51,761 nucleotides of DNA, from positions 1-51,761 of the forward strand of contig JAFDAS010000003.1 of the NCBI GenBank assembly GCA_019313695.1. Direction: 5' to 3'. Source of the DNA: Deltaproteobacteria bacterium (GTDB taxonomy: Bacteria > Desulfobacterota > Syntrophia > Syntrophales > UBA2210). The notes beneath the pieces were generated by a model. It was not told the DNA's origin. It searched no databases and saw nothing but the letters and a program-made list of their open reading frames with translations. Positions 1 through 51,761 of this stretch are shown here, in pieces; the first letter of the stretch is position 1; each line of letters begins with the position of its first letter. A program made the translations under genes and the position numbers.

Positions 1-273
1 CCTCCTTGTGGTTTATTTCTGGGCGAGTTCATCTCGACCCGGCAGTTTACATGTAAACATTGTGAACCGCTTGGAGGTTTCCTTCAATCTTTTTTACTTA
101 TGCATTCAAACATTCTAATTAATTTCTATAATAGAGCTAAAACAATTATATCAAAACCTGAAAAGAAAACGGGGGAGATTGAACAGCTTTTCATGGAACA
201 TTTTGATAAAATAGAAAATATTCGGCAAAACTATTCATTTGTTCAAATAAACAAACAGGGAAAAAATAAATGA
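1..273 (+). CDS. 3' end of an unrecognised gene (partial)
   Basis: An open frame enters from the left edge and stops at TGA 271-273, giving the last 90 residues of a protein whose start is outside the window. The visible part contains a CxxxC-like pair (Cys-Lys-His-Cys) near residue 20 and a Lys/Asn/Ile-rich tail, with no family I recognise. Its stop codon overlaps the ATG of the next gene as ATGA, so the two are probably translationally coupled and functionally linked. The AT-rich composition matches the following gene and differs from the more GC-rich rest of the window. Confidence 0.6.
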   Translation, partial: PPCGLFLGEFISTRQFTCKHCEPLGGFLQSFLLMHSNILINFYNRAKTIISKPEKKTGEIEQLFMEHFDKIENIRQNYSFVQINKQGKNK

Positions 274-2096
274 AGGATAATACTTTTAAGGTGTTTTTGA
301 CAGACTATGTCTGCAGCTTGCTCGAAAGAACAAGAGCAGAAAAAAGTACCATCAAGGTTGGTTTCGATTGGTTAATCTATCAGATTGCGATTGCAAATGA
401 TTGGTCGCCTATCAGATTACCTTTCTTTAGACAAGCCGGTGATGTAAGTGCCAAAACAAAAACAGAAGCAGAATTCGGCGTAGATTTGTCTTTTCTGCTG
501 CCTTCCAAACAAGAGCTATATATCTTTGTGCTGAAAGATGAAGTTTTAAATAATAAAAATTGGACAAGCCACGATTTCGATCGTGATATACGCATGGCAG
601 CAGCGCCTGATTTGAAATTGCAAGGTCTTGAATCTGTTAATTCAGTTAAAGTTGTCCTTGCCTATAATAAAGATGAAGACCAAAATGGTATCAAAGCATA
701 TGACAACCTTATAGCATCGCTTCCCAAGAAAATTAGCGACAATATTTCTTTATCTTTTGAGCGTTGGAACCTTACGAGAATTGTTAAGGAAGTCGCTCAC
801 ATGCTTTCACCAGAATTATTGCCGCAACATCTGTCTGGGCAATTTCGATACATATGTTCGCAAATTAAAGATTTTGATTATGGAACTGAAGAATGGGCAC
901 ATCAACTTATTCCTAATTGGCGTAACTTTTTAAATGTTGCACTTCAAAATCCCATTGATGAAAGAAAATTAAGGCTAATCCCTGTAGCTTTAATGATACT
1001 TAATCATTATCGAAAAGAAAGTCCCAATTCCTATCCGGGATGGATCGATATAATAGAATGGGCAATGTTATCCATATGGCAGTGTTATCAAGATTTGTCT
1101 GATACTGGTAAGGATAAAGAAATGAAAATGATTATAATTAAGATATGGCTCCAATTTTACATTTACGAATTGGAAAAATACTTCCTTGCAATCGAGCCTA
1201 TTTTTACAACGGAACATGGTTTTTCAACTGGAAAAGGGGGGTTGGGGATTACTGCCGTAAACGATGCTTACCTTGCTTATTGGCAGATTGGCCGGTTAGG
1301 TATTTTAACCACCGCCCCACAGGAATTCATTGTTCAAAAAAAATCAGAACATGAAAAATTTATTTCAAAAATAATTAATCGCTCCGCTAACTGGATAGTA
1401 GATTGTCTTCACAATAATCCTGCTGCATTGCGCCCACTTGTTGATTTAAATCATATTGAACTTTTTCTGATTTGGTTGATTCTGTGGCAAGCAGGCAGAC
1501 AGGAAGATATTACTCAGTGGTTAAGCGAACTTGAATCCCGTTTGCTCATTAGGAGAGTTCAAAAAAACATCTCTATTCCATTCATTGAATCTCACAGTCG
1601 CATTGATTTGGTTGCTGAATATGTAGCAAAAAACAGACGACCGCAGGAATATACCGATGCTAGTTCATACTTGCTATTGATGATATTAGAGCTCTGTTTT
1701 TCACTCAGTGATAGTGCAAGGGATCAACTTATGACCCGGTATTATAACAGAATTGTAAGAGGCGTAGGAGATGATGGAAAATCTATGATAGAAAATCAGA
1801 TTGACTTAATAGGGTGGGTTCCACCGGAAGATTGGTCCGAGCGTATTTTGAAGGAAAGTGTGTTAGACGGCATAGCCATCACTACGGGTAATTTTGAATC
1901 GATAACTAAAGAAAAAAAACCATTATCTGAAAATATCACTGATTTTGTCGATGAAGTTAGGAATAAATATCCGAGAGAAATTCGATCAGATATTCCTAAA
2001 TCAGTATATATACTTGCTTGCATTAAGCATCGTTCCCCCTTGCCTCCAGAGTTTTGGAGAGGAACAATTTTTAAAATTAAGCCTGAAACGTCATGA
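270..2096 (+). CDS. Hypothetical 608-aa protein, possible PD-(D/E)XK nuclease-like N-terminus
   Basis: I do not recognise this family. The first ~130 residues resemble the layout of a restriction-endonuclease-like fold: a helix, then Glu68-Phe-Gly-Val-Asp72, a beta strand, and Val87-Leu88-Lys89, which would be the E...D...xxK core. The remainder (about 150-608) looks mainly helical with many Trp and aromatic residues and no visible ATPase or helicase motif. It starts at an ATG overlapping the upstream stop (ATGA) and ends 78 bp before an AbiE toxin-antitoxin promoter. The location in an AT-rich accessory island beside toxin-antitoxin and radC genes makes a mobile-element or defence role plausible, but that is inference from context. 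The nuclease assignment rests on three residues and needs structure comparison. Confidence 0.7.
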   Translation: MKDNTFKVFLTDYVCSLLERTRAEKSTIKVGFDWLIYQIAIANDWSPIRLPFFRQAGDVSAKTKTEAEFGVDLSFLLPSKQELYIFVLKDEVLNNKNWTSHDFDRDIRMAAAPDLKLQGLESVNSVKVVLAYNKDEDQNGIKAYDNLIASLPKKISDNISLSFERWNLTRIVKEVAHMLSPELLPQHLSGQFRYICSQIKDFDYGTEEWAHQLIPNWRNFLNVALQNPIDERKLRLIPVALMILNHYRKESPNSYPGWIDIIEWAMLSIWQCYQDLSDTGKDKEMKMIIIKIWLQFYIYELEKYFLAIEPIFTTEHGFSTGKGGLGITAVNDAYLAYWQIGRLGILTTAPQEFIVQKKSEHEKFISKIINRSANWIVDCLHNNPAALRPLVDLNHIELFLIWLILWQAGRQEDITQWLSELESRLLIRRVQKNISIPFIESHSRIDLVAEYVAKNRRPQEYTDASSYLLLMILELCFSLSDSARDQLMTRYYNRIVRGVGDDGKSMIENQIDLIGWVPPEDWSERILKESVLDGIAITTGNFESITKEKKPLSENITDFVDEVRNKYPREIRSDIPKSVYILACIKHRSPLPPEFWRGTIFKIKPETS

Positions 2097-2173
2097 AATA
2101 AACCCCATTTTCTTTGAATGCACCCGCTGTCAAATAATGCACAATAGCAACAAATATCAGAAAAGGTCCTTCT

Positions 2174-2233
2174 AAAAGTATATTGTATATGCTATAGTTC
2201 ACACAATACGTGAATTGAGACACTCGGGATATA
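2174..2233 (+). promoter_or_regulatory. Promoter/operator of the AbiE toxin-antitoxin pair
   Basis: A perfect inverted repeat TTCAC-N7-GTGAA (2198-2214) lies just upstream of the antitoxin start, preceded by an AT-rich stretch with TATA-like hexamers. AbiEi antitoxins are known to repress their own promoter by binding inverted repeats, so this is the likely operator. A diverged copy of the whole ~60-bp block occurs at 5420-5479, which supports it being a functional unit. Confidence 0.55.
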
Positions 2234-2235
2234 CC

Positions 2236-3051
2236 ATGGAAAAAATTTCAGGATTAGGAAAAGAATCGAGAAACCGTCTTGCCAAGGTCATGCGGGAGAC
2301 AAAAGGTACCGTTTCGGTCCGGCAGGTAGCGGACATTCTTCAATTGGTTCCTGACAGAGCGGCAAAGGTGCTGGCCCGTTGGGCAAGCCAGGGGTGGGTC
2401 TCGCGTGTTCAAAGAGGTTTCTATGTCTTCATACCAATCGAAGCACGTTCTACTGATATAGTGCTTGAAGATCCATGGATTGTTGCCGATCAGCTTTTTT
2501 CTCCATTTTATATTGGTGGCTGGAGTGCCGCGGAATACTGGGAGTTGACTGAACAGATTTTTCGAACCATCGTTGTCATGACGACTCGCAAGCCGCGCAA
2601 TCGAAAGCCCGTTATTAAAGGGAGCAGCTTCCTGTTACGCACAATTCCTGAGAATGCCCTGTTTGGAATGAAATCCGTCTGGCGCGGTCAGGTAAAGATA
2701 AATGTATCTGATCCGACACGCACACTATTGGATATGCTGAATGATCCTGCTTTAGGGGGTGGGCTACGCCCCATGGTAGATGTGTTTAACACCTACATGG
2801 CGTCAAAGGATAAAGATGTAGACCTGCTGATTAAATATGCCGTGCGCTTGGACAATGGCGCCGTATTCAAACGATTAGGTTTTATTGCAACCCGGTTTGC
2901 ACCAACAGAACAAGTTTTGATTGATTCATGCCGTGCTCGTCGCACCAAAGGAAACGCAAAGATTGATCCGTCAATGCCGGCGGATAAACTAATCACAGCG
3001 TGGAATTTATGGGTGCCAGCCAACTGGGCGAAGGAAGGCAAACGTGATTAG
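2236..3051 (+). CDS. abiEi: AbiEi-type antitoxin (type IV toxin-antitoxin)
   Basis: This is the antitoxin and autorepressor of an abortive-infection AbiE pair. The N-terminal ~70 residues form a winged-helix domain (Val-Ser-Val-Arg-Gln-Val-Ala-Asp followed by a Gly-Trp-Val wing). The body is the AbiEi C-terminal domain, with the characteristic Trp-Ser-Ala-Ala-Glu-Tyr-Trp segment and Asp-Pro-Thr-Arg-Thr-Leu-Leu-Asp motif. I take ATG 2236 as start because the helix-turn-helix domain follows at once; a TTG at 2215 would add seven residues but overlaps the operator region. It overlaps the toxin gene by 8 bp, the usual arrangement for translational coupling. Family knowledge: AbiEi counteracts AbiEii without a stable complex (type IV) and represses the operon. 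Confidence 0.88.
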   Translation: MEKISGLGKESRNRLAKVMRETKGTVSVRQVADILQLVPDRAAKVLARWASQGWVSRVQRGFYVFIPIEARSTDIVLEDPWIVADQLFSPFYIGGWSAAEYWELTEQIFRTIVVMTTRKPRNRKPVIKGSSFLLRTIPENALFGMKSVWRGQVKINVSDPTRTLLDMLNDPALGGGLRPMVDVFNTYMASKDKDVDLLIKYAVRLDNGAVFKRLGFIATRFAPTEQVLIDSCRARRTKGNAKIDPSMPADKLITAWNLWVPANWAKEGKRD

Positions 3052-4459
3052 CAGACAGGACATCATGGATTTTGCCCGGGAGTTTGGGTTAAGGCCCGAT
3101 ATTGTTGAGAAAGACTATGTTCTTGGTTGGGTTATCGCCGGCATCTTCAATGATCCCGCTCTGAACGCAGCGTGGATATTCAAAGGCGGCACGTGTCTGA
3201 AAAAGTGCTTTTTTGAGACGTATCGCTTTTCGGAGGATCTGGATTTCACTTTGACAAGCTCTGAGCATCTCCAGGAAAAATTCCTTGTGGATACTTTTGT
3301 TAAGATTGCAGATTGGATATATGAGAAAAGCGGTATAGAAATACCTTCGGACACTGTTCGATTTGAGATTTATAAAAATCCACGTGGTCGTTTATCGGTA
3401 GAGGGGCGTATTGGTTATAGAGGTCCCATGCGACAGCGTGGTTCTCTTCCGCGAATCAAGTTAGACCTGACTGATGATGAACTGCTGGCACTTGATCCGG
3501 TCATTCGCGAAGTCCATCACCCTTACCCAGATCGGCCTGAAGGGGGTATTCAGATTCAATGCTATTCTTACGAGGAGCTTTTTGCCGAGAAAGTCAGGGC
3601 TCTGGCAGAACGGGAAAGACCTCGCGATCTTTATGACGTTGTTCACTTGTATCGTCAGGATGATATGAACCCCGACCGTGCTGTGGTTTTAAATACTCTG
3701 GAGAAAAAATGCCAATATAAAGGAATAGCGATACCTACTATAACGTCCCTAGAAAACCAACCCGAACGTGTAGAACTGGAAGCAGAGTGGGGAAACATGC
3801 TTGCGCATCAGTTGCCGATTTTGCCGCCATTTCAGCAGTTCTGGCAAGAACTCCCACAGGTTTTTGAATGGTTATATGGCACGGTGCCGAAAGCTGTGGC
3901 AAGGTCTTATCCAATGGGGGCGCAGATTGATCCAGACTGGCGTCCGCCTGGAATGGTGCAATTTTGGGGAACAAAGATTCCTTTTGAAATCATCAGATTC
4001 GCGGCAGCCAATCATCTTTGCGTGGATTTAACCTATAAGAAATCACGCCGGCTTATAGAACCTTACTCACTGCGCCGGACAAAAGACGGGAATCTTTTAT
4101 TGCATGCTGTCAGGCATGATGATGGCGAACATCGTGCCTATCGTATTGACAGGATTGAAGATGCTTCATTAACGGAGATACCTTTTGTTCCCAAGTATGC
4201 CATTGAATTGACCCCATCCGGACCAATATCAGCGCCTGTCAGTAATCGTGTATCCACATCTTTAGGTCGCCGAAAATCAGTTCGTGGATATTTCACGCCT
4301 CCCAAGACAAGCTATGGTCCAAAGTATGTAATTGAATGTCCTGTTTGTGGAAAGCGATTTACTCATAAGACCAGTAAAACGACGTTGAATAAGCATAAGG
4401 ATAAACAGGGATACCCGTGTTATGGTAGAATCGGTTACGTAGTCGAAACGAAGTACTGA
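3044..4459 (+). CDS. abiEii: AbiEii nucleotidyltransferase toxin with WYL-like and C-terminal zinc-finger-like domains
   Basis: The first ~210 residues are an AbiEii/AbiGii nucleotidyltransferase: Lys47-Gly-Gly-Thr50 with Leu-Lys-Lys, then Asp65-Leu-Asp67 as metal ligands, and a later Ala-Glu-Lys-Val-Arg-Ala-Leu...Arg-Asp-Leu-Tyr-Asp block typical of the family. Unlike the ~300-residue canonical toxin, this 471-residue protein continues with a WYL-like domain (about 308-390, with a Glu-Pro-Tyr-Ser-Leu-Arg-Arg strand and Arg-Ile-Asp-Arg-Ile-Glu) and a terminal possible zinc knuckle with Cys432, Cys435, His441/His451 and Cys459. The start is GTG 3044, chosen because GAAGGAAGG lies a few bases upstream inside the antitoxin gene. 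WYL domains are ligand-sensing modules in other defence regulators, so the toxin may be ligand-gated; that is inference. Confidence 0.85.
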   Translation: MISRQDIMDFAREFGLRPDIVEKDYVLGWVIAGIFNDPALNAAWIFKGGTCLKKCFFETYRFSEDLDFTLTSSEHLQEKFLVDTFVKIADWIYEKSGIEIPSDTVRFEIYKNPRGRLSVEGRIGYRGPMRQRGSLPRIKLDLTDDELLALDPVIREVHHPYPDRPEGGIQIQCYSYEELFAEKVRALAERERPRDLYDVVHLYRQDDMNPDRAVVLNTLEKKCQYKGIAIPTITSLENQPERVELEAEWGNMLAHQLPILPPFQQFWQELPQVFEWLYGTVPKAVARSYPMGAQIDPDWRPPGMVQFWGTKIPFEIIRFAAANHLCVDLTYKKSRRLIEPYSLRRTKDGNLLLHAVRHDDGEHRAYRIDRIEDASLTEIPFVPKYAIELTPSGPISAPVSNRVSTSLGRRKSVRGYFTPPKTSYGPKYVIECPVCGKRFTHKTSKTTLNKHKDKQGYPCYGRIGYVVETKY

Positions 4460-4469
4460 GAGAGTACCT

Positions 4470-5129
4470 ATGAAAAAAATTGCCGACATCCCCAAATTAG
4501 ACCGACCGCGTGAAAAACTACAAAGCAAAGGAGCCGAGGCATTATCTGATCTGGAGTTGATGGCTATCCTTGTTGGCAAGGGCACAAAAGGACATGATGT
4601 TATGTCCGTAGCGAAACGCATTTTGAAAATATTGGATTCCGGTGGTGAAAAGCCAAATCTTAAAGAACTACAGAAAATTAAAGGAATTGGCCCAGCGAAG
4701 GCAACGCTGATAGCCGCTGCATTGGAATTCTCCCGCCGCCGTATTCGTCCGGAAGGTTTAAAGATATCTTTTCCTGCTGATGTGCTTCCATTGATTCGGC
4801 ATTTTGCCGACCGAAAGCAGGAGCATTTTATCTGTGTTTCTGTTAATGGCGCTAATGAAGTTATAACAAGCCGGGTTGTTTCCGTTGGCCTTGTCAACAA
4901 AACACAGGTTCATCCCAGAGAGGTCTTTGCCGATCCTATTACCGACCGAGCATCGGCAATCATCATTGCCCACAACCATCCCTCAGGGGGATTAAATCCA
5001 AGCAAAGAAGACATCGAAGTTACCAAACAGTTAAAATCTGCCGGAGAAACACTGGGAATCAAGCTCCTTGACCACATCATTTTCAACCATAAGGGCTACT
5101 ACAGTTTTTTGGAAAGCGGGGAGATGTAA
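4470..5129 (+). CDS. radC: RadC family JAB/MPN-domain protein
   Basis: A complete 219-residue RadC-like protein. It has an N-terminal helix-hairpin-helix region (Ile-Lys-Gly-Ile-Gly-Pro-Ala-Lys-Ala around residues 70-80) and a C-terminal JAB metalloprotease-like domain with the motif His168-x-His170-Pro-Ser-Gly-x4-Ser178-x2-Asp181 and an upstream His-Pro-Arg-Glu. The biochemical role of RadC is unsettled; copies on accessory islands are common, and the original repair claim is disputed. It starts 10 bp after the AbiEii stop and probably shares the transcript. That placement fits a mobile or defence-island copy better than the chromosomal housekeeping copy. Confidence 0.9.
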   Translation: MKKIADIPKLDRPREKLQSKGAEALSDLELMAILVGKGTKGHDVMSVAKRILKILDSGGEKPNLKELQKIKGIGPAKATLIAAALEFSRRRIRPEGLKISFPADVLPLIRHFADRKQEHFICVSVNGANEVITSRVVSVGLVNKTQVHPREVFADPITDRASAIIIAHNHPSGGLNPSKEDIEVTKQLKSAGETLGIKLLDHIIFNHKGYYSFLESGEM

Positions 5130-5178
5130 ACGCCCAGTGCTAAAAGGGGACGTGCTGCTTTAATGAAGAGAGTGTTTC

Positions 5179-5372
5179 CGGGAATTTGAGGAATTCGAGG
5201 TTGATGTTCTGGATGTCAGTCCGGCAACGGAGCTGGCGGATTTTATTTGGATTCCAGTTTCCACGGGAATGACAGAAGGGAGACGGACATCGGTATTGAA
5301 GATATCAATGATCTTTGCCCCCAATGCAGAGAAGAACTCGTGGTGATGAACCTGCTTGGATTTGGGCTGTAG
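5179..5372 (+). pseudogene. Possible decayed coding fragments
   Basis: Two short, protein-like open stretches remain between radC and the VapBC pair. One (5179-5250) reads as an acidic segment with Phe-Glu-Val-Asp-Val-Leu-Asp-Val, the other (5286-5372) reads Asn-Asp-Leu-Cys-Pro-Gln-Cys and ends at TAG. They are in different frames and separated by a REP-like element, and neither has a start or ribosome site. I see them as relics of lost genes; they could also be chance. Confidence 0.25.
5246..5281. repeat. Half of a REP-like palindrome
   Basis: The segment TGGATTCCAGTTTCCACGGG plus AATGACAGAAG resembles the arms of the longer palindromic element at 15683-15819, which carries GTCATTCCCG...CGGGAATCC and ...GCGGGAATGACA. 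It is likely a decayed member of the same dispersed repeat family. Confidence 0.45.
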
Positions 5373-5419
5373 AAATCAGGGACGGATTTACATTATCTTG
5401 CAGTAGAAAAATACCTGCC

Positions 5420-5479
5420 AAAAGTATATCGCGTGTGCTTTTGTTCACATAGTATGCGAATTACAGCACCCGCAATGTA
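5420..5479 (+). promoter_or_regulatory. Relic second copy of the AbiE promoter/operator
   Basis: Aligned without gaps to 2174-2233, this 60-bp block keeps the initial AAAAGTATAT, the GTTCACA core, the GAATT and a CAC.CG segment, roughly two thirds identity by eye. The inverted repeat is TTCAC-N7-GCGAA here, with one arm mutated. No antitoxin gene follows; the sequence runs into a short GC-rich patch and a tandem repeat. It is therefore a leftover of a second AbiE-like operon or a duplicated control region. Confidence 0.5.
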
Positions 5480-5532
5480 TTCCGAAAGCGGTCATGTTAA
5501 GGGCCGTCGCCCCCCCATGCGGGGACGTGGAT

Positions 5533-5586
5533 TCTGACAGATAGAATTAGTCTGACAAATAGAATTAGTCTGACAAATAGATAAAG
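5533..5586. repeat. 18-bp tandem repeat, three units
   Basis: Three adjacent units with consensus TCTGACAAATAGAATTAG occupy 5533-5550, 5551-5568 and 5569-5586; the third diverges in its last bases. The repeat is immediately upstream of the VapB-like antitoxin gene, where it may act as iterated binding sites for the toxin-antitoxin complex or simply be a slippage-prone sequence. Confidence 0.8.
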
Positions 5587-5638
5587 TGGGAACATACTTC
5601 CAAGTAAAGAATACTTGAAAGGGCAGTCTAATCTAAAA

Positions 5639-5902
5639 ATGTATGCCAGAGTATCAAGCAAGGGACAGGTTACCATTCCGAAAAACATACGCAAAAAATT
5701 GAACCTGAAAAAAGAGAGTGGTGTCCTTTTTCTAATCGAGGATGATGAGATAAAGCTCAAGGGGGTTCCGGGCTCGCCGTCTGACCACCTGGCGGGATCC
5801 CTGAAAAAGTATGCCAGGGGATATGTCCCTCTAAAAAAGGTAAGGAAAGAGATTCAGGAAAGGATTGCCGATGAAATCGCCGGTGAAGACCTGTCTCGTT
5901 GA
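5639..5902 (+). CDS. vapB: AbrB/MazE-family antitoxin (VapB-like)
   Basis: An 87-residue protein from ATG 5639 begins with a swapped-hairpin AbrB DNA-binding domain: Val-Ser-Ser-Lys-Gly-Gln-Val-Thr-Ile-Pro-Lys with Ile-Arg-Lys-Lys-Leu. A charged, helical C-terminus would neutralise the toxin. A TTG at 5615 could add eight residues, but the AbrB domain normally begins one or two residues before the conserved strand, favouring 5639. The gene overlaps the PIN toxin by 32 bp. Such pairs normally autoregulate through upstream repeats, and an 18-bp tandem repeat lies about 50 bp upstream. Confidence 0.88.
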   Translation: MYARVSSKGQVTIPKNIRKKLNLKKESGVLFLIEDDEIKLKGVPGSPSDHLAGSLKKYARGYVPLKKVRKEIQERIADEIAGEDLSR

Positions 5903-6281
5903 TACAAATGTAATCCTCAGATACCTGCTGGGAGATCACCCGGAATTCAGTCCCCGCGCCGACGCCTTCTTTCAGGATGTATATGAAGGCGTAAAAAAGG
6001 CAGAGATACTCGATGTAGCTCTTGTAGAATGTGTGTATGTTATGGAAAAATATTACGGGATTCCGAAGGCTGAGATCACGGCCGGGTTAAGCGGGATTTT
6101 AAATTTTCAAGGTATTGTGAACACAGATAAATCGCAAGCCCTCAGTGCCCTCCTGAAATACGAAGCTACAAATACGGATATCGTCGACTGTATTCTCGCC
6201 GCAGCATCTACCGAATCAAGGCCGGTTATTTCTTTTGACAGTGATATGAAGAAACTGAAAGCGGTTACTGAATCCCTGTGA
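5871..6281 (+). CDS. vapC: PIN-domain ribonuclease toxin (VapC-like)
   Basis: A 136-residue PIN-domain protein, the toxic ribonuclease partner of the preceding antitoxin. The acidic site is visible: Leu-Val-Asp-Thr-Asn near residue 11, Val-Glu-Cys-Val-Tyr-Val-Met-Glu in the middle, Asp-Ile-Val-Asp-Cys and Ser-Phe-Asp-Ser-Asp near the end. I prefer ATG 5871 to TTG 5865 because an AGGAAAGG ribosome site precedes it and PIN domains start close to the first Asp strand. Family knowledge: VapC toxins cleave tRNA or rRNA at specific sites; the target here cannot be read from sequence. Confidence 0.88.
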   Translation: MKSPVKTCLVDTNVILRYLLGDHPEFSPRADAFFQDVYEGVKKAEILDVALVECVYVMEKYYGIPKAEITAGLSGILNFQGIVNTDKSQALSALLKYEATNTDIVDCILAAASTESRPVISFDSDMKKLKAVTESL

Positions 6282-6293
6282 ATATTGCCTCTC

Positions 6294-6353
6294 GGGGACA
6301 GTCCACTATTTTTAGAACGGGGACAAGTCCCCTGAAAAATATAACAGTCCCCT
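6294..6353. repeat. GGGGACA...GTCCCC palindromic repeat
   Basis: Nested GGGGAC/GTCCCC arms (GGGGACAGTCC, GGGGACAAGTCCCC, GTCCCCT) separated by TATTTTT and AAAAATA form a symmetric REP-like element. Repeats of this type are often moved by REP-associated transposases, none of which is in this window. The rest of 6282-6499 holds no gene; TTGACC at 6405 with TAAAAA 17 bp later is a weak promoter candidate for the glycan cluster. Confidence 0.6.
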
Positions 6354-6499
6354 AAACAATCAGCCCTTAAAGAAACCTGTTATTCATAAGTTAGCGATTT
6401 ATCTTTGACCTCTGGTCATAAATCTGATAAAAAGTTCTCGTTTAACGTCGAGTCTGTTGATTCTTCTATTTCTGAAAAAGAAAATATGGGGCATCCCGC

Positions 6500-7774
6500 A
6501 TGATGGAGCACACAGCTTCCAGACCATCCGGCTGTACAGATCCACTGAACATATGTCTTCTGACCTACAGGGGCAACCCCACGTGTGGGGGGCAGGGGGT
6601 GTACATCGATTATCTCAGCAGGGCCCTGGTCGACCTGGGACATAATGTGGATGTCATATCAGGACCCCCCTATCCCGAACTGGCCGGGGATGTTGGTCTC
6701 CACAAATTACCGAATCTTGATCTGTATAACCCCGACCATCTTTTCAGACCGGCGAGTCTGGGCGATCTGCTGGCATCTCCGATCAACCAGCTGGAGCTTC
6801 TCAGCATGTCCTCAGGCGGTTTCCCTGAGCCATTTACGTTCGGCCTGAGAACCTATAATCACTTCAGAAAAAAGATGCCGCGCTACGACATCGTGCATGA
6901 CAATCAATGTCTTTCGTATGGCATACTGGGCCTTCCGGGTCTCGGTTTTCCCACTGTGGCAACCATCCACCATCCGATCACCGTTGACAGGGATGTGGAA
7001 ATCAGTTCCGCCGGTTCCCTGCTGAAGAAACTCATGGCGAGAAGGTGGTATTCTTTCCTCGGTATGCAGAAGAGGGTTTCGCGCCGCCTTTCCCATATCA
7101 TTACTGTCTCGGAATGTTCAAAGAGGGACATCAGCAGGGATTTCAAGACGTCAGGCCGCAAATTCAGGGTTGTTCCAAACGGAATCAACACGGACTTCTT
7201 TTATCCTCTGCCGCATGTAAAACGTTCGAAAAATCATATACTTGTAACTAACAGCGCGGACACTCCCCTGAAGGGGTTGAAATATCTCCTCGAGGCGATT
7301 GCGTCAATAAAGAAGGAGAGAAATATCAAGCTTACGGTGGTAGGTAAACCTAAAAAGAACGGGGTTATCGAGGGTCTTGTCAGGAAGCTGGGCATAAGAG
7401 GGTGTGTCAGGTTCACGGGGCGCATCGAGTATGAAGAATTTGCTTATTATTATGCCAAAGCCACTATGGCTGTCATTCCATCTCTGTATGAAGGTTTCGG
7501 GATGCCGGCCGGCGAGGCTATGGCCTGCGGCGTGCCGGTCATAAGCACCGTGGGGGGAGCCCTGCCGGAGGTAGTAGGCGACGCGGGCATTCTCGTGCCG
7601 ACCGCGGACAGCAAGGCGCTGGAGCATGCGATTGTATCGCTCCTGGATGATCCCGACAGACGTTGTCAGCTGGGGATGGCAGGCCTCGATCGCGTGAAGA
7701 ATTCTTTTACCTGGAAACACGCGGCGCAGAAAACCGTTGACGTATATCGGGAAGCCATCAATGCTGACCGCTGA
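6500..7774 (+). CDS. GT4-family glycosyltransferase
   Basis: A 424-residue retaining GT-B glycosyltransferase. The N-terminal half has the acceptor-domain glycine loop (Cys-Gly-Gly-Gln-Gly-Val-Tyr) and the C-terminal half has the nucleotide-sugar domain with Glu-Gly-Phe-Gly-Met-Pro-Ala-Gly-Glu-Ala, the E-x7-E motif of GT4. It transfers an activated sugar to a lipid or glycan acceptor at the cytoplasmic face; donor and acceptor are unknown. Two adjacent ATGs (6500, 6503) are equivalent starts. The gene overlaps the methyltransferase gene by 14 bp, marking the first gene of a glycan operon. Confidence 0.9.
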   Translation: MMEHTASRPSGCTDPLNICLLTYRGNPTCGGQGVYIDYLSRALVDLGHNVDVISGPPYPELAGDVGLHKLPNLDLYNPDHLFRPASLGDLLASPINQLELLSMSSGGFPEPFTFGLRTYNHFRKKMPRYDIVHDNQCLSYGILGLPGLGFPTVATIHHPITVDRDVEISSAGSLLKKLMARRWYSFLGMQKRVSRRLSHIITVSECSKRDISRDFKTSGRKFRVVPNGINTDFFYPLPHVKRSKNHILVTNSADTPLKGLKYLLEAIASIKKERNIKLTVVGKPKKNGVIEGLVRKLGIRGCVRFTGRIEYEEFAYYYAKATMAVIPSLYEGFGMPAGEAMACGVPVISTVGGALPEVVGDAGILVPTADSKALEHAIVSLLDDPDRRCQLGMAGLDRVKNSFTWKHAAQKTVDVYREAINADR

Positions 7775-8462
7775 TTTTCAGATGTTAGACATAAAACCGG
7801 GAGATCGCGTTCTTGATGTCGGGTGCGGCACCGGGCGCCATGCCTGTGAGATATTCAGGACCCTGGGCGCGGATGTTGCAGGCATCGATCTGAACATGGA
7901 GGATCTGCGCAAGGCCGCGCTTACCCTGTATCTTATGGACGGTGCCGGTGATGGTTCATGGATAATATCAAAGGCCGATGCCACGAAGCTGCCCTTCAGA
8001 GACAGTTTTTTTGATGTGGTCATCTGTTCAGAGGTCCTTGAGCATATCCCGGAAAACAGGGCGGCCATTGCCGAACTTGTAAGGGTACTGAAACAGGGAA
8101 AAAATCTGGTTGTAAGTGTGCCGAGATTTCTGCCGGAGCGTATATGCTGGGCGCTTTCGTCGGATTACCACAACGAACCGGGTGGTCATATACGTATATA
8201 CAAAAAAAAGGAGTTGATTTCACTGCTGGAAGACGCGGGCACAAAGTGCTGGTCTGTTCGTTACAAACACGCCCTGCACGCGCCATACTGGTGGTTGAAG
8301 TGTCTTGTCGGCCACAAGAACGATAAGTCCCTGTCTGTAAATCTTTACAAAAGATTTCTTGAATGGGACATTATAAAGCATCCGTCCTGGACCGGAATAC
8401 TGGATAAGATGTTAAACCCCTTGATAGCTAAGAGCATAGTCTTCTACCTCAGAAAAGGATAA
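7761..8462 (+). CDS. Class I SAM-dependent methyltransferase
   Basis: A Rossmann-fold methyltransferase with motif I Val-Leu-Asp-Val-Gly-Cys-Gly-Thr-Gly-Arg, an acidic ribose-binding loop (Gly-Ile-Asp-Leu-Asn) and the Ser-Glu-Val-Leu-Glu-His-Ile motif typical of small-molecule and sugar/lipid methyltransferases (about residues 10-120). ATG 7761 is chosen since it sits in the preceding gene's terminal codons (14-bp overlap) and begins just before the SAM domain; a TTG at 7737 is also open. The substrate is probably a glycan or lipid intermediate made by the neighbours; that is inferred from the operon only. Confidence 0.85.
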   Translation: MLTADFQMLDIKPGDRVLDVGCGTGRHACEIFRTLGADVAGIDLNMEDLRKAALTLYLMDGAGDGSWIISKADATKLPFRDSFFDVVICSEVLEHIPENRAAIAELVRVLKQGKNLVVSVPRFLPERICWALSSDYHNEPGGHIRIYKKKELISLLEDAGTKCWSVRYKHALHAPYWWLKCLVGHKNDKSLSVNLYKRFLEWDIIKHPSWTGILDKMLNPLIAKSIVFYLRKG

Positions 8463-8467
8463 TCGAT

Positions 8468-9562
8468 ATGAAGCTCAACGTTTCGAGAAGTATAGTAGAA
8501 CAATCTGTTAACTGCGGAGAATTGGGGGCATTTATTGTTGGATTGCAGAAAAAAAACGGAGAGATCCCATGGTCTGAAGGTGGAAAAACGGATCCATGGG
8601 ACCACATTGAAAGCGCCATGGGGCTCGGCGTCGCCGGATATCTTAAAGAGGCCAGGCGCGCCTATGAGTGGATGGCCAAAACGCAGCTCGCCGATGGAAG
8701 CTGGTGGGCGGCTTGTCGCGATGGCGCTCCGGAAGACACAACCAGAGACGCCAATCTCTCTTCTTATATCGCGGTTGGTGTGTTCCATTACTATCTGCTT
8801 ACGGAAGATATTGCCTTCATCAAAGATATGTGGCCTGCCGTGAGCGCCGGCATCGATTATGCCCTCAGTCTTCAGGCGCCGACCGGTGAGATTTACTGGG
8901 CCAGAAATGTCGACGGTGTTATAGACCGCATGGCCCTCCTGACCGGTTCCAGTTCTGTGTATATGAGTATTAAATGCGCTCTGGCCATTGCTTCGCGATT
9001 GGGAGAAAATCGTCCCGACTGGAGGTGCGCGCTCGAAAAACTGGGCGATGCCATCCGCAACCTTCCAGATCACTTCAACATGATCAAGTCGCGCTACTCC
9101 ATGGACTGGTACTATCCCGTCCTGTGCGGCGCGATTACCGGCGCCGATGCCCGAAAGCGGATTGATAAATCATGGACAAAATTTGTGGAACCTGGCTGGG
9201 GAGTCCGGTGCGTCTCAGACCGTCCCTGGACAACCATGGCGGAGACATCCGAGCTGGTGCTGGCACTTGCGGCCATTGAAAGATACGAAGAGGCGCGACT
9301 GGTTTTCAGCTACATAATGGACAAAAAATATGACGACGGATCATACTGGATGGGGGTTACCTTTCCCGATGAGGTCATATGGCCCGAAGAAAAAACATCA
9401 TGGACGACCGCTGCCGTACTTTTGGCCTATGATGCGCTCAACAATCTTACCCCCGCGAGCTGCCTCTTCAGCCACGATTTCTGGGAAGACATGGAATCTA
9501 CCGATCATGCTGATGACTCGCATCAGGAACATTATTCGCACCCGGTTCCACCAATGGAATAA
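8468..9562 (+). CDS. Alpha/alpha-barrel protein, prenyltransferase/terpene-cyclase-like fold
   Basis: A 364-residue helical protein with repeated Gly-Ser-Trp-Trp / Asp-Gly-Ser-Tyr-Trp type motifs (Asp-Gly-Ser-Trp near residue 76 and Asp-Asp-Gly-Ser-Tyr-Trp near 290), as seen in squalene-cyclase, prenyltransferase and glycoside-hydrolase barrels. No catalytic Asp-rich terpene motif is evident, so an enzyme class cannot be assigned. In other bacteria similar proteins sit beside GT4 and methyltransferase genes, as here, suggesting a role in modifying or transferring an isoprenoid-linked glycan. It follows the methyltransferase by 5 bp and has an AAGG ribosome site. Confidence 0.75.
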   Translation: MKLNVSRSIVEQSVNCGELGAFIVGLQKKNGEIPWSEGGKTDPWDHIESAMGLGVAGYLKEARRAYEWMAKTQLADGSWWAACRDGAPEDTTRDANLSSYIAVGVFHYYLLTEDIAFIKDMWPAVSAGIDYALSLQAPTGEIYWARNVDGVIDRMALLTGSSSVYMSIKCALAIASRLGENRPDWRCALEKLGDAIRNLPDHFNMIKSRYSMDWYYPVLCGAITGADARKRIDKSWTKFVEPGWGVRCVSDRPWTTMAETSELVLALAAIERYEEARLVFSYIMDKKYDDGSYWMGVTFPDEVIWPEEKTSWTTAAVLLAYDALNNLTPASCLFSHDFWEDMESTDHADDSHQEHYSHPVPPME

Positions 9563-9579
9563 ATTGGAGGATAGTTTCC

Positions 9580-10302
9580 TTGAAGAGAGACCACCGTCCC
9601 TACTTCCTCAAGCAGATGGATATCAGATTCCAGAAGTGGTACGTGAACCACTTTCTGCGGCCTCAGTTTGAACACCTGGGCAAAAGAACCACATTCATGA
9701 AACCCTGGCACGTGAAAATATTCGGAGAGAGCATCTCGCTCGGTAACTACGCCAACGTTATTGCGGCGTCTGATAAAAAAGTAAGACTGACCGTATGGTC
9801 AAACTTCGGAGAAAAGGGACATATAGAGATAGGAGACTACTGCCTGATATGTCCCGGCGTAAGAATCGGAGCGGCCACGGAAATAGTCATCGGCGACAGT
9901 TGCATGGTGGCGCATGGCGCCTATATCACGGATTCGGACTGGCATGGACTGTATGACCGGAGTCAGCCAGTGGGTCAAACCGCGGCGGTCAGGATAGGAA
10001 ACAACGTCTGGATAGGGGACAGCGCAATCGTATGCAAGGGTGTCACTATCGGAGACAACAGCATAATAGGAGCGGGCTCAATCGTTACAAAGGATATACC
10101 TCCGGATGTAATAGCCGCGGGTAATCCTGTGGTTGTCATCAAGAAACTGGATAAAAACAAGCGCATAAAGACGCGCGCCGAGTGGTTTTCTGATCCAGAG
10201 TACCTGGCAATGCAGTTTCGCGAGATCGATCGTTATACACTTGAGGGAAACACAATATTCGGATGGCTGCGATCCATGATGTTCCCTTCAAAGAGTGATT
10301 GA
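9580..10302 (+). CDS. Left-handed beta-helix (hexapeptide) acyltransferase
   Basis: A 240-residue WbbJ/LpxA-fold O-acyltransferase. From about residue 85 to 190 it shows repeated Ile-Gly-x-x hexapeptides (Ile-Gly-Asp-Tyr-Cys, Ile-Gly-Asn-Asn-Val-Trp-Ile-Gly, Ile-Gly-Asp-Asn-Ser-Ile-Ile-Gly), the sugar acetyltransferase signature, with a catalytic-type His in the Ala-His-Gly-Ala segment. The start is TTG 9580: GGAGG sits nine bases upstream and there is no suitable ATG. It likely acetylates a sugar of the glycan built by this cluster and closes the operon. Confidence 0.85.
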   Translation: MKRDHRPYFLKQMDIRFQKWYVNHFLRPQFEHLGKRTTFMKPWHVKIFGESISLGNYANVIAASDKKVRLTVWSNFGEKGHIEIGDYCLICPGVRIGAATEIVIGDSCMVAHGAYITDSDWHGLYDRSQPVGQTAAVRIGNNVWIGDSAIVCKGVTIGDNSIIGAGSIVTKDIPPDVIAAGNPVVVIKKLDKNKRIKTRAEWFSDPEYLAMQFREIDRYTLEGNTIFGWLRSMMFPSKSD

Positions 10303-10309
10303 CGGAGAA

Positions 10310-10516
10310 TCATGCTGCCAGGCTCGACGCAGAGATGGTCAGCGCCACTCCTAAATAACGATTTTCCCCCACCTTGGGATCACGGTATCTGTCACCGAAT
10401 GCCTCCTTGAACCGGACTACGCTCCAGTCGGAGCTGTCGTGGGCGAACAGTGAAACAATCCGGGTGTCTTCCCGCTTTATGGTCTCTATGGAATCCATAA
10501 CATCCTGCTCGTTCAT
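10310..10516 (-). CDS. Small hypothetical protein (68 aa), doubtful
   Basis: An ATG-initiated frame of 68 residues on the minus strand, convergent to the acyltransferase gene. The amino-acid make-up looks protein-like (Arg-Tyr-Leu-Gly-Val-Ala-Leu, Phe-Gly-Asp-Arg-Tyr-Arg-Asp), but there is no ribosome-binding site and no family I know. It may be a gene remnant. Confidence 0.3.
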   Translation of the reverse strand: MNEQDVMDSIETIKREDTRIVSLFAHDSSDWSVVRFKEAFGDRYRDPKVGENRYLGVALTISASSLAA

Positions 10517-10567
10517 GCCGCGCCGGGGATGGCTAATTTTTCAAACAGATTTTTTCTGTGTTTTCTG

Positions 10568-10596
10568 TTGACAAAGTATTTATACGGGCGTATGAA
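10568..10596 (+). promoter_or_regulatory. Sigma70-type promoter of the AOR operon
   Basis: TTGACA (10568-10573), a 17-bp spacer and TATGAA (10591-10596) form a near-consensus promoter. Transcription would begin near 10603, exactly at the 5' edge of the structured leader. Confidence 0.75.
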
Positions 10597-10606
10597 GAAC
10601 GGGTGG

Positions 10607-10716
10607 TGTAAGCCTTCGAGTGTGACTGCCTAAAGGTCTCAAGTCGATCCCATGGTGCCATGCCGACGGGCTTTCCCGGAAACGGGGAAGCCTCCCGTGA
10701 TTGGAAAGAAGGTTAG
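10607..10716 (+). promoter_or_regulatory. Predicted Moco/Tuco (molybdenum/tungsten cofactor) riboswitch
   Basis: The leader folds as a compact multi-helix RNA. The closing helix pairs AA(g)CCTT (10610-10616) with AAGGTT (10709-10714). A hairpin CTTTCCCG-GAAA-CGGGGAAG has a GNRA tetraloop and is embedded in ACGGG...CCCGT. CCTAAAG...CATGG (10629-10655) resembles an 11-nt GAAA tetraloop receptor. The terminal GCCTCCCGTGATTGGAAAG segment matches my memory of the conserved 3' part of the Moco RNA motif. The first gene downstream codes for part of a tungsten/molybdenum-pterin AOR system, which is the expected target. No alignment could be run, so the class is a strong suggestion rather than proven. 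Confidence 0.7.
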
Positions 10717-11105
10717 CTTTTACATAACTATTTATATGAACTCCTCAGAAGGGGTGATAATACAATGGTTATTTCACTGGCGCCTCGAAAGCATAGTTAT
10801 TCTCCGTATTTTCCTTTCTACACATTTGTATGTCTTATCGCTCCTCGTAAATTCCTGTCTTCAATTCGTTCATTCTTCAAAAAGAGTATGACGGCAGATT
10901 ATTGCCGTAGCGATATACTGAGTCGTTTTAAGATCATGGTGATCAAATTCCCATTTAATCTTTTTTACGTTTTATCGACTTGCCGTTCAGAAAGTGAGTC
11001 CGAAAAAATCAGAAGGGAGGTGTTGGATTAAAACCCTTACAGGAGATCAGGTCACAAACTATAATCACTAAAACCTAACAGAACGATCAGAATGGAGGTT
11101 TCACT
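10717..11105 (+). other. Long leader between riboswitch and first AOR-operon gene
   Basis: About 390 nt without a credible gene. It contains a small perfect hairpin (ACGGCA-GATTAT-TGCCGT, 10891-10908) and ends with ATGGAGG, the ribosome site of the Fe-S gene. I see no T-rich intrinsic terminator close to the riboswitch, so its expression platform is unclear. Confidence 0.4.
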
Positions 11106-11825
11106 ATGAAAAGTGAAAAGAAGAAGTTCCCTGACATGATCCAGAAAGAAACAACTCGCCGCGGGTTTTTGAAAGGAGCCGCTGTTACAGCAGCAGGGGG
11201 GGCGGTTGCAATAGCAACTGTTGGCAGTATCAGGCCAAAAGTTGTCGAAGCGGCAACACCTGTAAAAAAATCGGTTTTGAGGTATCTCTTTGCCGAGAGG
11301 CAAAACTGTACCGGTTGCCGTGCCTGTGAGTATGCCTGCTCGGTTCATCATACAGGAGTTGTCAGACCATCAATCGCCAGGATTCATATATTTAAGTTCC
11401 AGAATGTTGTCGACGTTCCGATTATTTGCTGGCACTGTGATGATGCCCCGTGCATTGAAGCCTGCCCCACCACTCCGGTGGCTTTAAAAAAAGATCCCAA
11501 GACAAACGGTATCATTCTGGACGAAAAGACCTGCCTTGGGGCCAAGTGCATGAAGTGCCAGGAGGCATGTCCGGCTGAGTTTATTCGCGCAAACCCGGAT
11601 ACGGGCAACCCTCTTATGTGTGATCTGTGCGGTGGTGATCCCAAATGTGTGGAAGCCTGCCTTGAACAATCCGGAAATCCCCAGGGTCCATGCCTCTTGG
11701 CCAATAAATTGGGTTTTGGAGTCAACCAGGCGTACAGAAATGTTACCCCCGAGGAGGCAGGAGAAGACCTGATGGGACTCTTGTTCTATCCAAATAAAAC
11801 AGGGGAAAGGAGGTCAGGATCATGA
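11106..11825 (+). CDS. Tat-signal 4Fe-4S ferredoxin subunit of an AOR system
   Basis: A 239-residue electron-transfer protein. Residues 16-23 (Thr-Thr-Arg-Arg-Gly-Phe-Leu-Lys) followed by an Ala/Gly-rich hydrophobic stretch form a near-perfect twin-arginine signal. The mature part carries four Cys groups for up to four [4Fe-4S] clusters: CxxCxxCxxxC near 64-74, CxxCxxxxCxxxCP, CxxxxCxxCxxxCP, and a final CxxCxxxxxCxxxC. This is the HycB/YdhX-like layout that accompanies AOR enzymes such as YdhV of E. coli. ATG 11106 follows GGAGG by 7 bases. It overlaps the AOR gene by ATGA, so both subunits are probably made in equal amounts and form one oxidoreductase. Confidence 0.88.
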   Translation: MKSEKKKFPDMIQKETTRRGFLKGAAVTAAGGAVAIATVGSIRPKVVEAATPVKKSVLRYLFAERQNCTGCRACEYACSVHHTGVVRPSIARIHIFKFQNVVDVPIICWHCDDAPCIEACPTTPVALKKDPKTNGIILDEKTCLGAKCMKCQEACPAEFIRANPDTGNPLMCDLCGGDPKCVEACLEQSGNPQGPCLLANKLGFGVNQAYRNVTPEEAGEDLMGLLFYPNKTGERRSGS

Positions 11826-13639
11826 CAGCACCAAGAGGAGGATATTTCGGAAAGATCCTGGAGATCGACTTATCGAGGCAAAAATATAAAACCCGCGAAA
11901 TCTCCGATGATGAGTGCCGCAAATATATCGGCGGCGCCGGGATGGGTGGTTATTTTTTGGCGTCAGAGTATAAAGCTCACCACGATCCCCTGGCAGAAGA
12001 CAGCTTTATTTTTATTGGTGTTGGCCCTCTTAACGGCACCTATTGCGTGTCCACCAGAACCAGCATTGTGAACATGAACCCCTACACCGGTCTTCTCAGT
12101 CATGCCGAGGTAGGTGCACATCTCGGTAATGAAATCAAGTGGGCCGGATGGGACGGAATCTACATCAAGGGAAGATCGAAAAACCCCGTTTATCTCTATA
12201 TTAAAGACGATAAAGTTCAGTTCAGGGATGCCGGAAAGTTGTGGGGCAAGACGACTGAAGATGCGGATGAATCAATGAGGCAGGAGATCGATGACTCTTA
12301 TGCAAGGACGGCTGTTATCGGTCCGGCAGGGGAAAATGGTGTTCCTTTTGCCGCCGTTATCATTGAACGTTTTCGGGCTGCTGCCAGAACCGGCACCGGC
12401 GCCCTCATGGGTAATAAAAAGTTAAAAGGTATTGCCGTGCGTGGTACGAAAGCCGTTCCCGTAGAGGATAACAAGAAGTTCTACCAGGCAGCTAAAGCCG
12501 CCAAACAACTGGCCGTTGATAAAGAAGGCTGGCAGGGTATTAAAAGATGGGGTACCGCCGGGCTTCTTGAACTGAAGCACTGGGTTTCCGGGTCTCTGAT
12601 TACGAAGAACTTCCAGACCACATGGTATCCTGATATCGAGTATATCGGAGGTGAAGAGGCAAACCGCACTTTCTGGAAAAGACATGTGGCATGCAACCAT
12701 TGTCCGGTTCACTGTCAGAAATACGGTGTCATTCGCGAAGGGAAACATGCCGGCCTCATCGCCGAAGGACCGGAGTATGAGACGGGAGGTCTTTTGGGGA
12801 GCAATCTTGGAATGTCGGATTTCGCTGGAATGATGGCCATGATTGAACTCTGTGATGCCATGGGCATAGACGCCATCTCCACCGGAGGCGTTCTCGCTTT
12901 TACCACCGAATGTATCGACCGTGGAGTCTTGAAACCTGGTGATCTGGATGGCGTTGCTCTCAAATGGGGTGATGCCGATGCATACCTTGAGATGATCCGG
13001 AAGATGGCATATCAGGACGGAAAAGGCGGAAAGCTTCTTGCCAAGGGCGTTCGGAAGATGTCCCAGGAGATTGGCCAGGGTTCAGAGGCATGGGCTGTCC
13101 ATGTGAAGGGAAAAGAGATAGCCGCTCACGATCCCCGGGGTGACAAAGGAAGAGCATACAGCTATGCCCTGGGTACATGTGGTGGTGATCATCACGAAGG
13201 GGGAAGTCCGGCAACGCAGGCAAGATGGGGCATGCTCAATTCTCTCGTCATGTGTTCCTTTGTGGGAGGATATCCGTGGGGTAAGGAAACACCCGGTATA
13301 TTTACGGCTATGCTGAACCCACTCTGTGGATGGAACATGTCGGATGATGAATACTGGACAACGGGAAAGCGTATCATCACGATAGAACGCTGTTTCCAGG
13401 TAAGAGAAGGTATCAACCGCAAGGATGATGTCCTGCCCACGCGGTTCACGACGGAAAAACTGCCCGAGGGACCTAAGAAAGGCGCTATCTTCACAGCGGA
13501 AGATACGAAGAAGATGCAAGAAGCCACATACTCTTACTTCGGCTGGGATGACAATGGCATTCCCACGGACAAGACATTGAAGGCATATGATCTCGAATAC
13601 CTTGTCGATGACGTGAGAGAGGCAAAGAAAGCCCTGTAA
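11822..13639 (+). CDS. Aldehyde:ferredoxin oxidoreductase family catalytic subunit (tungsten/molybdenum bis-pterin)
   Basis: A 605-residue full-length AOR. N-terminal pterin-binding domain: Gly-Gly-Ala-Gly-Met-Gly-Gly near 39, Gly-Asn-Glu-Ile-Lys-Trp-Ala-Gly-Trp-Asp-Gly near 102, and Ala-Ala-Arg-Thr-Gly-Thr-Gly-Ala-Leu-Met-Gly near 190. The [4Fe-4S] ligands are Cys291-x2-Cys294-x3-Cys298, with Cys478 as the probable fourth. Asp345-x-x-Gly-x-Asp350 is the AOR pterin/substrate motif. Family members oxidise aldehydes or reduce carboxylates; close relatives include benzoyl-CoA reductase BamB and YdhV, so the substrate is open. It has no export signal of its own, while its Fe-S partner does. Overlap of 4 bp with the upstream gene; a perfect hairpin follows. 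Confidence 0.93.
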   Translation: MTAPRGGYFGKILEIDLSRQKYKTREISDDECRKYIGGAGMGGYFLASEYKAHHDPLAEDSFIFIGVGPLNGTYCVSTRTSIVNMNPYTGLLSHAEVGAHLGNEIKWAGWDGIYIKGRSKNPVYLYIKDDKVQFRDAGKLWGKTTEDADESMRQEIDDSYARTAVIGPAGENGVPFAAVIIERFRAAARTGTGALMGNKKLKGIAVRGTKAVPVEDNKKFYQAAKAAKQLAVDKEGWQGIKRWGTAGLLELKHWVSGSLITKNFQTTWYPDIEYIGGEEANRTFWKRHVACNHCPVHCQKYGVIREGKHAGLIAEGPEYETGGLLGSNLGMSDFAGMMAMIELCDAMGIDAISTGGVLAFTTECIDRGVLKPGDLDGVALKWGDADAYLEMIRKMAYQDGKGGKLLAKGVRKMSQEIGQGSEAWAVHVKGKEIAAHDPRGDKGRAYSYALGTCGGDHHEGGSPATQARWGMLNSLVMCSFVGGYPWGKETPGIFTAMLNPLCGWNMSDDEYWTTGKRIITIERCFQVREGINRKDDVLPTRFTTEKLPEGPKKGAIFTAEDTKKMQEATYSYFGWDDNGIPTDKTLKAYDLEYLVDDVREAKKAL

Positions 13640-13656
13640 ACCTCTTTGCTTTTCAT

Positions 13657-13688
13657 GGCGGAAAGGAGCGACACACCTCCTTTCCGCC
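13657..13688 (+). terminator. Strong hairpin after the AOR gene (attenuator or partial terminator)
   Basis: GGCGGAAAGGAG and CTCCTTTCCGCC pair perfectly (12 bp) around an 8-nt loop, 18 bp after the AOR stop. The tail ATTCCTTTA is only weakly U-rich. It could reduce transcription into the downstream electron-transfer genes, or stabilise the upstream mRNA. Confidence 0.6.
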
Positions 13689-13715
13689 ATTCCTTTATAC
13701 AAGCTGATAAAATCC

Positions 13716-14402
13716 ATGAATATATCTCGAAGGGACCTGTTTCAGGTTATCATAAGTGGTGTCGCATCTTTTGTCGTATTTTCCATATTCAAGATAACCG
13801 GCGCAAAGGCCCTGCCTCGTCCTCCGGGTTCACTCATTGAGAGGGAATTCCTGAAGTACTGTACCCGATGCTACAGATGCATCGACGTGTGCCCTGCCGA
13901 TGCACTTAAACCTGCCGGCATTCTTGACGGCATAACAAATTTAGGCACGCCTGTTCTCGACTGGGGAAAGTGCATCCTGTGTATGGAGTGTGTCAGAATA
14001 TGTCCCACCGAAGCAATCAAGAAGGTCCCGAAAGAAGAGATCGATATCGGAAATGCAGTGATCGATCCTGACACATGTCTTTCCTGGCAGAAAAAGAGGA
14101 GATGTAAGAACTGTTACAAGGCCTGTAAGTATGATGCCATCAAACTGGAAAAGAGGCGTTTTCCTGTGGTCATAGAGGATAAATGCAATGGTTGTGGCGC
14201 TTGCGTGAGAAGGTGCCCAACCGATCCTAAGTCTATTATTGTACATTACGACACGGCAAAAAGGTTTGATCCTTCCGAAAATAGATTTGCTTTACGTCTG
14301 GAGAATCGTGTAGGACCTTACAATTTTCCTCCGCCTGATTTCAAAACATGGTTTACGGAACGAATCGAAAAACTGGCAAGACATTATGGAATTATTGACT
14401 AA
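13716..14402 (+). CDS. NapG/MauM-like 4Fe-4S protein with Tat-like N-terminus
   Basis: A 228-residue polyferredoxin. The N-terminus (Ser4-Arg5-Arg6-Asp7-Leu8-Phe9 followed by ~18 hydrophobic residues) is a Tat-like signal or membrane anchor. Four cluster motifs follow: CxxCxxCxxxCP near 49, CxxCxxCxxxCP near 87, a CxxCxxxC variant (Cys-Lys-Asn-Cys-Tyr-Lys-Ala-Cys) near 130, and CxxCxxCxxxCP near 156. NapG-type proteins pass electrons between a NapH-like membrane protein and a periplasmic enzyme; a NapH-like gene is present seven genes downstream. It follows the AOR hairpin and is probably read from the same transcript. Confidence 0.85.
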   Translation: MNISRRDLFQVIISGVASFVVFSIFKITGAKALPRPPGSLIEREFLKYCTRCYRCIDVCPADALKPAGILDGITNLGTPVLDWGKCILCMECVRICPTEAIKKVPKEEIDIGNAVIDPDTCLSWQKKRRCKNCYKACKYDAIKLEKRRFPVVIEDKCNGCGACVRRCPTDPKSIIVHYDTAKRFDPSENRFALRLENRVGPYNFPPPDFKTWFTERIEKLARHYGIID

Positions 14403-14426
14403 AAGGACGAAAGGAATAAGGGATTA

Positions 14427-15686
14427 ATGGCTGGTTTTGAGTACATTTGTAACAGGAAAAAAGATGCCGTCCTTGTAATCGGGGGTGGTGTGGCGGGTAT
14501 TACTGCTTCTCTGGATCTGGCCGATGCGGGTCAGTCCGTTCATCTGGTAGAAAGCGACAGTCATCTGGGTGGTCAGGTTTCGAAGCTGGACAAGCTCTAC
14601 CCTACCGACCACTGTGCTTTCTGTCTCCTCTGGACGGATGTTAAAAAATGTATGGAACATCCTTTAATTACTGTCCATACCCTGTCTCACGTAAAAGAAT
14701 TGAAAAAAGAGAGCGGTAAGTACTCAGCCGTTATTCTGAAGAACCCCCATTACATAGATGAGAAGAAATGCATTTTCTGCGGGCGATGTGTGGAGGAGTG
14801 TCCGGCCGGTGCTATCCACCCTGGCTGGGAACATGCCTGGCCCCCATCTTTCGTAATCGACGAGTCTTCCTGTACAAAATGTGGCAACTGCGCGGAGGTA
14901 TGCCCGTCGGGGGCCATTAATATGGAACTGAGGGAAGAAGAAATAAATCTTGTTGTGAATGATGTCATATGGTCTACCGGGTTTAAGGAGGCTGACCTCA
15001 GGCACCTCAAGGAATACGGAAGCGGTACCCACCCTGATATCATGACCTCCATGGAATTTGAAGACTGGACGGCAGAAGGAGGAATAAATAAAGGTGAGAT
15101 TGTTAAAAGATCGAATCATTCCGTACCTCAAAACATTGCTTTTATTCAGTGCGCCGGAGCGAGGGATCTGAGGATGATCCCCTCCTGCTCGGCCGTCTGC
15201 TGCATGCATGCCCTCAAGCAGGCAGGGTGGACGAAGAGAAGAAATCGAACGATCGATTGTTATATCTTCTATACCGACCTGCGAACGGTAGGACGGGATT
15301 ATTACAGATATTCCCTGAGGGAGTTTGAAGGTACTGAGATCAAACTTATCAGGGGAAGGCCGGGGCTGATTCATCCTCTGCCCGGTGGTGATGGGATCGC
15401 GGTACAATTTGAGAATACCCTGACCCGGAAAAGGGAACTCCGGAAATTTGACATGGTTGTATTGAACGGGAACATTCAGCCTTCCCTGATTCAGTACCGT
15501 CCGGGACAGGATGAAAAGACGGCGATTCCCCCCATGGATAAAGAAGGCTTTTTTAATACAGAATCAGATGAGACATCTACCTTTGCATGCGGTTTTGGTC
15601 TGGAACCGGCAGATGTTGCAGAATCCGTCATTCAGGCATCTGCCGCCGCAATGGGAGTGATGAATAAAGAAACGGATCAAACTTGA
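14427..15686 (+). CDS. HdrA/QmoA-like FAD iron-sulfur protein
   Basis: A 419-residue flavoprotein with an N-terminal Rossmann motif Val-Ile-Gly-Gly-Gly-Val-Ala-Gly-Ile for FAD, a Cys-containing loop (Asp-His-Cys-Ala-Phe-Cys), two CxxCxxCxxxCP [4Fe-4S] motifs near 112 and 151, and the HdrA-type Cys-Ala-Gly-Ala-Arg-Asp...Cys-Cys-Met-x-Ala-Leu-Lys segment near 235-258. Its length is that of QmoA and the shorter HdrA variants; HdrA flavins are the site of electron bifurcation or confurcation in known complexes. AAGGG lies five bases upstream of ATG 14427. The TGA stop is made from the first bases of a palindromic repeat, so the original C-terminus may have been longer. Confidence 0.88.
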   Translation: MAGFEYICNRKKDAVLVIGGGVAGITASLDLADAGQSVHLVESDSHLGGQVSKLDKLYPTDHCAFCLLWTDVKKCMEHPLITVHTLSHVKELKKESGKYSAVILKNPHYIDEKKCIFCGRCVEECPAGAIHPGWEHAWPPSFVIDESSCTKCGNCAEVCPSGAINMELREEEINLVVNDVIWSTGFKEADLRHLKEYGSGTHPDIMTSMEFEDWTAEGGINKGEIVKRSNHSVPQNIAFIQCAGARDLRMIPSCSAVCCMHALKQAGWTKRRNRTIDCYIFYTDLRTVGRDYYRYSLREFEGTEIKLIRGRPGLIHPLPGGDGIAVQFENTLTRKRELRKFDMVVLNGNIQPSLIQYRPGQDEKTAIPPMDKEGFFNTESDETSTFACGFGLEPADVAESVIQASAAAMGVMNKETDQT

Positions 15687-15819
15687 CAGTCTCGTAAAAA
15701 GTCGAAATATACACAATTTTGTCATTCCCGTGAAAACGGGAATCCAGTCTTTTCAAGTGCTTAGCCATATATGGGTTCCCGCCTACGCGGGAATGACAGA
15801 CTTTTCACGAAACCGTCAA
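15683..15819. mobile_element. 137-bp MITE-like palindromic element inside the redox operon
   Basis: The ends TTGACAGTCTCGTAAAAAGTC and its near-complement (GACTTTTCACGAAACCGTCAA) form ~21-bp terminal inverted repeats with about 17 matches. Inside, GTCATTCCCG/CGGGAAT and GTTCCCG/CGGGAATGAC make further hairpins. It has no coding capacity and fills the gap between two HdrA-like genes. A diverged fragment occurs at 5246-5281. Confidence 0.7.
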
Positions 15820-15832
15820 ACTTAAGGTGAAT

Positions 15833-17527
15833 ATGGCGAATATTACTGTTTTTCTGTGCAGATGTTTCGGAGAGATCGATAATGCAATCGATTTTGATCT
15901 TCTCAGGAAGGAATTATCAAAAGATACCTCTGTTTCTTCCGTATCGATTGTTGATTCCCTCTGTCTCGAAGCGGATATAGAAAAGGCTGCCTCCCAAATA
16001 AAAGAAACCAAAGCTGACAGGGTATTAATCGCTGCCTGTCCTACTCTATCGAGGGGCAATCTTCCCGTCGATGGTCTCATCAAAGAGGGGATAGAACGGC
16101 ACAAAATCGACCTGGTAGACATAAGGGAAGGATGCGCATGGATTCATGGCAATGACCCGGAAGGCGCCGTAAAAAAGGCGAAAGATCTCATCAATATGGG
16201 CCTCGCTGCCCTTCAACATAAAGAAGCATCCAAAGATATGCGTGTAAGCGTTCATCCTGATGCCCTGATAATAGGTGCAGGTCCAGCGGGTCTCGCCGCC
16301 GCCACATCACTGGCAAAAACGGGCTTTAAGGTTAACATCCTCGAAAGGGCAAGCGCCCCCGGCGGAATGCTGAGATTGATTTCACAATTGTACCCGACCG
16401 GTGAAGATGCAGCGGATAAACTGAACCCCTACATTGACGAGGTCGAAAACAATCACCTCATCACATTTTATCCCCAGTCAAAAATTTCCTCCATTGAGGG
16501 ATGCATCGGCAATTTCACCGTTCAATTTTCATCTCAGGGAGAAGATAATTCCATTCAATCGGGGATTATCATCATTGCAACGGGTGCAAAGATATTTTTC
16601 CCGACAGGTCTCTATCGTTACGGTGAAATCAGGAATGTAATCACGCAGATGGAGATTGAAAGACAATTTCTTAAAGGATCGTTTGATGCGAAAAAACCCG
16701 TCTTTATTCAGTGTGCCGGCGCGAGAGATAAAGAAAGACCGTATTGTTCGACCATCTGCTGTCCAGCCAGTCTTAAAAATGCCATGAGACTGGCAGGGGA
16801 AAACCCTGGGTCAGAGGTGTTCATTCTCCACCGGGGAATTATGACGCCCGGGAATGTCCTGGAAAAATATTACAGGGATGCCCTCTCAATGGGAATACAG
16901 TTTATTTGTTTTGAAGAAGAGAAGCCTCCCATGATCATGGGTAATGATCGTGTTGAACATGTAGAAGTGTATGACGCGGTGAACGGTATTACACGAAAGA
17001 TAGAAACAGATCTGGTGGTTTTGAGCACACCCCTTGTCCCGAATGACGATAGTGTCCGGCTGGCTCAGATGTTAGGTATTGAAGTTGACCGTTACGGATT
17101 TTTTTCGGAGAGCTATCCAATGCACCCCCTGGAGACGAAGATGGACGGCGTCTTCATCTGCGGCTCCGCGAGATGGCCCGTTGCTTCAGATCAGGCGATA
17201 TTACAGGGAAGGGCAGCCGCCATGAAGGCCGTTTCGTATTTAAGGCAGAGAGAAATTGCCGCATCGACACTCAGCCGGGTTCCCGGTCCGAAATCAGGCC
17301 ACGCCAGGGTTGTTCCCGACTCCTGTACCGGATGTGGAAACTGTGTTGCCGCCTGTCCCTTCGAGGCCTGTCATCTTGAAAAACTGGAGGACAGACATAT
17401 CAGCAAAGTCGATATGATGAGATGCAAGGCCTGCGGAAACTGCGTGTCGGTCTGTCCCAACGGGAGTATGCAGATACCGGAACATAATTATCGCATGGTT
17501 GGAGAAATGATAAAAAGGGCATTTTAG
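15833..17527 (+). CDS. HdrA/QmoB-like FAD iron-sulfur protein
   Basis: A 564-residue HdrA-family protein. The first ~130 residues are an HdrA N-terminal domain with Cys-Arg-Cys; FAD-binding Ile-Gly-Ala-Gly-Pro-Ala-Gly-Leu-Ala is near 145, followed by Ala-Pro-Gly-Gly-Met. The conserved Cys-Ala-Gly-Ala-Arg-Asp...Tyr-Cys-Ser-Thr-Ile-Cys-Cys segment is near 300, and two C-terminal ferredoxin motifs CxxCxxCxxxC lie near 500 and 535. ATG 15833 has AAGG five bases upstream, immediately right of the palindromic element; a GTG at 15827 is also open. Together with the next, MvhD-like gene it looks like QmoB split in two (QmoB is an HdrA-MvhD fusion). Likely the flavin hub between the AOR and formate dehydrogenase. 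Confidence 0.88.
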   Translation: MANITVFLCRCFGEIDNAIDFDLLRKELSKDTSVSSVSIVDSLCLEADIEKAASQIKETKADRVLIAACPTLSRGNLPVDGLIKEGIERHKIDLVDIREGCAWIHGNDPEGAVKKAKDLINMGLAALQHKEASKDMRVSVHPDALIIGAGPAGLAAATSLAKTGFKVNILERASAPGGMLRLISQLYPTGEDAADKLNPYIDEVENNHLITFYPQSKISSIEGCIGNFTVQFSSQGEDNSIQSGIIIIATGAKIFFPTGLYRYGEIRNVITQMEIERQFLKGSFDAKKPVFIQCAGARDKERPYCSTICCPASLKNAMRLAGENPGSEVFILHRGIMTPGNVLEKYYRDALSMGIQFICFEEEKPPMIMGNDRVEHVEVYDAVNGITRKIETDLVVLSTPLVPNDDSVRLAQMLGIEVDRYGFFSESYPMHPLETKMDGVFICGSARWPVASDQAILQGRAAAMKAVSYLRQREIAASTLSRVPGPKSGHARVVPDSCTGCGNCVAACPFEACHLEKLEDRHISKVDMMRCKACGNCVSVCPNGSMQIPEHNYRMVGEMIKRAF

Positions 17528-17562
17528 AAAGCAGGACACAAATAGTAATGCGAGAGGTTAAA

Positions 17563-17988
17563 ATGAACCAGCCCAGAATCCTGATTTTTGCCTGCAAGTG
17601 GTGTGGTCTTATCGGAGCCGATGCCGCCGGAAAGAAGAGAGCTTCTCTCCCTGCCCGGTTTCGTGTCATTCCGGTGGAATGCGCGGCCCTTGTTGAACCC
17701 GATGCAATTTTAAGGGCGCTGGCCGGAGGGATCGACGGAGTAGCCGTCCTGGGATGTCACTCAGGAGGCTGCCGATACAATAACGCGAACCATGCCTCCA
17801 TAAAACGCTTTGAGCTTCTTAAAGATCTCCTGGACACAACAGGGATAGGGGGAGAGAGGTTGCTGCTGAGTTTTGGAACTGCTCACGAATACCACCAGTT
17901 CGAAGAGATAATCGAAAATTTCTTTAACGAATTAGCCGCATTGCCTCCCCTGGACCCATGGTTGTCGCCGTTTGGAGTGGTAAGCTGA
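17563..17988 (+). CDS. MvhD-like [2Fe-2S] protein
   Basis: A 141-residue member of the F420-non-reducing hydrogenase delta-subunit family. It has the Cys-x2-Cys pair (Phe-Ala-Cys-Lys-Trp-Cys), a central Val-Glu-Cys, and the Gly-Cys-His-Ser-Gly-Gly-Cys segment; the usual Gly-Asp-Cys-His-Tyr is here Gly-Gly-Cys-Arg-Tyr. In MvhADG-HdrABC and related complexes this subunit carries electrons from the oxidising enzyme to HdrA. Start ATG 17563 is chosen over 17548 because GAGAGG precedes it at good spacing. It lies between the second HdrA-like gene and an Fe-S gene, so it probably docks the formate dehydrogenase module to HdrA. Confidence 0.88.
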   Translation: MNQPRILIFACKWCGLIGADAAGKKRASLPARFRVIPVECAALVEPDAILRALAGGIDGVAVLGCHSGGCRYNNANHASIKRFELLKDLLDTTGIGGERLLLSFGTAHEYHQFEEIIENFFNELAALPPLDPWLSPFGVVS

Positions 17989-17990
17989 TT

Positions 17991-18842
17991 ATGCTTGAGA
18001 AAACGAAAAACATAGCAAAGCAGATTCTTGAAGAGAAAAAGGCCAATGGTGTTCTCGGCCTTATGAAGAATCAGCGGGATATCGTCCAGCCCCATGTTTT
18101 CAAAAGGCTCCCGGAATTAGATGCCCTCGTTCTTGAACCGAAATGGTTGCTGGCGAAGCTTTCCATGAGCATTTTACGTTCTTCTCCCGAAGGCTACAGA
18201 CTGGCTGTCCTCTGTCGGGGATGCGACGAGAGGGCACTGATTGAACTGACAAAAAGAAACCAGATTGAAAAGGAAAACCTCCTTACGATTGGAATTGCCT
18301 GCAGTCAGGAACAGGCGGCCATATGCCTTTGCGACAGGCCTTATCCGGCAAAAGTTGACGCGGGCGAGATCGCTTCAGGGGTAGATCCCTTTCAGGATGA
18401 AAGAGTCCGGGAATTTTTGATTGGCAATGACAAAAAAAGGATGGAGAAATGGGCGAATGTCCTGAAGCGGTGCATCAAGTGTTACGGCTGCAGAAACTCC
18501 TGTCCCATCTGCGTTTGTGAACCCTGCAAGCTGGAGGATGATGTCTGGGTGCAAAGAGGAGACGTGCCGGCAGAGATGGCAACCTTTCATCTGATACGTG
18601 CCTTTCACCTGTCGGATACCTGTGTGGCCTGCGGAGCCTGTCAGGAAGCCTGTCCCGTCAATATCCCCCTGCTCTATCTGCAGCTTTCGATGCGCAAAAC
18701 GCTCAAGGAAAAATACGGATACGAAGCGGGGCTTGATCCCGAGAAGAAGTCACCAATCCTTTCGGATTTCTTAAAAGAGCCCGAGACGGGCAGGGAATAT
18801 CCCGAATGGATAAACTCGCTGAGGGAAAAAGATGGGCACTGA
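17991..18842 (+). CDS. FrhB/FdhB-like protein with two C-terminal 4Fe-4S clusters
   Basis: A 283-residue protein. The first ~140 residues have Cys-Arg-Gly-Cys-Asp-Glu-Arg and Ile-Ala-Cys segments, recalling the FrhB / F420-dependent formate dehydrogenase beta family. The last third carries two ferredoxin motifs: CxxCxxCxxxCPxC near 160, with additional cysteines (Cys-Val-Cys-Glu-Pro-Cys), and CxxCxxCxxxCP near 210. ATG 17991, two bases after the upstream stop, is preferred to 17958, which would overlap by 31 bp. It overlaps the formate dehydrogenase gene by 11 bp, so it is likely the electron-transfer subunit of that enzyme. Whether it binds a flavin or F420 cannot be judged here. Confidence 0.8.
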   Translation: MLEKTKNIAKQILEEKKANGVLGLMKNQRDIVQPHVFKRLPELDALVLEPKWLLAKLSMSILRSSPEGYRLAVLCRGCDERALIELTKRNQIEKENLLTIGIACSQEQAAICLCDRPYPAKVDAGEIASGVDPFQDERVREFLIGNDKKRMEKWANVLKRCIKCYGCRNSCPICVCEPCKLEDDVWVQRGDVPAEMATFHLIRAFHLSDTCVACGACQEACPVNIPLLYLQLSMRKTLKEKYGYEAGLDPEKKSPILSDFLKEPETGREYPEWINSLREKDGH

Positions 18843-20880
18843 ATTCATCAAGACCATTTGTCCCTATTGCGGCACCGGCTGCGGCCTTATTATAAAGGTC
18901 AAGGATGGCGTTGCCGTTGCGACCTATCCCGACAGGGAACACCCTGTTTCCAGGGGAAGTCTGTGCATAAAGGGGTGGTCTGCCCACGAATTTATCCACC
19001 ATCCCGACCGGCTGACCTCACCCCTTTTGAGAAAGGGTGATACGTTTCAGAAAATTCCGTGGGATGAAGCCATACCGATGGCAGCCGATAAACTGCGTGA
19101 AACTGCCGCAAAATACGGCGGCGACGCCGTTGGCGGCCTTTCCTCCGCCAAGTGTACCAATGAAGAAAATTATCTCTTCCAGAAACTGATGCGAATGGTC
19201 TTCAAGACAAACAATGTAGATCACTGCGCGCGGCTTTGTCATGCCCCGACCACTGTTGCCATGGCACAGACCCTTGGCAGCGGAGCAATGACGAATTCCA
19301 TTTCCGATCTGGCCGGGGCTGAGTGTATTTTTGTTATCGGCTCCAATGCGGCAGAGAGCCATCCGATCATCATGGGTGAAATCTATAAGGCTATCGACAG
19401 GGGGGCAACACTTATTGTTGTAGATCTCCGTAAAACGGCAGTCGTCCAAAACGCGAAAATTCATCTTCCCATCAATCCGGGGACGGACATACCGCTGCTG
19501 TGTGGCATGATGAGGCACATTATTGACGAAGGGTTATACGACGAGGAATTTGTAAAGGCGCGAATGGAAGGTTTTGAAGAATTAAATGAATTTATCTCTG
19601 CATGGACTGTTGAGAAAGCTTCCGGGGAATGCGGCATTGATCCCGGGCTTATTAAGCTGGTAGCGGAAACTTATGCAAAAGCGAAAGAGTCGGCCATAGT
19701 TTACTGCATGGGCATCACCCAGCACGCCTGCGGAACGGCCAATGTCCTCGCCATCTGCGATCTCGCCATGCTGTGCGGCCATGTGGGGAAAGAATATTCC
19801 GGCATATATCCCCTCCGGGGGCAGAACAATGTCCAGGGCGCCTGCGATATGGGAGCCCTGCCCAACGTCTATCCTGGCTATCAGAGCGTCAGCGATCCCG
19901 CGATCAGAGATAAGTTTCAAAAAGCCTGGGGGGGTGAACTTTCCGACAAGCCGGGGCTGACCGTGACAGAGATTATCGGTTCCGCAGGGAAGGACATACG
20001 CGCAGCCTATATCATGGCGGAAAATCCGGCATTGAGTGATCCAGATACCAGTCATGTGCTGGAATCCCTGAAGGCCCTCGACTTTCTCATCGTTCACGAT
20101 ATCTTCCTTACCGAGACGGCACGATTTGCAAATCTTGTGTTGCCGGGCTCCTGTTTTGCCGAAAAATCCGGAACATTCACCAATACGGAACGGCGATTTC
20201 AGCTCTTACGAAAGGCAGTCGATCCGCCGGGGAATGCAAAGGAAGACTTTGCGATCTTATGCCTCCTTGGAAGCGCCCTTGGACTTGATTTTTCCTATAG
20301 CCATCCCGGAGAAGTCATGGAGGAGATTGCGTCACTGGTCCCGGCCTACGGAGGCATCCGCTTTGAGAGATTAGAACGGGGAGGCCTGCAGTGGCCCTGC
20401 CCTGATTCAGATCATCCCGGCACACAGTATCTTCACAAAGATCGATTTACACGGGGCAGAGGACTTTTCGTCACTCCCGAATATACTCCACCGAAGGAAC
20501 TGCCCGATGCCGATTATCCCTATTATCTCAGTACGGGAAGGATGTTTGCTCACTACCATACCGGTACGATGACGCGCCGGTCACCCTTCCTCAACAGAGA
20601 GGCGGAAGAGGCCTATGCCGAGATCAACCCGGAAGACGCCATACACCTGAACGTAAAAGATGGAGAAAAAATTAAGATAACAACCCGCCGGGGAAGCATT
20701 ATAACAACTGCCCGAATAACGAAACGTGTTTCAAGGGGATGTATCTTCGCGCCCTTTCACTTTGCGGAGGCGCGGGCCAATATGCTGACCAATCCGGTTC
20801 TTGATCCCCTTTCCAGGATTCCTGAATTCAAGGTATGTGCAGCGGATGTAAGGAAGGAGTCACAGGATGACGAACGGTAA
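18832..20880 (+). CDS. fdhA: Formate dehydrogenase alpha subunit (Cys type, Mo/W bis-MGD)
   Basis: A 682-residue molybdopterin oxidoreductase of the formate dehydrogenase type. Cys10-Pro-Tyr-Cys13-Gly-Thr-Gly-Cys17 with Cys45 binds the N-terminal [4Fe-4S]; the metal ligand is Cys136 in Ala-Arg-Leu-Cys136-His137, where selenium forms have Sec. The C-terminal ~110 residues are the MGD-binding beta-barrel (Tyr-Leu-Ser-Thr-Gly-Arg, Ala-Glu-Ile-Asn-Pro-Glu-Asp-Ala). There is no Tat signal, which indicates a cytoplasmic enzyme. It would interconvert formate and CO2. Overlaps of 11 and 14 bp with the flanking genes place it firmly inside the complex. A Cys enzyme is notable because the window carries a Sec tRNA. 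Confidence 0.93.
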   Translation: MGTEFIKTICPYCGTGCGLIIKVKDGVAVATYPDREHPVSRGSLCIKGWSAHEFIHHPDRLTSPLLRKGDTFQKIPWDEAIPMAADKLRETAAKYGGDAVGGLSSAKCTNEENYLFQKLMRMVFKTNNVDHCARLCHAPTTVAMAQTLGSGAMTNSISDLAGAECIFVIGSNAAESHPIIMGEIYKAIDRGATLIVVDLRKTAVVQNAKIHLPINPGTDIPLLCGMMRHIIDEGLYDEEFVKARMEGFEELNEFISAWTVEKASGECGIDPGLIKLVAETYAKAKESAIVYCMGITQHACGTANVLAICDLAMLCGHVGKEYSGIYPLRGQNNVQGACDMGALPNVYPGYQSVSDPAIRDKFQKAWGGELSDKPGLTVTEIIGSAGKDIRAAYIMAENPALSDPDTSHVLESLKALDFLIVHDIFLTETARFANLVLPGSCFAEKSGTFTNTERRFQLLRKAVDPPGNAKEDFAILCLLGSALGLDFSYSHPGEVMEEIASLVPAYGGIRFERLERGGLQWPCPDSDHPGTQYLHKDRFTRGRGLFVTPEYTPPKELPDADYPYYLSTGRMFAHYHTGTMTRRSPFLNREAEEAYAEINPEDAIHLNVKDGEKIKITTRRGSIITTARITKRVSRGCIFAPFHFAEARANMLTNPVLDPLSRIPEFKVCAADVRKESQDDER

Positions 20881-21337
20881 AGACAGGCTTGCCGAAGCGA
20901 GGAGATCTTCCGGTGCCTCCGGTTGTGTGGAATGTGGCAGGTGCGTTGCGGTATGTCCCATGGCTGAGATGTATACAAATTTTTCCATCGAAATGTCACC
21001 ACGGGGGGTGATTAAAAAGACCTTGACCGGGGATGACGTCATCATGGATAAAAATATCTGGTACTGCACCGAATGTAATGCCGGCACCGACATGTGTCCA
21101 CAAGGGGTGAGCTGTCGGGATCTGATTCGAGCTCTTAGGGAAATAGCCATTGAAGAGAAAGTGGTCGAAGATATAAAATACTGTACCCGCTGCGGTAAAC
21201 CGTTTCTATCAATTCCCGTAAAAAACTTTGTCTTTGACAGGCTGGAAGAAGAGCCTCCGAATGTTTTGAACCTCCTCGGTCTCTGTCCCGTATGCAGGAG
21301 GGAAATATATATGTTGCGTAATGCGCAGGTACTATAA
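20867..21337 (+). CDS. HdrC-like iron-sulfur protein with altered second cluster and C-terminal Cys knuckle
   Basis: A 156-residue HdrC-family protein. The first cluster motif is intact (Cys20, Cys23, Cys26, Cys30-Pro). The second reads Cys67-x2-Cys70-x2-Gly73-x3-Cys77-Pro: the third cysteine is replaced by glycine, confirmed as GGC in the DNA. The C-terminus adds CxxC (near 106) and CxxC (near 144), resembling a zinc or rubredoxin-like knuckle absent from ordinary HdrC. HdrC normally relays electrons between HdrA and HdrB or a membrane partner; no HdrB occurs in this operon, and the next gene is a membrane Fe-S protein. It overlaps fdhA by 14 bp and the next gene by one base. Confidence 0.82.
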   Translation: MTNGKDRLAEARRSSGASGCVECGRCVAVCPMAEMYTNFSIEMSPRGVIKKTLTGDDVIMDKNIWYCTECNAGTDMCPQGVSCRDLIRALREIAIEEKVVEDIKYCTRCGKPFLSIPVKNFVFDRLEEEPPNVLNLLGLCPVCRREIYMLRNAQVL

Positions 21338-22644
21338 TGCAGGAAGAAACAACCGAACAGAATAATATTATTACCCTCGAGGATCTCAGGCCACGTCGCG
21401 AAGAGAAAAAAACCTTCTCCGGCTACTTTATGCCGCGACGTCATTCCGGGATTCTCTTTGATCCGGAAAAATGTACCGGTTGCGGCACCTGTGAGATGGT
21501 CTGTTCCGTGAGGAATGTCTCTAAAATAGCGCCGGCGTCCGCCAGTATGGAAGTGCTCAGAGATGAGGAAGATAACAGGAATTTTGCGATCCTCTGCCAG
21601 CATTGCCGCAAACCCCTCTGCATCGAAGCCTGCCCCACCAGGGCGATAGAAAAGGGTGAGGACGGGATTGTCCGTATCAACAAACTGTTCTGTGTCGGAT
21701 GCGGTCTCTGTACCATGGCATGCCCGGAGGCCGCGCCCCTTAAAGATCCAGTAACGGAAGAGATAAACAAATGCGATCTCTGTGAAGGCGACCCGCTGTG
21801 CGTTAAATATTGCCCGTCGGGCGCGCTCACCTTCACAAAGGGGAAAAAGATCAGATGGATAAAAGGCCTGCGATGGACCGTCCAAACTGTTTCATTTCTC
21901 CTCCTTGTCGTTATCCTGGTTGGAACATTTTGTTCCCTGAAAGCGGGCGCGCTCAGTCTGTCCTGTCCGGCAGGAATACTTCAGAATATCGCGTCATCAG
22001 GAACTATCGTGCTCGTCTGGATTCTGTCGGCTTTCCTGATACTTGGGCTGACTATCCTTGCAGGGAGGTTTTTCTGCGGATGGATCTGTCCCTTCGGCTT
22101 TTTGCTCGATCTTGTCGATAAAATTACGCCAAAGAAGATCGGGTGGCCGTCATTTCTCAAGAGCAGGATGGTAAAGTACGGTATCCTTGCCGGAGCCGTG
22201 GGAGGAAGTTGCGCTTTCGGGTTCCAGGCATTCTGCCCCGTATGTCCCATCGGTTCTATTTGCCGTTCCTATGGAGCTACAGGAACCCTTAATGGCGCTA
22301 ATCTTGGGATAATGGGGGCACTGGCAGGCCTCGAAATAACAGAAAGGCGGGTCTGGTGCAGGTATTTCTGCCCCGTGGGCGCCCTTCTGGCGCTTTTTGC
22401 AAAGATTGGTCTGATAAAAATTGTCATCGGCGCGAATCAGTGCAAAAAATTTTCCTGTATTCAATGCGCGGAGGTATGCCCCATGGGGATCATCGATGCG
22501 GATAAATTGAGAGAAGGCATATCGCCGGTAATACGGATGACCGAATGCATTACATGTATGAGATGCATTGATCGATGCCCTTACGGTGCGGCAAAGATAA
22601 GATTCAGGTGGCAGAAGGCGGTACCGGGGAATATTGAATTATGA
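21337..22644 (+). CDS. NapH-like membrane Fe-S protein fused to an HycB-like polyferredoxin
   Basis: A 435-residue fusion. Residues ~40-165 form a DMSO-reductase-B/HycB-like ferredoxin with four cluster motifs (CxxCxxxxxCS, CxxCxxxxCxxxCP, CxxCxxCxxxCP, CxxCxxxxxCxxxCP). Residues ~180-365 are a NapH/CcoG-like membrane domain with about four helices and the paired Cys-Gly-Trp-Ile-Cys-Pro-Phe-Gly and Cys-Arg-Tyr-Phe-Cys-Pro-Val-Gly loops. Two further [4Fe-4S] motifs close the protein. NapH proteins oxidise menaquinol, so this subunit probably ties the cytoplasmic Hdr/Fdh part to the quinone pool or to the Tat-targeted Fe-S proteins. It ends by ATGA overlap with the AOR paralogue. Confidence 0.88.
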   Translation: MQEETTEQNNIITLEDLRPRREEKKTFSGYFMPRRHSGILFDPEKCTGCGTCEMVCSVRNVSKIAPASASMEVLRDEEDNRNFAILCQHCRKPLCIEACPTRAIEKGEDGIVRINKLFCVGCGLCTMACPEAAPLKDPVTEEINKCDLCEGDPLCVKYCPSGALTFTKGKKIRWIKGLRWTVQTVSFLLLVVILVGTFCSLKAGALSLSCPAGILQNIASSGTIVLVWILSAFLILGLTILAGRFFCGWICPFGFLLDLVDKITPKKIGWPSFLKSRMVKYGILAGAVGGSCAFGFQAFCPVCPIGSICRSYGATGTLNGANLGIMGALAGLEITERRVWCRYFCPVGALLALFAKIGLIKIVIGANQCKKFSCIQCAEVCPMGIIDADKLREGISPVIRMTECITCMRCIDRCPYGAAKIRFRWQKAVPGNIEL

Positions 22645-23960
22645 AGTTATTCAATAAGTTCTACAATATGAAGGTGGGAATAGTCGATCTTTCTGAATCA
22701 TCTGCAGAGGTGGCGCCTCTGGACGCCCGGCTTGTTGCGGAAAAGATCGGTGGCGCGGCAGTAAATGCAGATCTTTTTAAGCGATATGAAGATGGTGACC
22801 CTCTGATCCTCGGGGTCGGCCCTCTGACAGGCAGCTTTGCGCCCGCCTCATGCCTTTCTGTCGCGACATTTTTAGCGCCGCGTTTCGGAAATCTCTGCCA
22901 CGTACCCCTTATGCTGAGGACAGGCCCGGAGATGAAGTTCTCCGGTATCGATTTTCTGGTGATCAAAGGATGCGCTTCTTCACCTAAGATGTTGCACATC
23001 GACAAAGGAACAATGAATATTGTTTCAGCGGAGCATCTCGTCGGGCTTGAGATCCCTGAGGCTGTTCAGGCACTGAAAAAGGACCCCCCCCTCTCCCGAT
23101 CGATTATCCTGACAGGCCCCGCCGCTGATCACGGGGTTTCCTGTGCTTCCGTTTCAACAGGAATGAGAGGCAGTCTGGATAAAGCGGGGATGGCTTCCCG
23201 GATGGCCTCAAAAAATCTCAAGGGAATCATCTTCAATGGAACCGGTGGTCTTCCCTTCGCCGAAGACAATCTTAACCATAAAGAGACAATAGAAAGGGAC
23301 CTTTTTGCAGATAAAGGGCATGGAAATGAAGGGTTTCTCTCCGTGCTGGAAAAGATCGGAATCGAAGACAATCTGAAAAAAATCATCAAGAAAACAAAAT
23401 GGCGCAATATGGCATGTTACCACTGTCCTTCTCCATGCATAAGTTCCGTCGAATTTACATGGCACGATCCACGGAAGAATTCCAGGACTAAAGACAATAT
23501 ATTTCTTTCAGACCATATGGGATTTTCGGCAATGGTGAAGAAAGCAGGAAAATATGTACTTCCCCTGTTAAAAAGCTGCCTCCGTTTCGGTCTCGACCCG
23601 GTTGCTGCAGCGAAGAGATTGCCGGAGGATGGAGGATTACCTGAATTGCTGAGCGCTATAGAAGAGATGTCCGTTACACCGGAAGGACCGGAAATCGAAA
23701 GAGAATCTCACCCGATCGGAGAGATTCCCGTGGAAACACATAACCTGTTTGGTGGCGGGATACCACCGGTATTGCCCGATGAATTGTGGGGGAAACGGGT
23801 TTGCCTTTCCATGATTCTGGGTGTATGTCCAATATTTTTACTCCTTTTTCCACAGACCTCCGGAATCGATCTTCTTAAATTCCTTGCAAAAGATGAACAT
23901 GATCTGGAGCTTTTGGAAGAAGTGTTAGCCTCATCGATTCAATCCATCCTTGAAGATTGA
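22641..23960 (+). CDS. Short divergent AOR paralogue, probably non-catalytic
   Basis: A 439-residue AOR-family protein, about two thirds of normal length. Domain 1 is aligned throughout with the full AOR at 11822 (Gly-Gly-Ala-Ala, Gly-Pro-Leu-Thr-Gly, Leu-Lys-Gly-Ile), and the Cys-x2-Cys-x3-Cys cluster motif (Cys-Tyr-His-Cys-Pro-Ser-Pro-Cys, near 257) is kept. The Arg-Thr-Gly-Thr-Gly loop is replaced, the Asp-x2-Gly-x-Asp motif is not visible, and most of the C-terminal domain is missing; the tail is hydrophobic. It may act as a structural or electron-transfer partner of the catalytic AOR, as inactive paralogues do in other complexes. It closes the operon with a 4-bp overlap. Confidence 0.82.
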   Translation: MKLFNKFYNMKVGIVDLSESSAEVAPLDARLVAEKIGGAAVNADLFKRYEDGDPLILGVGPLTGSFAPASCLSVATFLAPRFGNLCHVPLMLRTGPEMKFSGIDFLVIKGCASSPKMLHIDKGTMNIVSAEHLVGLEIPEAVQALKKDPPLSRSIILTGPAADHGVSCASVSTGMRGSLDKAGMASRMASKNLKGIIFNGTGGLPFAEDNLNHKETIERDLFADKGHGNEGFLSVLEKIGIEDNLKKIIKKTKWRNMACYHCPSPCISSVEFTWHDPRKNSRTKDNIFLSDHMGFSAMVKKAGKYVLPLLKSCLRFGLDPVAAAKRLPEDGGLPELLSAIEEMSVTPEGPEIERESHPIGEIPVETHNLFGGGIPPVLPDELWGKRVCLSMILGVCPIFLLLFPQTSGIDLLKFLAKDEHDLELLEEVLASSIQSILED

Positions 23961-24034
23961 CGAACAACTTCCAGAAGATGATAAGAGATTGCTTAGATCT
24001 ATGGGCAGGAAATCGCTTCCCTGCGATCTGTCTG

Positions 24035-24964
24035 TCATCTTAAATACTCGAAGAATTTCTTCCAGATCAGATGAGTCAGCTTATGCGGAATCTTTCCCCT
24101 TTTGGAACCGAAAATAAGCCATCCCAATTTGCGATGATATCTTATAAAGGTACTGAACCTTGAGGCCGAGACTTTCCCCTTTCTCAGATACCAGCAGCGA
24201 GGCGCCTCCATGGCGGGCCATTTTCCCGATAAAACCTTCAAGGCTTCCATGGCGGCAAGGCTGGCAGCCATCCATTCAACGGGGCAGATGAGGGCGAGTG
24301 GACGATTCCCGGTAAAATATTCGAAGAACCAGTCAACGCGCCAGTCCCCTGAGGTAACGTAATTATACTGGGCGCAGCGATACTCTTTCGTGCGTATTAC
24401 GCTGACGAGGTCGTGATAATCAAGTTTGGGCACTCCAAACATGTCTTCCAGGGTGGGACTATTCCTCCTGAATACGCTGACCCATCCTGTTGTTCCTGAC
24501 GGCAGGCACAGCACAGCGGGGACTCCATGCTTTCTGGCTGTACGAAAAAGCAAGACACTGTAGGCAAGATCATCCACTGCCGGTATTACAATATCTCCGG
24601 AAAGAATTATACGGTCCATCTCTTCTCCCGCGGGGAGATGATTGTATGCGGTGATCTGGACATCAGGATTGATGGAAAGAACAGTGTCACGGATGACTTC
24701 AACTTTATTTTCCCCTATGGTATCACTGAAGCAGCCGATCTGACGATTCATGTCGGATGGAACATAGGTATCCTTGCCGGCCACAATCAGTTTCGTAACA
24801 CCGCAGCGGACCAGGAGAGTAGAGAGGAGTTCACCTGTGCCTGAATCTCCTATGATCACCACCCGGGAATCCCTTATTCGTTTCTGCTCATCAGCGGTAA
24901 AGACCCCGAGATTCCGGATGAACAGGTCATTATAGTTCATATCCATCATAGATTTATTTTTCAT
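24035..24964 (-). CDS. ThiF/MoeB-like E1 paralogue with altered glycine loop
   Basis: A 309-residue E1-like adenylyltransferase homologue. Rossmann loop Gly-Asp-Ser-Gly-Thr-Gly replaces the usual Gly-x-Gly-Gly-x-Gly. The ATP-site motif Pro-Ser-Asp-Met-Asn-Arg-Gln, a Gly-Glu-Asn-Lys and the Val-Asp-Asp aspartate are kept, as is a cysteine in Leu-Ile-Cys-Pro near the position used by MoeB/ThiF. The CxxC zinc pairs of MoeB are absent, and the basic aromatic C-terminus is longer than in MoeB. It overlaps its upstream paralogue by 11 bp. E1 enzymes adenylate the C-terminal Gly of ThiS/MoaD-like proteins; no such gene is adjacent. It could be the regulatory half of a heterodimer. Confidence 0.85.
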   Translation of the reverse strand: MKNKSMMDMNYNDLFIRNLGVFTADEQKRIRDSRVVIIGDSGTGELLSTLLVRCGVTKLIVAGKDTYVPSDMNRQIGCFSDTIGENKVEVIRDTVLSINPDVQITAYNHLPAGEEMDRIILSGDIVIPAVDDLAYSVLLFRTARKHGVPAVLCLPSGTTGWVSVFRRNSPTLEDMFGVPKLDYHDLVSVIRTKEYRCAQYNYVTSGDWRVDWFFEYFTGNRPLALICPVEWMAASLAAMEALKVLSGKWPAMEAPRCWYLRKGKVSASRFSTFIRYHRKLGWLIFGSKRGKIPHKLTHLIWKKFFEYLR

Positions 24965-25925
24965 ATGAATGATCGTGTGGGTGGTCCGTGGATTCCCTGT
25001 TTTTCATCCATCTATAATACAGGACCCACCATATGGATTGCAGCTTTTCCTGAAAAGGTCCAAACCGCGTTTGAAAAACCTTCCACATAAGCCTCCTCTG
25101 CCATACCAGAAGGGTTTGCAGGCAAAAACCATTGACGCGGTTGATCCTGATCCTGTTTCGCATAATACTCCAGTACCGTGGAGAAGCCACGGGCTTCCAC
25201 TTTCCACTCAGGCACTTCAATATTTCAAACGCACCCAGAGCAGAGCTCAACCACACGGTCGGACATATCTGGGTCGGAGGCAAATTCTCTTCTATAAAGT
25301 CACGATAATAGTCGATTCTCCAATCTGCCAGAGGAACATAAAAGTAAGTCCCGAATTTGTACTTTCGCATCTCAAGAATATCCCGGAGTTCTTCGTACGT
25401 TGAAAGTTTTGGAACACCCTCAATATCTTCCGGCAGCGGACTGTCGGGATTGATGATGCTGACATTCGCCCAGGTTCCTGATGGAACTACCATGAGTGAA
25501 GGTTTTCCTGATTTCTTCGCATCGCGAAAAACGAAAAGACTGAAGGCAAAATCGTCTGCAGCAGGGAAAACTAAATCAACCCCCGACATGAGTTTCGCAA
25601 TTTCAGCGTGTGTCAGCAGGGTTTCATGCACTGTAACTCTCGCCTCCGGATTGATCCTCAGGATATCATTCCTGACGACATGGGCTTTGTTCCGACCGAT
25701 TGTGTTTTCAAAGCAGCAGATTTGACGGTTCATGTTTGACGGACTATATGCGTCAAAGTCTACTAATATAAATTGACCGACTCCGGAACGGGCAAGCATG
25801 ATGGCAACTGTTGCTCCGATACCGCCACACCCGACAATCAGAATTTTTGACTTTCGTATCTTTTCCTGCTCTTCGTCGGAAAAGATGCCATAATTCCTTT
25901 GGAAAAGGTTTTTATATGTTGTCAT
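24954..25925 (-). CDS. ThiF/MoeB-like E1 adenylyltransferase
   Basis: A 323-residue E1-like protein with an intact nucleotide loop Gly-Cys-Gly-Gly-Ile-Gly near 33, Asp-Phe-Asp-Ala-Tyr-Ser-Pro-Ser-Asn-Met-Asn-Arg-Gln, Gly-Arg-Asn-Lys and Ala-Asp-Asp, the complete adenylation signature, and Gln-Ile-Cys-Pro-Thr near the catalytic-cysteine position. It lacks the zinc CxxC pairs. The last ~75 residues are basic and Trp-rich (Ile-Trp-Trp-Val-Leu-Tyr-Tyr-Arg-Trp) and may bind membrane. It is the middle gene of an operon with a membrane protein (16 bp upstream) and its own diverged paralogue. The setting next to a tungsten/molybdenum enzyme cluster suggests cofactor or protein-modification work; substrate unknown. 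Confidence 0.87.
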   Translation of the reverse strand: MTTYKNLFQRNYGIFSDEEQEKIRKSKILIVGCGGIGATVAIMLARSGVGQFILVDFDAYSPSNMNRQICCFENTIGRNKAHVVRNDILRINPEARVTVHETLLTHAEIAKLMSGVDLVFPAADDFAFSLFVFRDAKKSGKPSLMVVPSGTWANVSIINPDSPLPEDIEGVPKLSTYEELRDILEMRKYKFGTYFYVPLADWRIDYYRDFIEENLPPTQICPTVWLSSALGAFEILKCLSGKWKPVASPRYWSIMRNRIRINRVNGFCLQTLLVWQRRLMWKVFQTRFGPFQEKLQSIWWVLYYRWMKNRESTDHPHDHSYEK

Positions 25926-25941
25926 GTTTGTGAGATTTCTT

Positions 25942-26574
25942 TCAGTGTAGATTTATGCTAAACCGGCCGTGGACAAGAGCTGAAACCATGCAGACGGCAC
26001 CCGCGCTGATTGCAATAAAATAAGCCTTCGAAAAGGTCATGAAAATGTCCACTTCCACGGTATACGGAATGGAAGAATAGCCCGTAACGGGCTGACCGAT
26101 TCGATGAGTGGCAAAAAGGAGAGCCCCGTAGAAACCTGCCGTATACAGGAGCATAAACAGGCCGCCCCAGAATAAAAAGAGTTTCCCCTTTTCCCCTTCC
26201 ATTGTGCTTCCCCAGAAGACGAGAAAAAAGTATCCTGCCAGCATGAGAATGAGAAAAACAACGGCAACGATCGGTGTCTCGATAACGAATGATACGCCTT
26301 CTGGGGGCAGATCGTGTTGAAGAATAAAGGCATAGGCATTTATAGTGTAATAGTCTTCGTAAACTTTGGCATACCACCAGGGGAAAAAGAGACTTCCGGT
26401 GAAGACAATAGCTGCGAGGAGTGCCGGGGGATTGTACAGGGTAAACTGAAGAAAATGTTCATGTATCACCTTCAAAAAGCCGCCAGGCCCCGGAGGACCT
26501 TTTCCATCCTTCCATAATTTACGCTTCGCCGCGTCGTCGGCCAGCATATTTTTTAACAGGTCAGGAAAATTCAT
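25942..26574 (-). CDS. Four-helix membrane protein of unknown function
   Basis: A 210-residue integral membrane protein. Hydrophobic segments are near residues 48-75, 100-125, 132-155 and 185-205, with an extramembrane loop of about 25 residues after the first (containing Tyr-Ala-Lys-Val-Tyr-Glu-Asp-Tyr-Tyr). I recognise no family. It is the first gene of the operon with the two E1-like genes, only 16 bp from the next, so the three products likely work together, possibly with the E1 pair recruited to the membrane through their aromatic tails. Confidence 0.8.
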   Translation of the reverse strand: MNFPDLLKNMLADDAAKRKLWKDGKGPPGPGGFLKVIHEHFLQFTLYNPPALLAAIVFTGSLFFPWWYAKVYEDYYTINAYAFILQHDLPPEGVSFVIETPIVAVVFLILMLAGYFFLVFWGSTMEGEKGKLFLFWGGLFMLLYTAGFYGALLFATHRIGQPVTGYSSIPYTVEVDIFMTFSKAYFIAISAGAVCMVSALVHGRFSINLH

Positions 26575-26697
26575 TGTGATTCCATTGAAAGAGAAGTTCT
26601 TAACTTGCTCGATTTATTATATTACATTTCATCATCGTTCAAGATATTTTAATCTCCACGAGTTCAATCCTCCGAGTCCAAAAATTGCACCCATGCC

Positions 26698-27186
26698 CTA
26701 CAGGTCATACAGTGTTTCATCCACGCGGGGCGCCGACTGTCTGCGCTTTTTTCCGCCCATGCCTTCCAGAGAAAACAGGTCTTCACTGTCAAGTATATCG
26801 CCCATCTCTTCTTCTATCTTTTCAGGGTCTTCGCCCCTTTCCATCCTGCCCAGTGCCTCTTCCATCTCCGGTTTAAGGCTGAAACCGGCCGCTTCAGAGA
26901 GCTTTCTCATCATAGCCGCGGCCTGTCTGGGATCATCCCCGTCTATTTTTTCCACCTCCCTGCCCAGCATCTCCATCGCCCTTTCCATCTTCGATTCATC
27001 TATCGGGGGCAGGTTGTCCTCCGTCTCTCCCCTGTCCGAAGAGACCACGGAAAAAACCGACATCCGGCGTTGCAGTTTCCCGGTCTTGCAGCGGGGGCAG
27101 CAAGGCACCTTTTCGGTGTTGACCGATTTTGAAAAGAAATTGTAGATGGTGTTACACCTGGCGCAGTAAAATTCGTATATGGGCAT
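26698..27186 (-). CDS. FmdB-type zinc-ribbon protein
   Basis: A 162-residue protein whose first ~45 residues are an FmdB-family zinc ribbon: Met-Pro-Ile-Tyr-Glu-Phe, then Cys8-x2-Cys11 and Cys-Cys-Pro-Arg-Cys near 29-33. The rest is acidic and helical, with many Glu and Met, and without a recognised domain. FmdB proteins are small regulators or metal-binding factors of unclear role. It lies 123 bp upstream of the membrane/E1 operon in the same direction and may or may not share its transcript. The stretch 27187-27388 has no gene; TTGACA at 27335 could be the -35 of the riboswitch transcript. Confidence 0.85.
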   Translation of the reverse strand: MPIYEFYCARCNTIYNFFSKSVNTEKVPCCPRCKTGKLQRRMSVFSVVSSDRGETEDNLPPIDESKMERAMEMLGREVEKIDGDDPRQAAAMMRKLSEAAGFSLKPEMEEALGRMERGEDPEKIEEEMGDILDSEDLFSLEGMGGKKRRQSAPRVDETLYDL

Positions 27187-27388
27187 ATAAATCTTCTCCT
27201 GAATATTGCGTATTGCGGACGTCAGTCTATAACAACAACTGTTGCAAAATCAAGTCCTCAGCCTGCCCCGATCGGATATTATTCCTGGCCATGCGGGGGG
27301 CAGGGGAAGAGGGGAAGAGGGGGGCAAATTTCTCTTGACAAACAGGCATATTGGTGACAGAAGGGACGCGCTGAAAGTACAGGAAATG

Positions 27389-27471
27389 TCGAAAAAGGCA
27401 CAACCGCCGAAAGGCGGTGTCGCAAAGCCCCAAGTCTAATGCCGGAAGGTTATGATCGTCGGGCTGCCGGA
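27389..27471 (+). promoter_or_regulatory. GEMM (cyclic di-GMP-I / cGAMP class) riboswitch
   Basis: Conserved GEMM features occur in order: AAAAAGGCACAACC, the P1b hairpin CCGCC-GAAA-GGCGG with its GNRA tetraloop, the core GTCGCAAAGCCCC, AGTCTAA as tetraloop receptor side, and the closing ATGATCGTCGGGCTGCCGG. The 3' strand GGCTGCCGG (27462-27470) is perfectly complementary to CCGGCAGCC (27493-27501) in the terminator that follows. Whether c-di-GMP or 3',3'-cGAMP is bound cannot be decided by eye. It controls the histidine-kinase operon. Confidence 0.87.
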
Positions 27472-27484
27472 TATATTAACTGAT

Positions 27485-27523
27485 AACGCCGCCCGGCAGC
27501 CATGCCCGGTGGCGTTTTTTTTT
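27485..27523 (+). terminator. Riboswitch-controlled intrinsic terminator
   Basis: AACGCCGCCCGGCA and TGCCCGGTGGCGTT pair with a single C-C mismatch around GCCA, followed directly by nine Ts in total (27515-27523). The 5' arm overlaps the sequence complementary to the riboswitch 3' strand, giving mutually exclusive terminator and antiterminator folds. Confidence 0.88.
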
Positions 27524-27617
27524 GCTCCATTCTGCTTCATATTGACCAGGGATATAAAATGCCGGGGTGTTAATACAGTAAAATCCAACAGGGAAAGTGT
27601 TTCAGCGGTAACGCGCA

Positions 27618-28745
27618 ATGGAAAGAATTCTTCCCAAAACAAACCATCTTCGTTTGTGTGTCCTGGCGGCCATGGTGGCTGCCTGTGTCTGTCTGGAGTA
27701 TTATTTTCATGTCGTCCACGGCATAACCATCATCTACACTCACTTCTTCTATCTGCCCATCATCGCGGCCTCCTTCTGGTGGGGGGTGAAGGGCGGGCTT
27801 TCCGTGAGCGCGTCTCTGTTTCTGATACATATACTCTTCAGTCTCCCCTCTGCCAGCGCGGCCGACCTGGCCAGAGGGCTTATGTTTATTTTCGTGGGCG
27901 TAACGGCGGGAATCCTCGATGACAGGCACGTAAGGGCGAAAAAAGCCCTCCACAGTCTCTCCGCCCGACTTGAAGACAGGGTAAAAAGGCGCACCGCCGA
28001 TCTTGAAGAACGCGCCATTGAACTGACGACCGCGAACGAGGCATTAAACGCGGAAATCAAGAGGCGCAAAGAGGTTGAGATTCAACTTCGCGAGGCACTG
28101 AAAAAGAGGGAATCGCACCTCTCCGAAATCCATCACAGGCTCAGGAACAATCTGCAGGTCGTTTCAAGCACGCTCGATATAGGCAGCATGCAAACCCGCA
28201 GCCGGGAGGCGATTACCGCGATAGAAGATGCCAGATCCAAAATCCACACAATGGCGCTTATCCATTCACAGCTCTATGAAAGCGGAAACTTTGATCAGGT
28301 TGATATGGGGAGGCACATCCTGGAGATGACGGCCCTCATGGGACAGATCTATTCGGAGAAAAAGATGGTGGACTTTGATGTCCGGGTCTCCGACATTCAT
28401 CTTCCCCTGGCGCAGGCCGAGCCCTGCTCCCTCATCCTGAACGAACTCATCGCCAACGCCTGGAAGCACAGCTTCGCGGCGGGAGAGAAGGGAACAGTTC
28501 GGGTTTTGATGGAGATGACGAAAGGGGGCGGAATCCTGTTAATTGTCAGTGACGACGGCAGCCCCTTCCTGACGGAAGATGATTTTTTAAAGGCAAAGGG
28601 GCTTGGCCTCAGGCTTGTCAGGAATCTGGTCCGCAAGCAATTGAAAGGGAGTATTGATCTCAAACTGGACAATGGAACGGAGTTTATTATAAAATTCAAA
28701 AAACAGGAAGTGGACAAAGATGAAAAAAATCATGATAGTGGATGA
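27618..28745 (+). CDS. Membrane sensor histidine kinase (HisKA_2 type)
   Basis: A 375-residue kinase. Four hydrophobic segments occupy about residues 12-105 and form a membrane sensor without a large periplasmic domain. A coiled coil (about 110-165) leads to the phosphoacceptor Glu-Ile-His172-His173-Arg-Leu-Arg-Asn-Asn-Leu-Gln, typical of HisKA_2/HWE kinases, then an ATPase domain with Asn-Glu-Leu-Ile-Ala-Asn-Ala-Trp-Lys-His. Transcription is gated by the GEMM riboswitch and terminator just upstream. No strong ribosome site precedes ATG 27618. It overlaps the next gene by 26 bp. Confidence 0.9.
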   Translation: MERILPKTNHLRLCVLAAMVAACVCLEYYFHVVHGITIIYTHFFYLPIIAASFWWGVKGGLSVSASLFLIHILFSLPSASAADLARGLMFIFVGVTAGILDDRHVRAKKALHSLSARLEDRVKRRTADLEERAIELTTANEALNAEIKRRKEVEIQLREALKKRESHLSEIHHRLRNNLQVVSSTLDIGSMQTRSREAITAIEDARSKIHTMALIHSQLYESGNFDQVDMGRHILEMTALMGQIYSEKKMVDFDVRVSDIHLPLAQAEPCSLILNELIANAWKHSFAAGEKGTVRVLMEMTKGGGILLIVSDDGSPFLTEDDFLKAKGLGLRLVRNLVRKQLKGSIDLKLDNGTEFIIKFKKQEVDKDEKNHDSG

Positions 28746-30126
28746 TGAGGCGGCGGTAACCACACAGATGGAGGCGCGCCTCGAGAATATGGGATACGAT
28801 GTCACCCAGAGCGCCTCCTCAGGAAGTGAAGCGATAGAGTTCGCGAGACGTTTCCACCCGGACGCAGTGCTGATGGATATCGTCATGCCAAGCAGGGTCG
28901 ACGGCATTAACGCCACCAGGAAGATCAACAAAGAGATGGATATACCCGTCATATTCATGACCGCCTATGCCGACGACAAAACGGTAAAGAGGGCGATCGG
29001 AACAAATCCTTACGGATACATAGTAAAGCCCTTCCATGAAAAAGGGGTAAAGGCGTCCATCGAAGTCGCTCTTCACAAAAAAAGAATGGAGCAGCGGCTG
29101 GCAGAGAAAGACAAACAACTGAACCAGAGCGAACGAATGCTCCGCCTGATTACGGAAAACATGAATGACATGGTTCGCCTCATCGATGCAAATGGGAAAA
29201 AGCTCTATGTCAGTCCGTCACACAAAAGAGTGCTGGGTTATGACCCGGAGGAAAGGCTTGGCAGATCCGTTTTCGAGTGGGTTCACCCTGATGATATGGA
29301 AAAAGTTCAAAGGGCCTTTGCGGAAGCGGTTGCCGGTTTGACGCCTGGAATGGTCGAATACCGGGTGAGGCACGCGGAGGGACATTATGTATGGTTGGAA
29401 ACAACCGGCAATTTCGTACATGATGAGAATGGTCAGAATACAGTGGGAGTGCTGAATTCACGAGACATCACCGCCCACAAGCAGGCCGAAGAAGAAGTGC
29501 AGTACTACCAGGAACACATTAAACTCATCAACCAGATTCTCCGCCACGACCTTACGAATGACCTGGTGGTCATACAAAGCGCCCTGAACCTCTACCTCGA
29601 ATCTCCAGAAGAAGAATACCTGGACGAAATATTCTCCCGTTCGGGCAAATGCATTGAACTGATCAACCGGATGAGAGAGCTTGAATCATTCCTCTCCCGC
29701 CACAGTGAACTGAAGATGTACGACATGAAAGATGCCATAGATGAAACCATCAAGAACTATCCATTTATAGACTTTAAAGTCAAGGGCAGGGCCCACCAGG
29801 TCATGGCCGACGATTCTCTTGTTTCCGTCATAGACAACATCGTAAGAAACGCTGTCATTCACGGAAAGGCTGATAGAATCACAATAACCACAGGCAAAGA
29901 AAGAGATATGTGCGAAGTGCGCATTGCCGACAACGGGACAGGCATCCCCGATGATATAAAGGCAAATATCTTTGAAGAGGGATTCATGCACGGGGATACA
30001 GGCCACACCGGCATAGGTCTCCACATTGTGGAAAAGGCCATGGAGAGCTACGGCGGATATGCCTGGGTTGAGGACAACGAGCCGAAGGGAGCCGTCATTG
30101 TACTGAGATTCAGGAGGGTGAAATGA
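28720..30126 (+). CDS. Hybrid REC-PAS-histidine kinase
   Basis: A 468-residue signalling protein. The receiver domain (1-120) has the Asp-Asp-Glu acidic pocket, phosphoacceptor Asp53 in Leu-Met-Asp53-Ile-Val-Met-Pro and the Lys of Val-Lys-Pro-Phe. A PAS domain (about 140-260) is followed by a kinase core with His276 (Leu-Arg-His-Asp-Leu-Thr-Asn-Asp) and an ATP-binding domain with Asn-Ala-Val, Asp-Asn-Gly-Thr-Gly-Ile-Pro and Gly-Ile-Gly-Leu-His-Ile-Val. It probably takes phosphate from the upstream kinase and signals on; no DNA-binding output is present. The His-Asp-Leu-Thr-Asn type is unusual in bacteria and recalls archaeal-style kinases. Confidence 0.9.
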   Translation: MKKIMIVDDEAAVTTQMEARLENMGYDVTQSASSGSEAIEFARRFHPDAVLMDIVMPSRVDGINATRKINKEMDIPVIFMTAYADDKTVKRAIGTNPYGYIVKPFHEKGVKASIEVALHKKRMEQRLAEKDKQLNQSERMLRLITENMNDMVRLIDANGKKLYVSPSHKRVLGYDPEERLGRSVFEWVHPDDMEKVQRAFAEAVAGLTPGMVEYRVRHAEGHYVWLETTGNFVHDENGQNTVGVLNSRDITAHKQAEEEVQYYQEHIKLINQILRHDLTNDLVVIQSALNLYLESPEEEYLDEIFSRSGKCIELINRMRELESFLSRHSELKMYDMKDAIDETIKNYPFIDFKVKGRAHQVMADDSLVSVIDNIVRNAVIHGKADRITITTGKERDMCEVRIADNGTGIPDDIKANIFEEGFMHGDTGHTGIGLHIVEKAMESYGGYAWVEDNEPKGAVIVLRFRRVK

Positions 30127-30163
30127 GGACTTTCCCTGGAAAGCAGTTTTGGGTTGAAAATTA

Positions 30164-30225
30164 GTGGGTGAGTAGGTGAGTAGGTGAGTGGGTAAGTCAA
30201 TATGTGACCACCCACTTACCCACTC
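30164..30225. terminator. Tandem GTAGGTGA repeat and convergent hairpin
   Basis: Four imperfect 8-bp units (consensus GTAGGTGA) run from 30164 into the hairpin GAGTGGGTAAGT (30186-30197) / ACTTACCCACTC (30214-30225), a perfect 12-bp stem. It lies between the convergent kinase and uvrA genes and may stop transcription in both directions, though no T-run follows. Confidence 0.55.
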
Positions 30226-30231
30226 AACGAT

Positions 30232-33069
30232 TCAACTGATGTCAAGCGGCGGTAGCGCGGGTCCTGTTATCTTGCGCAGGAAACTGCCTGTGAGTGATCC
30301 TTCATTTTTTGCCACTTCTTCAGGGGTGCCGGCTGCAACAATTCTTCCTCCCCCATCTCCTCCTTCCGGCCCCAGGTCGATGATGTAGTCCGCGGACTTG
30401 ATCACGTCAAGATTGTGTTCTATGACCACGACGGTGTTTCCCATATCCACCAGTCGCGCGAGGACTTGAAGGAGCTTCTCTATATCCGCGAAGTGGAGAC
30501 CTATTGTTGGCTCATCCAGGATATAGAGAGTGCCTGTCGTCATACGCTTACCCAGTTCCCTTGCCAGCTTTATCCTCTGCGCCTCGCCGCCTGAAAGAGT
30601 CGTGGCGGACTGACCAAACTTTATATATCCAAGCCCGACATCGGAGAGAAGCTGCAATTTCGATCTTATCGGGGAGATGTTATCAAAGAAGGCAAGACCC
30701 TGGTTGACCGTCATGCCAAGGACATCCGCTATGCTTTTCCCCTTGTAGCGTATCTCGAGGGTGTCCCTGCTGAACCTCTTCCCGTGACAGACATCGCAGG
30801 TTATGTACACATCAGGGAGAAAATGCATCTCTATTCTCTTCACCCCTTCCCCCTGGCATACCTCGCACCTTCCCCCCTTGACATTGAAGCTGAAACGTCC
30901 CGGTTTGTAACCTCTCATTCTCGACTCGGGGAGCTGGCTGAAGAGGTCGCGAACATGTGTAAGAATACCCGTATAGGTGGCGGGATTCGACCTTGGTGTA
31001 CGCCCTATCGGCTGCTGATCCATGGTGATAACCCTCTCTATGCCGCCAAAATCTCTTATCTGCTTTATCCTCCCCGATTTGCCCCTGTACCTGTTCAGCC
31101 TGCGGCGAAGCGCCTTGTACAGAGTTTCGATCACCATGGTACTCTTTCCTGATCCAGACACGCCGGTCACGCAGGTGAAGACATTGGCAGGAATCTTTAT
31201 ATCAATATCCTTGAGGTTGTTTTCCGACGCGCCCTCAATGATTATGAATCGGCCGGAAAGAGGCCTTCGACTTTCCGGGACAGGAATCGACAACCTGCCC
31301 GAAAGATACTTTCCTGTGAGTGAGACATCTGACCTGCGGATCTCTTCGGGGGTTCCGTGGAAGACAATCTCGCCCCCGTTCAACCCCGCTCCTGGCCCGA
31401 CATCTATAATGTCATCCGAGCAGTTCATTATCTGTGCGTCATGTTCAACCACGAGCACGGTATTCCCCATATCGCGCAGGCGTTTCAGCGTAGTGACAAG
31501 CCGCATACTGTCTCTCGGGTGAAGGCCTATAGTGGGTTCATCCAGGACATAGAGAACTCCGACCAGTCCGGAACCTATCTGCGTGGCGAGCCGGATGCGT
31601 TGCGCCTCTCCACCCGAAAGGGTGCCCGAAGAACGCGAAAGGCTCAGATAATCCATGCCCACATCGATAAGGAACTGCAGGCGTTCCCTTATCTCCTTTT
31701 GTATCCTTTCGGAAATAAGGGCCTCATTCCGGGAGAAGGACAGGTTGTCAAAGAATCGCATGCATTCGTGAATCGACATCCGGCATATCTCATCGATATT
31801 TTTTTCACCAACTGTTACAAACAGGCTCTCCTTTTTCAGCCTGGCGCCCCCGCAGACCGGACAATCACTTATATTCATATATCTCGAAAGTTCCATCCTG
31901 GAATCGCCGGATTTTTCCTCTCTGTAGCGCTGCTCCAGTTTATTGAGCACGCCCTTGAAACGCTTCTCGTAAAAGTGTCTTCTTCCTCTCCTGTCGAAAT
32001 AAAACCCTATCTTTTCATCCCCCGAACCGTGCAGCAGGACGGATCTTGTTTTTTCAGGCAGTTTGTTGAAAGGTGTGTTTATATCGAATCCGTAGTGGCT
32101 GGAGAGGGCTTCCAGCATCTGGTGAAAATAGATGGAATCCTTCCCCTCCCACGGGGCGATGGCCCCCTCCCTTATGGAGAGTCCGGGATCGGGCACGACA
32201 AGATTTTCGTCAAAATATATCTTTGTTCCCAGTCCGCCACACTCGGAGCAAGCGCCGTATGGACTGTTAAAGGAAAACATCCGCGGCGCAAGTTCCGGCA
32301 CACTGATGCCGCATTCGGGACAGGCGTAATTTTCACTGAAAAGCAGCTCTTCTCCATCCACAACCTGGATGCCGACGAGTCCTCCCGAAAGACCTATGGC
32401 GATTTCCAGTGAATCCCTCAACCGCTTTCCGATACCACTCCTGATAATCAGTCTGTCAATCACCACGTCTATATCATGGCGTTTATTCCTGTCCGGCGCG
32501 ATATCCTCGCCGAGATCTCTTATCGATCCGTCGACTCGCACACGGGCAAAGCCATCTTTCCGCAGTCTCTTCAGTTCTTTCTGGAATTCGCCCTTTTTGC
32601 CCCTGACGACGGGCGACATGATGTTGATTTTTGTGCCTTCAGGAAGGGACTGTATCCTCTCCGCCATCATCTCGACGGTCTGAGCCTCGATCCGCTTCCC
32701 GCAGTTATAGCAGTGAGGTATTCCAACGCGGGCGAAGAGCAGGCGCAGATAATCATATATTTCGGTTACAGTGCCGACTGTTGAGCGGGGATTGCGGCTC
32801 GCGGTTCTCTGTTCAATGGCTATGGCGGGGGAGAGGCCCTCGATGGATTCAACCTCTGGTTTGTCCATCTGGCCGATGAACTGACGAGCATAGGTTGAGA
32901 GCGATTCTACGTATCGCCTCTGGCCTTCGGCGTATATGGTGTCAAACGCGAGAGAGGACTTGCCGGAACCGGACACGCCGGTTATGATAACAAGCCTGTC
33001 TCTCGGAATGTCAAGATTTACATTTTTTAAGTTGTGCTGACGCGCACCCCTGATCTTTATGTATTTCAT
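30232..33069 (-). CDS. uvrA: Excinuclease ABC subunit A
   Basis: A 945-residue, full-length UvrA, the damage-recognition ATPase of nucleotide excision repair. Two ABC modules are visible: Walker A Gly-Val-Ser-Gly-Ser-Gly-Lys-Ser near residue 33 and again near 640, each with a Leu-Ser-Gly-Gly-Glu-Ala-Gln-Arg-Ile signature. Both zinc modules are intact: CxxC...CxxC around 254-283 and Cys-Glu-Val-Cys...Cys-Asp-Val-Cys around 739-765. The gene is separated from the mfd-chaperone genes only by a decayed gene and repeat, so two repair genes lie close together on the same strand. Confidence 0.97.
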   Translation of the reverse strand: MKYIKIRGARQHNLKNVNLDIPRDRLVIITGVSGSGKSSLAFDTIYAEGQRRYVESLSTYARQFIGQMDKPEVESIEGLSPAIAIEQRTASRNPRSTVGTVTEIYDYLRLLFARVGIPHCYNCGKRIEAQTVEMMAERIQSLPEGTKINIMSPVVRGKKGEFQKELKRLRKDGFARVRVDGSIRDLGEDIAPDRNKRHDIDVVIDRLIIRSGIGKRLRDSLEIAIGLSGGLVGIQVVDGEELLFSENYACPECGISVPELAPRMFSFNSPYGACSECGGLGTKIYFDENLVVPDPGLSIREGAIAPWEGKDSIYFHQMLEALSSHYGFDINTPFNKLPEKTRSVLLHGSGDEKIGFYFDRRGRRHFYEKRFKGVLNKLEQRYREEKSGDSRMELSRYMNISDCPVCGGARLKKESLFVTVGEKNIDEICRMSIHECMRFFDNLSFSRNEALISERIQKEIRERLQFLIDVGMDYLSLSRSSGTLSGGEAQRIRLATQIGSGLVGVLYVLDEPTIGLHPRDSMRLVTTLKRLRDMGNTVLVVEHDAQIMNCSDDIIDVGPGAGLNGGEIVFHGTPEEIRRSDVSLTGKYLSGRLSIPVPESRRPLSGRFIIIEGASENNLKDIDIKIPANVFTCVTGVSGSGKSTMVIETLYKALRRRLNRYRGKSGRIKQIRDFGGIERVITMDQQPIGRTPRSNPATYTGILTHVRDLFSQLPESRMRGYKPGRFSFNVKGGRCEVCQGEGVKRIEMHFLPDVYITCDVCHGKRFSRDTLEIRYKGKSIADVLGMTVNQGLAFFDNISPIRSKLQLLSDVGLGYIKFGQSATTLSGGEAQRIKLARELGKRMTTGTLYILDEPTIGLHFADIEKLLQVLARLVDMGNTVVVIEHNLDVIKSADYIIDLGPEGGDGGGRIVAAGTPEEVAKNEGSLTGSFLRKITGPALPPLDIS

Positions 33070-33086
33070 CTTGATCTTCTTTAAAA

Positions 33087-33326
33087 TCAGACAGAATTAA
33101 CAAAAATGGTTCTTCTCAATTTAACTGGAGAAGAGGGTCCAAGGATTCGAGGGGTCAAGGGTTCAAGAGCATGTTTTCTTTCATATCCCTCTGCTATATT
33201 AGAAGGGATAAACACAGCAGGTATTCTTGTCTGAGAAGTTAGGCCACACCTTTTTTCCTTTGGAAAATTTGTTGTTATTCCAGATATTTCTGGACAGAGT
33301 TTGTATGACTTCTGCCGGACTTTCAA
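33087..33326 (-). pseudogene. Truncated S23-type four-helix-bundle protein gene
   Basis: The first ~50 residues match the four-helix-bundle / 23S rRNA intervening-sequence protein family: Asn-Phe-Pro-Lys-Glu-Lys-Arg, Gly-Leu-Thr-Ser-Gln and the hallmark Ile-Pro-Ser-Asn-Ile-Ala-Glu-Gly-Tyr. The normal protein is ~115-125 residues; here the homology stops where an inverted repeat begins, and the rest of the frame is repeat-derived sequence. It is very probably non-functional. Confidence 0.75.
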
Positions 33327-33384
33327 CTCTTTGTAGCTTTTTATCTTTTCACTCGACCCCTTGAACCCCCGAATCCTCGAACCC
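33135..33384. repeat. Inverted repeat pair flanking the S23 remnant
   Basis: GGGTCCAAGGATTCGAGGGG plus TCAAGGGTTCAAG (33135-33167) recurs as an imperfect reverse complement at 33352-33384 (ACCCCTTGAACCCCCGAATC within it). The arms cap the decayed S23 gene on both sides, indicating insertion or excision of a small cassette. Confidence 0.65.
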
Positions 33385-33395
33385 TTTTTTAGCCA

Positions 33396-34361
33396 TCACA
33401 ACTTTATCTCAACGAGAGACTTTTCCCTCAGTTCTTTCAGCCACTCCTGAAATTTTTTCTTTACCTTTTCATTCCCTATCTCCCGGACGAGTTCATCTCT
33501 TACTTCTTCAAAAGGCTTGATTCCGGCGCCTCTTTTATCTATGACCCTGATGATATGGAAACCCACGGGGGATTCTATTACCCCGCTTGTTTCACCCTTT
33601 TTGAGCCCGAAGACAGCGGTGTCCACTGCGGGAAACATCATTCCCTTTTCAACAAAACCCAAGTCACCCCCGGATCCGGCGGCAGGACCCTGGGAATACT
33701 CGTTCACCAGGAGATCAAATGATTCGCCATCTTTCATTTTTTTCAGGATCATTTCCGCCTTTGTCCGCAGCTTCTTCCTGATCTTGTTATCACAATCTTT
33801 CGGTTTCACGAGCAATATCTGCTGTATTCTGGTTGCCTCTTTGCCTTCATACTTGTCTCTGTTCTTGCTGTAATATTCTCCAATTTCCTTCTCAGTTATA
33901 GTTGTCCTGGATCTTATCTCTTTTTCGACCAGTCTGCCAGTTATAATGTTTTTCCTGATTTCATCTCTGTATTCATCAAGCGTGTTCCCCTCCCTGGAGA
34001 GTGTTTCTTCGAATTTCTCAACGGATATATTTTTTCCACTCAACATGCCACTCATGGACTTGACCACGTCCTCATCCGTTACGATAATGTCCAGCTTCGC
34101 CGCCTTCTGCTCAAGCAGCATATTATCTATAAGCTTATCCAGGGCCGCCACCCTGGCCTGCGCCACTATCTTTTCCCTCTGATCTCCCTCAGGAATCTCT
34201 TCAATCCTTTTCATAAAGGCCTGAAGGGTGGTGTCCAGTTCAGAAAGGGTTATTACCTCGTCGTTCACGATGGCGACGATCCTGTCTTCAAAAGTGGCAT
34301 GGAGCGCAGTCGAAAAGAAAATGAGAAAGATGCCGACGATAAAAGATATCTTTGATTTCAT
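33396..34361 (-). CDS. SurA/PpiC-type periplasmic peptidyl-prolyl isomerase
   Basis: A 321-residue chaperone. Residues 1-22 are a Sec signal peptide ending at Ala-Leu-His-Ala. An N-terminal SurA-like helical domain follows (Ala-Ile-Val-Asn-Asp-Glu-Val-Ile-Thr-Leu-Ser-Glu-Leu), then one parvulin domain (about 173-275, with Gln-Ile-Leu-Leu-Val, Gly-Gly-Asp-Leu-Gly-Phe and Gly-Phe-His-Ile-Ile) and a C-terminal helix. It would assist outer-membrane protein folding, supporting a Gram-negative host. SurA of E. coli has two parvulin domains; this has one. It lies 39 bp downstream of mfd. Confidence 0.9.
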   Translation of the reverse strand: MKSKISFIVGIFLIFFSTALHATFEDRIVAIVNDEVITLSELDTTLQAFMKRIEEIPEGDQREKIVAQARVAALDKLIDNMLLEQKAAKLDIIVTDEDVVKSMSGMLSGKNISVEKFEETLSREGNTLDEYRDEIRKNIITGRLVEKEIRSRTTITEKEIGEYYSKNRDKYEGKEATRIQQILLVKPKDCDNKIRKKLRTKAEMILKKMKDGESFDLLVNEYSQGPAAGSGGDLGFVEKGMMFPAVDTAVFGLKKGETSGVIESPVGFHIIRVIDKRGAGIKPFEEVRDELVREIGNEKVKKKFQEWLKELREKSLVEIKL

Positions 34362-34400
34362 ATATAATCCCCCCGCATTATTTATAACTAATTCACGTTA

Positions 34401-37400
34401 TCAGAATGTCTCCCGTTCTTCAATCTTCAGCTCACCAAGAAGATACTTCGCCCGGTTTGTAATGTCTTTTCCCTCAAGACCCGGCATGGAAACGCTAAGC
34501 CTGTAATCGGGTGTGAGCTTCATCCCCATTAATTTTTTCTGTGAGAGTTCCATTATCCTGGCAGGGTCCACGGGACTGTTTTCACAAAAATCAATAAACA
34601 TCTCCCTGCCGTTGTACTCCATTCTTTTCCCCAGTATCTTTTTCAGCATATTTTTGACTCTTATAATATCCATAAGATTGCCCACCTGAGGAGGAACCGG
34701 CCCGTAACAGTCAACGAGTTCTTCTCTTAACCCGGCCAGGTCGCCTTCCGAAGAGGCCATGGATATTCTTTTATACGTCATCAATCTGGTATGCATGTCC
34801 GCGATAAAATCATCCGGTATAAAGGCGGGTATGCCTAAGTGTATCTCGGGATCGATCTCTTCTTCCAGGGATCTTCCCCCCTTCAGTTCCCTGATGGTCT
34901 TTTCCATCAACTCCGTGTAGAGTTCATAGCCGATGGCAGATACGTGTCCTGATTGAGACACGCCCAGGACGCTTCCGCCGCCTCTTATGGTCAGGTCGTG
35001 AGTTGCCACTTTGAACCCTGATCCCGGCTCTGAGAATTCCCTTGCTATGCCAAGTCTCTTTCTGGCATCCCGAGAAAGGGCGGATTCTTCAGGTATCAGG
35101 AGATACGCGTACGCGTCCTCTCTCCCCCGGCCAACTCTTCCTCTCAGCTGATACAGCTGGGAAAGCCCGAATCTGTCCGCTCGATTTATTATTATGGTGT
35201 TGGTCGCGGGTATATCGATACCGGAACTTATTATCGTGGTGCAGACAAGGACATTGAAGTCCCTGCGGACGAATTCAACCATGATGTCTTCAAGCTCCTT
35301 CGCCTTCATCTGGCCATGCGCCACACCTATCTTTGCCTCAGGGACCAGTTTTTCAATAAAACGCGCGATACTGTATATGGATCTCACTCTGTCATGGACG
35401 AAGAAGATCTGCCCCCCTCTTACAAGCTCACGCTGTATCGCGTCTCTTATAACATCATCATTGAATTCACATATGTGAACCTCCACGGGGCGGCGTTCCT
35501 GCGGGGCGGTGTTGATGACGGACAGATCTCTTATTCCAATGAGGGACAGCTGCAGTGTCCTCGGTATCGGAGTCGCGGTCAGGGTAAGCACATCGACAAG
35601 TGCCCGCATTTTTTTGAGAATCTCTTTATGAGCTACGCCAAAGCGCTGTTCCTCGTCTATAATCACCAGCCCGAGATCCTTGAATTTTACATCTTTTTGC
35701 AGGAGTCTGTGCGTGCCGATGGCAATGTCCACGAGGCCCCTGTTTATGTCTCCCACTATCTTCTTCTGTTGGCCGCTTGTTTTATACCTGTTCAGGACCT
35801 CTATGCGGACTGGATATTTATCAAACCTTTCGGCAAATGTCTGGCAATGCTGTTCCGCGAGGATAGTCGTAGGCACCAGGATCGCCACCTGTTTTCCATC
35901 CATGGAAGCCCTGAAGGACGCCCTCAGCGCGATTTCTGTCTTTCCAAATCCGGCATCGCCGCATACAAGCCGGTCCATCGGTTTTGGATCGCCCATATCA
36001 TGGTAAACATCTTCAATAGCCCTTGCCTGATCGGGTGTCTCTTCGAATTCGAAAGAAGATGAAAACTCCTCGTAATGCCTGTCGGAAGGAGAAAACCTGT
36101 GTCCATCCATTACCTCTCTGGCGGCATAGATTGAAACAAGCTCCTCGGCGATCTTCCTCACCGACTGTTTAACCTTATTTTTGACCGTTTCCCAGGATGT
36201 GCCCCCAAGTTTATCCACATTCGGAATATGGCCATCGGGGCCGATGTATCTCTGGATCTGGTTCAGCCGGTCCACCGGGATATAAAGCCTGTCTCCCTCC
36301 CTGTACTCAAGCAGCAGAAAGTCGTTCTCCGTGTCGCCAAATGTCAATCGTTCGAGCCCCAGGTAAAGACCTATGCCATGATCCACATGGACAACGAAGT
36401 TTCCCTTTTCCAGCTCTCCGAATGACCTGAGGAAATATCCCTCCCTGGCGCGCGCCCTTCTTTTTCCCCTTGTCTTCTTTCCAAATATCTCCTCTTCGCC
36501 CGCGATAACCGTTTTCAGCCGGGGATATGAAAATCCCTTCGTTATTTTTCCCTCCCTGAGGACGAGACGTCCCTCCCTTATCTCTTCAAGGTCGGAGAAA
36601 AGAGGGCGGGAAGACCTGTTGGCAGTAAGAGAATATTCCTCCAGGAGGTGTTCCATCTTCTGCATATTTCCCTCACTGCAGAGGAAGGTCACCAGGAAGC
36701 CTTCGTTGATCCACGATTTTATTCTGCCCGCGAGGGGGGCAAGGATACCCTCACTGTCTGCGTGAAGCTCCGTGCCGCTCTTTAATTCAATTCCCTCCAC
36801 TTCAAAGGGGATGGCATCCACGGCCTGCAACCTGTCCATGTAAACCCTTTGCAGGGAGCCGCATCTCCGGGAGATGTCACTCCATGATGTCAGGAAGTAC
36901 TCTTTTTCGAGATAAAATCTTCCCTCTTCTTCGGCTTTCCGGAGAAACTTGTCAGCGTCATTTACAATTTCCTCCGCGGCCTTTTCCATAACGCCGGGAC
37001 TTTCACAGACTATCAGGCTGTTTCCTGCAAGATATTCAAAGAGGGTGTCCAGGCCTTTCGCTTTGTTGCCGGCACGGAAATCTTCGAAAAACAGCGGGAG
37101 AAGTTGCGGATTTTCCGGAGAAATCAGGTCGTTCTCAAGCGCGTCAACGATCCGCCTCCTTTTTGCGTTTGAGAGGCCCGATTCATTGAGTCTGGCCCTC
37201 ATATTTCTCACTGCCAGAGATTTTGATTCCTTTGACAGGATGACCTCTTCCGCTGGAAAGAGGACGAAATCCACAATTTCCCTTACGGATCTCTGCGTTG
37301 AGGGGTCAAATTCCCTTATCGACTCAATTTCATCACCTGCAAATTCCATTCTGAATGGATAGGGACATGCCGGAGGAAAGATGTCAACGATATATCCCCT

Positions 37401-37937
37401 CAAGCTGAATTCCCCCGCTTCTTCCACCAGCGGAACTTTCTGGTAACCGCCCTCAATCAGCTTTTCCGATAATTCATCTCTGTCCCTGTCGTCTCCGATT
37501 GAGATTGTCTCGGCATAACTGTCGAAGACACTTGCCGGGGCAACCTTCTGCATAAGGGCGCTCAGGGGAGCAACCACCACAGCCGGTTTTCCTGACAGGA
37601 GCCTCGACAGGACACCCGCCCGCCCGGTGGCGTTTTCATTTTGCCGGGAGAGTGTGTCGTCCGGATTGATGATATCCCATGGAGGGAAAAGCAGTACATC
37701 CTCTCCGCCAAGAAAGAAGGAGAGATCGCGGAAGGCATCAAGCGCCTCCTTCCGGGAAGGAGTTATAAAGAGGAGAACTTTCCCTGTGTTTCTGAAAAGG
37801 ATAGATGCGATAAAGGCCTTAGAAGACCCCTGAAGGCCGCAGATATCCGTTTCCTTCTCCCCTCCGTGGATCTTGTTGACAAGCACGCGGAGGGAGGAAT
37901 CCGAAAACTGTGTTTTTTTATCTACTATTTTCCTCAC
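34401..37937 (-). CDS. mfd: Transcription-repair coupling factor
   Basis: A 1178-residue Mfd, of usual length. The N-terminal UvrB-like region binds UvrA; the RNA-polymerase-interacting domain (Phe-Val-Val-His-Val-Asp-His-Gly-Ile-Gly) is near 510. The translocase has Cys-Gly-Asp-Ala-Gly-Phe-Gly-Lys-Thr-Glu Walker A near 660, Asp-Glu-Glu-Gln-Arg-Phe-Gly as the DEAD-like box and Gln-Leu-Arg-Gly-Arg-Val-Gly-Arg as motif VI; the C-terminal TRCF domain is intact. It removes stalled RNA polymerase and recruits the uvrA product encoded nearby on the same strand. Confidence 0.97.
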   Translation of the reverse strand: MRKIVDKKTQFSDSSLRVLVNKIHGGEKETDICGLQGSSKAFIASILFRNTGKVLLFITPSRKEALDAFRDLSFFLGGEDVLLFPPWDIINPDDTLSRQNENATGRAGVLSRLLSGKPAVVVAPLSALMQKVAPASVFDSYAETISIGDDRDRDELSEKLIEGGYQKVPLVEEAGEFSLRGYIVDIFPPACPYPFRMEFAGDEIESIREFDPSTQRSVREIVDFVLFPAEEVILSKESKSLAVRNMRARLNESGLSNAKRRRIVDALENDLISPENPQLLPLFFEDFRAGNKAKGLDTLFEYLAGNSLIVCESPGVMEKAAEEIVNDADKFLRKAEEEGRFYLEKEYFLTSWSDISRRCGSLQRVYMDRLQAVDAIPFEVEGIELKSGTELHADSEGILAPLAGRIKSWINEGFLVTFLCSEGNMQKMEHLLEEYSLTANRSSRPLFSDLEEIREGRLVLREGKITKGFSYPRLKTVIAGEEEIFGKKTRGKRRARAREGYFLRSFGELEKGNFVVHVDHGIGLYLGLERLTFGDTENDFLLLEYREGDRLYIPVDRLNQIQRYIGPDGHIPNVDKLGGTSWETVKNKVKQSVRKIAEELVSIYAAREVMDGHRFSPSDRHYEEFSSSFEFEETPDQARAIEDVYHDMGDPKPMDRLVCGDAGFGKTEIALRASFRASMDGKQVAILVPTTILAEQHCQTFAERFDKYPVRIEVLNRYKTSGQQKKIVGDINRGLVDIAIGTHRLLQKDVKFKDLGLVIIDEEQRFGVAHKEILKKMRALVDVLTLTATPIPRTLQLSLIGIRDLSVINTAPQERRPVEVHICEFNDDVIRDAIQRELVRGGQIFFVHDRVRSIYSIARFIEKLVPEAKIGVAHGQMKAKELEDIMVEFVRRDFNVLVCTTIISSGIDIPATNTIIINRADRFGLSQLYQLRGRVGRGREDAYAYLLIPEESALSRDARKRLGIAREFSEPGSGFKVATHDLTIRGGGSVLGVSQSGHVSAIGYELYTELMEKTIRELKGGRSLEEEIDPEIHLGIPAFIPDDFIADMHTRLMTYKRISMASSEGDLAGLREELVDCYGPVPPQVGNLMDIIRVKNMLKKILGKRMEYNGREMFIDFCENSPVDPARIMELSQKKLMGMKLTPDYRLSVSMPGLEGKDITNRAKYLLGELKIEERETF

Positions 37938-37962
37938 GCAAAAATTCAGCTTTTTAAAGTAG

Positions 37963-38019
37963 CCCCGATTGCATCGGGGTTGCCGGTTATCGGTTCACTG
38001 CTTTTTTAACAGTGAACCC
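37963..38019 (-). terminator. Two hairpins between nadA and mfd
   Basis: CCCCGA-TTGCA-TCGGGG (37963-37979) and GGTTCACTG-CTTTTTTAA-CAGTGAACC (37992-38018) lie downstream of nadA on the minus strand. The first is followed on the minus strand by GGCTACTTTAAAAAG, so termination is plausible but the T-run is imperfect. Confidence 0.55.
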
Positions 38020-38039
38020 CGATGGGTCGGGATAAACCG

Positions 38040-38954
38040 TTATTTCGATGCCTCCAGCATCCTGCTCAGGGCGAAATTCGCCGGCACCCTTATCTCTTCA
38101 GGCACTTTTATTACATGTTTCATCTCCAGCAGAGAGCTGAGGATATCATTGAGGGTCATACGCTTCATATCCACGCAGATCATGTTGCCCGATGCGGGTA
38201 CGAATGTCTTGTCGGGGTTCTGTATCTTCAACTGGTGCATGATTCCCCGTTCCGTTCCGACAATAATCTTTTTTGCATCCGTTTCCCTCGCGAATTTCAG
38301 TATTCCACCCGTGCTTCCGACAAAATCCGCCATCGCAAGAACCTCGGCGCGGCATTCAGGATGGGCGGCAAACAGGGCCCCGGGATTTTCATCTTTTACC
38401 CTTTGCACTTCGCCCGGCGACAGGTTGTCATGCACGTAACAGAACCCCCTCCACGGGATTATCTTTTTTTCAGTAAACTGCGAGGTATAACGCGCGAGAT
38501 TTCCGTCGGGAACCATCAGCACGGTTTGCGCGTCCTCAAGGGAATTAACTATGCGCACGGCATTGGCGGATGTGCAGCATATATCGCTGTGGGCCTTGGT
38601 TTCGGCCGATGAATTAACGTATGTAACCACCTTTGCACCCGGGTTCTCCACCTTTGCCTGCTGTAGCTCTTTGACGGTGATCTTGTCCGCGAGGGGACAT
38701 CCCACGTCGAGGCGGGGGAGGAGCACCGTTTTATCCGGCGACAGGATGGAAGCGCTCTCCGCCATGAACCGCACCCCCGCGAAGACAATAACATCTGCCG
38801 TTGTCTCAGCAGCCTCCACGCTGAGGGCCAGCGAATCACCCAATATGTCCGCGATATCCTGGATCTCATCGCGCTGGTAGTAGTGGGCCAGCAGGATGGC
38901 ATTCCTGTTATCCAGCAGCTTTCTGATCTTTTCCTGTGTTTCTATAATGCCCAT
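38040..38954 (-). CDS. nadA: Quinolinate synthase
   Basis: A 304-residue NadA, which condenses iminoaspartate and dihydroxyacetone phosphate to quinolinate in NAD synthesis with a [4Fe-4S] cluster. Visible hallmarks are Ala-His-Tyr-Tyr-Gln near 25, Gly-Asp-Ser-Leu near 39, Cys-Cys-Thr-Ser-Ala-Asn-Ala, His-Pro-Glu-Cys-Arg and a C-terminal Met-Ile-Cys-Val-Asp, supplying the three cluster cysteines. Single gene, facing away from moeA. Confidence 0.96.
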   Translation of the reverse strand: MGIIETQEKIRKLLDNRNAILLAHYYQRDEIQDIADILGDSLALSVEAAETTADVIVFAGVRFMAESASILSPDKTVLLPRLDVGCPLADKITVKELQQAKVENPGAKVVTYVNSSAETKAHSDICCTSANAVRIVNSLEDAQTVLMVPDGNLARYTSQFTEKKIIPWRGFCYVHDNLSPGEVQRVKDENPGALFAAHPECRAEVLAMADFVGSTGGILKFARETDAKKIIVGTERGIMHQLKIQNPDKTFVPASGNMICVDMKRMTLNDILSSLLEMKHVIKVPEEIRVPANFALSRMLEASK

Positions 38955-39064
38955 GATGTTTTTCCTCCGCAGTCATCAGGTATCCGGCGCTCGCCTGTCC
39001 ATAAATAAGAAATCTACCTATAACATAGACCATATTTATTCAAGGCAGAAATGATTCAGAGATA

Positions 39065-39091
39065 TTGACAAGGATAAGGGTTTAATATAGT
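39065..39091 (+). promoter_or_regulatory. Possible moeA promoter
   Basis: TTGACA (39065) and TATAGT (39086) are good hexamers but only 15 bp apart, shorter than the usual 16-18. They sit about 65 bp upstream of moeA in the nadA/moeA divergent gap. Confidence 0.35.
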
Positions 39092-39155
39092 AGAAGTCTT
39101 TCATACACAAATCCGGGCACAGCGTTTACTCTCCCGGAATGAAGGGATTTTCACC

Positions 39156-40403
39156 ATGATAACTGTCAAAGAGGCGTTGAATCACATTCTCGGTTCCATA
39201 TCCCTCCTCGGCCTTGAGAAAACGGATATACTAAGTGCCCTGGGGAGGGTTATCGGAGAAGATATCCATGCCCCCCGCGACATACCTCCGAGGGACAACT
39301 CCGCGATGGACGGCTACGCGCTCAAGTCGGAAGATACAGCCGGCGCCGGCGCGGAAAATCCTGTTATTTTGAATGTTATTGAGGACATACCGGCCGGATA
39401 TGCACCCAAAAAAACAGTGGGATTAGGAGAGGCGGCAAGAATCATGACAGGCGCTCCTGTGCCGGATGGAGCCGACGCTGTCGTTATGGTGGAAGAAACA
39501 GGATCTGACGGCAACAGTGTGCGGATATACGCTCAGGCTGCAAAGAGTCAGAATATCAGGTATGCCGGAGAAGATGTAAGGAAAGAGGATCTGGTTATAC
39601 GAGCGGGAACTTTGCTGAGACCCGCGGAGACGGGGATGCTGTCCGCCCTTGGACGCTCCTTTGTGAAGGTATATCAGAAACCCCTGGTGGCGCTTATAGC
39701 CACGGGAGATGAACTTGTCGATATAGACCGCGCGGCATCACCCGGAAAGATCGTAAGCAGCAACAGCTATTCCCTTGCGGCGCAAGTGATGGAATGCGGA
39801 GGCATACCGCTTCAGCTTGGTATCGCAAAAGATAACATGGACGATCTGACTGAGAAATTCAGGGATGCCATGCGGGCTGATATCATCGTATCGTCGGCCG
39901 GGGTATCGGTTGGAGACTACGATTTCGTAAAAGATGTAATGGAAGATATGGGCATCGGCATTGAATTCTGGCAGGTGGCACAGCGACCAGGAAAACCCAC
40001 GACCTTCGGTACCAGAGAGGGGAAACCTGTTTTCGGACTTCCCGGAAACCCGGTATCATCCATGATCACCTTTGAACAGTACGTAAGACCCGCGATACTG
40101 AAAATGACCGGACATGAAAATATCTTCCGCAGAATCATAAGGGCAAAACTTACAGAAGACATAAAAAAGAAAAAGGGACTCCGGTACTTTATCAGGGCCC
40201 GTGTGAAGAGTCAGGGGAAAGAATTTGTCGCGGAGACCACCGGAGAACAGGGTTCAGGCATACTGAAGTCCATGGTCCTTGCGAACGGCATAATTGTCAT
40301 TCCTGAAGATGCGGATTTTGTTAAAGCCGGCAGCGAGGTAACGGTACAGCTTCTCGATAACTCTCAGGATTTTACGAAGGATCCGGAATATCTCAACGAT
40401 TGA
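39156..40403 (+). CDS. moeA: Molybdopterin molybdenumtransferase
   Basis: A 415-residue MoeA, which inserts molybdate (or tungstate in W-using organisms) into adenylated molybdopterin. Domain features: Asp-Asn-Ser-Ala-Met-Asp-Gly-Tyr-Ala near 49, Gly-Asp-Glu-Leu near 187, Val-Ser-Val-Gly-Asp-Tyr-Asp near 250, Pro-Gly-Lys-Pro and Gly-Leu-Pro-Gly-Asn-Pro-Val-Ser near 300, plus the C-terminal domain. It serves the AOR and formate dehydrogenase encoded in the window. Single gene with its own promoter; no moaA or mogA is adjacent. Confidence 0.96.
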   Translation: MITVKEALNHILGSISLLGLEKTDILSALGRVIGEDIHAPRDIPPRDNSAMDGYALKSEDTAGAGAENPVILNVIEDIPAGYAPKKTVGLGEAARIMTGAPVPDGADAVVMVEETGSDGNSVRIYAQAAKSQNIRYAGEDVRKEDLVIRAGTLLRPAETGMLSALGRSFVKVYQKPLVALIATGDELVDIDRAASPGKIVSSNSYSLAAQVMECGGIPLQLGIAKDNMDDLTEKFRDAMRADIIVSSAGVSVGDYDFVKDVMEDMGIGIEFWQVAQRPGKPTTFGTREGKPVFGLPGNPVSSMITFEQYVRPAILKMTGHENIFRRIIRAKLTEDIKKKKGLRYFIRARVKSQGKEFVAETTGEQGSGILKSMVLANGIIVIPEDADFVKAGSEVTVQLLDNSQDFTKDPEYLND

Positions 40404-40446
40404 CACCCGGTATGTAAAGAGATAAAAACAGGCTTTAAATTCGCGC

Positions 40447-40544
40447 GGAAGTGCCAAGGTCACTGGTGGGCCTCCCGGACTTCAAATCCGGTGTGGGGCG
40501 CTAGAACCGTCCCAGGTGGGTTCGATTCCCATGCACTTCCGCCA
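40447..40544 (+). tRNA. selC: tRNA-Sec (anticodon TCA)
   Basis: A 98-nt tRNA including encoded CCA. The 8-bp acceptor GGAAGTGC/GCACTTCC, a long D arm, the anticodon stem CCGGA-CT-TCA-AA-TCCGG with anticodon TCA (reads UGA), a long variable arm (GGGGCGCTAGAACCGTCCC) and the TTCGATT T-loop are the selenocysteine tRNA layout. The host therefore makes selenoproteins, although none with in-frame TGA was identified in this window. Confidence 0.95.
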
Positions 40545-40637
40545 ATAAAATTGATATATTATTTTCCGGCCTCTCAAATTTGGGAAACATTTCTTGCCGG
40601 CTTAGACATTTACCGTCACCATTTCCGTTGTCTTAAT

Positions 40638-42281
40638 CTATGAGGTGCGGTCTTCCAATGGCATACCCTGAAAGTTGTCTTCCAGGCCCATCGGTTCCGG
40701 AGCGAATATCCTCTCATCCATTAAACGGGGTGCCTTAATAATGGGTTTAAAATCCATTAATGCGAGAATATCTCTTTCAAGATCAATGCCTGGCGCTATT
40801 TCGATGAGTTCCATCCCTTCTTTGGTTAACGCGAAGACGCATCGTTCGGTCACATACCGTACATACTGATTCTGTTCGGCACTGTATCTTCCACTGAAAG
40901 TTACCTGTCCGACCTGATTAACAAACTTTTTCGCTTTACCCTCCTGATCTATGCGAAGCTTCCTGTCGCTAACAGAGACTTTCAATCCTCCCGCGGTAAA
41001 AGTACCCACAAATATACATTTTTTTGCGGCCTGGCTGATATTGATGGAACCCCCGCAACCGGCGAGTTTCGGGCCGAACTTGCTGACATTGACGTTGCCG
41101 TACCTGTCCGTCTCCGCCATTCCAAGACCTGTAATGTCCAATCCTCCTCCGTCATAGAAATCAAACTGATAGGGCTGGTCAATAAGGCAATCAGTATTTG
41201 TGGCCGCGCCAAAGTTTAATCCGCCGGCGGGCACCCCGCCTATAACTCCGGGTTCGGCGGTGAGGGTAAAATAATTCAGAATGTTTTCTTCGGTGGCTAT
41301 ATTCGCGATTCCCTCCGGCATGCCGATCCCAAGATTTACGATGTCGTTAGCTTTTAATTCACAGGCAGCCCTTCTGGCGATGATTTTTCTGGCATCCATT
41401 TCCATTGGGGGCATAGACTGCAACGGAACCTTTGTCTCACAACTAAAAGAAGGGTTATAAAATTCTGCAAATGTCTGCCAGTGGTTTTCAGGACGAGCGA
41501 CGACGACGCAATCAACCATAATGCCCGGTATTTTTACATTCCGCGCATTCAATGTTCCTTTATCGGCAATTCTTTCAACCTGAACAATGACATATCCTCC
41601 CGAATTTTTAGCGGCCATTGCGATGGAAAGATTTTCATTGGTCAATGCCTCTTTCTCCATGGTGATATTGCCATCTGTGTCTGCCGTCGTTCCCCGTATA
41701 ATCGCGATATTTACAGGAGGGAGTTTGTATGAGAGATATTCTTTCCCGTCAAAGGTGATAATTTCCACTATATCATCTTTTGTTATCTCATTTATCTTGC
41801 CGCCTTCGTTTCTCGGATCCACAAATGTTCCCAAGCCGATTGTGGTAATTGTACGCGGTTTATGAGCTGCGATATCTCTGAACATATGAGATATTACGCC
41901 TTGTGGGAGATTGTAGGCGATAATCTTATTTTCCAATGCCATTTTCCCCAGTTTTGGCGCCAGGCCCCAATGACCCCCGACAACTCTCTTTACAAGTCCT
42001 TCATGTGCAAAGTGGTTTAACCCTTTCTCTTTCCCATCTCCCTGGCCGGCAGCGTAAATGAGAGTCAGGTCTCTCGGGTGGTCCATGCTCAAGAAATGTT
42101 TCTCCAGCGCGATGGCAACCTCCTCAGCAAATCCGGCTCCGACAAAACCGCCTGTGGCTACGGTGTCTCCGGTTTTAACAAGTTGAACCGCTTCTTCTGG
42201 CGTCACCACTTTATTTCTTGCCCTCATTGTGCCAAGAATAACGGGGTGATCGCCGGCTCTTTCCAGTGGGCTTTCATTCAT
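40638..42281 (-). CDS. Family I CoA-transferase, fused alpha and beta domains
   Basis: A 547-residue acyl-CoA:carboxylate CoA-transferase. The N-terminal half is the alpha-like domain (Thr-Val-Ala-Thr-Gly-Gly-Phe-Val-Gly-Ala-Gly-Phe), the C-terminal half the beta domain with the catalytic glutamate in Thr-Ala-Glu-Pro-Gly-Val-Ile-Gly-Gly. ATG 42281 is the start: GGAGG lies about 9 bases upstream, while the longer frame from 42317 includes that ribosome site as codons. Propionate and 3-oxoacid CoA-transferases share this architecture; the substrate here is probably the acid handled by the neighbouring ligase and transporter. Followed upstream by a MaoC-like gene 64 bp away on the same strand. 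Confidence 0.9.
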   Translation of the reverse strand: MNESPLERAGDHPVILGTMRARNKVVTPEEAVQLVKTGDTVATGGFVGAGFAEEVAIALEKHFLSMDHPRDLTLIYAAGQGDGKEKGLNHFAHEGLVKRVVGGHWGLAPKLGKMALENKIIAYNLPQGVISHMFRDIAAHKPRTITTIGLGTFVDPRNEGGKINEITKDDIVEIITFDGKEYLSYKLPPVNIAIIRGTTADTDGNITMEKEALTNENLSIAMAAKNSGGYVIVQVERIADKGTLNARNVKIPGIMVDCVVVARPENHWQTFAEFYNPSFSCETKVPLQSMPPMEMDARKIIARRAACELKANDIVNLGIGMPEGIANIATEENILNYFTLTAEPGVIGGVPAGGLNFGAATNTDCLIDQPYQFDFYDGGGLDITGLGMAETDRYGNVNVSKFGPKLAGCGGSINISQAAKKCIFVGTFTAGGLKVSVSDRKLRIDQEGKAKKFVNQVGQVTFSGRYSAEQNQYVRYVTERCVFALTKEGMELIEIAPGIDLERDILALMDFKPIIKAPRLMDERIFAPEPMGLEDNFQGMPLEDRTS

Positions 42282-42345
42282 TGTTAAAATTCCTCCATTT
42301 GAAAACATGATTTTCACAAGTTATAATTAAAAATGAGGTTATTTA

Positions 42346-42768
42346 TCACGTCGGCTTAGGGGGGCTTACAATGGCCTCTCCTTCCAACACGACAATCTCA
42401 TCCTGATTGGTACAGGTAGTCTTGAGACGCACCTTATTTTTCTCAGCCATGATTTCCACAATTTCAGCCCGAGCGGTAATTGTGTTACCTATCCGGACCG
42501 GGGCCAGAAATTTGAGGCTCTGATCAAGATAGACCGTTCCCGGTCCCGGCAGCTTCATGCCGATTACCGTTGAGATGAATCCGGCCGAAAGCATGCCGTG
42601 GGCGATGCGTGTCTTAAAAAAAGTATTTTTGGCATACTCCTCGTTTATGTGAGCCGGGTTGAAATCTCCGCTTATCCCAGCATAGAGATAAATATCCGTT
42701 TCAGAAACTGTTTTGGTGAATTTTGCGTTATCGCCTACTTTAAGGTTTCCTATGGCTTTACCACTCAT
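42346..42768 (-). CDS. MaoC/PhaJ-like (R)-specific enoyl-CoA hydratase
   Basis: A 140-residue hot-dog-fold protein. The hydratase motif is present: Tyr-Ala-Gly-Ile-Ser-Gly-Asp-Phe-Asn-Pro-Ala-His with catalytic Asp and His, and Arg-Ile-Ala-His-Gly-Met-Leu. It hydrates enoyl-CoA to (R)-3-hydroxyacyl-CoA or the reverse. Same strand as the CoA-transferase, 64 bp ahead of the preferred start, so they probably form one operon under the sigma54 activator encoded upstream. Confidence 0.92.
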   Translation of the reverse strand: MSGKAIGNLKVGDNAKFTKTVSETDIYLYAGISGDFNPAHINEEYAKNTFFKTRIAHGMLSAGFISTVIGMKLPGPGTVYLDQSLKFLAPVRIGNTITARAEIVEIMAEKNKVRLKTTCTNQDEIVVLEGEAIVSPPKPT

Positions 42769-42971
42769 ATTCGCTCCTTTAAGATGCTAAGATTAGATCC
42801 ATGACCTACAACAATGAAAACAGTTCAAGAAACGTGCCACGCAAGCATTTGCTTGTTGGAGGGAAACAGAGGGGGCCGGGAAACGGCTATATGCCTTTTT
42901 ATACCCGGAAAAACTGCAAACGGGATGTTGCTTCCAGGGGTAGTGATGTAATTTAAGGTGTATCAGTATAG

Positions 42972-44417
42972 CTACAGCGGAGGAGAATCCTCTTTATAGC
43001 TTAGCGGTATACGATACTTTCTCATCTTCTTATACAGGAGGGTCCGATGGATACCAAGAATATCCGCGGCCTTTTTCTTGTTGTTCCCGGTAGTATTGAG
43101 TGTGTGAAGGATGGCATTTTTTTCGGCCTCCCCATGTACACTTCTCAGAGAGAGCCGGTTTGTATCAGTTGAAGCGCCTTGATCACTTTCAATTTCATAC
43201 GGTTTACGATGCAGGTAGAAAGGCAGATCGCGTATATAAATGACATCTCCCTCCAGTGAAGAGAGTGTTCTTTCGATCACATTCTGAAGCTCTCTGACAT
43301 TCCCGGGCCAGTCGCGATTCTTCAGGGCATCTTCAACCTCGGGATTAATCAGTACTTCAGGGAGGTTTGCCTCCTCAGTAAGTTTTTTCAGCAGGTGTTT
43401 TGCCAGTGGCATAATATCATCTCTTCTTTCGCGAAGGGGAGGGATGTGGAGCGGTATAACGTTCAACCTGTAAAAGAGATCCAGCCGGAACCTTTTTTCC
43501 GGGACCATTTCCTGAAGATTCTGATTTGTGGCGGTAATGAGACGAAAATCAGACCGAATCACAGAAGTCCCGCCAACCCGCGAAAACTCTTTTTCTTCAA
43601 GAACGCGCAGTAGTTTCGGCTGCATTTCGAGCGGCATATCGCCTATCTCATCAAGAAATATGGTACCGTGATCGGCAAGTTCAAATTTGCCTGGTTTTCC
43701 GGCACTGCTGGCCCCGGTAAAGGCTCCTTTGACGTACCCGAAAATCTCCGATTCAATCAATTCCCTGGGGATGGCGGAACAGTTGATTTGTACAAGGGGA
43801 TAGATCCTGCGCAGGCTGGCATGGTGGATAGCCTGGGCAAACAGTTCTTTTCCTGTTCCGCTTTCCCCTGTTATCAATACAGGAAATGAATTGGCGGCCG
43901 CCTTCAGTGCCTCTCTTTTCAGGGATGTGATGGCATCGCTTACACCCACAATGCTGTCAAAGGTATAGCGTGTTGAGCGAAGGGTGATCAGTTCCTCTTC
44001 ATATTCCTTTACCTTCGATTCTAAAAGAGAAAGCCTCTTTACGAGTTTTACCATGTCCTTCACATCTTTAAAAATTACCTGGCCATACACTGCTATTACA
44101 TTGCCATCCTTCTTAATAGGAATACGCTGAACGATCAGATTCTTCCCCATTATCAAATGAGAATGATAGAGCTCGGCTTTGCCCGTTTTTGCCACAATGT
44201 GCATGCGGCTATTTTCAACAACGTCGGTACAGTGTTTTCCAATCTGATCTTCGGGATCTATATTCAGAAATTTGCCGTAGGGCTCATTGAAGTCAGTAAT
44301 ATAGCCTTCACCATCCGTTACTATGGCGCCGTTTTCTATGCTGTTGAAGATTCTCCGGTACATTTCAAGCTCGTCTTTAATGTCTTGGGATTCGTTATGG
44401 TTGGTATTTGTGGCCAC
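42972..44417 (-). CDS. Sigma54-dependent activator with PAS sensor
   Basis: A 481-residue enhancer-binding protein. A PAS domain (about 15-125) replaces a receiver, so it likely senses a small molecule or redox state directly. The AAA+ domain (about 155-390) has Gly-Glu-Ser-Gly-Thr-Gly-Lys-Glu and the sigma54-contact motif Gly-Ala-Phe-Thr-Gly-Ala; a Fis-type helix-turn-helix closes the protein (Lys-Lys-Ala-Ala-Asp-Ile-Leu-Gly-Ile). It is flanked by organic-acid catabolic genes on both sides and probably controls them. I could not find a convincing -24/-12 promoter in either adjacent gap. Confidence 0.93.
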   Translation of the reverse strand: MATNTNHNESQDIKDELEMYRRIFNSIENGAIVTDGEGYITDFNEPYGKFLNIDPEDQIGKHCTDVVENSRMHIVAKTGKAELYHSHLIMGKNLIVQRIPIKKDGNVIAVYGQVIFKDVKDMVKLVKRLSLLESKVKEYEEELITLRSTRYTFDSIVGVSDAITSLKREALKAAANSFPVLITGESGTGKELFAQAIHHASLRRIYPLVQINCSAIPRELIESEIFGYVKGAFTGASSAGKPGKFELADHGTIFLDEIGDMPLEMQPKLLRVLEEKEFSRVGGTSVIRSDFRLITATNQNLQEMVPEKRFRLDLFYRLNVIPLHIPPLRERRDDIMPLAKHLLKKLTEEANLPEVLINPEVEDALKNRDWPGNVRELQNVIERTLSSLEGDVIYIRDLPFYLHRKPYEIESDQGASTDTNRLSLRSVHGEAEKNAILHTLNTTGNNKKKAADILGIHRTLLYKKMRKYRIPLSYKEDSPPL

Positions 44418-44581
44418 CTGTCCCCCCGTTTCTTTTGCTTATCATCTACAGTGTTGTAGAGATTTTGCTACATGTCCACCGTTTAATACTTACTTCCAAC
44501 CTTGTTTTTGTGTCAAGTTTTTTCTTTGTTGCTATGGAAATGCTGTATAGTCTTGAAATTATCGGAGAATGTGGAATCCTT

Positions 44582-44880
44582 TTCATTTATTCCAAACTAA
44601 CAGGGTTCTCTGGTCTGAAAATTGCGTTAATATAAAACGTATAAGCTTCACCAATAAACCTCTGCGCTGAAACAGATACTTGGTCAGACGGAACAAGAGG
44701 GCATATCGCGGGAAGACGTAGTTGTAGATGTCATGCCTGGTAAATCCGGGATCAAGGAAATGATAGCCCCTGTTGAAGTTACATATCTTTTTGTCTTCGG
44801 TTTTCCCATCATGGCAAATATCTGATTGGGGGAGTTTCTGTTTGGTGGTGGAATGGTAAAGATCTGTTAAGCTCCGATAG
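44582..44880 (-). pseudogene. Possible C-terminal gene remnant
   Basis: The 527-bp gap 44418-44944 has no intact gene, but a minus-strand frame open from about 44880 to TGA 44582-44584 looks protein-like: Cys-Asn-Phe-Asn-Arg-Gly-Tyr-His-Phe-Leu, then Asp-Pro-Gly-Phe-Thr-Arg-His-Asp-Ile-Tyr and a basic, aromatic tail. It has no usable start codon, so it would be the 3' relic of a lost gene. The family is unknown. Confidence 0.3.
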
Positions 44881-44944
44881 TTAAGGAAACAACTGACTTG
44901 GATGTATATTGAAATATTATTGAGAAAGGAACGGAGAAAGTACC

Positions 44945-46582
44945 ATGTTAAAGATAGGTAAAACTTACGACGATGTATATAATTCTTTTAAATGGGAAAT
45001 TCCCGAGTTTTACAATATCGGTGTTGATGTATGTGATAAGTGGGCCCATCAGCGATATCGGCTGGCCCTGATTTACGAGAATGAAAATGGAAAGACGGAA
45101 AAATATACTTTCTGGAATTTAAAAAGGTTGTCGAATAAATTTGCCAACAGCCTTAGGGCTTACGGAATAGAACGTGGTGACCGTGTGGGTATCCTGTTGC
45201 CGCAGAGCCCCGAAACAGCAATTAGTCACATTTCTATATATAAGCTTGGGGCGATTGCCATTCCTCTCTTTACTCTCTTTGGAACTGAAGCATTGGAATA
45301 TCGTTTATCCAATAGCGAAGCCAAGGGAATTATTACCAATAAAGAAAACGTTCATAAGGTTTTAGAGATATGGGATAATCTCCCTAATCTTAAAGTGATC
45401 ATCGTCACCGACGGTGAAAAACCAGACAATGTGCTGGGTTTTTGGGATTCAATAGAAAAGGGATCTGGTAGTTTCGAACCTATAAAAACCAAAGCGAATG
45501 ATCCGGCATTGATTATCTATACGTCGGGCACAACCGGTCCTCCCAAAGGGGCTCTTCACGCTCACCGAACACTGCTGGGGCATTTGCCTGGCGTTGAATT
45601 CCCTCATAATTTTTTCCCCAAGGAGGGTGACCTGTTCTGGACCCCGGCTGATTGGGCCTGGATTGGAGGGCTTATTGATGTGCTTTTACCCAGTTGGCAT
45701 CATGGTATTCCGGTTGTAGCCCATCGTGCTAAAAAATTCGATCCGGAAGAGGTGTTTTACCTTATAGCAAAGCATGGAATTCGAAATGCGTTTATGCCTC
45801 CCACGGCGTTAAAAATGATGCAACAGGTCAAAGATCCCGCAAGCCGCCACGATTACCATATGCGATCTATCGGAAGCGGTGGAGAATCATTGGGGGACGA
45901 GCTTCTTGGTTGGGGAAGAGACGTGATGGGATTGACCATAAACGAATTTTATGGTCAAACTGAATGCAATTTAGTTGTGGGGAGCTGTTCAGAAGTTATG
46001 GAGAATATACCGGGCTCAATGGGAAGGGCGATCCCGGGCCACATAGTTGAAGTGGTGGACGAATCGGGTGTACCGGTACCTCCAGATACCGTGGGAGAGG
46101 TCGCCATTAAAAGCCCTGATCCAGTCATGTTTTTACAATACTGGAACAACCCTGAAGCGACAACTGAGAAATATAATGGGGAATGGTTGCTCACAGGAGA
46201 TCTTGCCAGAAAAGACGAAAATGGTTATTTCTGGTATATTGGCAGGACGGACGATGTGATCACAAGTTCCGGTTACCGGATCGGACCGGCTGAAATTGAA
46301 AATTGTCTCATGAATCATCCGAGCGTGGCGATGGTGGCTGTTATTGGTAAACCTGACAAGGTTCGAACAGAACTAGTGAAAGCATTTATCGTGCTCAAAC
46401 CTGAAGTGGAAAACACCCAGAAGATAGAAAAAGAGATCAAGGAACATGTCAAGGTGCGATTGGCCGCTTACGAATATCCTAGGGAGATTGAATTTGTCAG
46501 CGAACTTCCCATGACCACAACAGGTAAAATCATGCGCAGGGAATTGAGAAAGTTGGAGATAGAGAGACAATCAAAAGAATAG
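44945..46582 (+). CDS. AMP-forming acyl-CoA synthetase
   Basis: A 545-residue ANL-superfamily ligase, the usual length of medium-chain acyl-CoA and aryl-CoA synthetases. P-loop Tyr-Thr-Ser-Gly-Thr-Thr-Gly-Pro-Pro-Lys-Gly near 193, the A5 motif Asn-Glu-Phe-Tyr-Gly-Gln-Thr-Glu near 335, Thr-Gly-Asp-Leu near 418 and the catalytic Lys in Thr-Thr-Gly-Lys-Ile-Met near 531 are intact. It activates a carboxylate to its CoA ester with ATP. It lies just upstream of a TRAP carboxylate transporter, so the pair imports and activates an acid. A GGAACGGAG ribosome site precedes the ATG. Confidence 0.93.
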   Translation: MLKIGKTYDDVYNSFKWEIPEFYNIGVDVCDKWAHQRYRLALIYENENGKTEKYTFWNLKRLSNKFANSLRAYGIERGDRVGILLPQSPETAISHISIYKLGAIAIPLFTLFGTEALEYRLSNSEAKGIITNKENVHKVLEIWDNLPNLKVIIVTDGEKPDNVLGFWDSIEKGSGSFEPIKTKANDPALIIYTSGTTGPPKGALHAHRTLLGHLPGVEFPHNFFPKEGDLFWTPADWAWIGGLIDVLLPSWHHGIPVVAHRAKKFDPEEVFYLIAKHGIRNAFMPPTALKMMQQVKDPASRHDYHMRSIGSGGESLGDELLGWGRDVMGLTINEFYGQTECNLVVGSCSEVMENIPGSMGRAIPGHIVEVVDESGVPVPPDTVGEVAIKSPDPVMFLQYWNNPEATTEKYNGEWLLTGDLARKDENGYFWYIGRTDDVITSSGYRIGPAEIENCLMNHPSVAMVAVIGKPDKVRTELVKAFIVLKPEVENTQKIEKEIKEHVKVRLAAYEYPREIEFVSELPMTTTGKIMRRELRKLEIERQSKE

Positions 46583-46741
46583 ATTGTAGGAAAGAAGAGA
46601 TTCGATCTTATAAGAAGAGAAACACTAATTTAAAACATAAGCTGAAGGAAGAGAATGGCGGAGACAGGCATGTACATTGAATGGGAAATATCTATTACGC
46701 GCTAATATTCGCAGCAACCATTTCGGGGGGGGCAGATTCAT

Positions 46742-46774
46742 ATGCTTGATTTTTATTATTTAAAATCAAAGCAT
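46742..46774 (+). promoter_or_regulatory. Palindrome upstream of the TRAP operon
   Basis: ATGCTTGATTTT and AAAATCAAAGCAT pair with a single bulge around a short AT-rich loop. It lies 58 bp before dctP in the 250-bp gap after the ligase gene. It may be an operator or a rho-independent stop for the ligase transcript. Confidence 0.4.
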
Positions 46775-46832
46775 TGGATTTGGGGTAAATTTTATTAAAT
46801 ATTAACCCACAAAACTAAAGGAGGAAGTTGAA

Positions 46833-47921
46833 ATGAGGAAAAAAGTTTTTGTACTGTCATTGGCATTAGTGTTGGCTTTTTGTTTGGTCGTGGGTACATC
46901 AGCCGCGACTGCGAAAGTGATCAAGTGGAAGATGACTTCTACATGGCCACCTTCAATTGCCTTGATTGAGGCAGACTATGCCTTTGTTAAAGCAGTAAAC
47001 CAGCTTTGCAAGGGTCGCCTGGAGATCAAATTCTTTACCGGTGGAACCCTGATGCCCGCGTACGAGGTATTTGACGCCGTGAGTAACGGCACCATCCAGG
47101 CTTCCGGTGACTGGCCCAATTACTGGGCGGGGAAGGATCCCGTGTTTGACACGCTCGGTTCTTATCCTATGGGTCTGACTGCTCTGGACTATCTTGTGTG
47201 GTATAACAATGGCGGCGGCAGGGACATTTATGAGGAAGCCTACGGTAAATTCGGAATGATGTATTTTATAACAGGTGTTACTCCTTCAGAAAGCGGACTT
47301 CGCGGTAATAAACCGATTAAGTCTCTGGAAAACCTCAAGGGAATGAAGCTCAGAATGGCAGGTAAAGCCCAGGGTACAATTCTTAAGGAACTTGGGGCGG
47401 CTCAGGTGGCTATATCAGGAGCGGAGGTTTATCAGGCATTGCAGAAGGGAGTGGTTGACGCCGCCGAGTTCTGTAGTCCAGCTGTTGATTGGCGCATGGG
47501 TCTCGGAGAAGTAACAAAATACTGGGCCAGTCCTGGATGGCATCAACCCGCATCCGTCATGGGTGTCATGATCAACCAGAAGGCATGGGATTCCCTGGGC
47601 AAGGAGCTGCAGGCGGATGTCATATATGCTGCCAAGGCTGCTTCTATGGAGTTTACCTGTAAGCAGTACTATGATTGTATCGAATACACACAGAAATTCA
47701 TCGATAAGGGGATTGAGATTAGCCGGTATGATGACGCGGTTCTGGATAGAATTTTGAAGCTGGCGAATAAATACACAGAACTAACAGCCAAAGACAATCC
47801 GCTTTTCAAAAAGTCAATGCAATCTCAGATAAAGTATAGAAAAGAGATGTCAAAATGGCGGGCCATAGAAGCTCCGTTCAGTTTTGGATTTAATCCGACG
47901 GAGTACCCCAATCTTGATTAG
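46833..47921 (+). CDS. dctP: TRAP transporter substrate-binding protein
   Basis: A 362-residue periplasmic DctP-type receptor. Residues 1-24 are a Sec signal peptide ending Ser-Ala-Ala-Thr-Ala. The binding fold contains Ser-Glu-Ser-Gly-Leu-Arg-Gly-Asn-Lys-Pro-Ile, Lys-Gly-Met-Lys-Leu-Arg with the conserved substrate Arg, and Tyr-Gln-Ala-Leu-Gln-Lys-Gly-Val-Val-Asp. It resembles the class that binds monocarboxylates and 2-oxoacids. AAAGGAGGAAG is a strong ribosome site. A 13-bp perfect hairpin follows, probably helping to keep this subunit more abundant than the permease. Confidence 0.94.
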   Translation: MRKKVFVLSLALVLAFCLVVGTSAATAKVIKWKMTSTWPPSIALIEADYAFVKAVNQLCKGRLEIKFFTGGTLMPAYEVFDAVSNGTIQASGDWPNYWAGKDPVFDTLGSYPMGLTALDYLVWYNNGGGRDIYEEAYGKFGMMYFITGVTPSESGLRGNKPIKSLENLKGMKLRMAGKAQGTILKELGAAQVAISGAEVYQALQKGVVDAAEFCSPAVDWRMGLGEVTKYWASPGWHQPASVMGVMINQKAWDSLGKELQADVIYAAKAASMEFTCKQYYDCIEYTQKFIDKGIEISRYDDAVLDRILKLANKYTELTAKDNPLFKKSMQSQIKYRKEMSKWRAIEAPFSFGFNPTEYPNLD

Positions 47922-47953
47922 CAGGGTTTAAGCTTGTGTTAAAGACAGGCATG

Positions 47954-47989
47954 GTAGGGGTTCCCGATACTTAAACCGGGAACCCCTAC
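47954..47989 (+). terminator. Perfect hairpin between dctP and dctQM
   Basis: GTAGGGGTTCCCG and CGGGAACCCCTAC pair perfectly (13 bp) around a 10-nt loop. There is no T-run, so it may act as a 3' stabiliser of dctP mRNA or partial terminator. Confidence 0.65.
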
Positions 47990-48045
47990 TACACAATTAT
48001 GAAACCAGTGATTTTTCAATTTTCATTCCTGTGGATTTTATTATG

Positions 48046-48068
48046 ATGTCGGTATATTTTGCCGACAT
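48046..48068 (+). promoter_or_regulatory. Small palindrome before dctQ
   Basis: ATGTCGG-TATATTTTG-CCGACAT forms a 7-bp stem directly ahead of the AGGAGGAGG ribosome site of dctQ. It could affect translation of the permease genes. Confidence 0.35.
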
Positions 48069-48092
48069 GAATATCACAGGAGGAGGATGTCT

Positions 48093-48602
48093 ATGAATTT
48101 TCCAAAAAAAATAACAATATTCTGTGACACGGTTAACGAGTGGACCGGAAGGATTTTCGGCTGGGTCATCGTTCCACTTGTCTTGCTCACGGTTATGGAA
48201 GTGGTGCTCCGCAGGTTTTTGGGTTCGCCGACCATATGGAGCTTTGAGGTATTGAAGCAATTATATGGTCTTCATTTCATGATCGTTGCTGGATTCGGAT
48301 TGTTGTACGGATCACACGTGTCGGTAGATGTATTCACCATGCTTCTTTCAAAAAAGAAAAAGGCCATCCTGAGCATGATAAGCTATGTGGTATTCTTTTT
48401 CCCTTTCTGTATTATCTGTATCTGGCAGGGCTACTTTTTCGCTGCAAGATCGTGGGCGATGAAAGAAACTACATGGAGCGTATTTGCGCCGCCTCTTTAC
48501 CCCATAAAAACGATTATTATTATATCGTTTTCACTTCTTTTGCTACAGGGGATATCGGAATTTATCAAAAGTATATACGTAATCAAGGGGGATGAGTTAT
48601 GA
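48093..48602 (+). CDS. dctQ: TRAP transporter small permease
   Basis: A 169-residue membrane protein with four hydrophobic helices (about 20-42, 53-78, 88-112, 130-155) in the DctQ arrangement, including Glu-Val-Val-Leu-Arg-Arg-Phe-Leu. ATG 48093 is the start because AGGAGGAGG ends six bases upstream; ATG 48087 touches that ribosome site. It overlaps dctM by 4 bp and pairs with it to make the sodium-coupled permease. Confidence 0.92.
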   Translation: MNFPKKITIFCDTVNEWTGRIFGWVIVPLVLLTVMEVVLRRFLGSPTIWSFEVLKQLYGLHFMIVAGFGLLYGSHVSVDVFTMLLSKKKKAILSMISYVVFFFPFCIICIWQGYFFAARSWAMKETTWSVFAPPLYPIKTIIIISFSLLLLQGISEFIKSIYVIKGDEL

Positions 48603-49930
48603 TTGATATTAGTCCTGAACTGATCACAGTTCTCATGTTTGTTGGCCTTTTGATAGGCCTCTTCATGGGGCACCCTCTTGCCTTTGTTCTGGGAGGCCTG
48701 GCAGTGATATTCGGGTTTCTGGGCTGGGGGCCATCGGTATTTTATATATTCATGAATAGAATATGGGGGACGATGGACAACTATGTCCTTCTCGCCATTC
48801 CATTGTTTATATTTATGGCACAACTTCTGGATAAATCAGGTGTTGCCGAAGATCTTTTTGAAGCATTGCGTTATCTGATGGGTCAGACTAGGGGTGGAAT
48901 TGCATTAACTGTTGTTGCGGTTTCCACGGTTTTTGCGGCCTGTACCGGTATTATCGGGGCCTCCGTCGTCACCATGGGGCTCCTGGCGATACCTATGATG
49001 AGAAAGTACGGATACGATGAGGAGTTGTCCTATGGCTCCATCTGCGCTGGAGGAACGCTTGGCATACTTATCCCACCCAGCATAATGCTGGTTATCATGG
49101 CAAGCCAAGCGTCTCTGTCTGTCGGGAGATTATTTGCCGGAGCCGTATTCCCGGGGTTTATACTTTCCGCCCTTTACATGGGATACATTGCGATAAGGTG
49201 CTTTCTCAAACCCGAGCTTGGGCCACCCATAAGCAGGGAGGAGAGGGCAGGAGTAACCAATGTGCAGGTTGCTATGATGGTCTTAAAATCTCTTGTTCCT
49301 CCCATGATCCTCATATTAGGGGTTCTGGGCTCCATATTCTTCGGCGTTGCAACCCCGACCGAGGCTTCCGGAGTGGGAGCTTTCCTGGCCTTCCTTATGG
49401 TAGTCGCCTATAGAAAATTTACGTGGCAGAGGTTGTACGAGTCCGTTATGCAAACGGCAAAGACAACCACGATGGTAATCATGATTCTGTGCGGCGCCAC
49501 CTGCTTCACAGGCGTTTTCCTCGGTGTCGGAGGAGGAGATGTGGTGACGAATTTTGTTATGGAGTTGGGAATGGGTAAGTGGGGGACTTTCTGGGTTATG
49601 ATGGCGATTGTCTTCCTCCTGGGAATGTTCATCGATTGGATAGGCATCGTTCTCATCTGTTTTCCCCTCTTTCTGCCGATCGCCAAACAACTCGGTTTCG
49701 ACCCGATCTGGTTTGTCATTATGATGGCGGTTAATCTTCAGGCATCGTTTCTGACGCCGCCCTTCGGATACGCTCTCTTCTATATTAAGGGCGTTGATCC
49801 TGAAGGGATTGATATTAGAAAAGTATATCGGGGAATTATTCCGTTTGTTATCCTGATGGTAATAGGTCTCTTAATCTGCGCGTCATTTCCTGACGCGATT
49901 ATGTGGCTGCCGAATCTTCTGATTGACTAA
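48599..49930 (+). CDS. dctM: TRAP transporter large permease
   Basis: A 443-residue DctM-type ion-transporter-superfamily permease with about twelve hydrophobic segments. The hallmark Gly-Ala-Ser-Val-Val-Thr-Met-Gly, Gly-Ile-Leu-Ile-Pro-Pro-Ser-Ile (near 157) and Ala-Thr-Pro-Thr-Glu-Ala-Ser-Gly-Val-Gly-Ala motifs are present, as is Thr-Pro-Pro-Phe-Gly near the end. It moves the acid bound by the DctP protein with sodium. Starts by ATGA overlap with dctQ and ends just before a strong bidirectional terminator. Confidence 0.94.
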   Translation: MIDISPELITVLMFVGLLIGLFMGHPLAFVLGGLAVIFGFLGWGPSVFYIFMNRIWGTMDNYVLLAIPLFIFMAQLLDKSGVAEDLFEALRYLMGQTRGGIALTVVAVSTVFAACTGIIGASVVTMGLLAIPMMRKYGYDEELSYGSICAGGTLGILIPPSIMLVIMASQASLSVGRLFAGAVFPGFILSALYMGYIAIRCFLKPELGPPISREERAGVTNVQVAMMVLKSLVPPMILILGVLGSIFFGVATPTEASGVGAFLAFLMVVAYRKFTWQRLYESVMQTAKTTTMVIMILCGATCFTGVFLGVGGGDVVTNFVMELGMGKWGTFWVMMAIVFLLGMFIDWIGIVLICFPLFLPIAKQLGFDPIWFVIMMAVNLQASFLTPPFGYALFYIKGVDPEGIDIRKVYRGIIPFVILMVIGLLICASFPDAIMWLPNLLID

Positions 49931-49937
49931 CTTGATA

Positions 49938-49978
49938 AAAGGCATTGATCACCGGCTATGCCGGTGATCAATGCCTTT
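49938..49978. terminator. Bidirectional terminator between convergent operons
   Basis: AAAGGCATTGATCACCGGC pairs perfectly with GCCGGTGATCAATGCCTTT around TAT, a 19-bp stem. It lies between dctM (+) and the HMGL-like gene (-), with A/T-rich ends suited to both directions. Confidence 0.85.
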
Positions 49979-50003
49979 CTCTACGACAGTACAACATACT
50001 TTA

Positions 50004-51185
50004 TTATTTCCACATCTCAGGTCCCCAGGGATCAGGGAGAACAGCCTTTCCTCCCCAATCGGAAGGAGTCCTCTGTCCGGTTTTTTCTCCCACCTTTTCA
50101 ATCAACCTTGAAAGACCCGGACGGGCAAATTCCATATGACCACCTTTCTCGGTTCGGCCGTTATATACAGCTTCAGAGCGGAGTCTGCGACCAATGGTCT
50201 TTTCCATCTTTTCGCCAAGCCACAGAACTCGGTCAACATCGTAACCATGTTCAATACTCATCTCATCAATCTGTACAAGCAGATCTTCAAAGGTTATGAG
50301 GCCCACGTAGCGGGGATCCTTGTAATAGTATTCACCCGTTCCTCTAACCGGTGTGTCATCAAGGAAGTTTGCCGGCTGTCCACCCAGGCCGCCCAGCGTG
50401 CCTTCAAAACGCGTAAAACCTGCTTGCAGGGAGCCAAGAATCGACGCTGAAGCCACACGTTTTGTTTCATGCAGATGAAGCAAATGTGCCTCGGGATTAG
50501 GCATGGCATCGAGGATCATGGAACAGTAACGATATACGTCAGCAGCCGAAGCGGAGCCATCATGGTCTGCATGTTCGATGTCATATGCACCGATCTCAAA
50601 CCAGCGCTTTGTAAACTCAACGGCATCTTTCAGTTCTGTTGCACCGCTGATAGGACTTCCCCAGATAGTACTGACGGTACCGCACATCTTGATCCCTGCA
50701 TCTCTCGCCTTCTGGATGCAGCGTTCCGCTTCTTTCCAGTACTGAGTCAGTGTCGTGCCGGAATTGGCAAAGTGATGCTCAGGATCGGTGGAAACCATCA
50801 TGAGGATACGGTCGGGACCGTATCCCTCTTTTTTCATTTCAATGGCAGTGTCAACAGCGGGTTCACGGATGGAAACGGCCGTAAATGTAAGCTCCTCACG
50901 TTTGATACCTTTTCGTGCAATTCGTTTCAGAAAACGCTCACTGGCAAAATGTTTCAGCACTTCGCCCGCATCCCTGAACTGGGGAATACCCGCGGGATTC
51001 CCCAGATTAGTGAGCTCGATTTCCTTACAACCGGCAAGGATCATCTCTTCGGCATAGAAAATCTTCGCAGCCGTGGAAATATACTTCTCCTCATGCTGGA
51101 AGCCGTCGCGAATGGTAATATCGCCTATCTCTACTTTTTTTGGCATCCTTGGAAAGATTTTCCAAAGATCATATTCTGTTGTCAT
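50004..51185 (-). CDS. HMG-CoA-lyase-like DRE-TIM metallolyase
   Basis: A 393-residue TIM-barrel enzyme of the HMGL-like superfamily. Motif I is Ile-Arg-Asp-Gly-Phe-Gln-His-Glu near residue 27, and the metal-binding His-Leu-His is near 240. The Thr-Leu-Gly-Gly-Leu-Gly-Gly segment near 270 is in the usual flexible catalytic loop region. HMG-CoA lyase has Arg-Asp-Gly-Leu-Gln-Asn-Glu, so the substrate may differ; citramalate-type aldol or retro-aldol reactions are alternatives. AGGAGG precedes ATG 51185 at about 11 bases. It is 50 bp downstream of the crotonase and likely in the same operon. Confidence 0.88.
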   Translation of the reverse strand: MTTEYDLWKIFPRMPKKVEIGDITIRDGFQHEEKYISTAAKIFYAEEMILAGCKEIELTNLGNPAGIPQFRDAGEVLKHFASERFLKRIARKGIKREELTFTAVSIREPAVDTAIEMKKEGYGPDRILMMVSTDPEHHFANSGTTLTQYWKEAERCIQKARDAGIKMCGTVSTIWGSPISGATELKDAVEFTKRWFEIGAYDIEHADHDGSASAADVYRYCSMILDAMPNPEAHLLHLHETKRVASASILGSLQAGFTRFEGTLGGLGGQPANFLDDTPVRGTGEYYYKDPRYVGLITFEDLLVQIDEMSIEHGYDVDRVLWLGEKMEKTIGRRLRSEAVYNGRTEKGGHMEFARPGLSRLIEKVGEKTGQRTPSDWGGKAVLPDPWGPEMWK

Positions 51186-51235
51186 GCTTATACTTACCTC
51201 CTGTTATTCTCTACTTTGTAATTCAAGGGCTTTTA

Positions 51236-51761
51236 TCATTTGCCTTTAAACACGGGTTTTCTCTTCTCCACAAACGCGGCAAGGGCTTCCAACCTGTCCT
51301 CCGTCGGAATCGTTACCTCGTAAGCCTTCGACTCAAGCGGAAGGGCCACACCGAGGCTTGCCTCGGAACCGTAGTTGATGGCGAATTTAGCCTGGGCCAC
51401 ACCAATGGGGCCATTTTTCGCGATCTCTCTGGCAAGCTCCAAGGCGGCATCCATCAATTCTTCCGGCTCTACCACCTTGCTGACCAGACCGATCTCCAGC
51501 GCCGTCCGGGCATTAAATCTCCTTGCCGTGAAGATTAATTCCTTGGCCTTTGCCACACCGACAATCCTGGTGAGTCTCTGGGTTCCACCGGCGCCCGGAA
51601 TGATTGCCAGGCTGGTTTCGGTCAGGCCCATCAGAACATTTGAAGAAGCAATGCGTATGTCGCTTGCCAAAGCAAGCTCCGTTCCACCGCCGAATGCAAA
51701 ACCGTTGATCGCGGCGATGACGGGTACCCGAACATTCTCCACTGCCGTAAATGTATTACGA
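51236..51761 (-). CDS. Enoyl-CoA hydratase/isomerase (crotonase), partial
   Basis: The C-terminal ~174 residues of a crotonase-fold enzyme; the frame stays open to the window edge, and the usual ~260-residue length implies ~85 residues are outside. Visible are Ala-Ala-Ile-Asn-Gly-Phe-Ala-Phe-Gly-Gly-Gly-Thr-Glu-Leu (oxyanion loop, acidic Glu), Gly-Leu-Thr-Glu-Thr-Ser-Leu-Ala-Ile-Ile-Pro-Gly-Ala-Gly-Gly-Thr-Gln with the second catalytic region, and Arg-Lys-Pro-Val-Phe-Lys-Gly-Lys at the end. Probably part of beta-oxidation-like breakdown of the imported acid. Confidence 0.93.
   Translation of the reverse strand, partial: RNTFTAVENVRVPVIAAINGFAFGGGTELALASDIRIASSNVLMGLTETSLAIIPGAGGTQRLTRIVGVAKAKELIFTARRFNARTALEIGLVSKVVEPEELMDAALELAREIAKNGPIGVAQAKFAINYGSEASLGVALPLESKAYEVTIPTEDRLEALAAFVEKRKPVFKGK

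Follow-up and report, generated by a model that had tools for sequence, protein, structure and literature searches.

The window, which is the whole 51,761-nucleotide stretch analysed here, contains an operon for an aldehyde:ferredoxin oxidoreductase (AOR) preceded by a long leader, and the locus raises the question of what this leader senses and how it might pass the signal on to the genes behind it. A scan of the whole 51.8-kb window against all of Rfam gave three matches, among them the Moco RNA family, RF01055, at 10602–10727 on the forward strand, to which all features of the leader and the operon belong. The match has 61.5 bits, far over the gathering cut-off of 36, an E-value of 1.9e-12 and the full length of the model (1–135 of 135). 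A Moco/Tuco riboswitch had been predicted at 10607–10716 in a first-pass annotation made from the letters alone, and the covariance model bears out both the prediction and its location. We regard the aptamer as almost certainly a riboswitch of the Moco/Tuco (RF01055) family. The aptamer itself is a further member of a class already known, and the new part is the expression platform, a long leader with a hairpin-locked open reading frame (ORF).

In the Rfam alignment the aptamer retains P1, P2, P4 and P5, and P3 is deleted. The closing helix, first read as AA(g)CCTT/AAGGTT, is P1, in which AA(g)CCTTC (10610–10617, G10612 bulged) pairs with GAAGGTT (10708–10714). P2 (10620–10663) carries the tetraloop-receptor bulge, CCTAAAGG...CCATGG, and the stem CTTTCCCG-GAAA-CGGGGAAG corresponds to P4 (10669–10692), with arms at 10669–10678 and 10683–10692 and the expected GAAA tetraloop (GGAAAC, 10678–10683). 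The nested helix ACGGG/CCCGT, also proposed from the letters, lies outside the family consensus, in which CC (10694–10695) pairs with GG (10703–10704) to form P5 (10694–10704); it is an alternative to that P5. Covariation among homologous leaders, studied in 31 aptamers of the same taxonomic class, is strong for P1, P2, P4 and P5. The consensus structure has 89.5% of cells paired and two-sided changes at 18 of its 29 pairs; compensatory two-sided cells number 127, compared with 42.9 in shuffles, and the covariation score is 0.456, compared with at most 0.151 for slid structures.

Directly 5' of the aptamer lies a promoter-like sequence (10568–10596), consisting of TTGACA (10568–10573), a 17-nucleotide spacer and TATGAA (10591–10596). 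These elements stand as the first-pass annotation gave them, and the leaders of three other genomes (G001, G005 and G009) have TTGACA in the equivalent position, but "consensus" is too strong a word for the -10 element, which is weak and was not called by a consensus scanner because the scanner demands a final T. A further promoter-like match inside the leader (11036–11065) may be a source of operon transcripts, in a scanned region where about 1.4 such matches are expected by chance.

The first gene of the operon (11106–11825) encodes, by Pfam, a 4Fe-4S ferredoxin with a TAT signal, and the next (11822–13639) encodes the AOR, a member of a tungsten enzyme family with the Pfam domains AFOR_N and AFOR_C. 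The genes at 13716–22644 encode a polyferredoxin, two HdrA-like proteins, MvhD, an HdrB-like/4Fe-4S protein, a formate dehydrogenase alpha subunit of the Cys form, an HdrC-like protein and an NapH-like protein. The last gene of the run (22641–23960) encodes a 439-amino-acid protein with the AOR N-terminal domain and, in the domain search, no AFOR_C match, possibly a non-catalytic paralogue of AOR. RF01055 RNAs are located upstream of genes for molybdenum or tungsten cofactors or enzymes, and here the AOR operon follows the aptamer; in G001 and G048 the aptamer and the fdx-AOR-Hdr-MvhD-Fdh synteny are conserved together. Control of the whole operon by the riboswitch is plausible on these grounds.

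The genes under the leader are less constant than the leader. The ferredoxin and AOR of the window are 75% and 82% identical to those of G048, which belongs to another family (f15), compared with 69% and 68% for the genus mate G001, whereas the genes after AOR are 76–86% identical to those of G001 and 59–70% to those of G048. In G005 the conserved leader is followed by another AOR. Judged from pairwise identities alone, the ferredoxin and AOR genes appear to have been replaced together in situ under a constant riboswitch leader. In this mosaic (window 11036–13639) the exchange boundary falls close to the leader's 3' end, and the spacer there, before the first operon gene, is also shorter (74 nt, as against 206–263 nt in other leaders).

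Leaders of this AOR-linked kind are mostly about 400–590 nt long, and the first long gene begins 244–586 nt past the aptamer. The first-pass annotation, right about the riboswitch, overlooked what lies between: a leader ORF, which in the window has 88 codons (10765–11031) and a Shine-Dalgarno sequence, AGAAGGGG (10747–10754), 10 nt 5' of its ATG at 10765, and a hairpin over its start. An ORF of 64–104 codons is present in seven of seven leaders from two families (the window, G005, G001, G002, G048, G068 and G076; G009, with the 244-nt spacing, is outside this set). It starts with ATGGTT or GTGGTT (Met-Val), 50–56 nt past the aptamer wherever a contig holds both. By dinucleotide shuffling of five leaders, the chance that the frame stays open from that start is 0.005–0.036 per leader. 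The ORF stop is followed by the next gene after 74–263 nt, the lowest value being that of the window and the other leaders having 206–263 nt.

Folding of six leaders predicts that the Shine-Dalgarno sequence and start codon of this ORF are buried in a hairpin (10724–10772 in the window). When the segment is folded alone, the hairpin forms in all six leaders that have a readable 5' arm (the window, G005, G001, G048, G068 and G076), with energies of -11.1 to -13.3 kcal/mol and z values of -1.0 to -2.7, and 88.5% of its cells are paired, as against 29.5–60.3% in slid versions. Two-sided compensatory changes number zero in the six leaders, so that the support for the hairpin is conservation and not covariation; its arms are conserved while the body of the ORF varies. 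When longer stretches of G048 and G068 are folded under constraints, the hairpin faces competition from other structures. The leader taken as a whole is unconvincing as a conserved structured RNA (RNAalifold z -1.7, with 9 of 200 shuffles equally good). A start shut by a hairpin suggests that the operon is turned on and off in one of the less common ways, through the leader ORF.

A further feature of the window leader is a C-rich, G-poor stretch at 10801–10878 (22 C and 7 G), which resembles a Rho-loading site and is equalled by 1.3% of gene segments. The leader ORFs of the genus contain such a 78-nt stretch with C/G ratios of 2.8–6.0, and 0–1.3% of the 330-nt segments taken from genes of the window show a C>G bubble as marked as theirs; for the leaders of family f15 the share of control segments is 16–28%, an ordinary value. 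The genome encodes Rho. With 74–263 nt between the ORF stop and the next gene, Rho seems a better candidate than direct translational coupling, which is unlikely over such a distance. The mechanism that we propose would run as follows. The P3-less, tungsten-cofactor riboswitch would open the mRNA of the AOR-Hdr-Fdh operon, and ligand binding would stabilise P1 beside the start hairpin and in this way govern the entry of ribosomes into the leader ORF; where ribosomes are lacking, the naked C-rich, G-poor leader would let Rho end transcription ahead of the AOR genes. Drawn from sequence features and from analogy with known leaders, this mechanism as a whole, in which the cofactor gates translation of the leader ORF and hence Rho-dependent readthrough, has in our judgement somewhat less than an even chance of being correct. 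More tentative still is its extended form, in which the riboswitch would gate a fast-evolving ORF whose translation blocks Rho, so bypassing direct control of the enzyme genes, and the promoter, riboswitch and leader would persist as one unit while AOR genes are swapped beneath it.

The direction of the switch was sought in the folds. Mutually exclusive folds of P1 and the start were not seen in equilibrium folding, where the start region was paired to an equal extent whether P1 was enforced or forbidden; equilibrium folding thus yields no direction and no visible thermodynamic switch. A search across the leaders for a conserved anti-sequester pairing found none. One such model, in which the GGTTA of the P1 3' strand (10711–10715) and the GGTTA at the start codon compete for TAACT (10725–10729), is attractive within the genus, and it was rejected because family f15 lacks it and because the pairing is too weak to compete with the start hairpin. 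In that family (loci L083 and L112) early codons of the leader ORF, such as ACACTTC in G068, are able to base-pair with the 3' strand of P1, and in these folding models a possible anti-P1 pairing would enclose the start hairpin.

We lean slightly towards an OFF switch, acting when cofactor is abundant, since the Moco RNA of Escherichia coli moaA is an OFF switch whose leader has Rho-dependent 3' ends. Its drawback is counter-intuitive physiology, for an enzyme that uses the cofactor would be repressed when the cofactor is plentiful. An ON switch, in which the bound aptamer would aid translation of the leader ORF or readthrough and the AOR operon would be made when tungsten cofactor is available, makes physiological sense for enzymes of this kind, and when P1 is unformed its 5' strand, CCTTC, would be free to pair with the GAAGG of the leader Shine-Dalgarno sequence. 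The moaA precedent (PMC2408646) points the other way, however, as does G009, in which P1 excludes a candidate antiterminator pairing and so argues for OFF; we consider an ON switch possible but not probable.

A plainer reading is that this is an ordinary Tuco riboswitch with a transcriptional or P1-only platform, the leader ORF and hairpin being incidental or simply part of a long leader. It has in its favour that the aptamer is solid, that P1 and the start hairpin are not clearly coupled in the folds, and that in G009 a segment able to form a weak hairpin ahead of a U-run may pair with the 3' strand of P1 instead, an arrangement of the terminator type. That hairpin reaches only -2.3 kcal/mol and was rejected as a terminator, however, as was the best candidate in the window leader (-10.0 kcal/mol, poor U tract; none has a good one), and no strong intrinsic terminator was found in the AOR-linked leaders. 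Nor does this reading account well for a frame that stays open from a common start in seven leaders of two families, with low chance probabilities, or for hairpin arms kept where the ORF body is not, and we think it rather unlikely.

The nature of the ligand depends on the subtype of the aptamer. Regulski et al. (2008, PMC2408646) suggested, from correlation alone, that the Moco RNAs without P3, 58 of 176 in their survey, respond to the tungsten cofactor. P3 is missing in 31 of 31 aligned relatives of the window aptamer. RF01055 is present in 41 of 155 genomes of the class, mostly as a CTCTCCGAT subtype located 10–66 nt 5' of genes for TAT-signal selenocysteine (Sec) formate dehydrogenases with an in-frame UGA within HQARI-U-HS. 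A second subtype, CTTCGAGT..CCTAAAGG..CCCATGG, includes the window copy, and its CTTCGAGT..CCTAAAGG pattern precedes AOR genes in G000, G001, G005, G009, G048, G068 and G076; the contig of G002 starts within the same AOR-linked leader. A sample of about 380 genomes from outside the class yielded no instance of this pattern. Of 154 genomes, 26 have an AOR orthologue, and the aptamer is not a constant part of AOR operons, the other operons scanned having no RF01055 up to about 3 kb upstream. Weak matches to the leader DNA were noted in G067, G076, G087 and G094, and the two inspected (G076 and G094) are unrelated sequence. The window's own genome holds a second P3-less Moco RNA (contig C202, 33244–33363, locus L001; 75.4 bits), which is of the Sec formate dehydrogenase kind and lies close 5' of a UGA-containing formate dehydrogenase gene. 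The lineage is thereby a natural test of tungsten-cofactor sensing, with two P3-less copies in one genome, before a Sec formate dehydrogenase and before an AOR operon, on different platforms.

The suggestion of a Tuco variant lacking one stem fits what else the genome encodes. It has the tungstate-binding protein WtpA (368.3 bits, cut-off 242.75), and in a profile search of the genome no protein scored above the cut-off for ModA; in the PDB comparison the window AOR matches the tungsten-containing structures 1aor (E 1.6e-100), 8c0z and 6x6u. The absence of P3, the AOR genes downstream and the WtpA transporter all agree with a tungsten-cofactor ligand, an assignment that is correlative. That the ligand is instead the molybdenum cofactor, in spite of the absent P3, might be argued from this correlative basis and from the finding that P3 deletion in the E. 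coli RNA merely abolished regulation (PMC2408646), but it sits poorly with a genome that has WtpA and no ModA above cut-off and with an enzyme of the tungsten family, and we consider it improbable.

Within the genus the leader DNA is 75–88% conserved. The first 192 nt of the leader ORF contain no indels among genus mates, and differences are spread evenly over the three codon positions (12, 16 and 10; 5, 9 and 11; 13, 11 and 11), without codon periodicity. Translation of the ORF may therefore matter more than the sequence of its peptide, and the flat pattern speaks against an ordinary conserved protein. The amino acids are barely conserved beyond the genus. A small functional protein, such as an AOR-associated subunit encoded by a directly riboswitch-controlled first gene of the operon, would suit the Met-Val start, the frame open in seven genomes, the ORF's own Shine-Dalgarno sequence and a weak C-terminal likeness between families (..[IV][MI]..K[FL]P), but is quite unlikely in view of those even differences, the variable length (64–104 codons), a C-terminus whose reading frame differs from one genus mate to another and the lack of any Pfam match.

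The window aptamer shares with the published P3-less Tuco/Wco form of RF01055 (PMC2408646) the core, P1, P2, P4 and P5, the GAAA tetraloop with its receptor, the absence of P3 and the tungsten-enzyme context. The published platforms of Moco RNAs place the ribosome site in P1 or use an intrinsic terminator (PMC2408646), in contrast to the long leader with a hairpin-locked ORF described here. The E. coli moaA leader, likewise with a Moco-family aptamer, shows 3' ends that depend on Rho, and expression of a moaA fusion increases more than 2-fold in the rhoR66S strain (PMC7815308). Unlike the window aptamer, that of moaA includes P3 and regulates genes for molybdopterin synthesis, and the passages on it mention no leader ORF (PMC7815308). 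A riboswitch followed by an ORF is found in Mycobacterium tuberculosis ppe2, where the aptamer is a different one, for cobalamin; translation of the uORF is essential for the downstream gene, and a tight stop/start overlap was favoured over Rho as the explanation (PMC11260477). Should the locked leader ORF prove to be the target, the Moco class would join the few riboswitches that act through translation of a uORF.

Several other loci in the window deserve mention. Two adjacent ThiF/MoeB-like E1 proteins are encoded on the reverse strand at 24035–25925, convergent with the AOR operon. A c-di-GMP-I-GGC riboswitch (RF03167, 60.4 bits, cut-off 59) at 27388–27472 lies just 5' of genes for a sensor histidine kinase and a response regulator/PAS kinase. 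At 39156–40540, moeA is followed directly by a selenocysteine tRNA gene (RF01852, 77.2 bits), an adjacency that ties molybdenum/tungsten cofactor insertion to the selenocysteine machinery.
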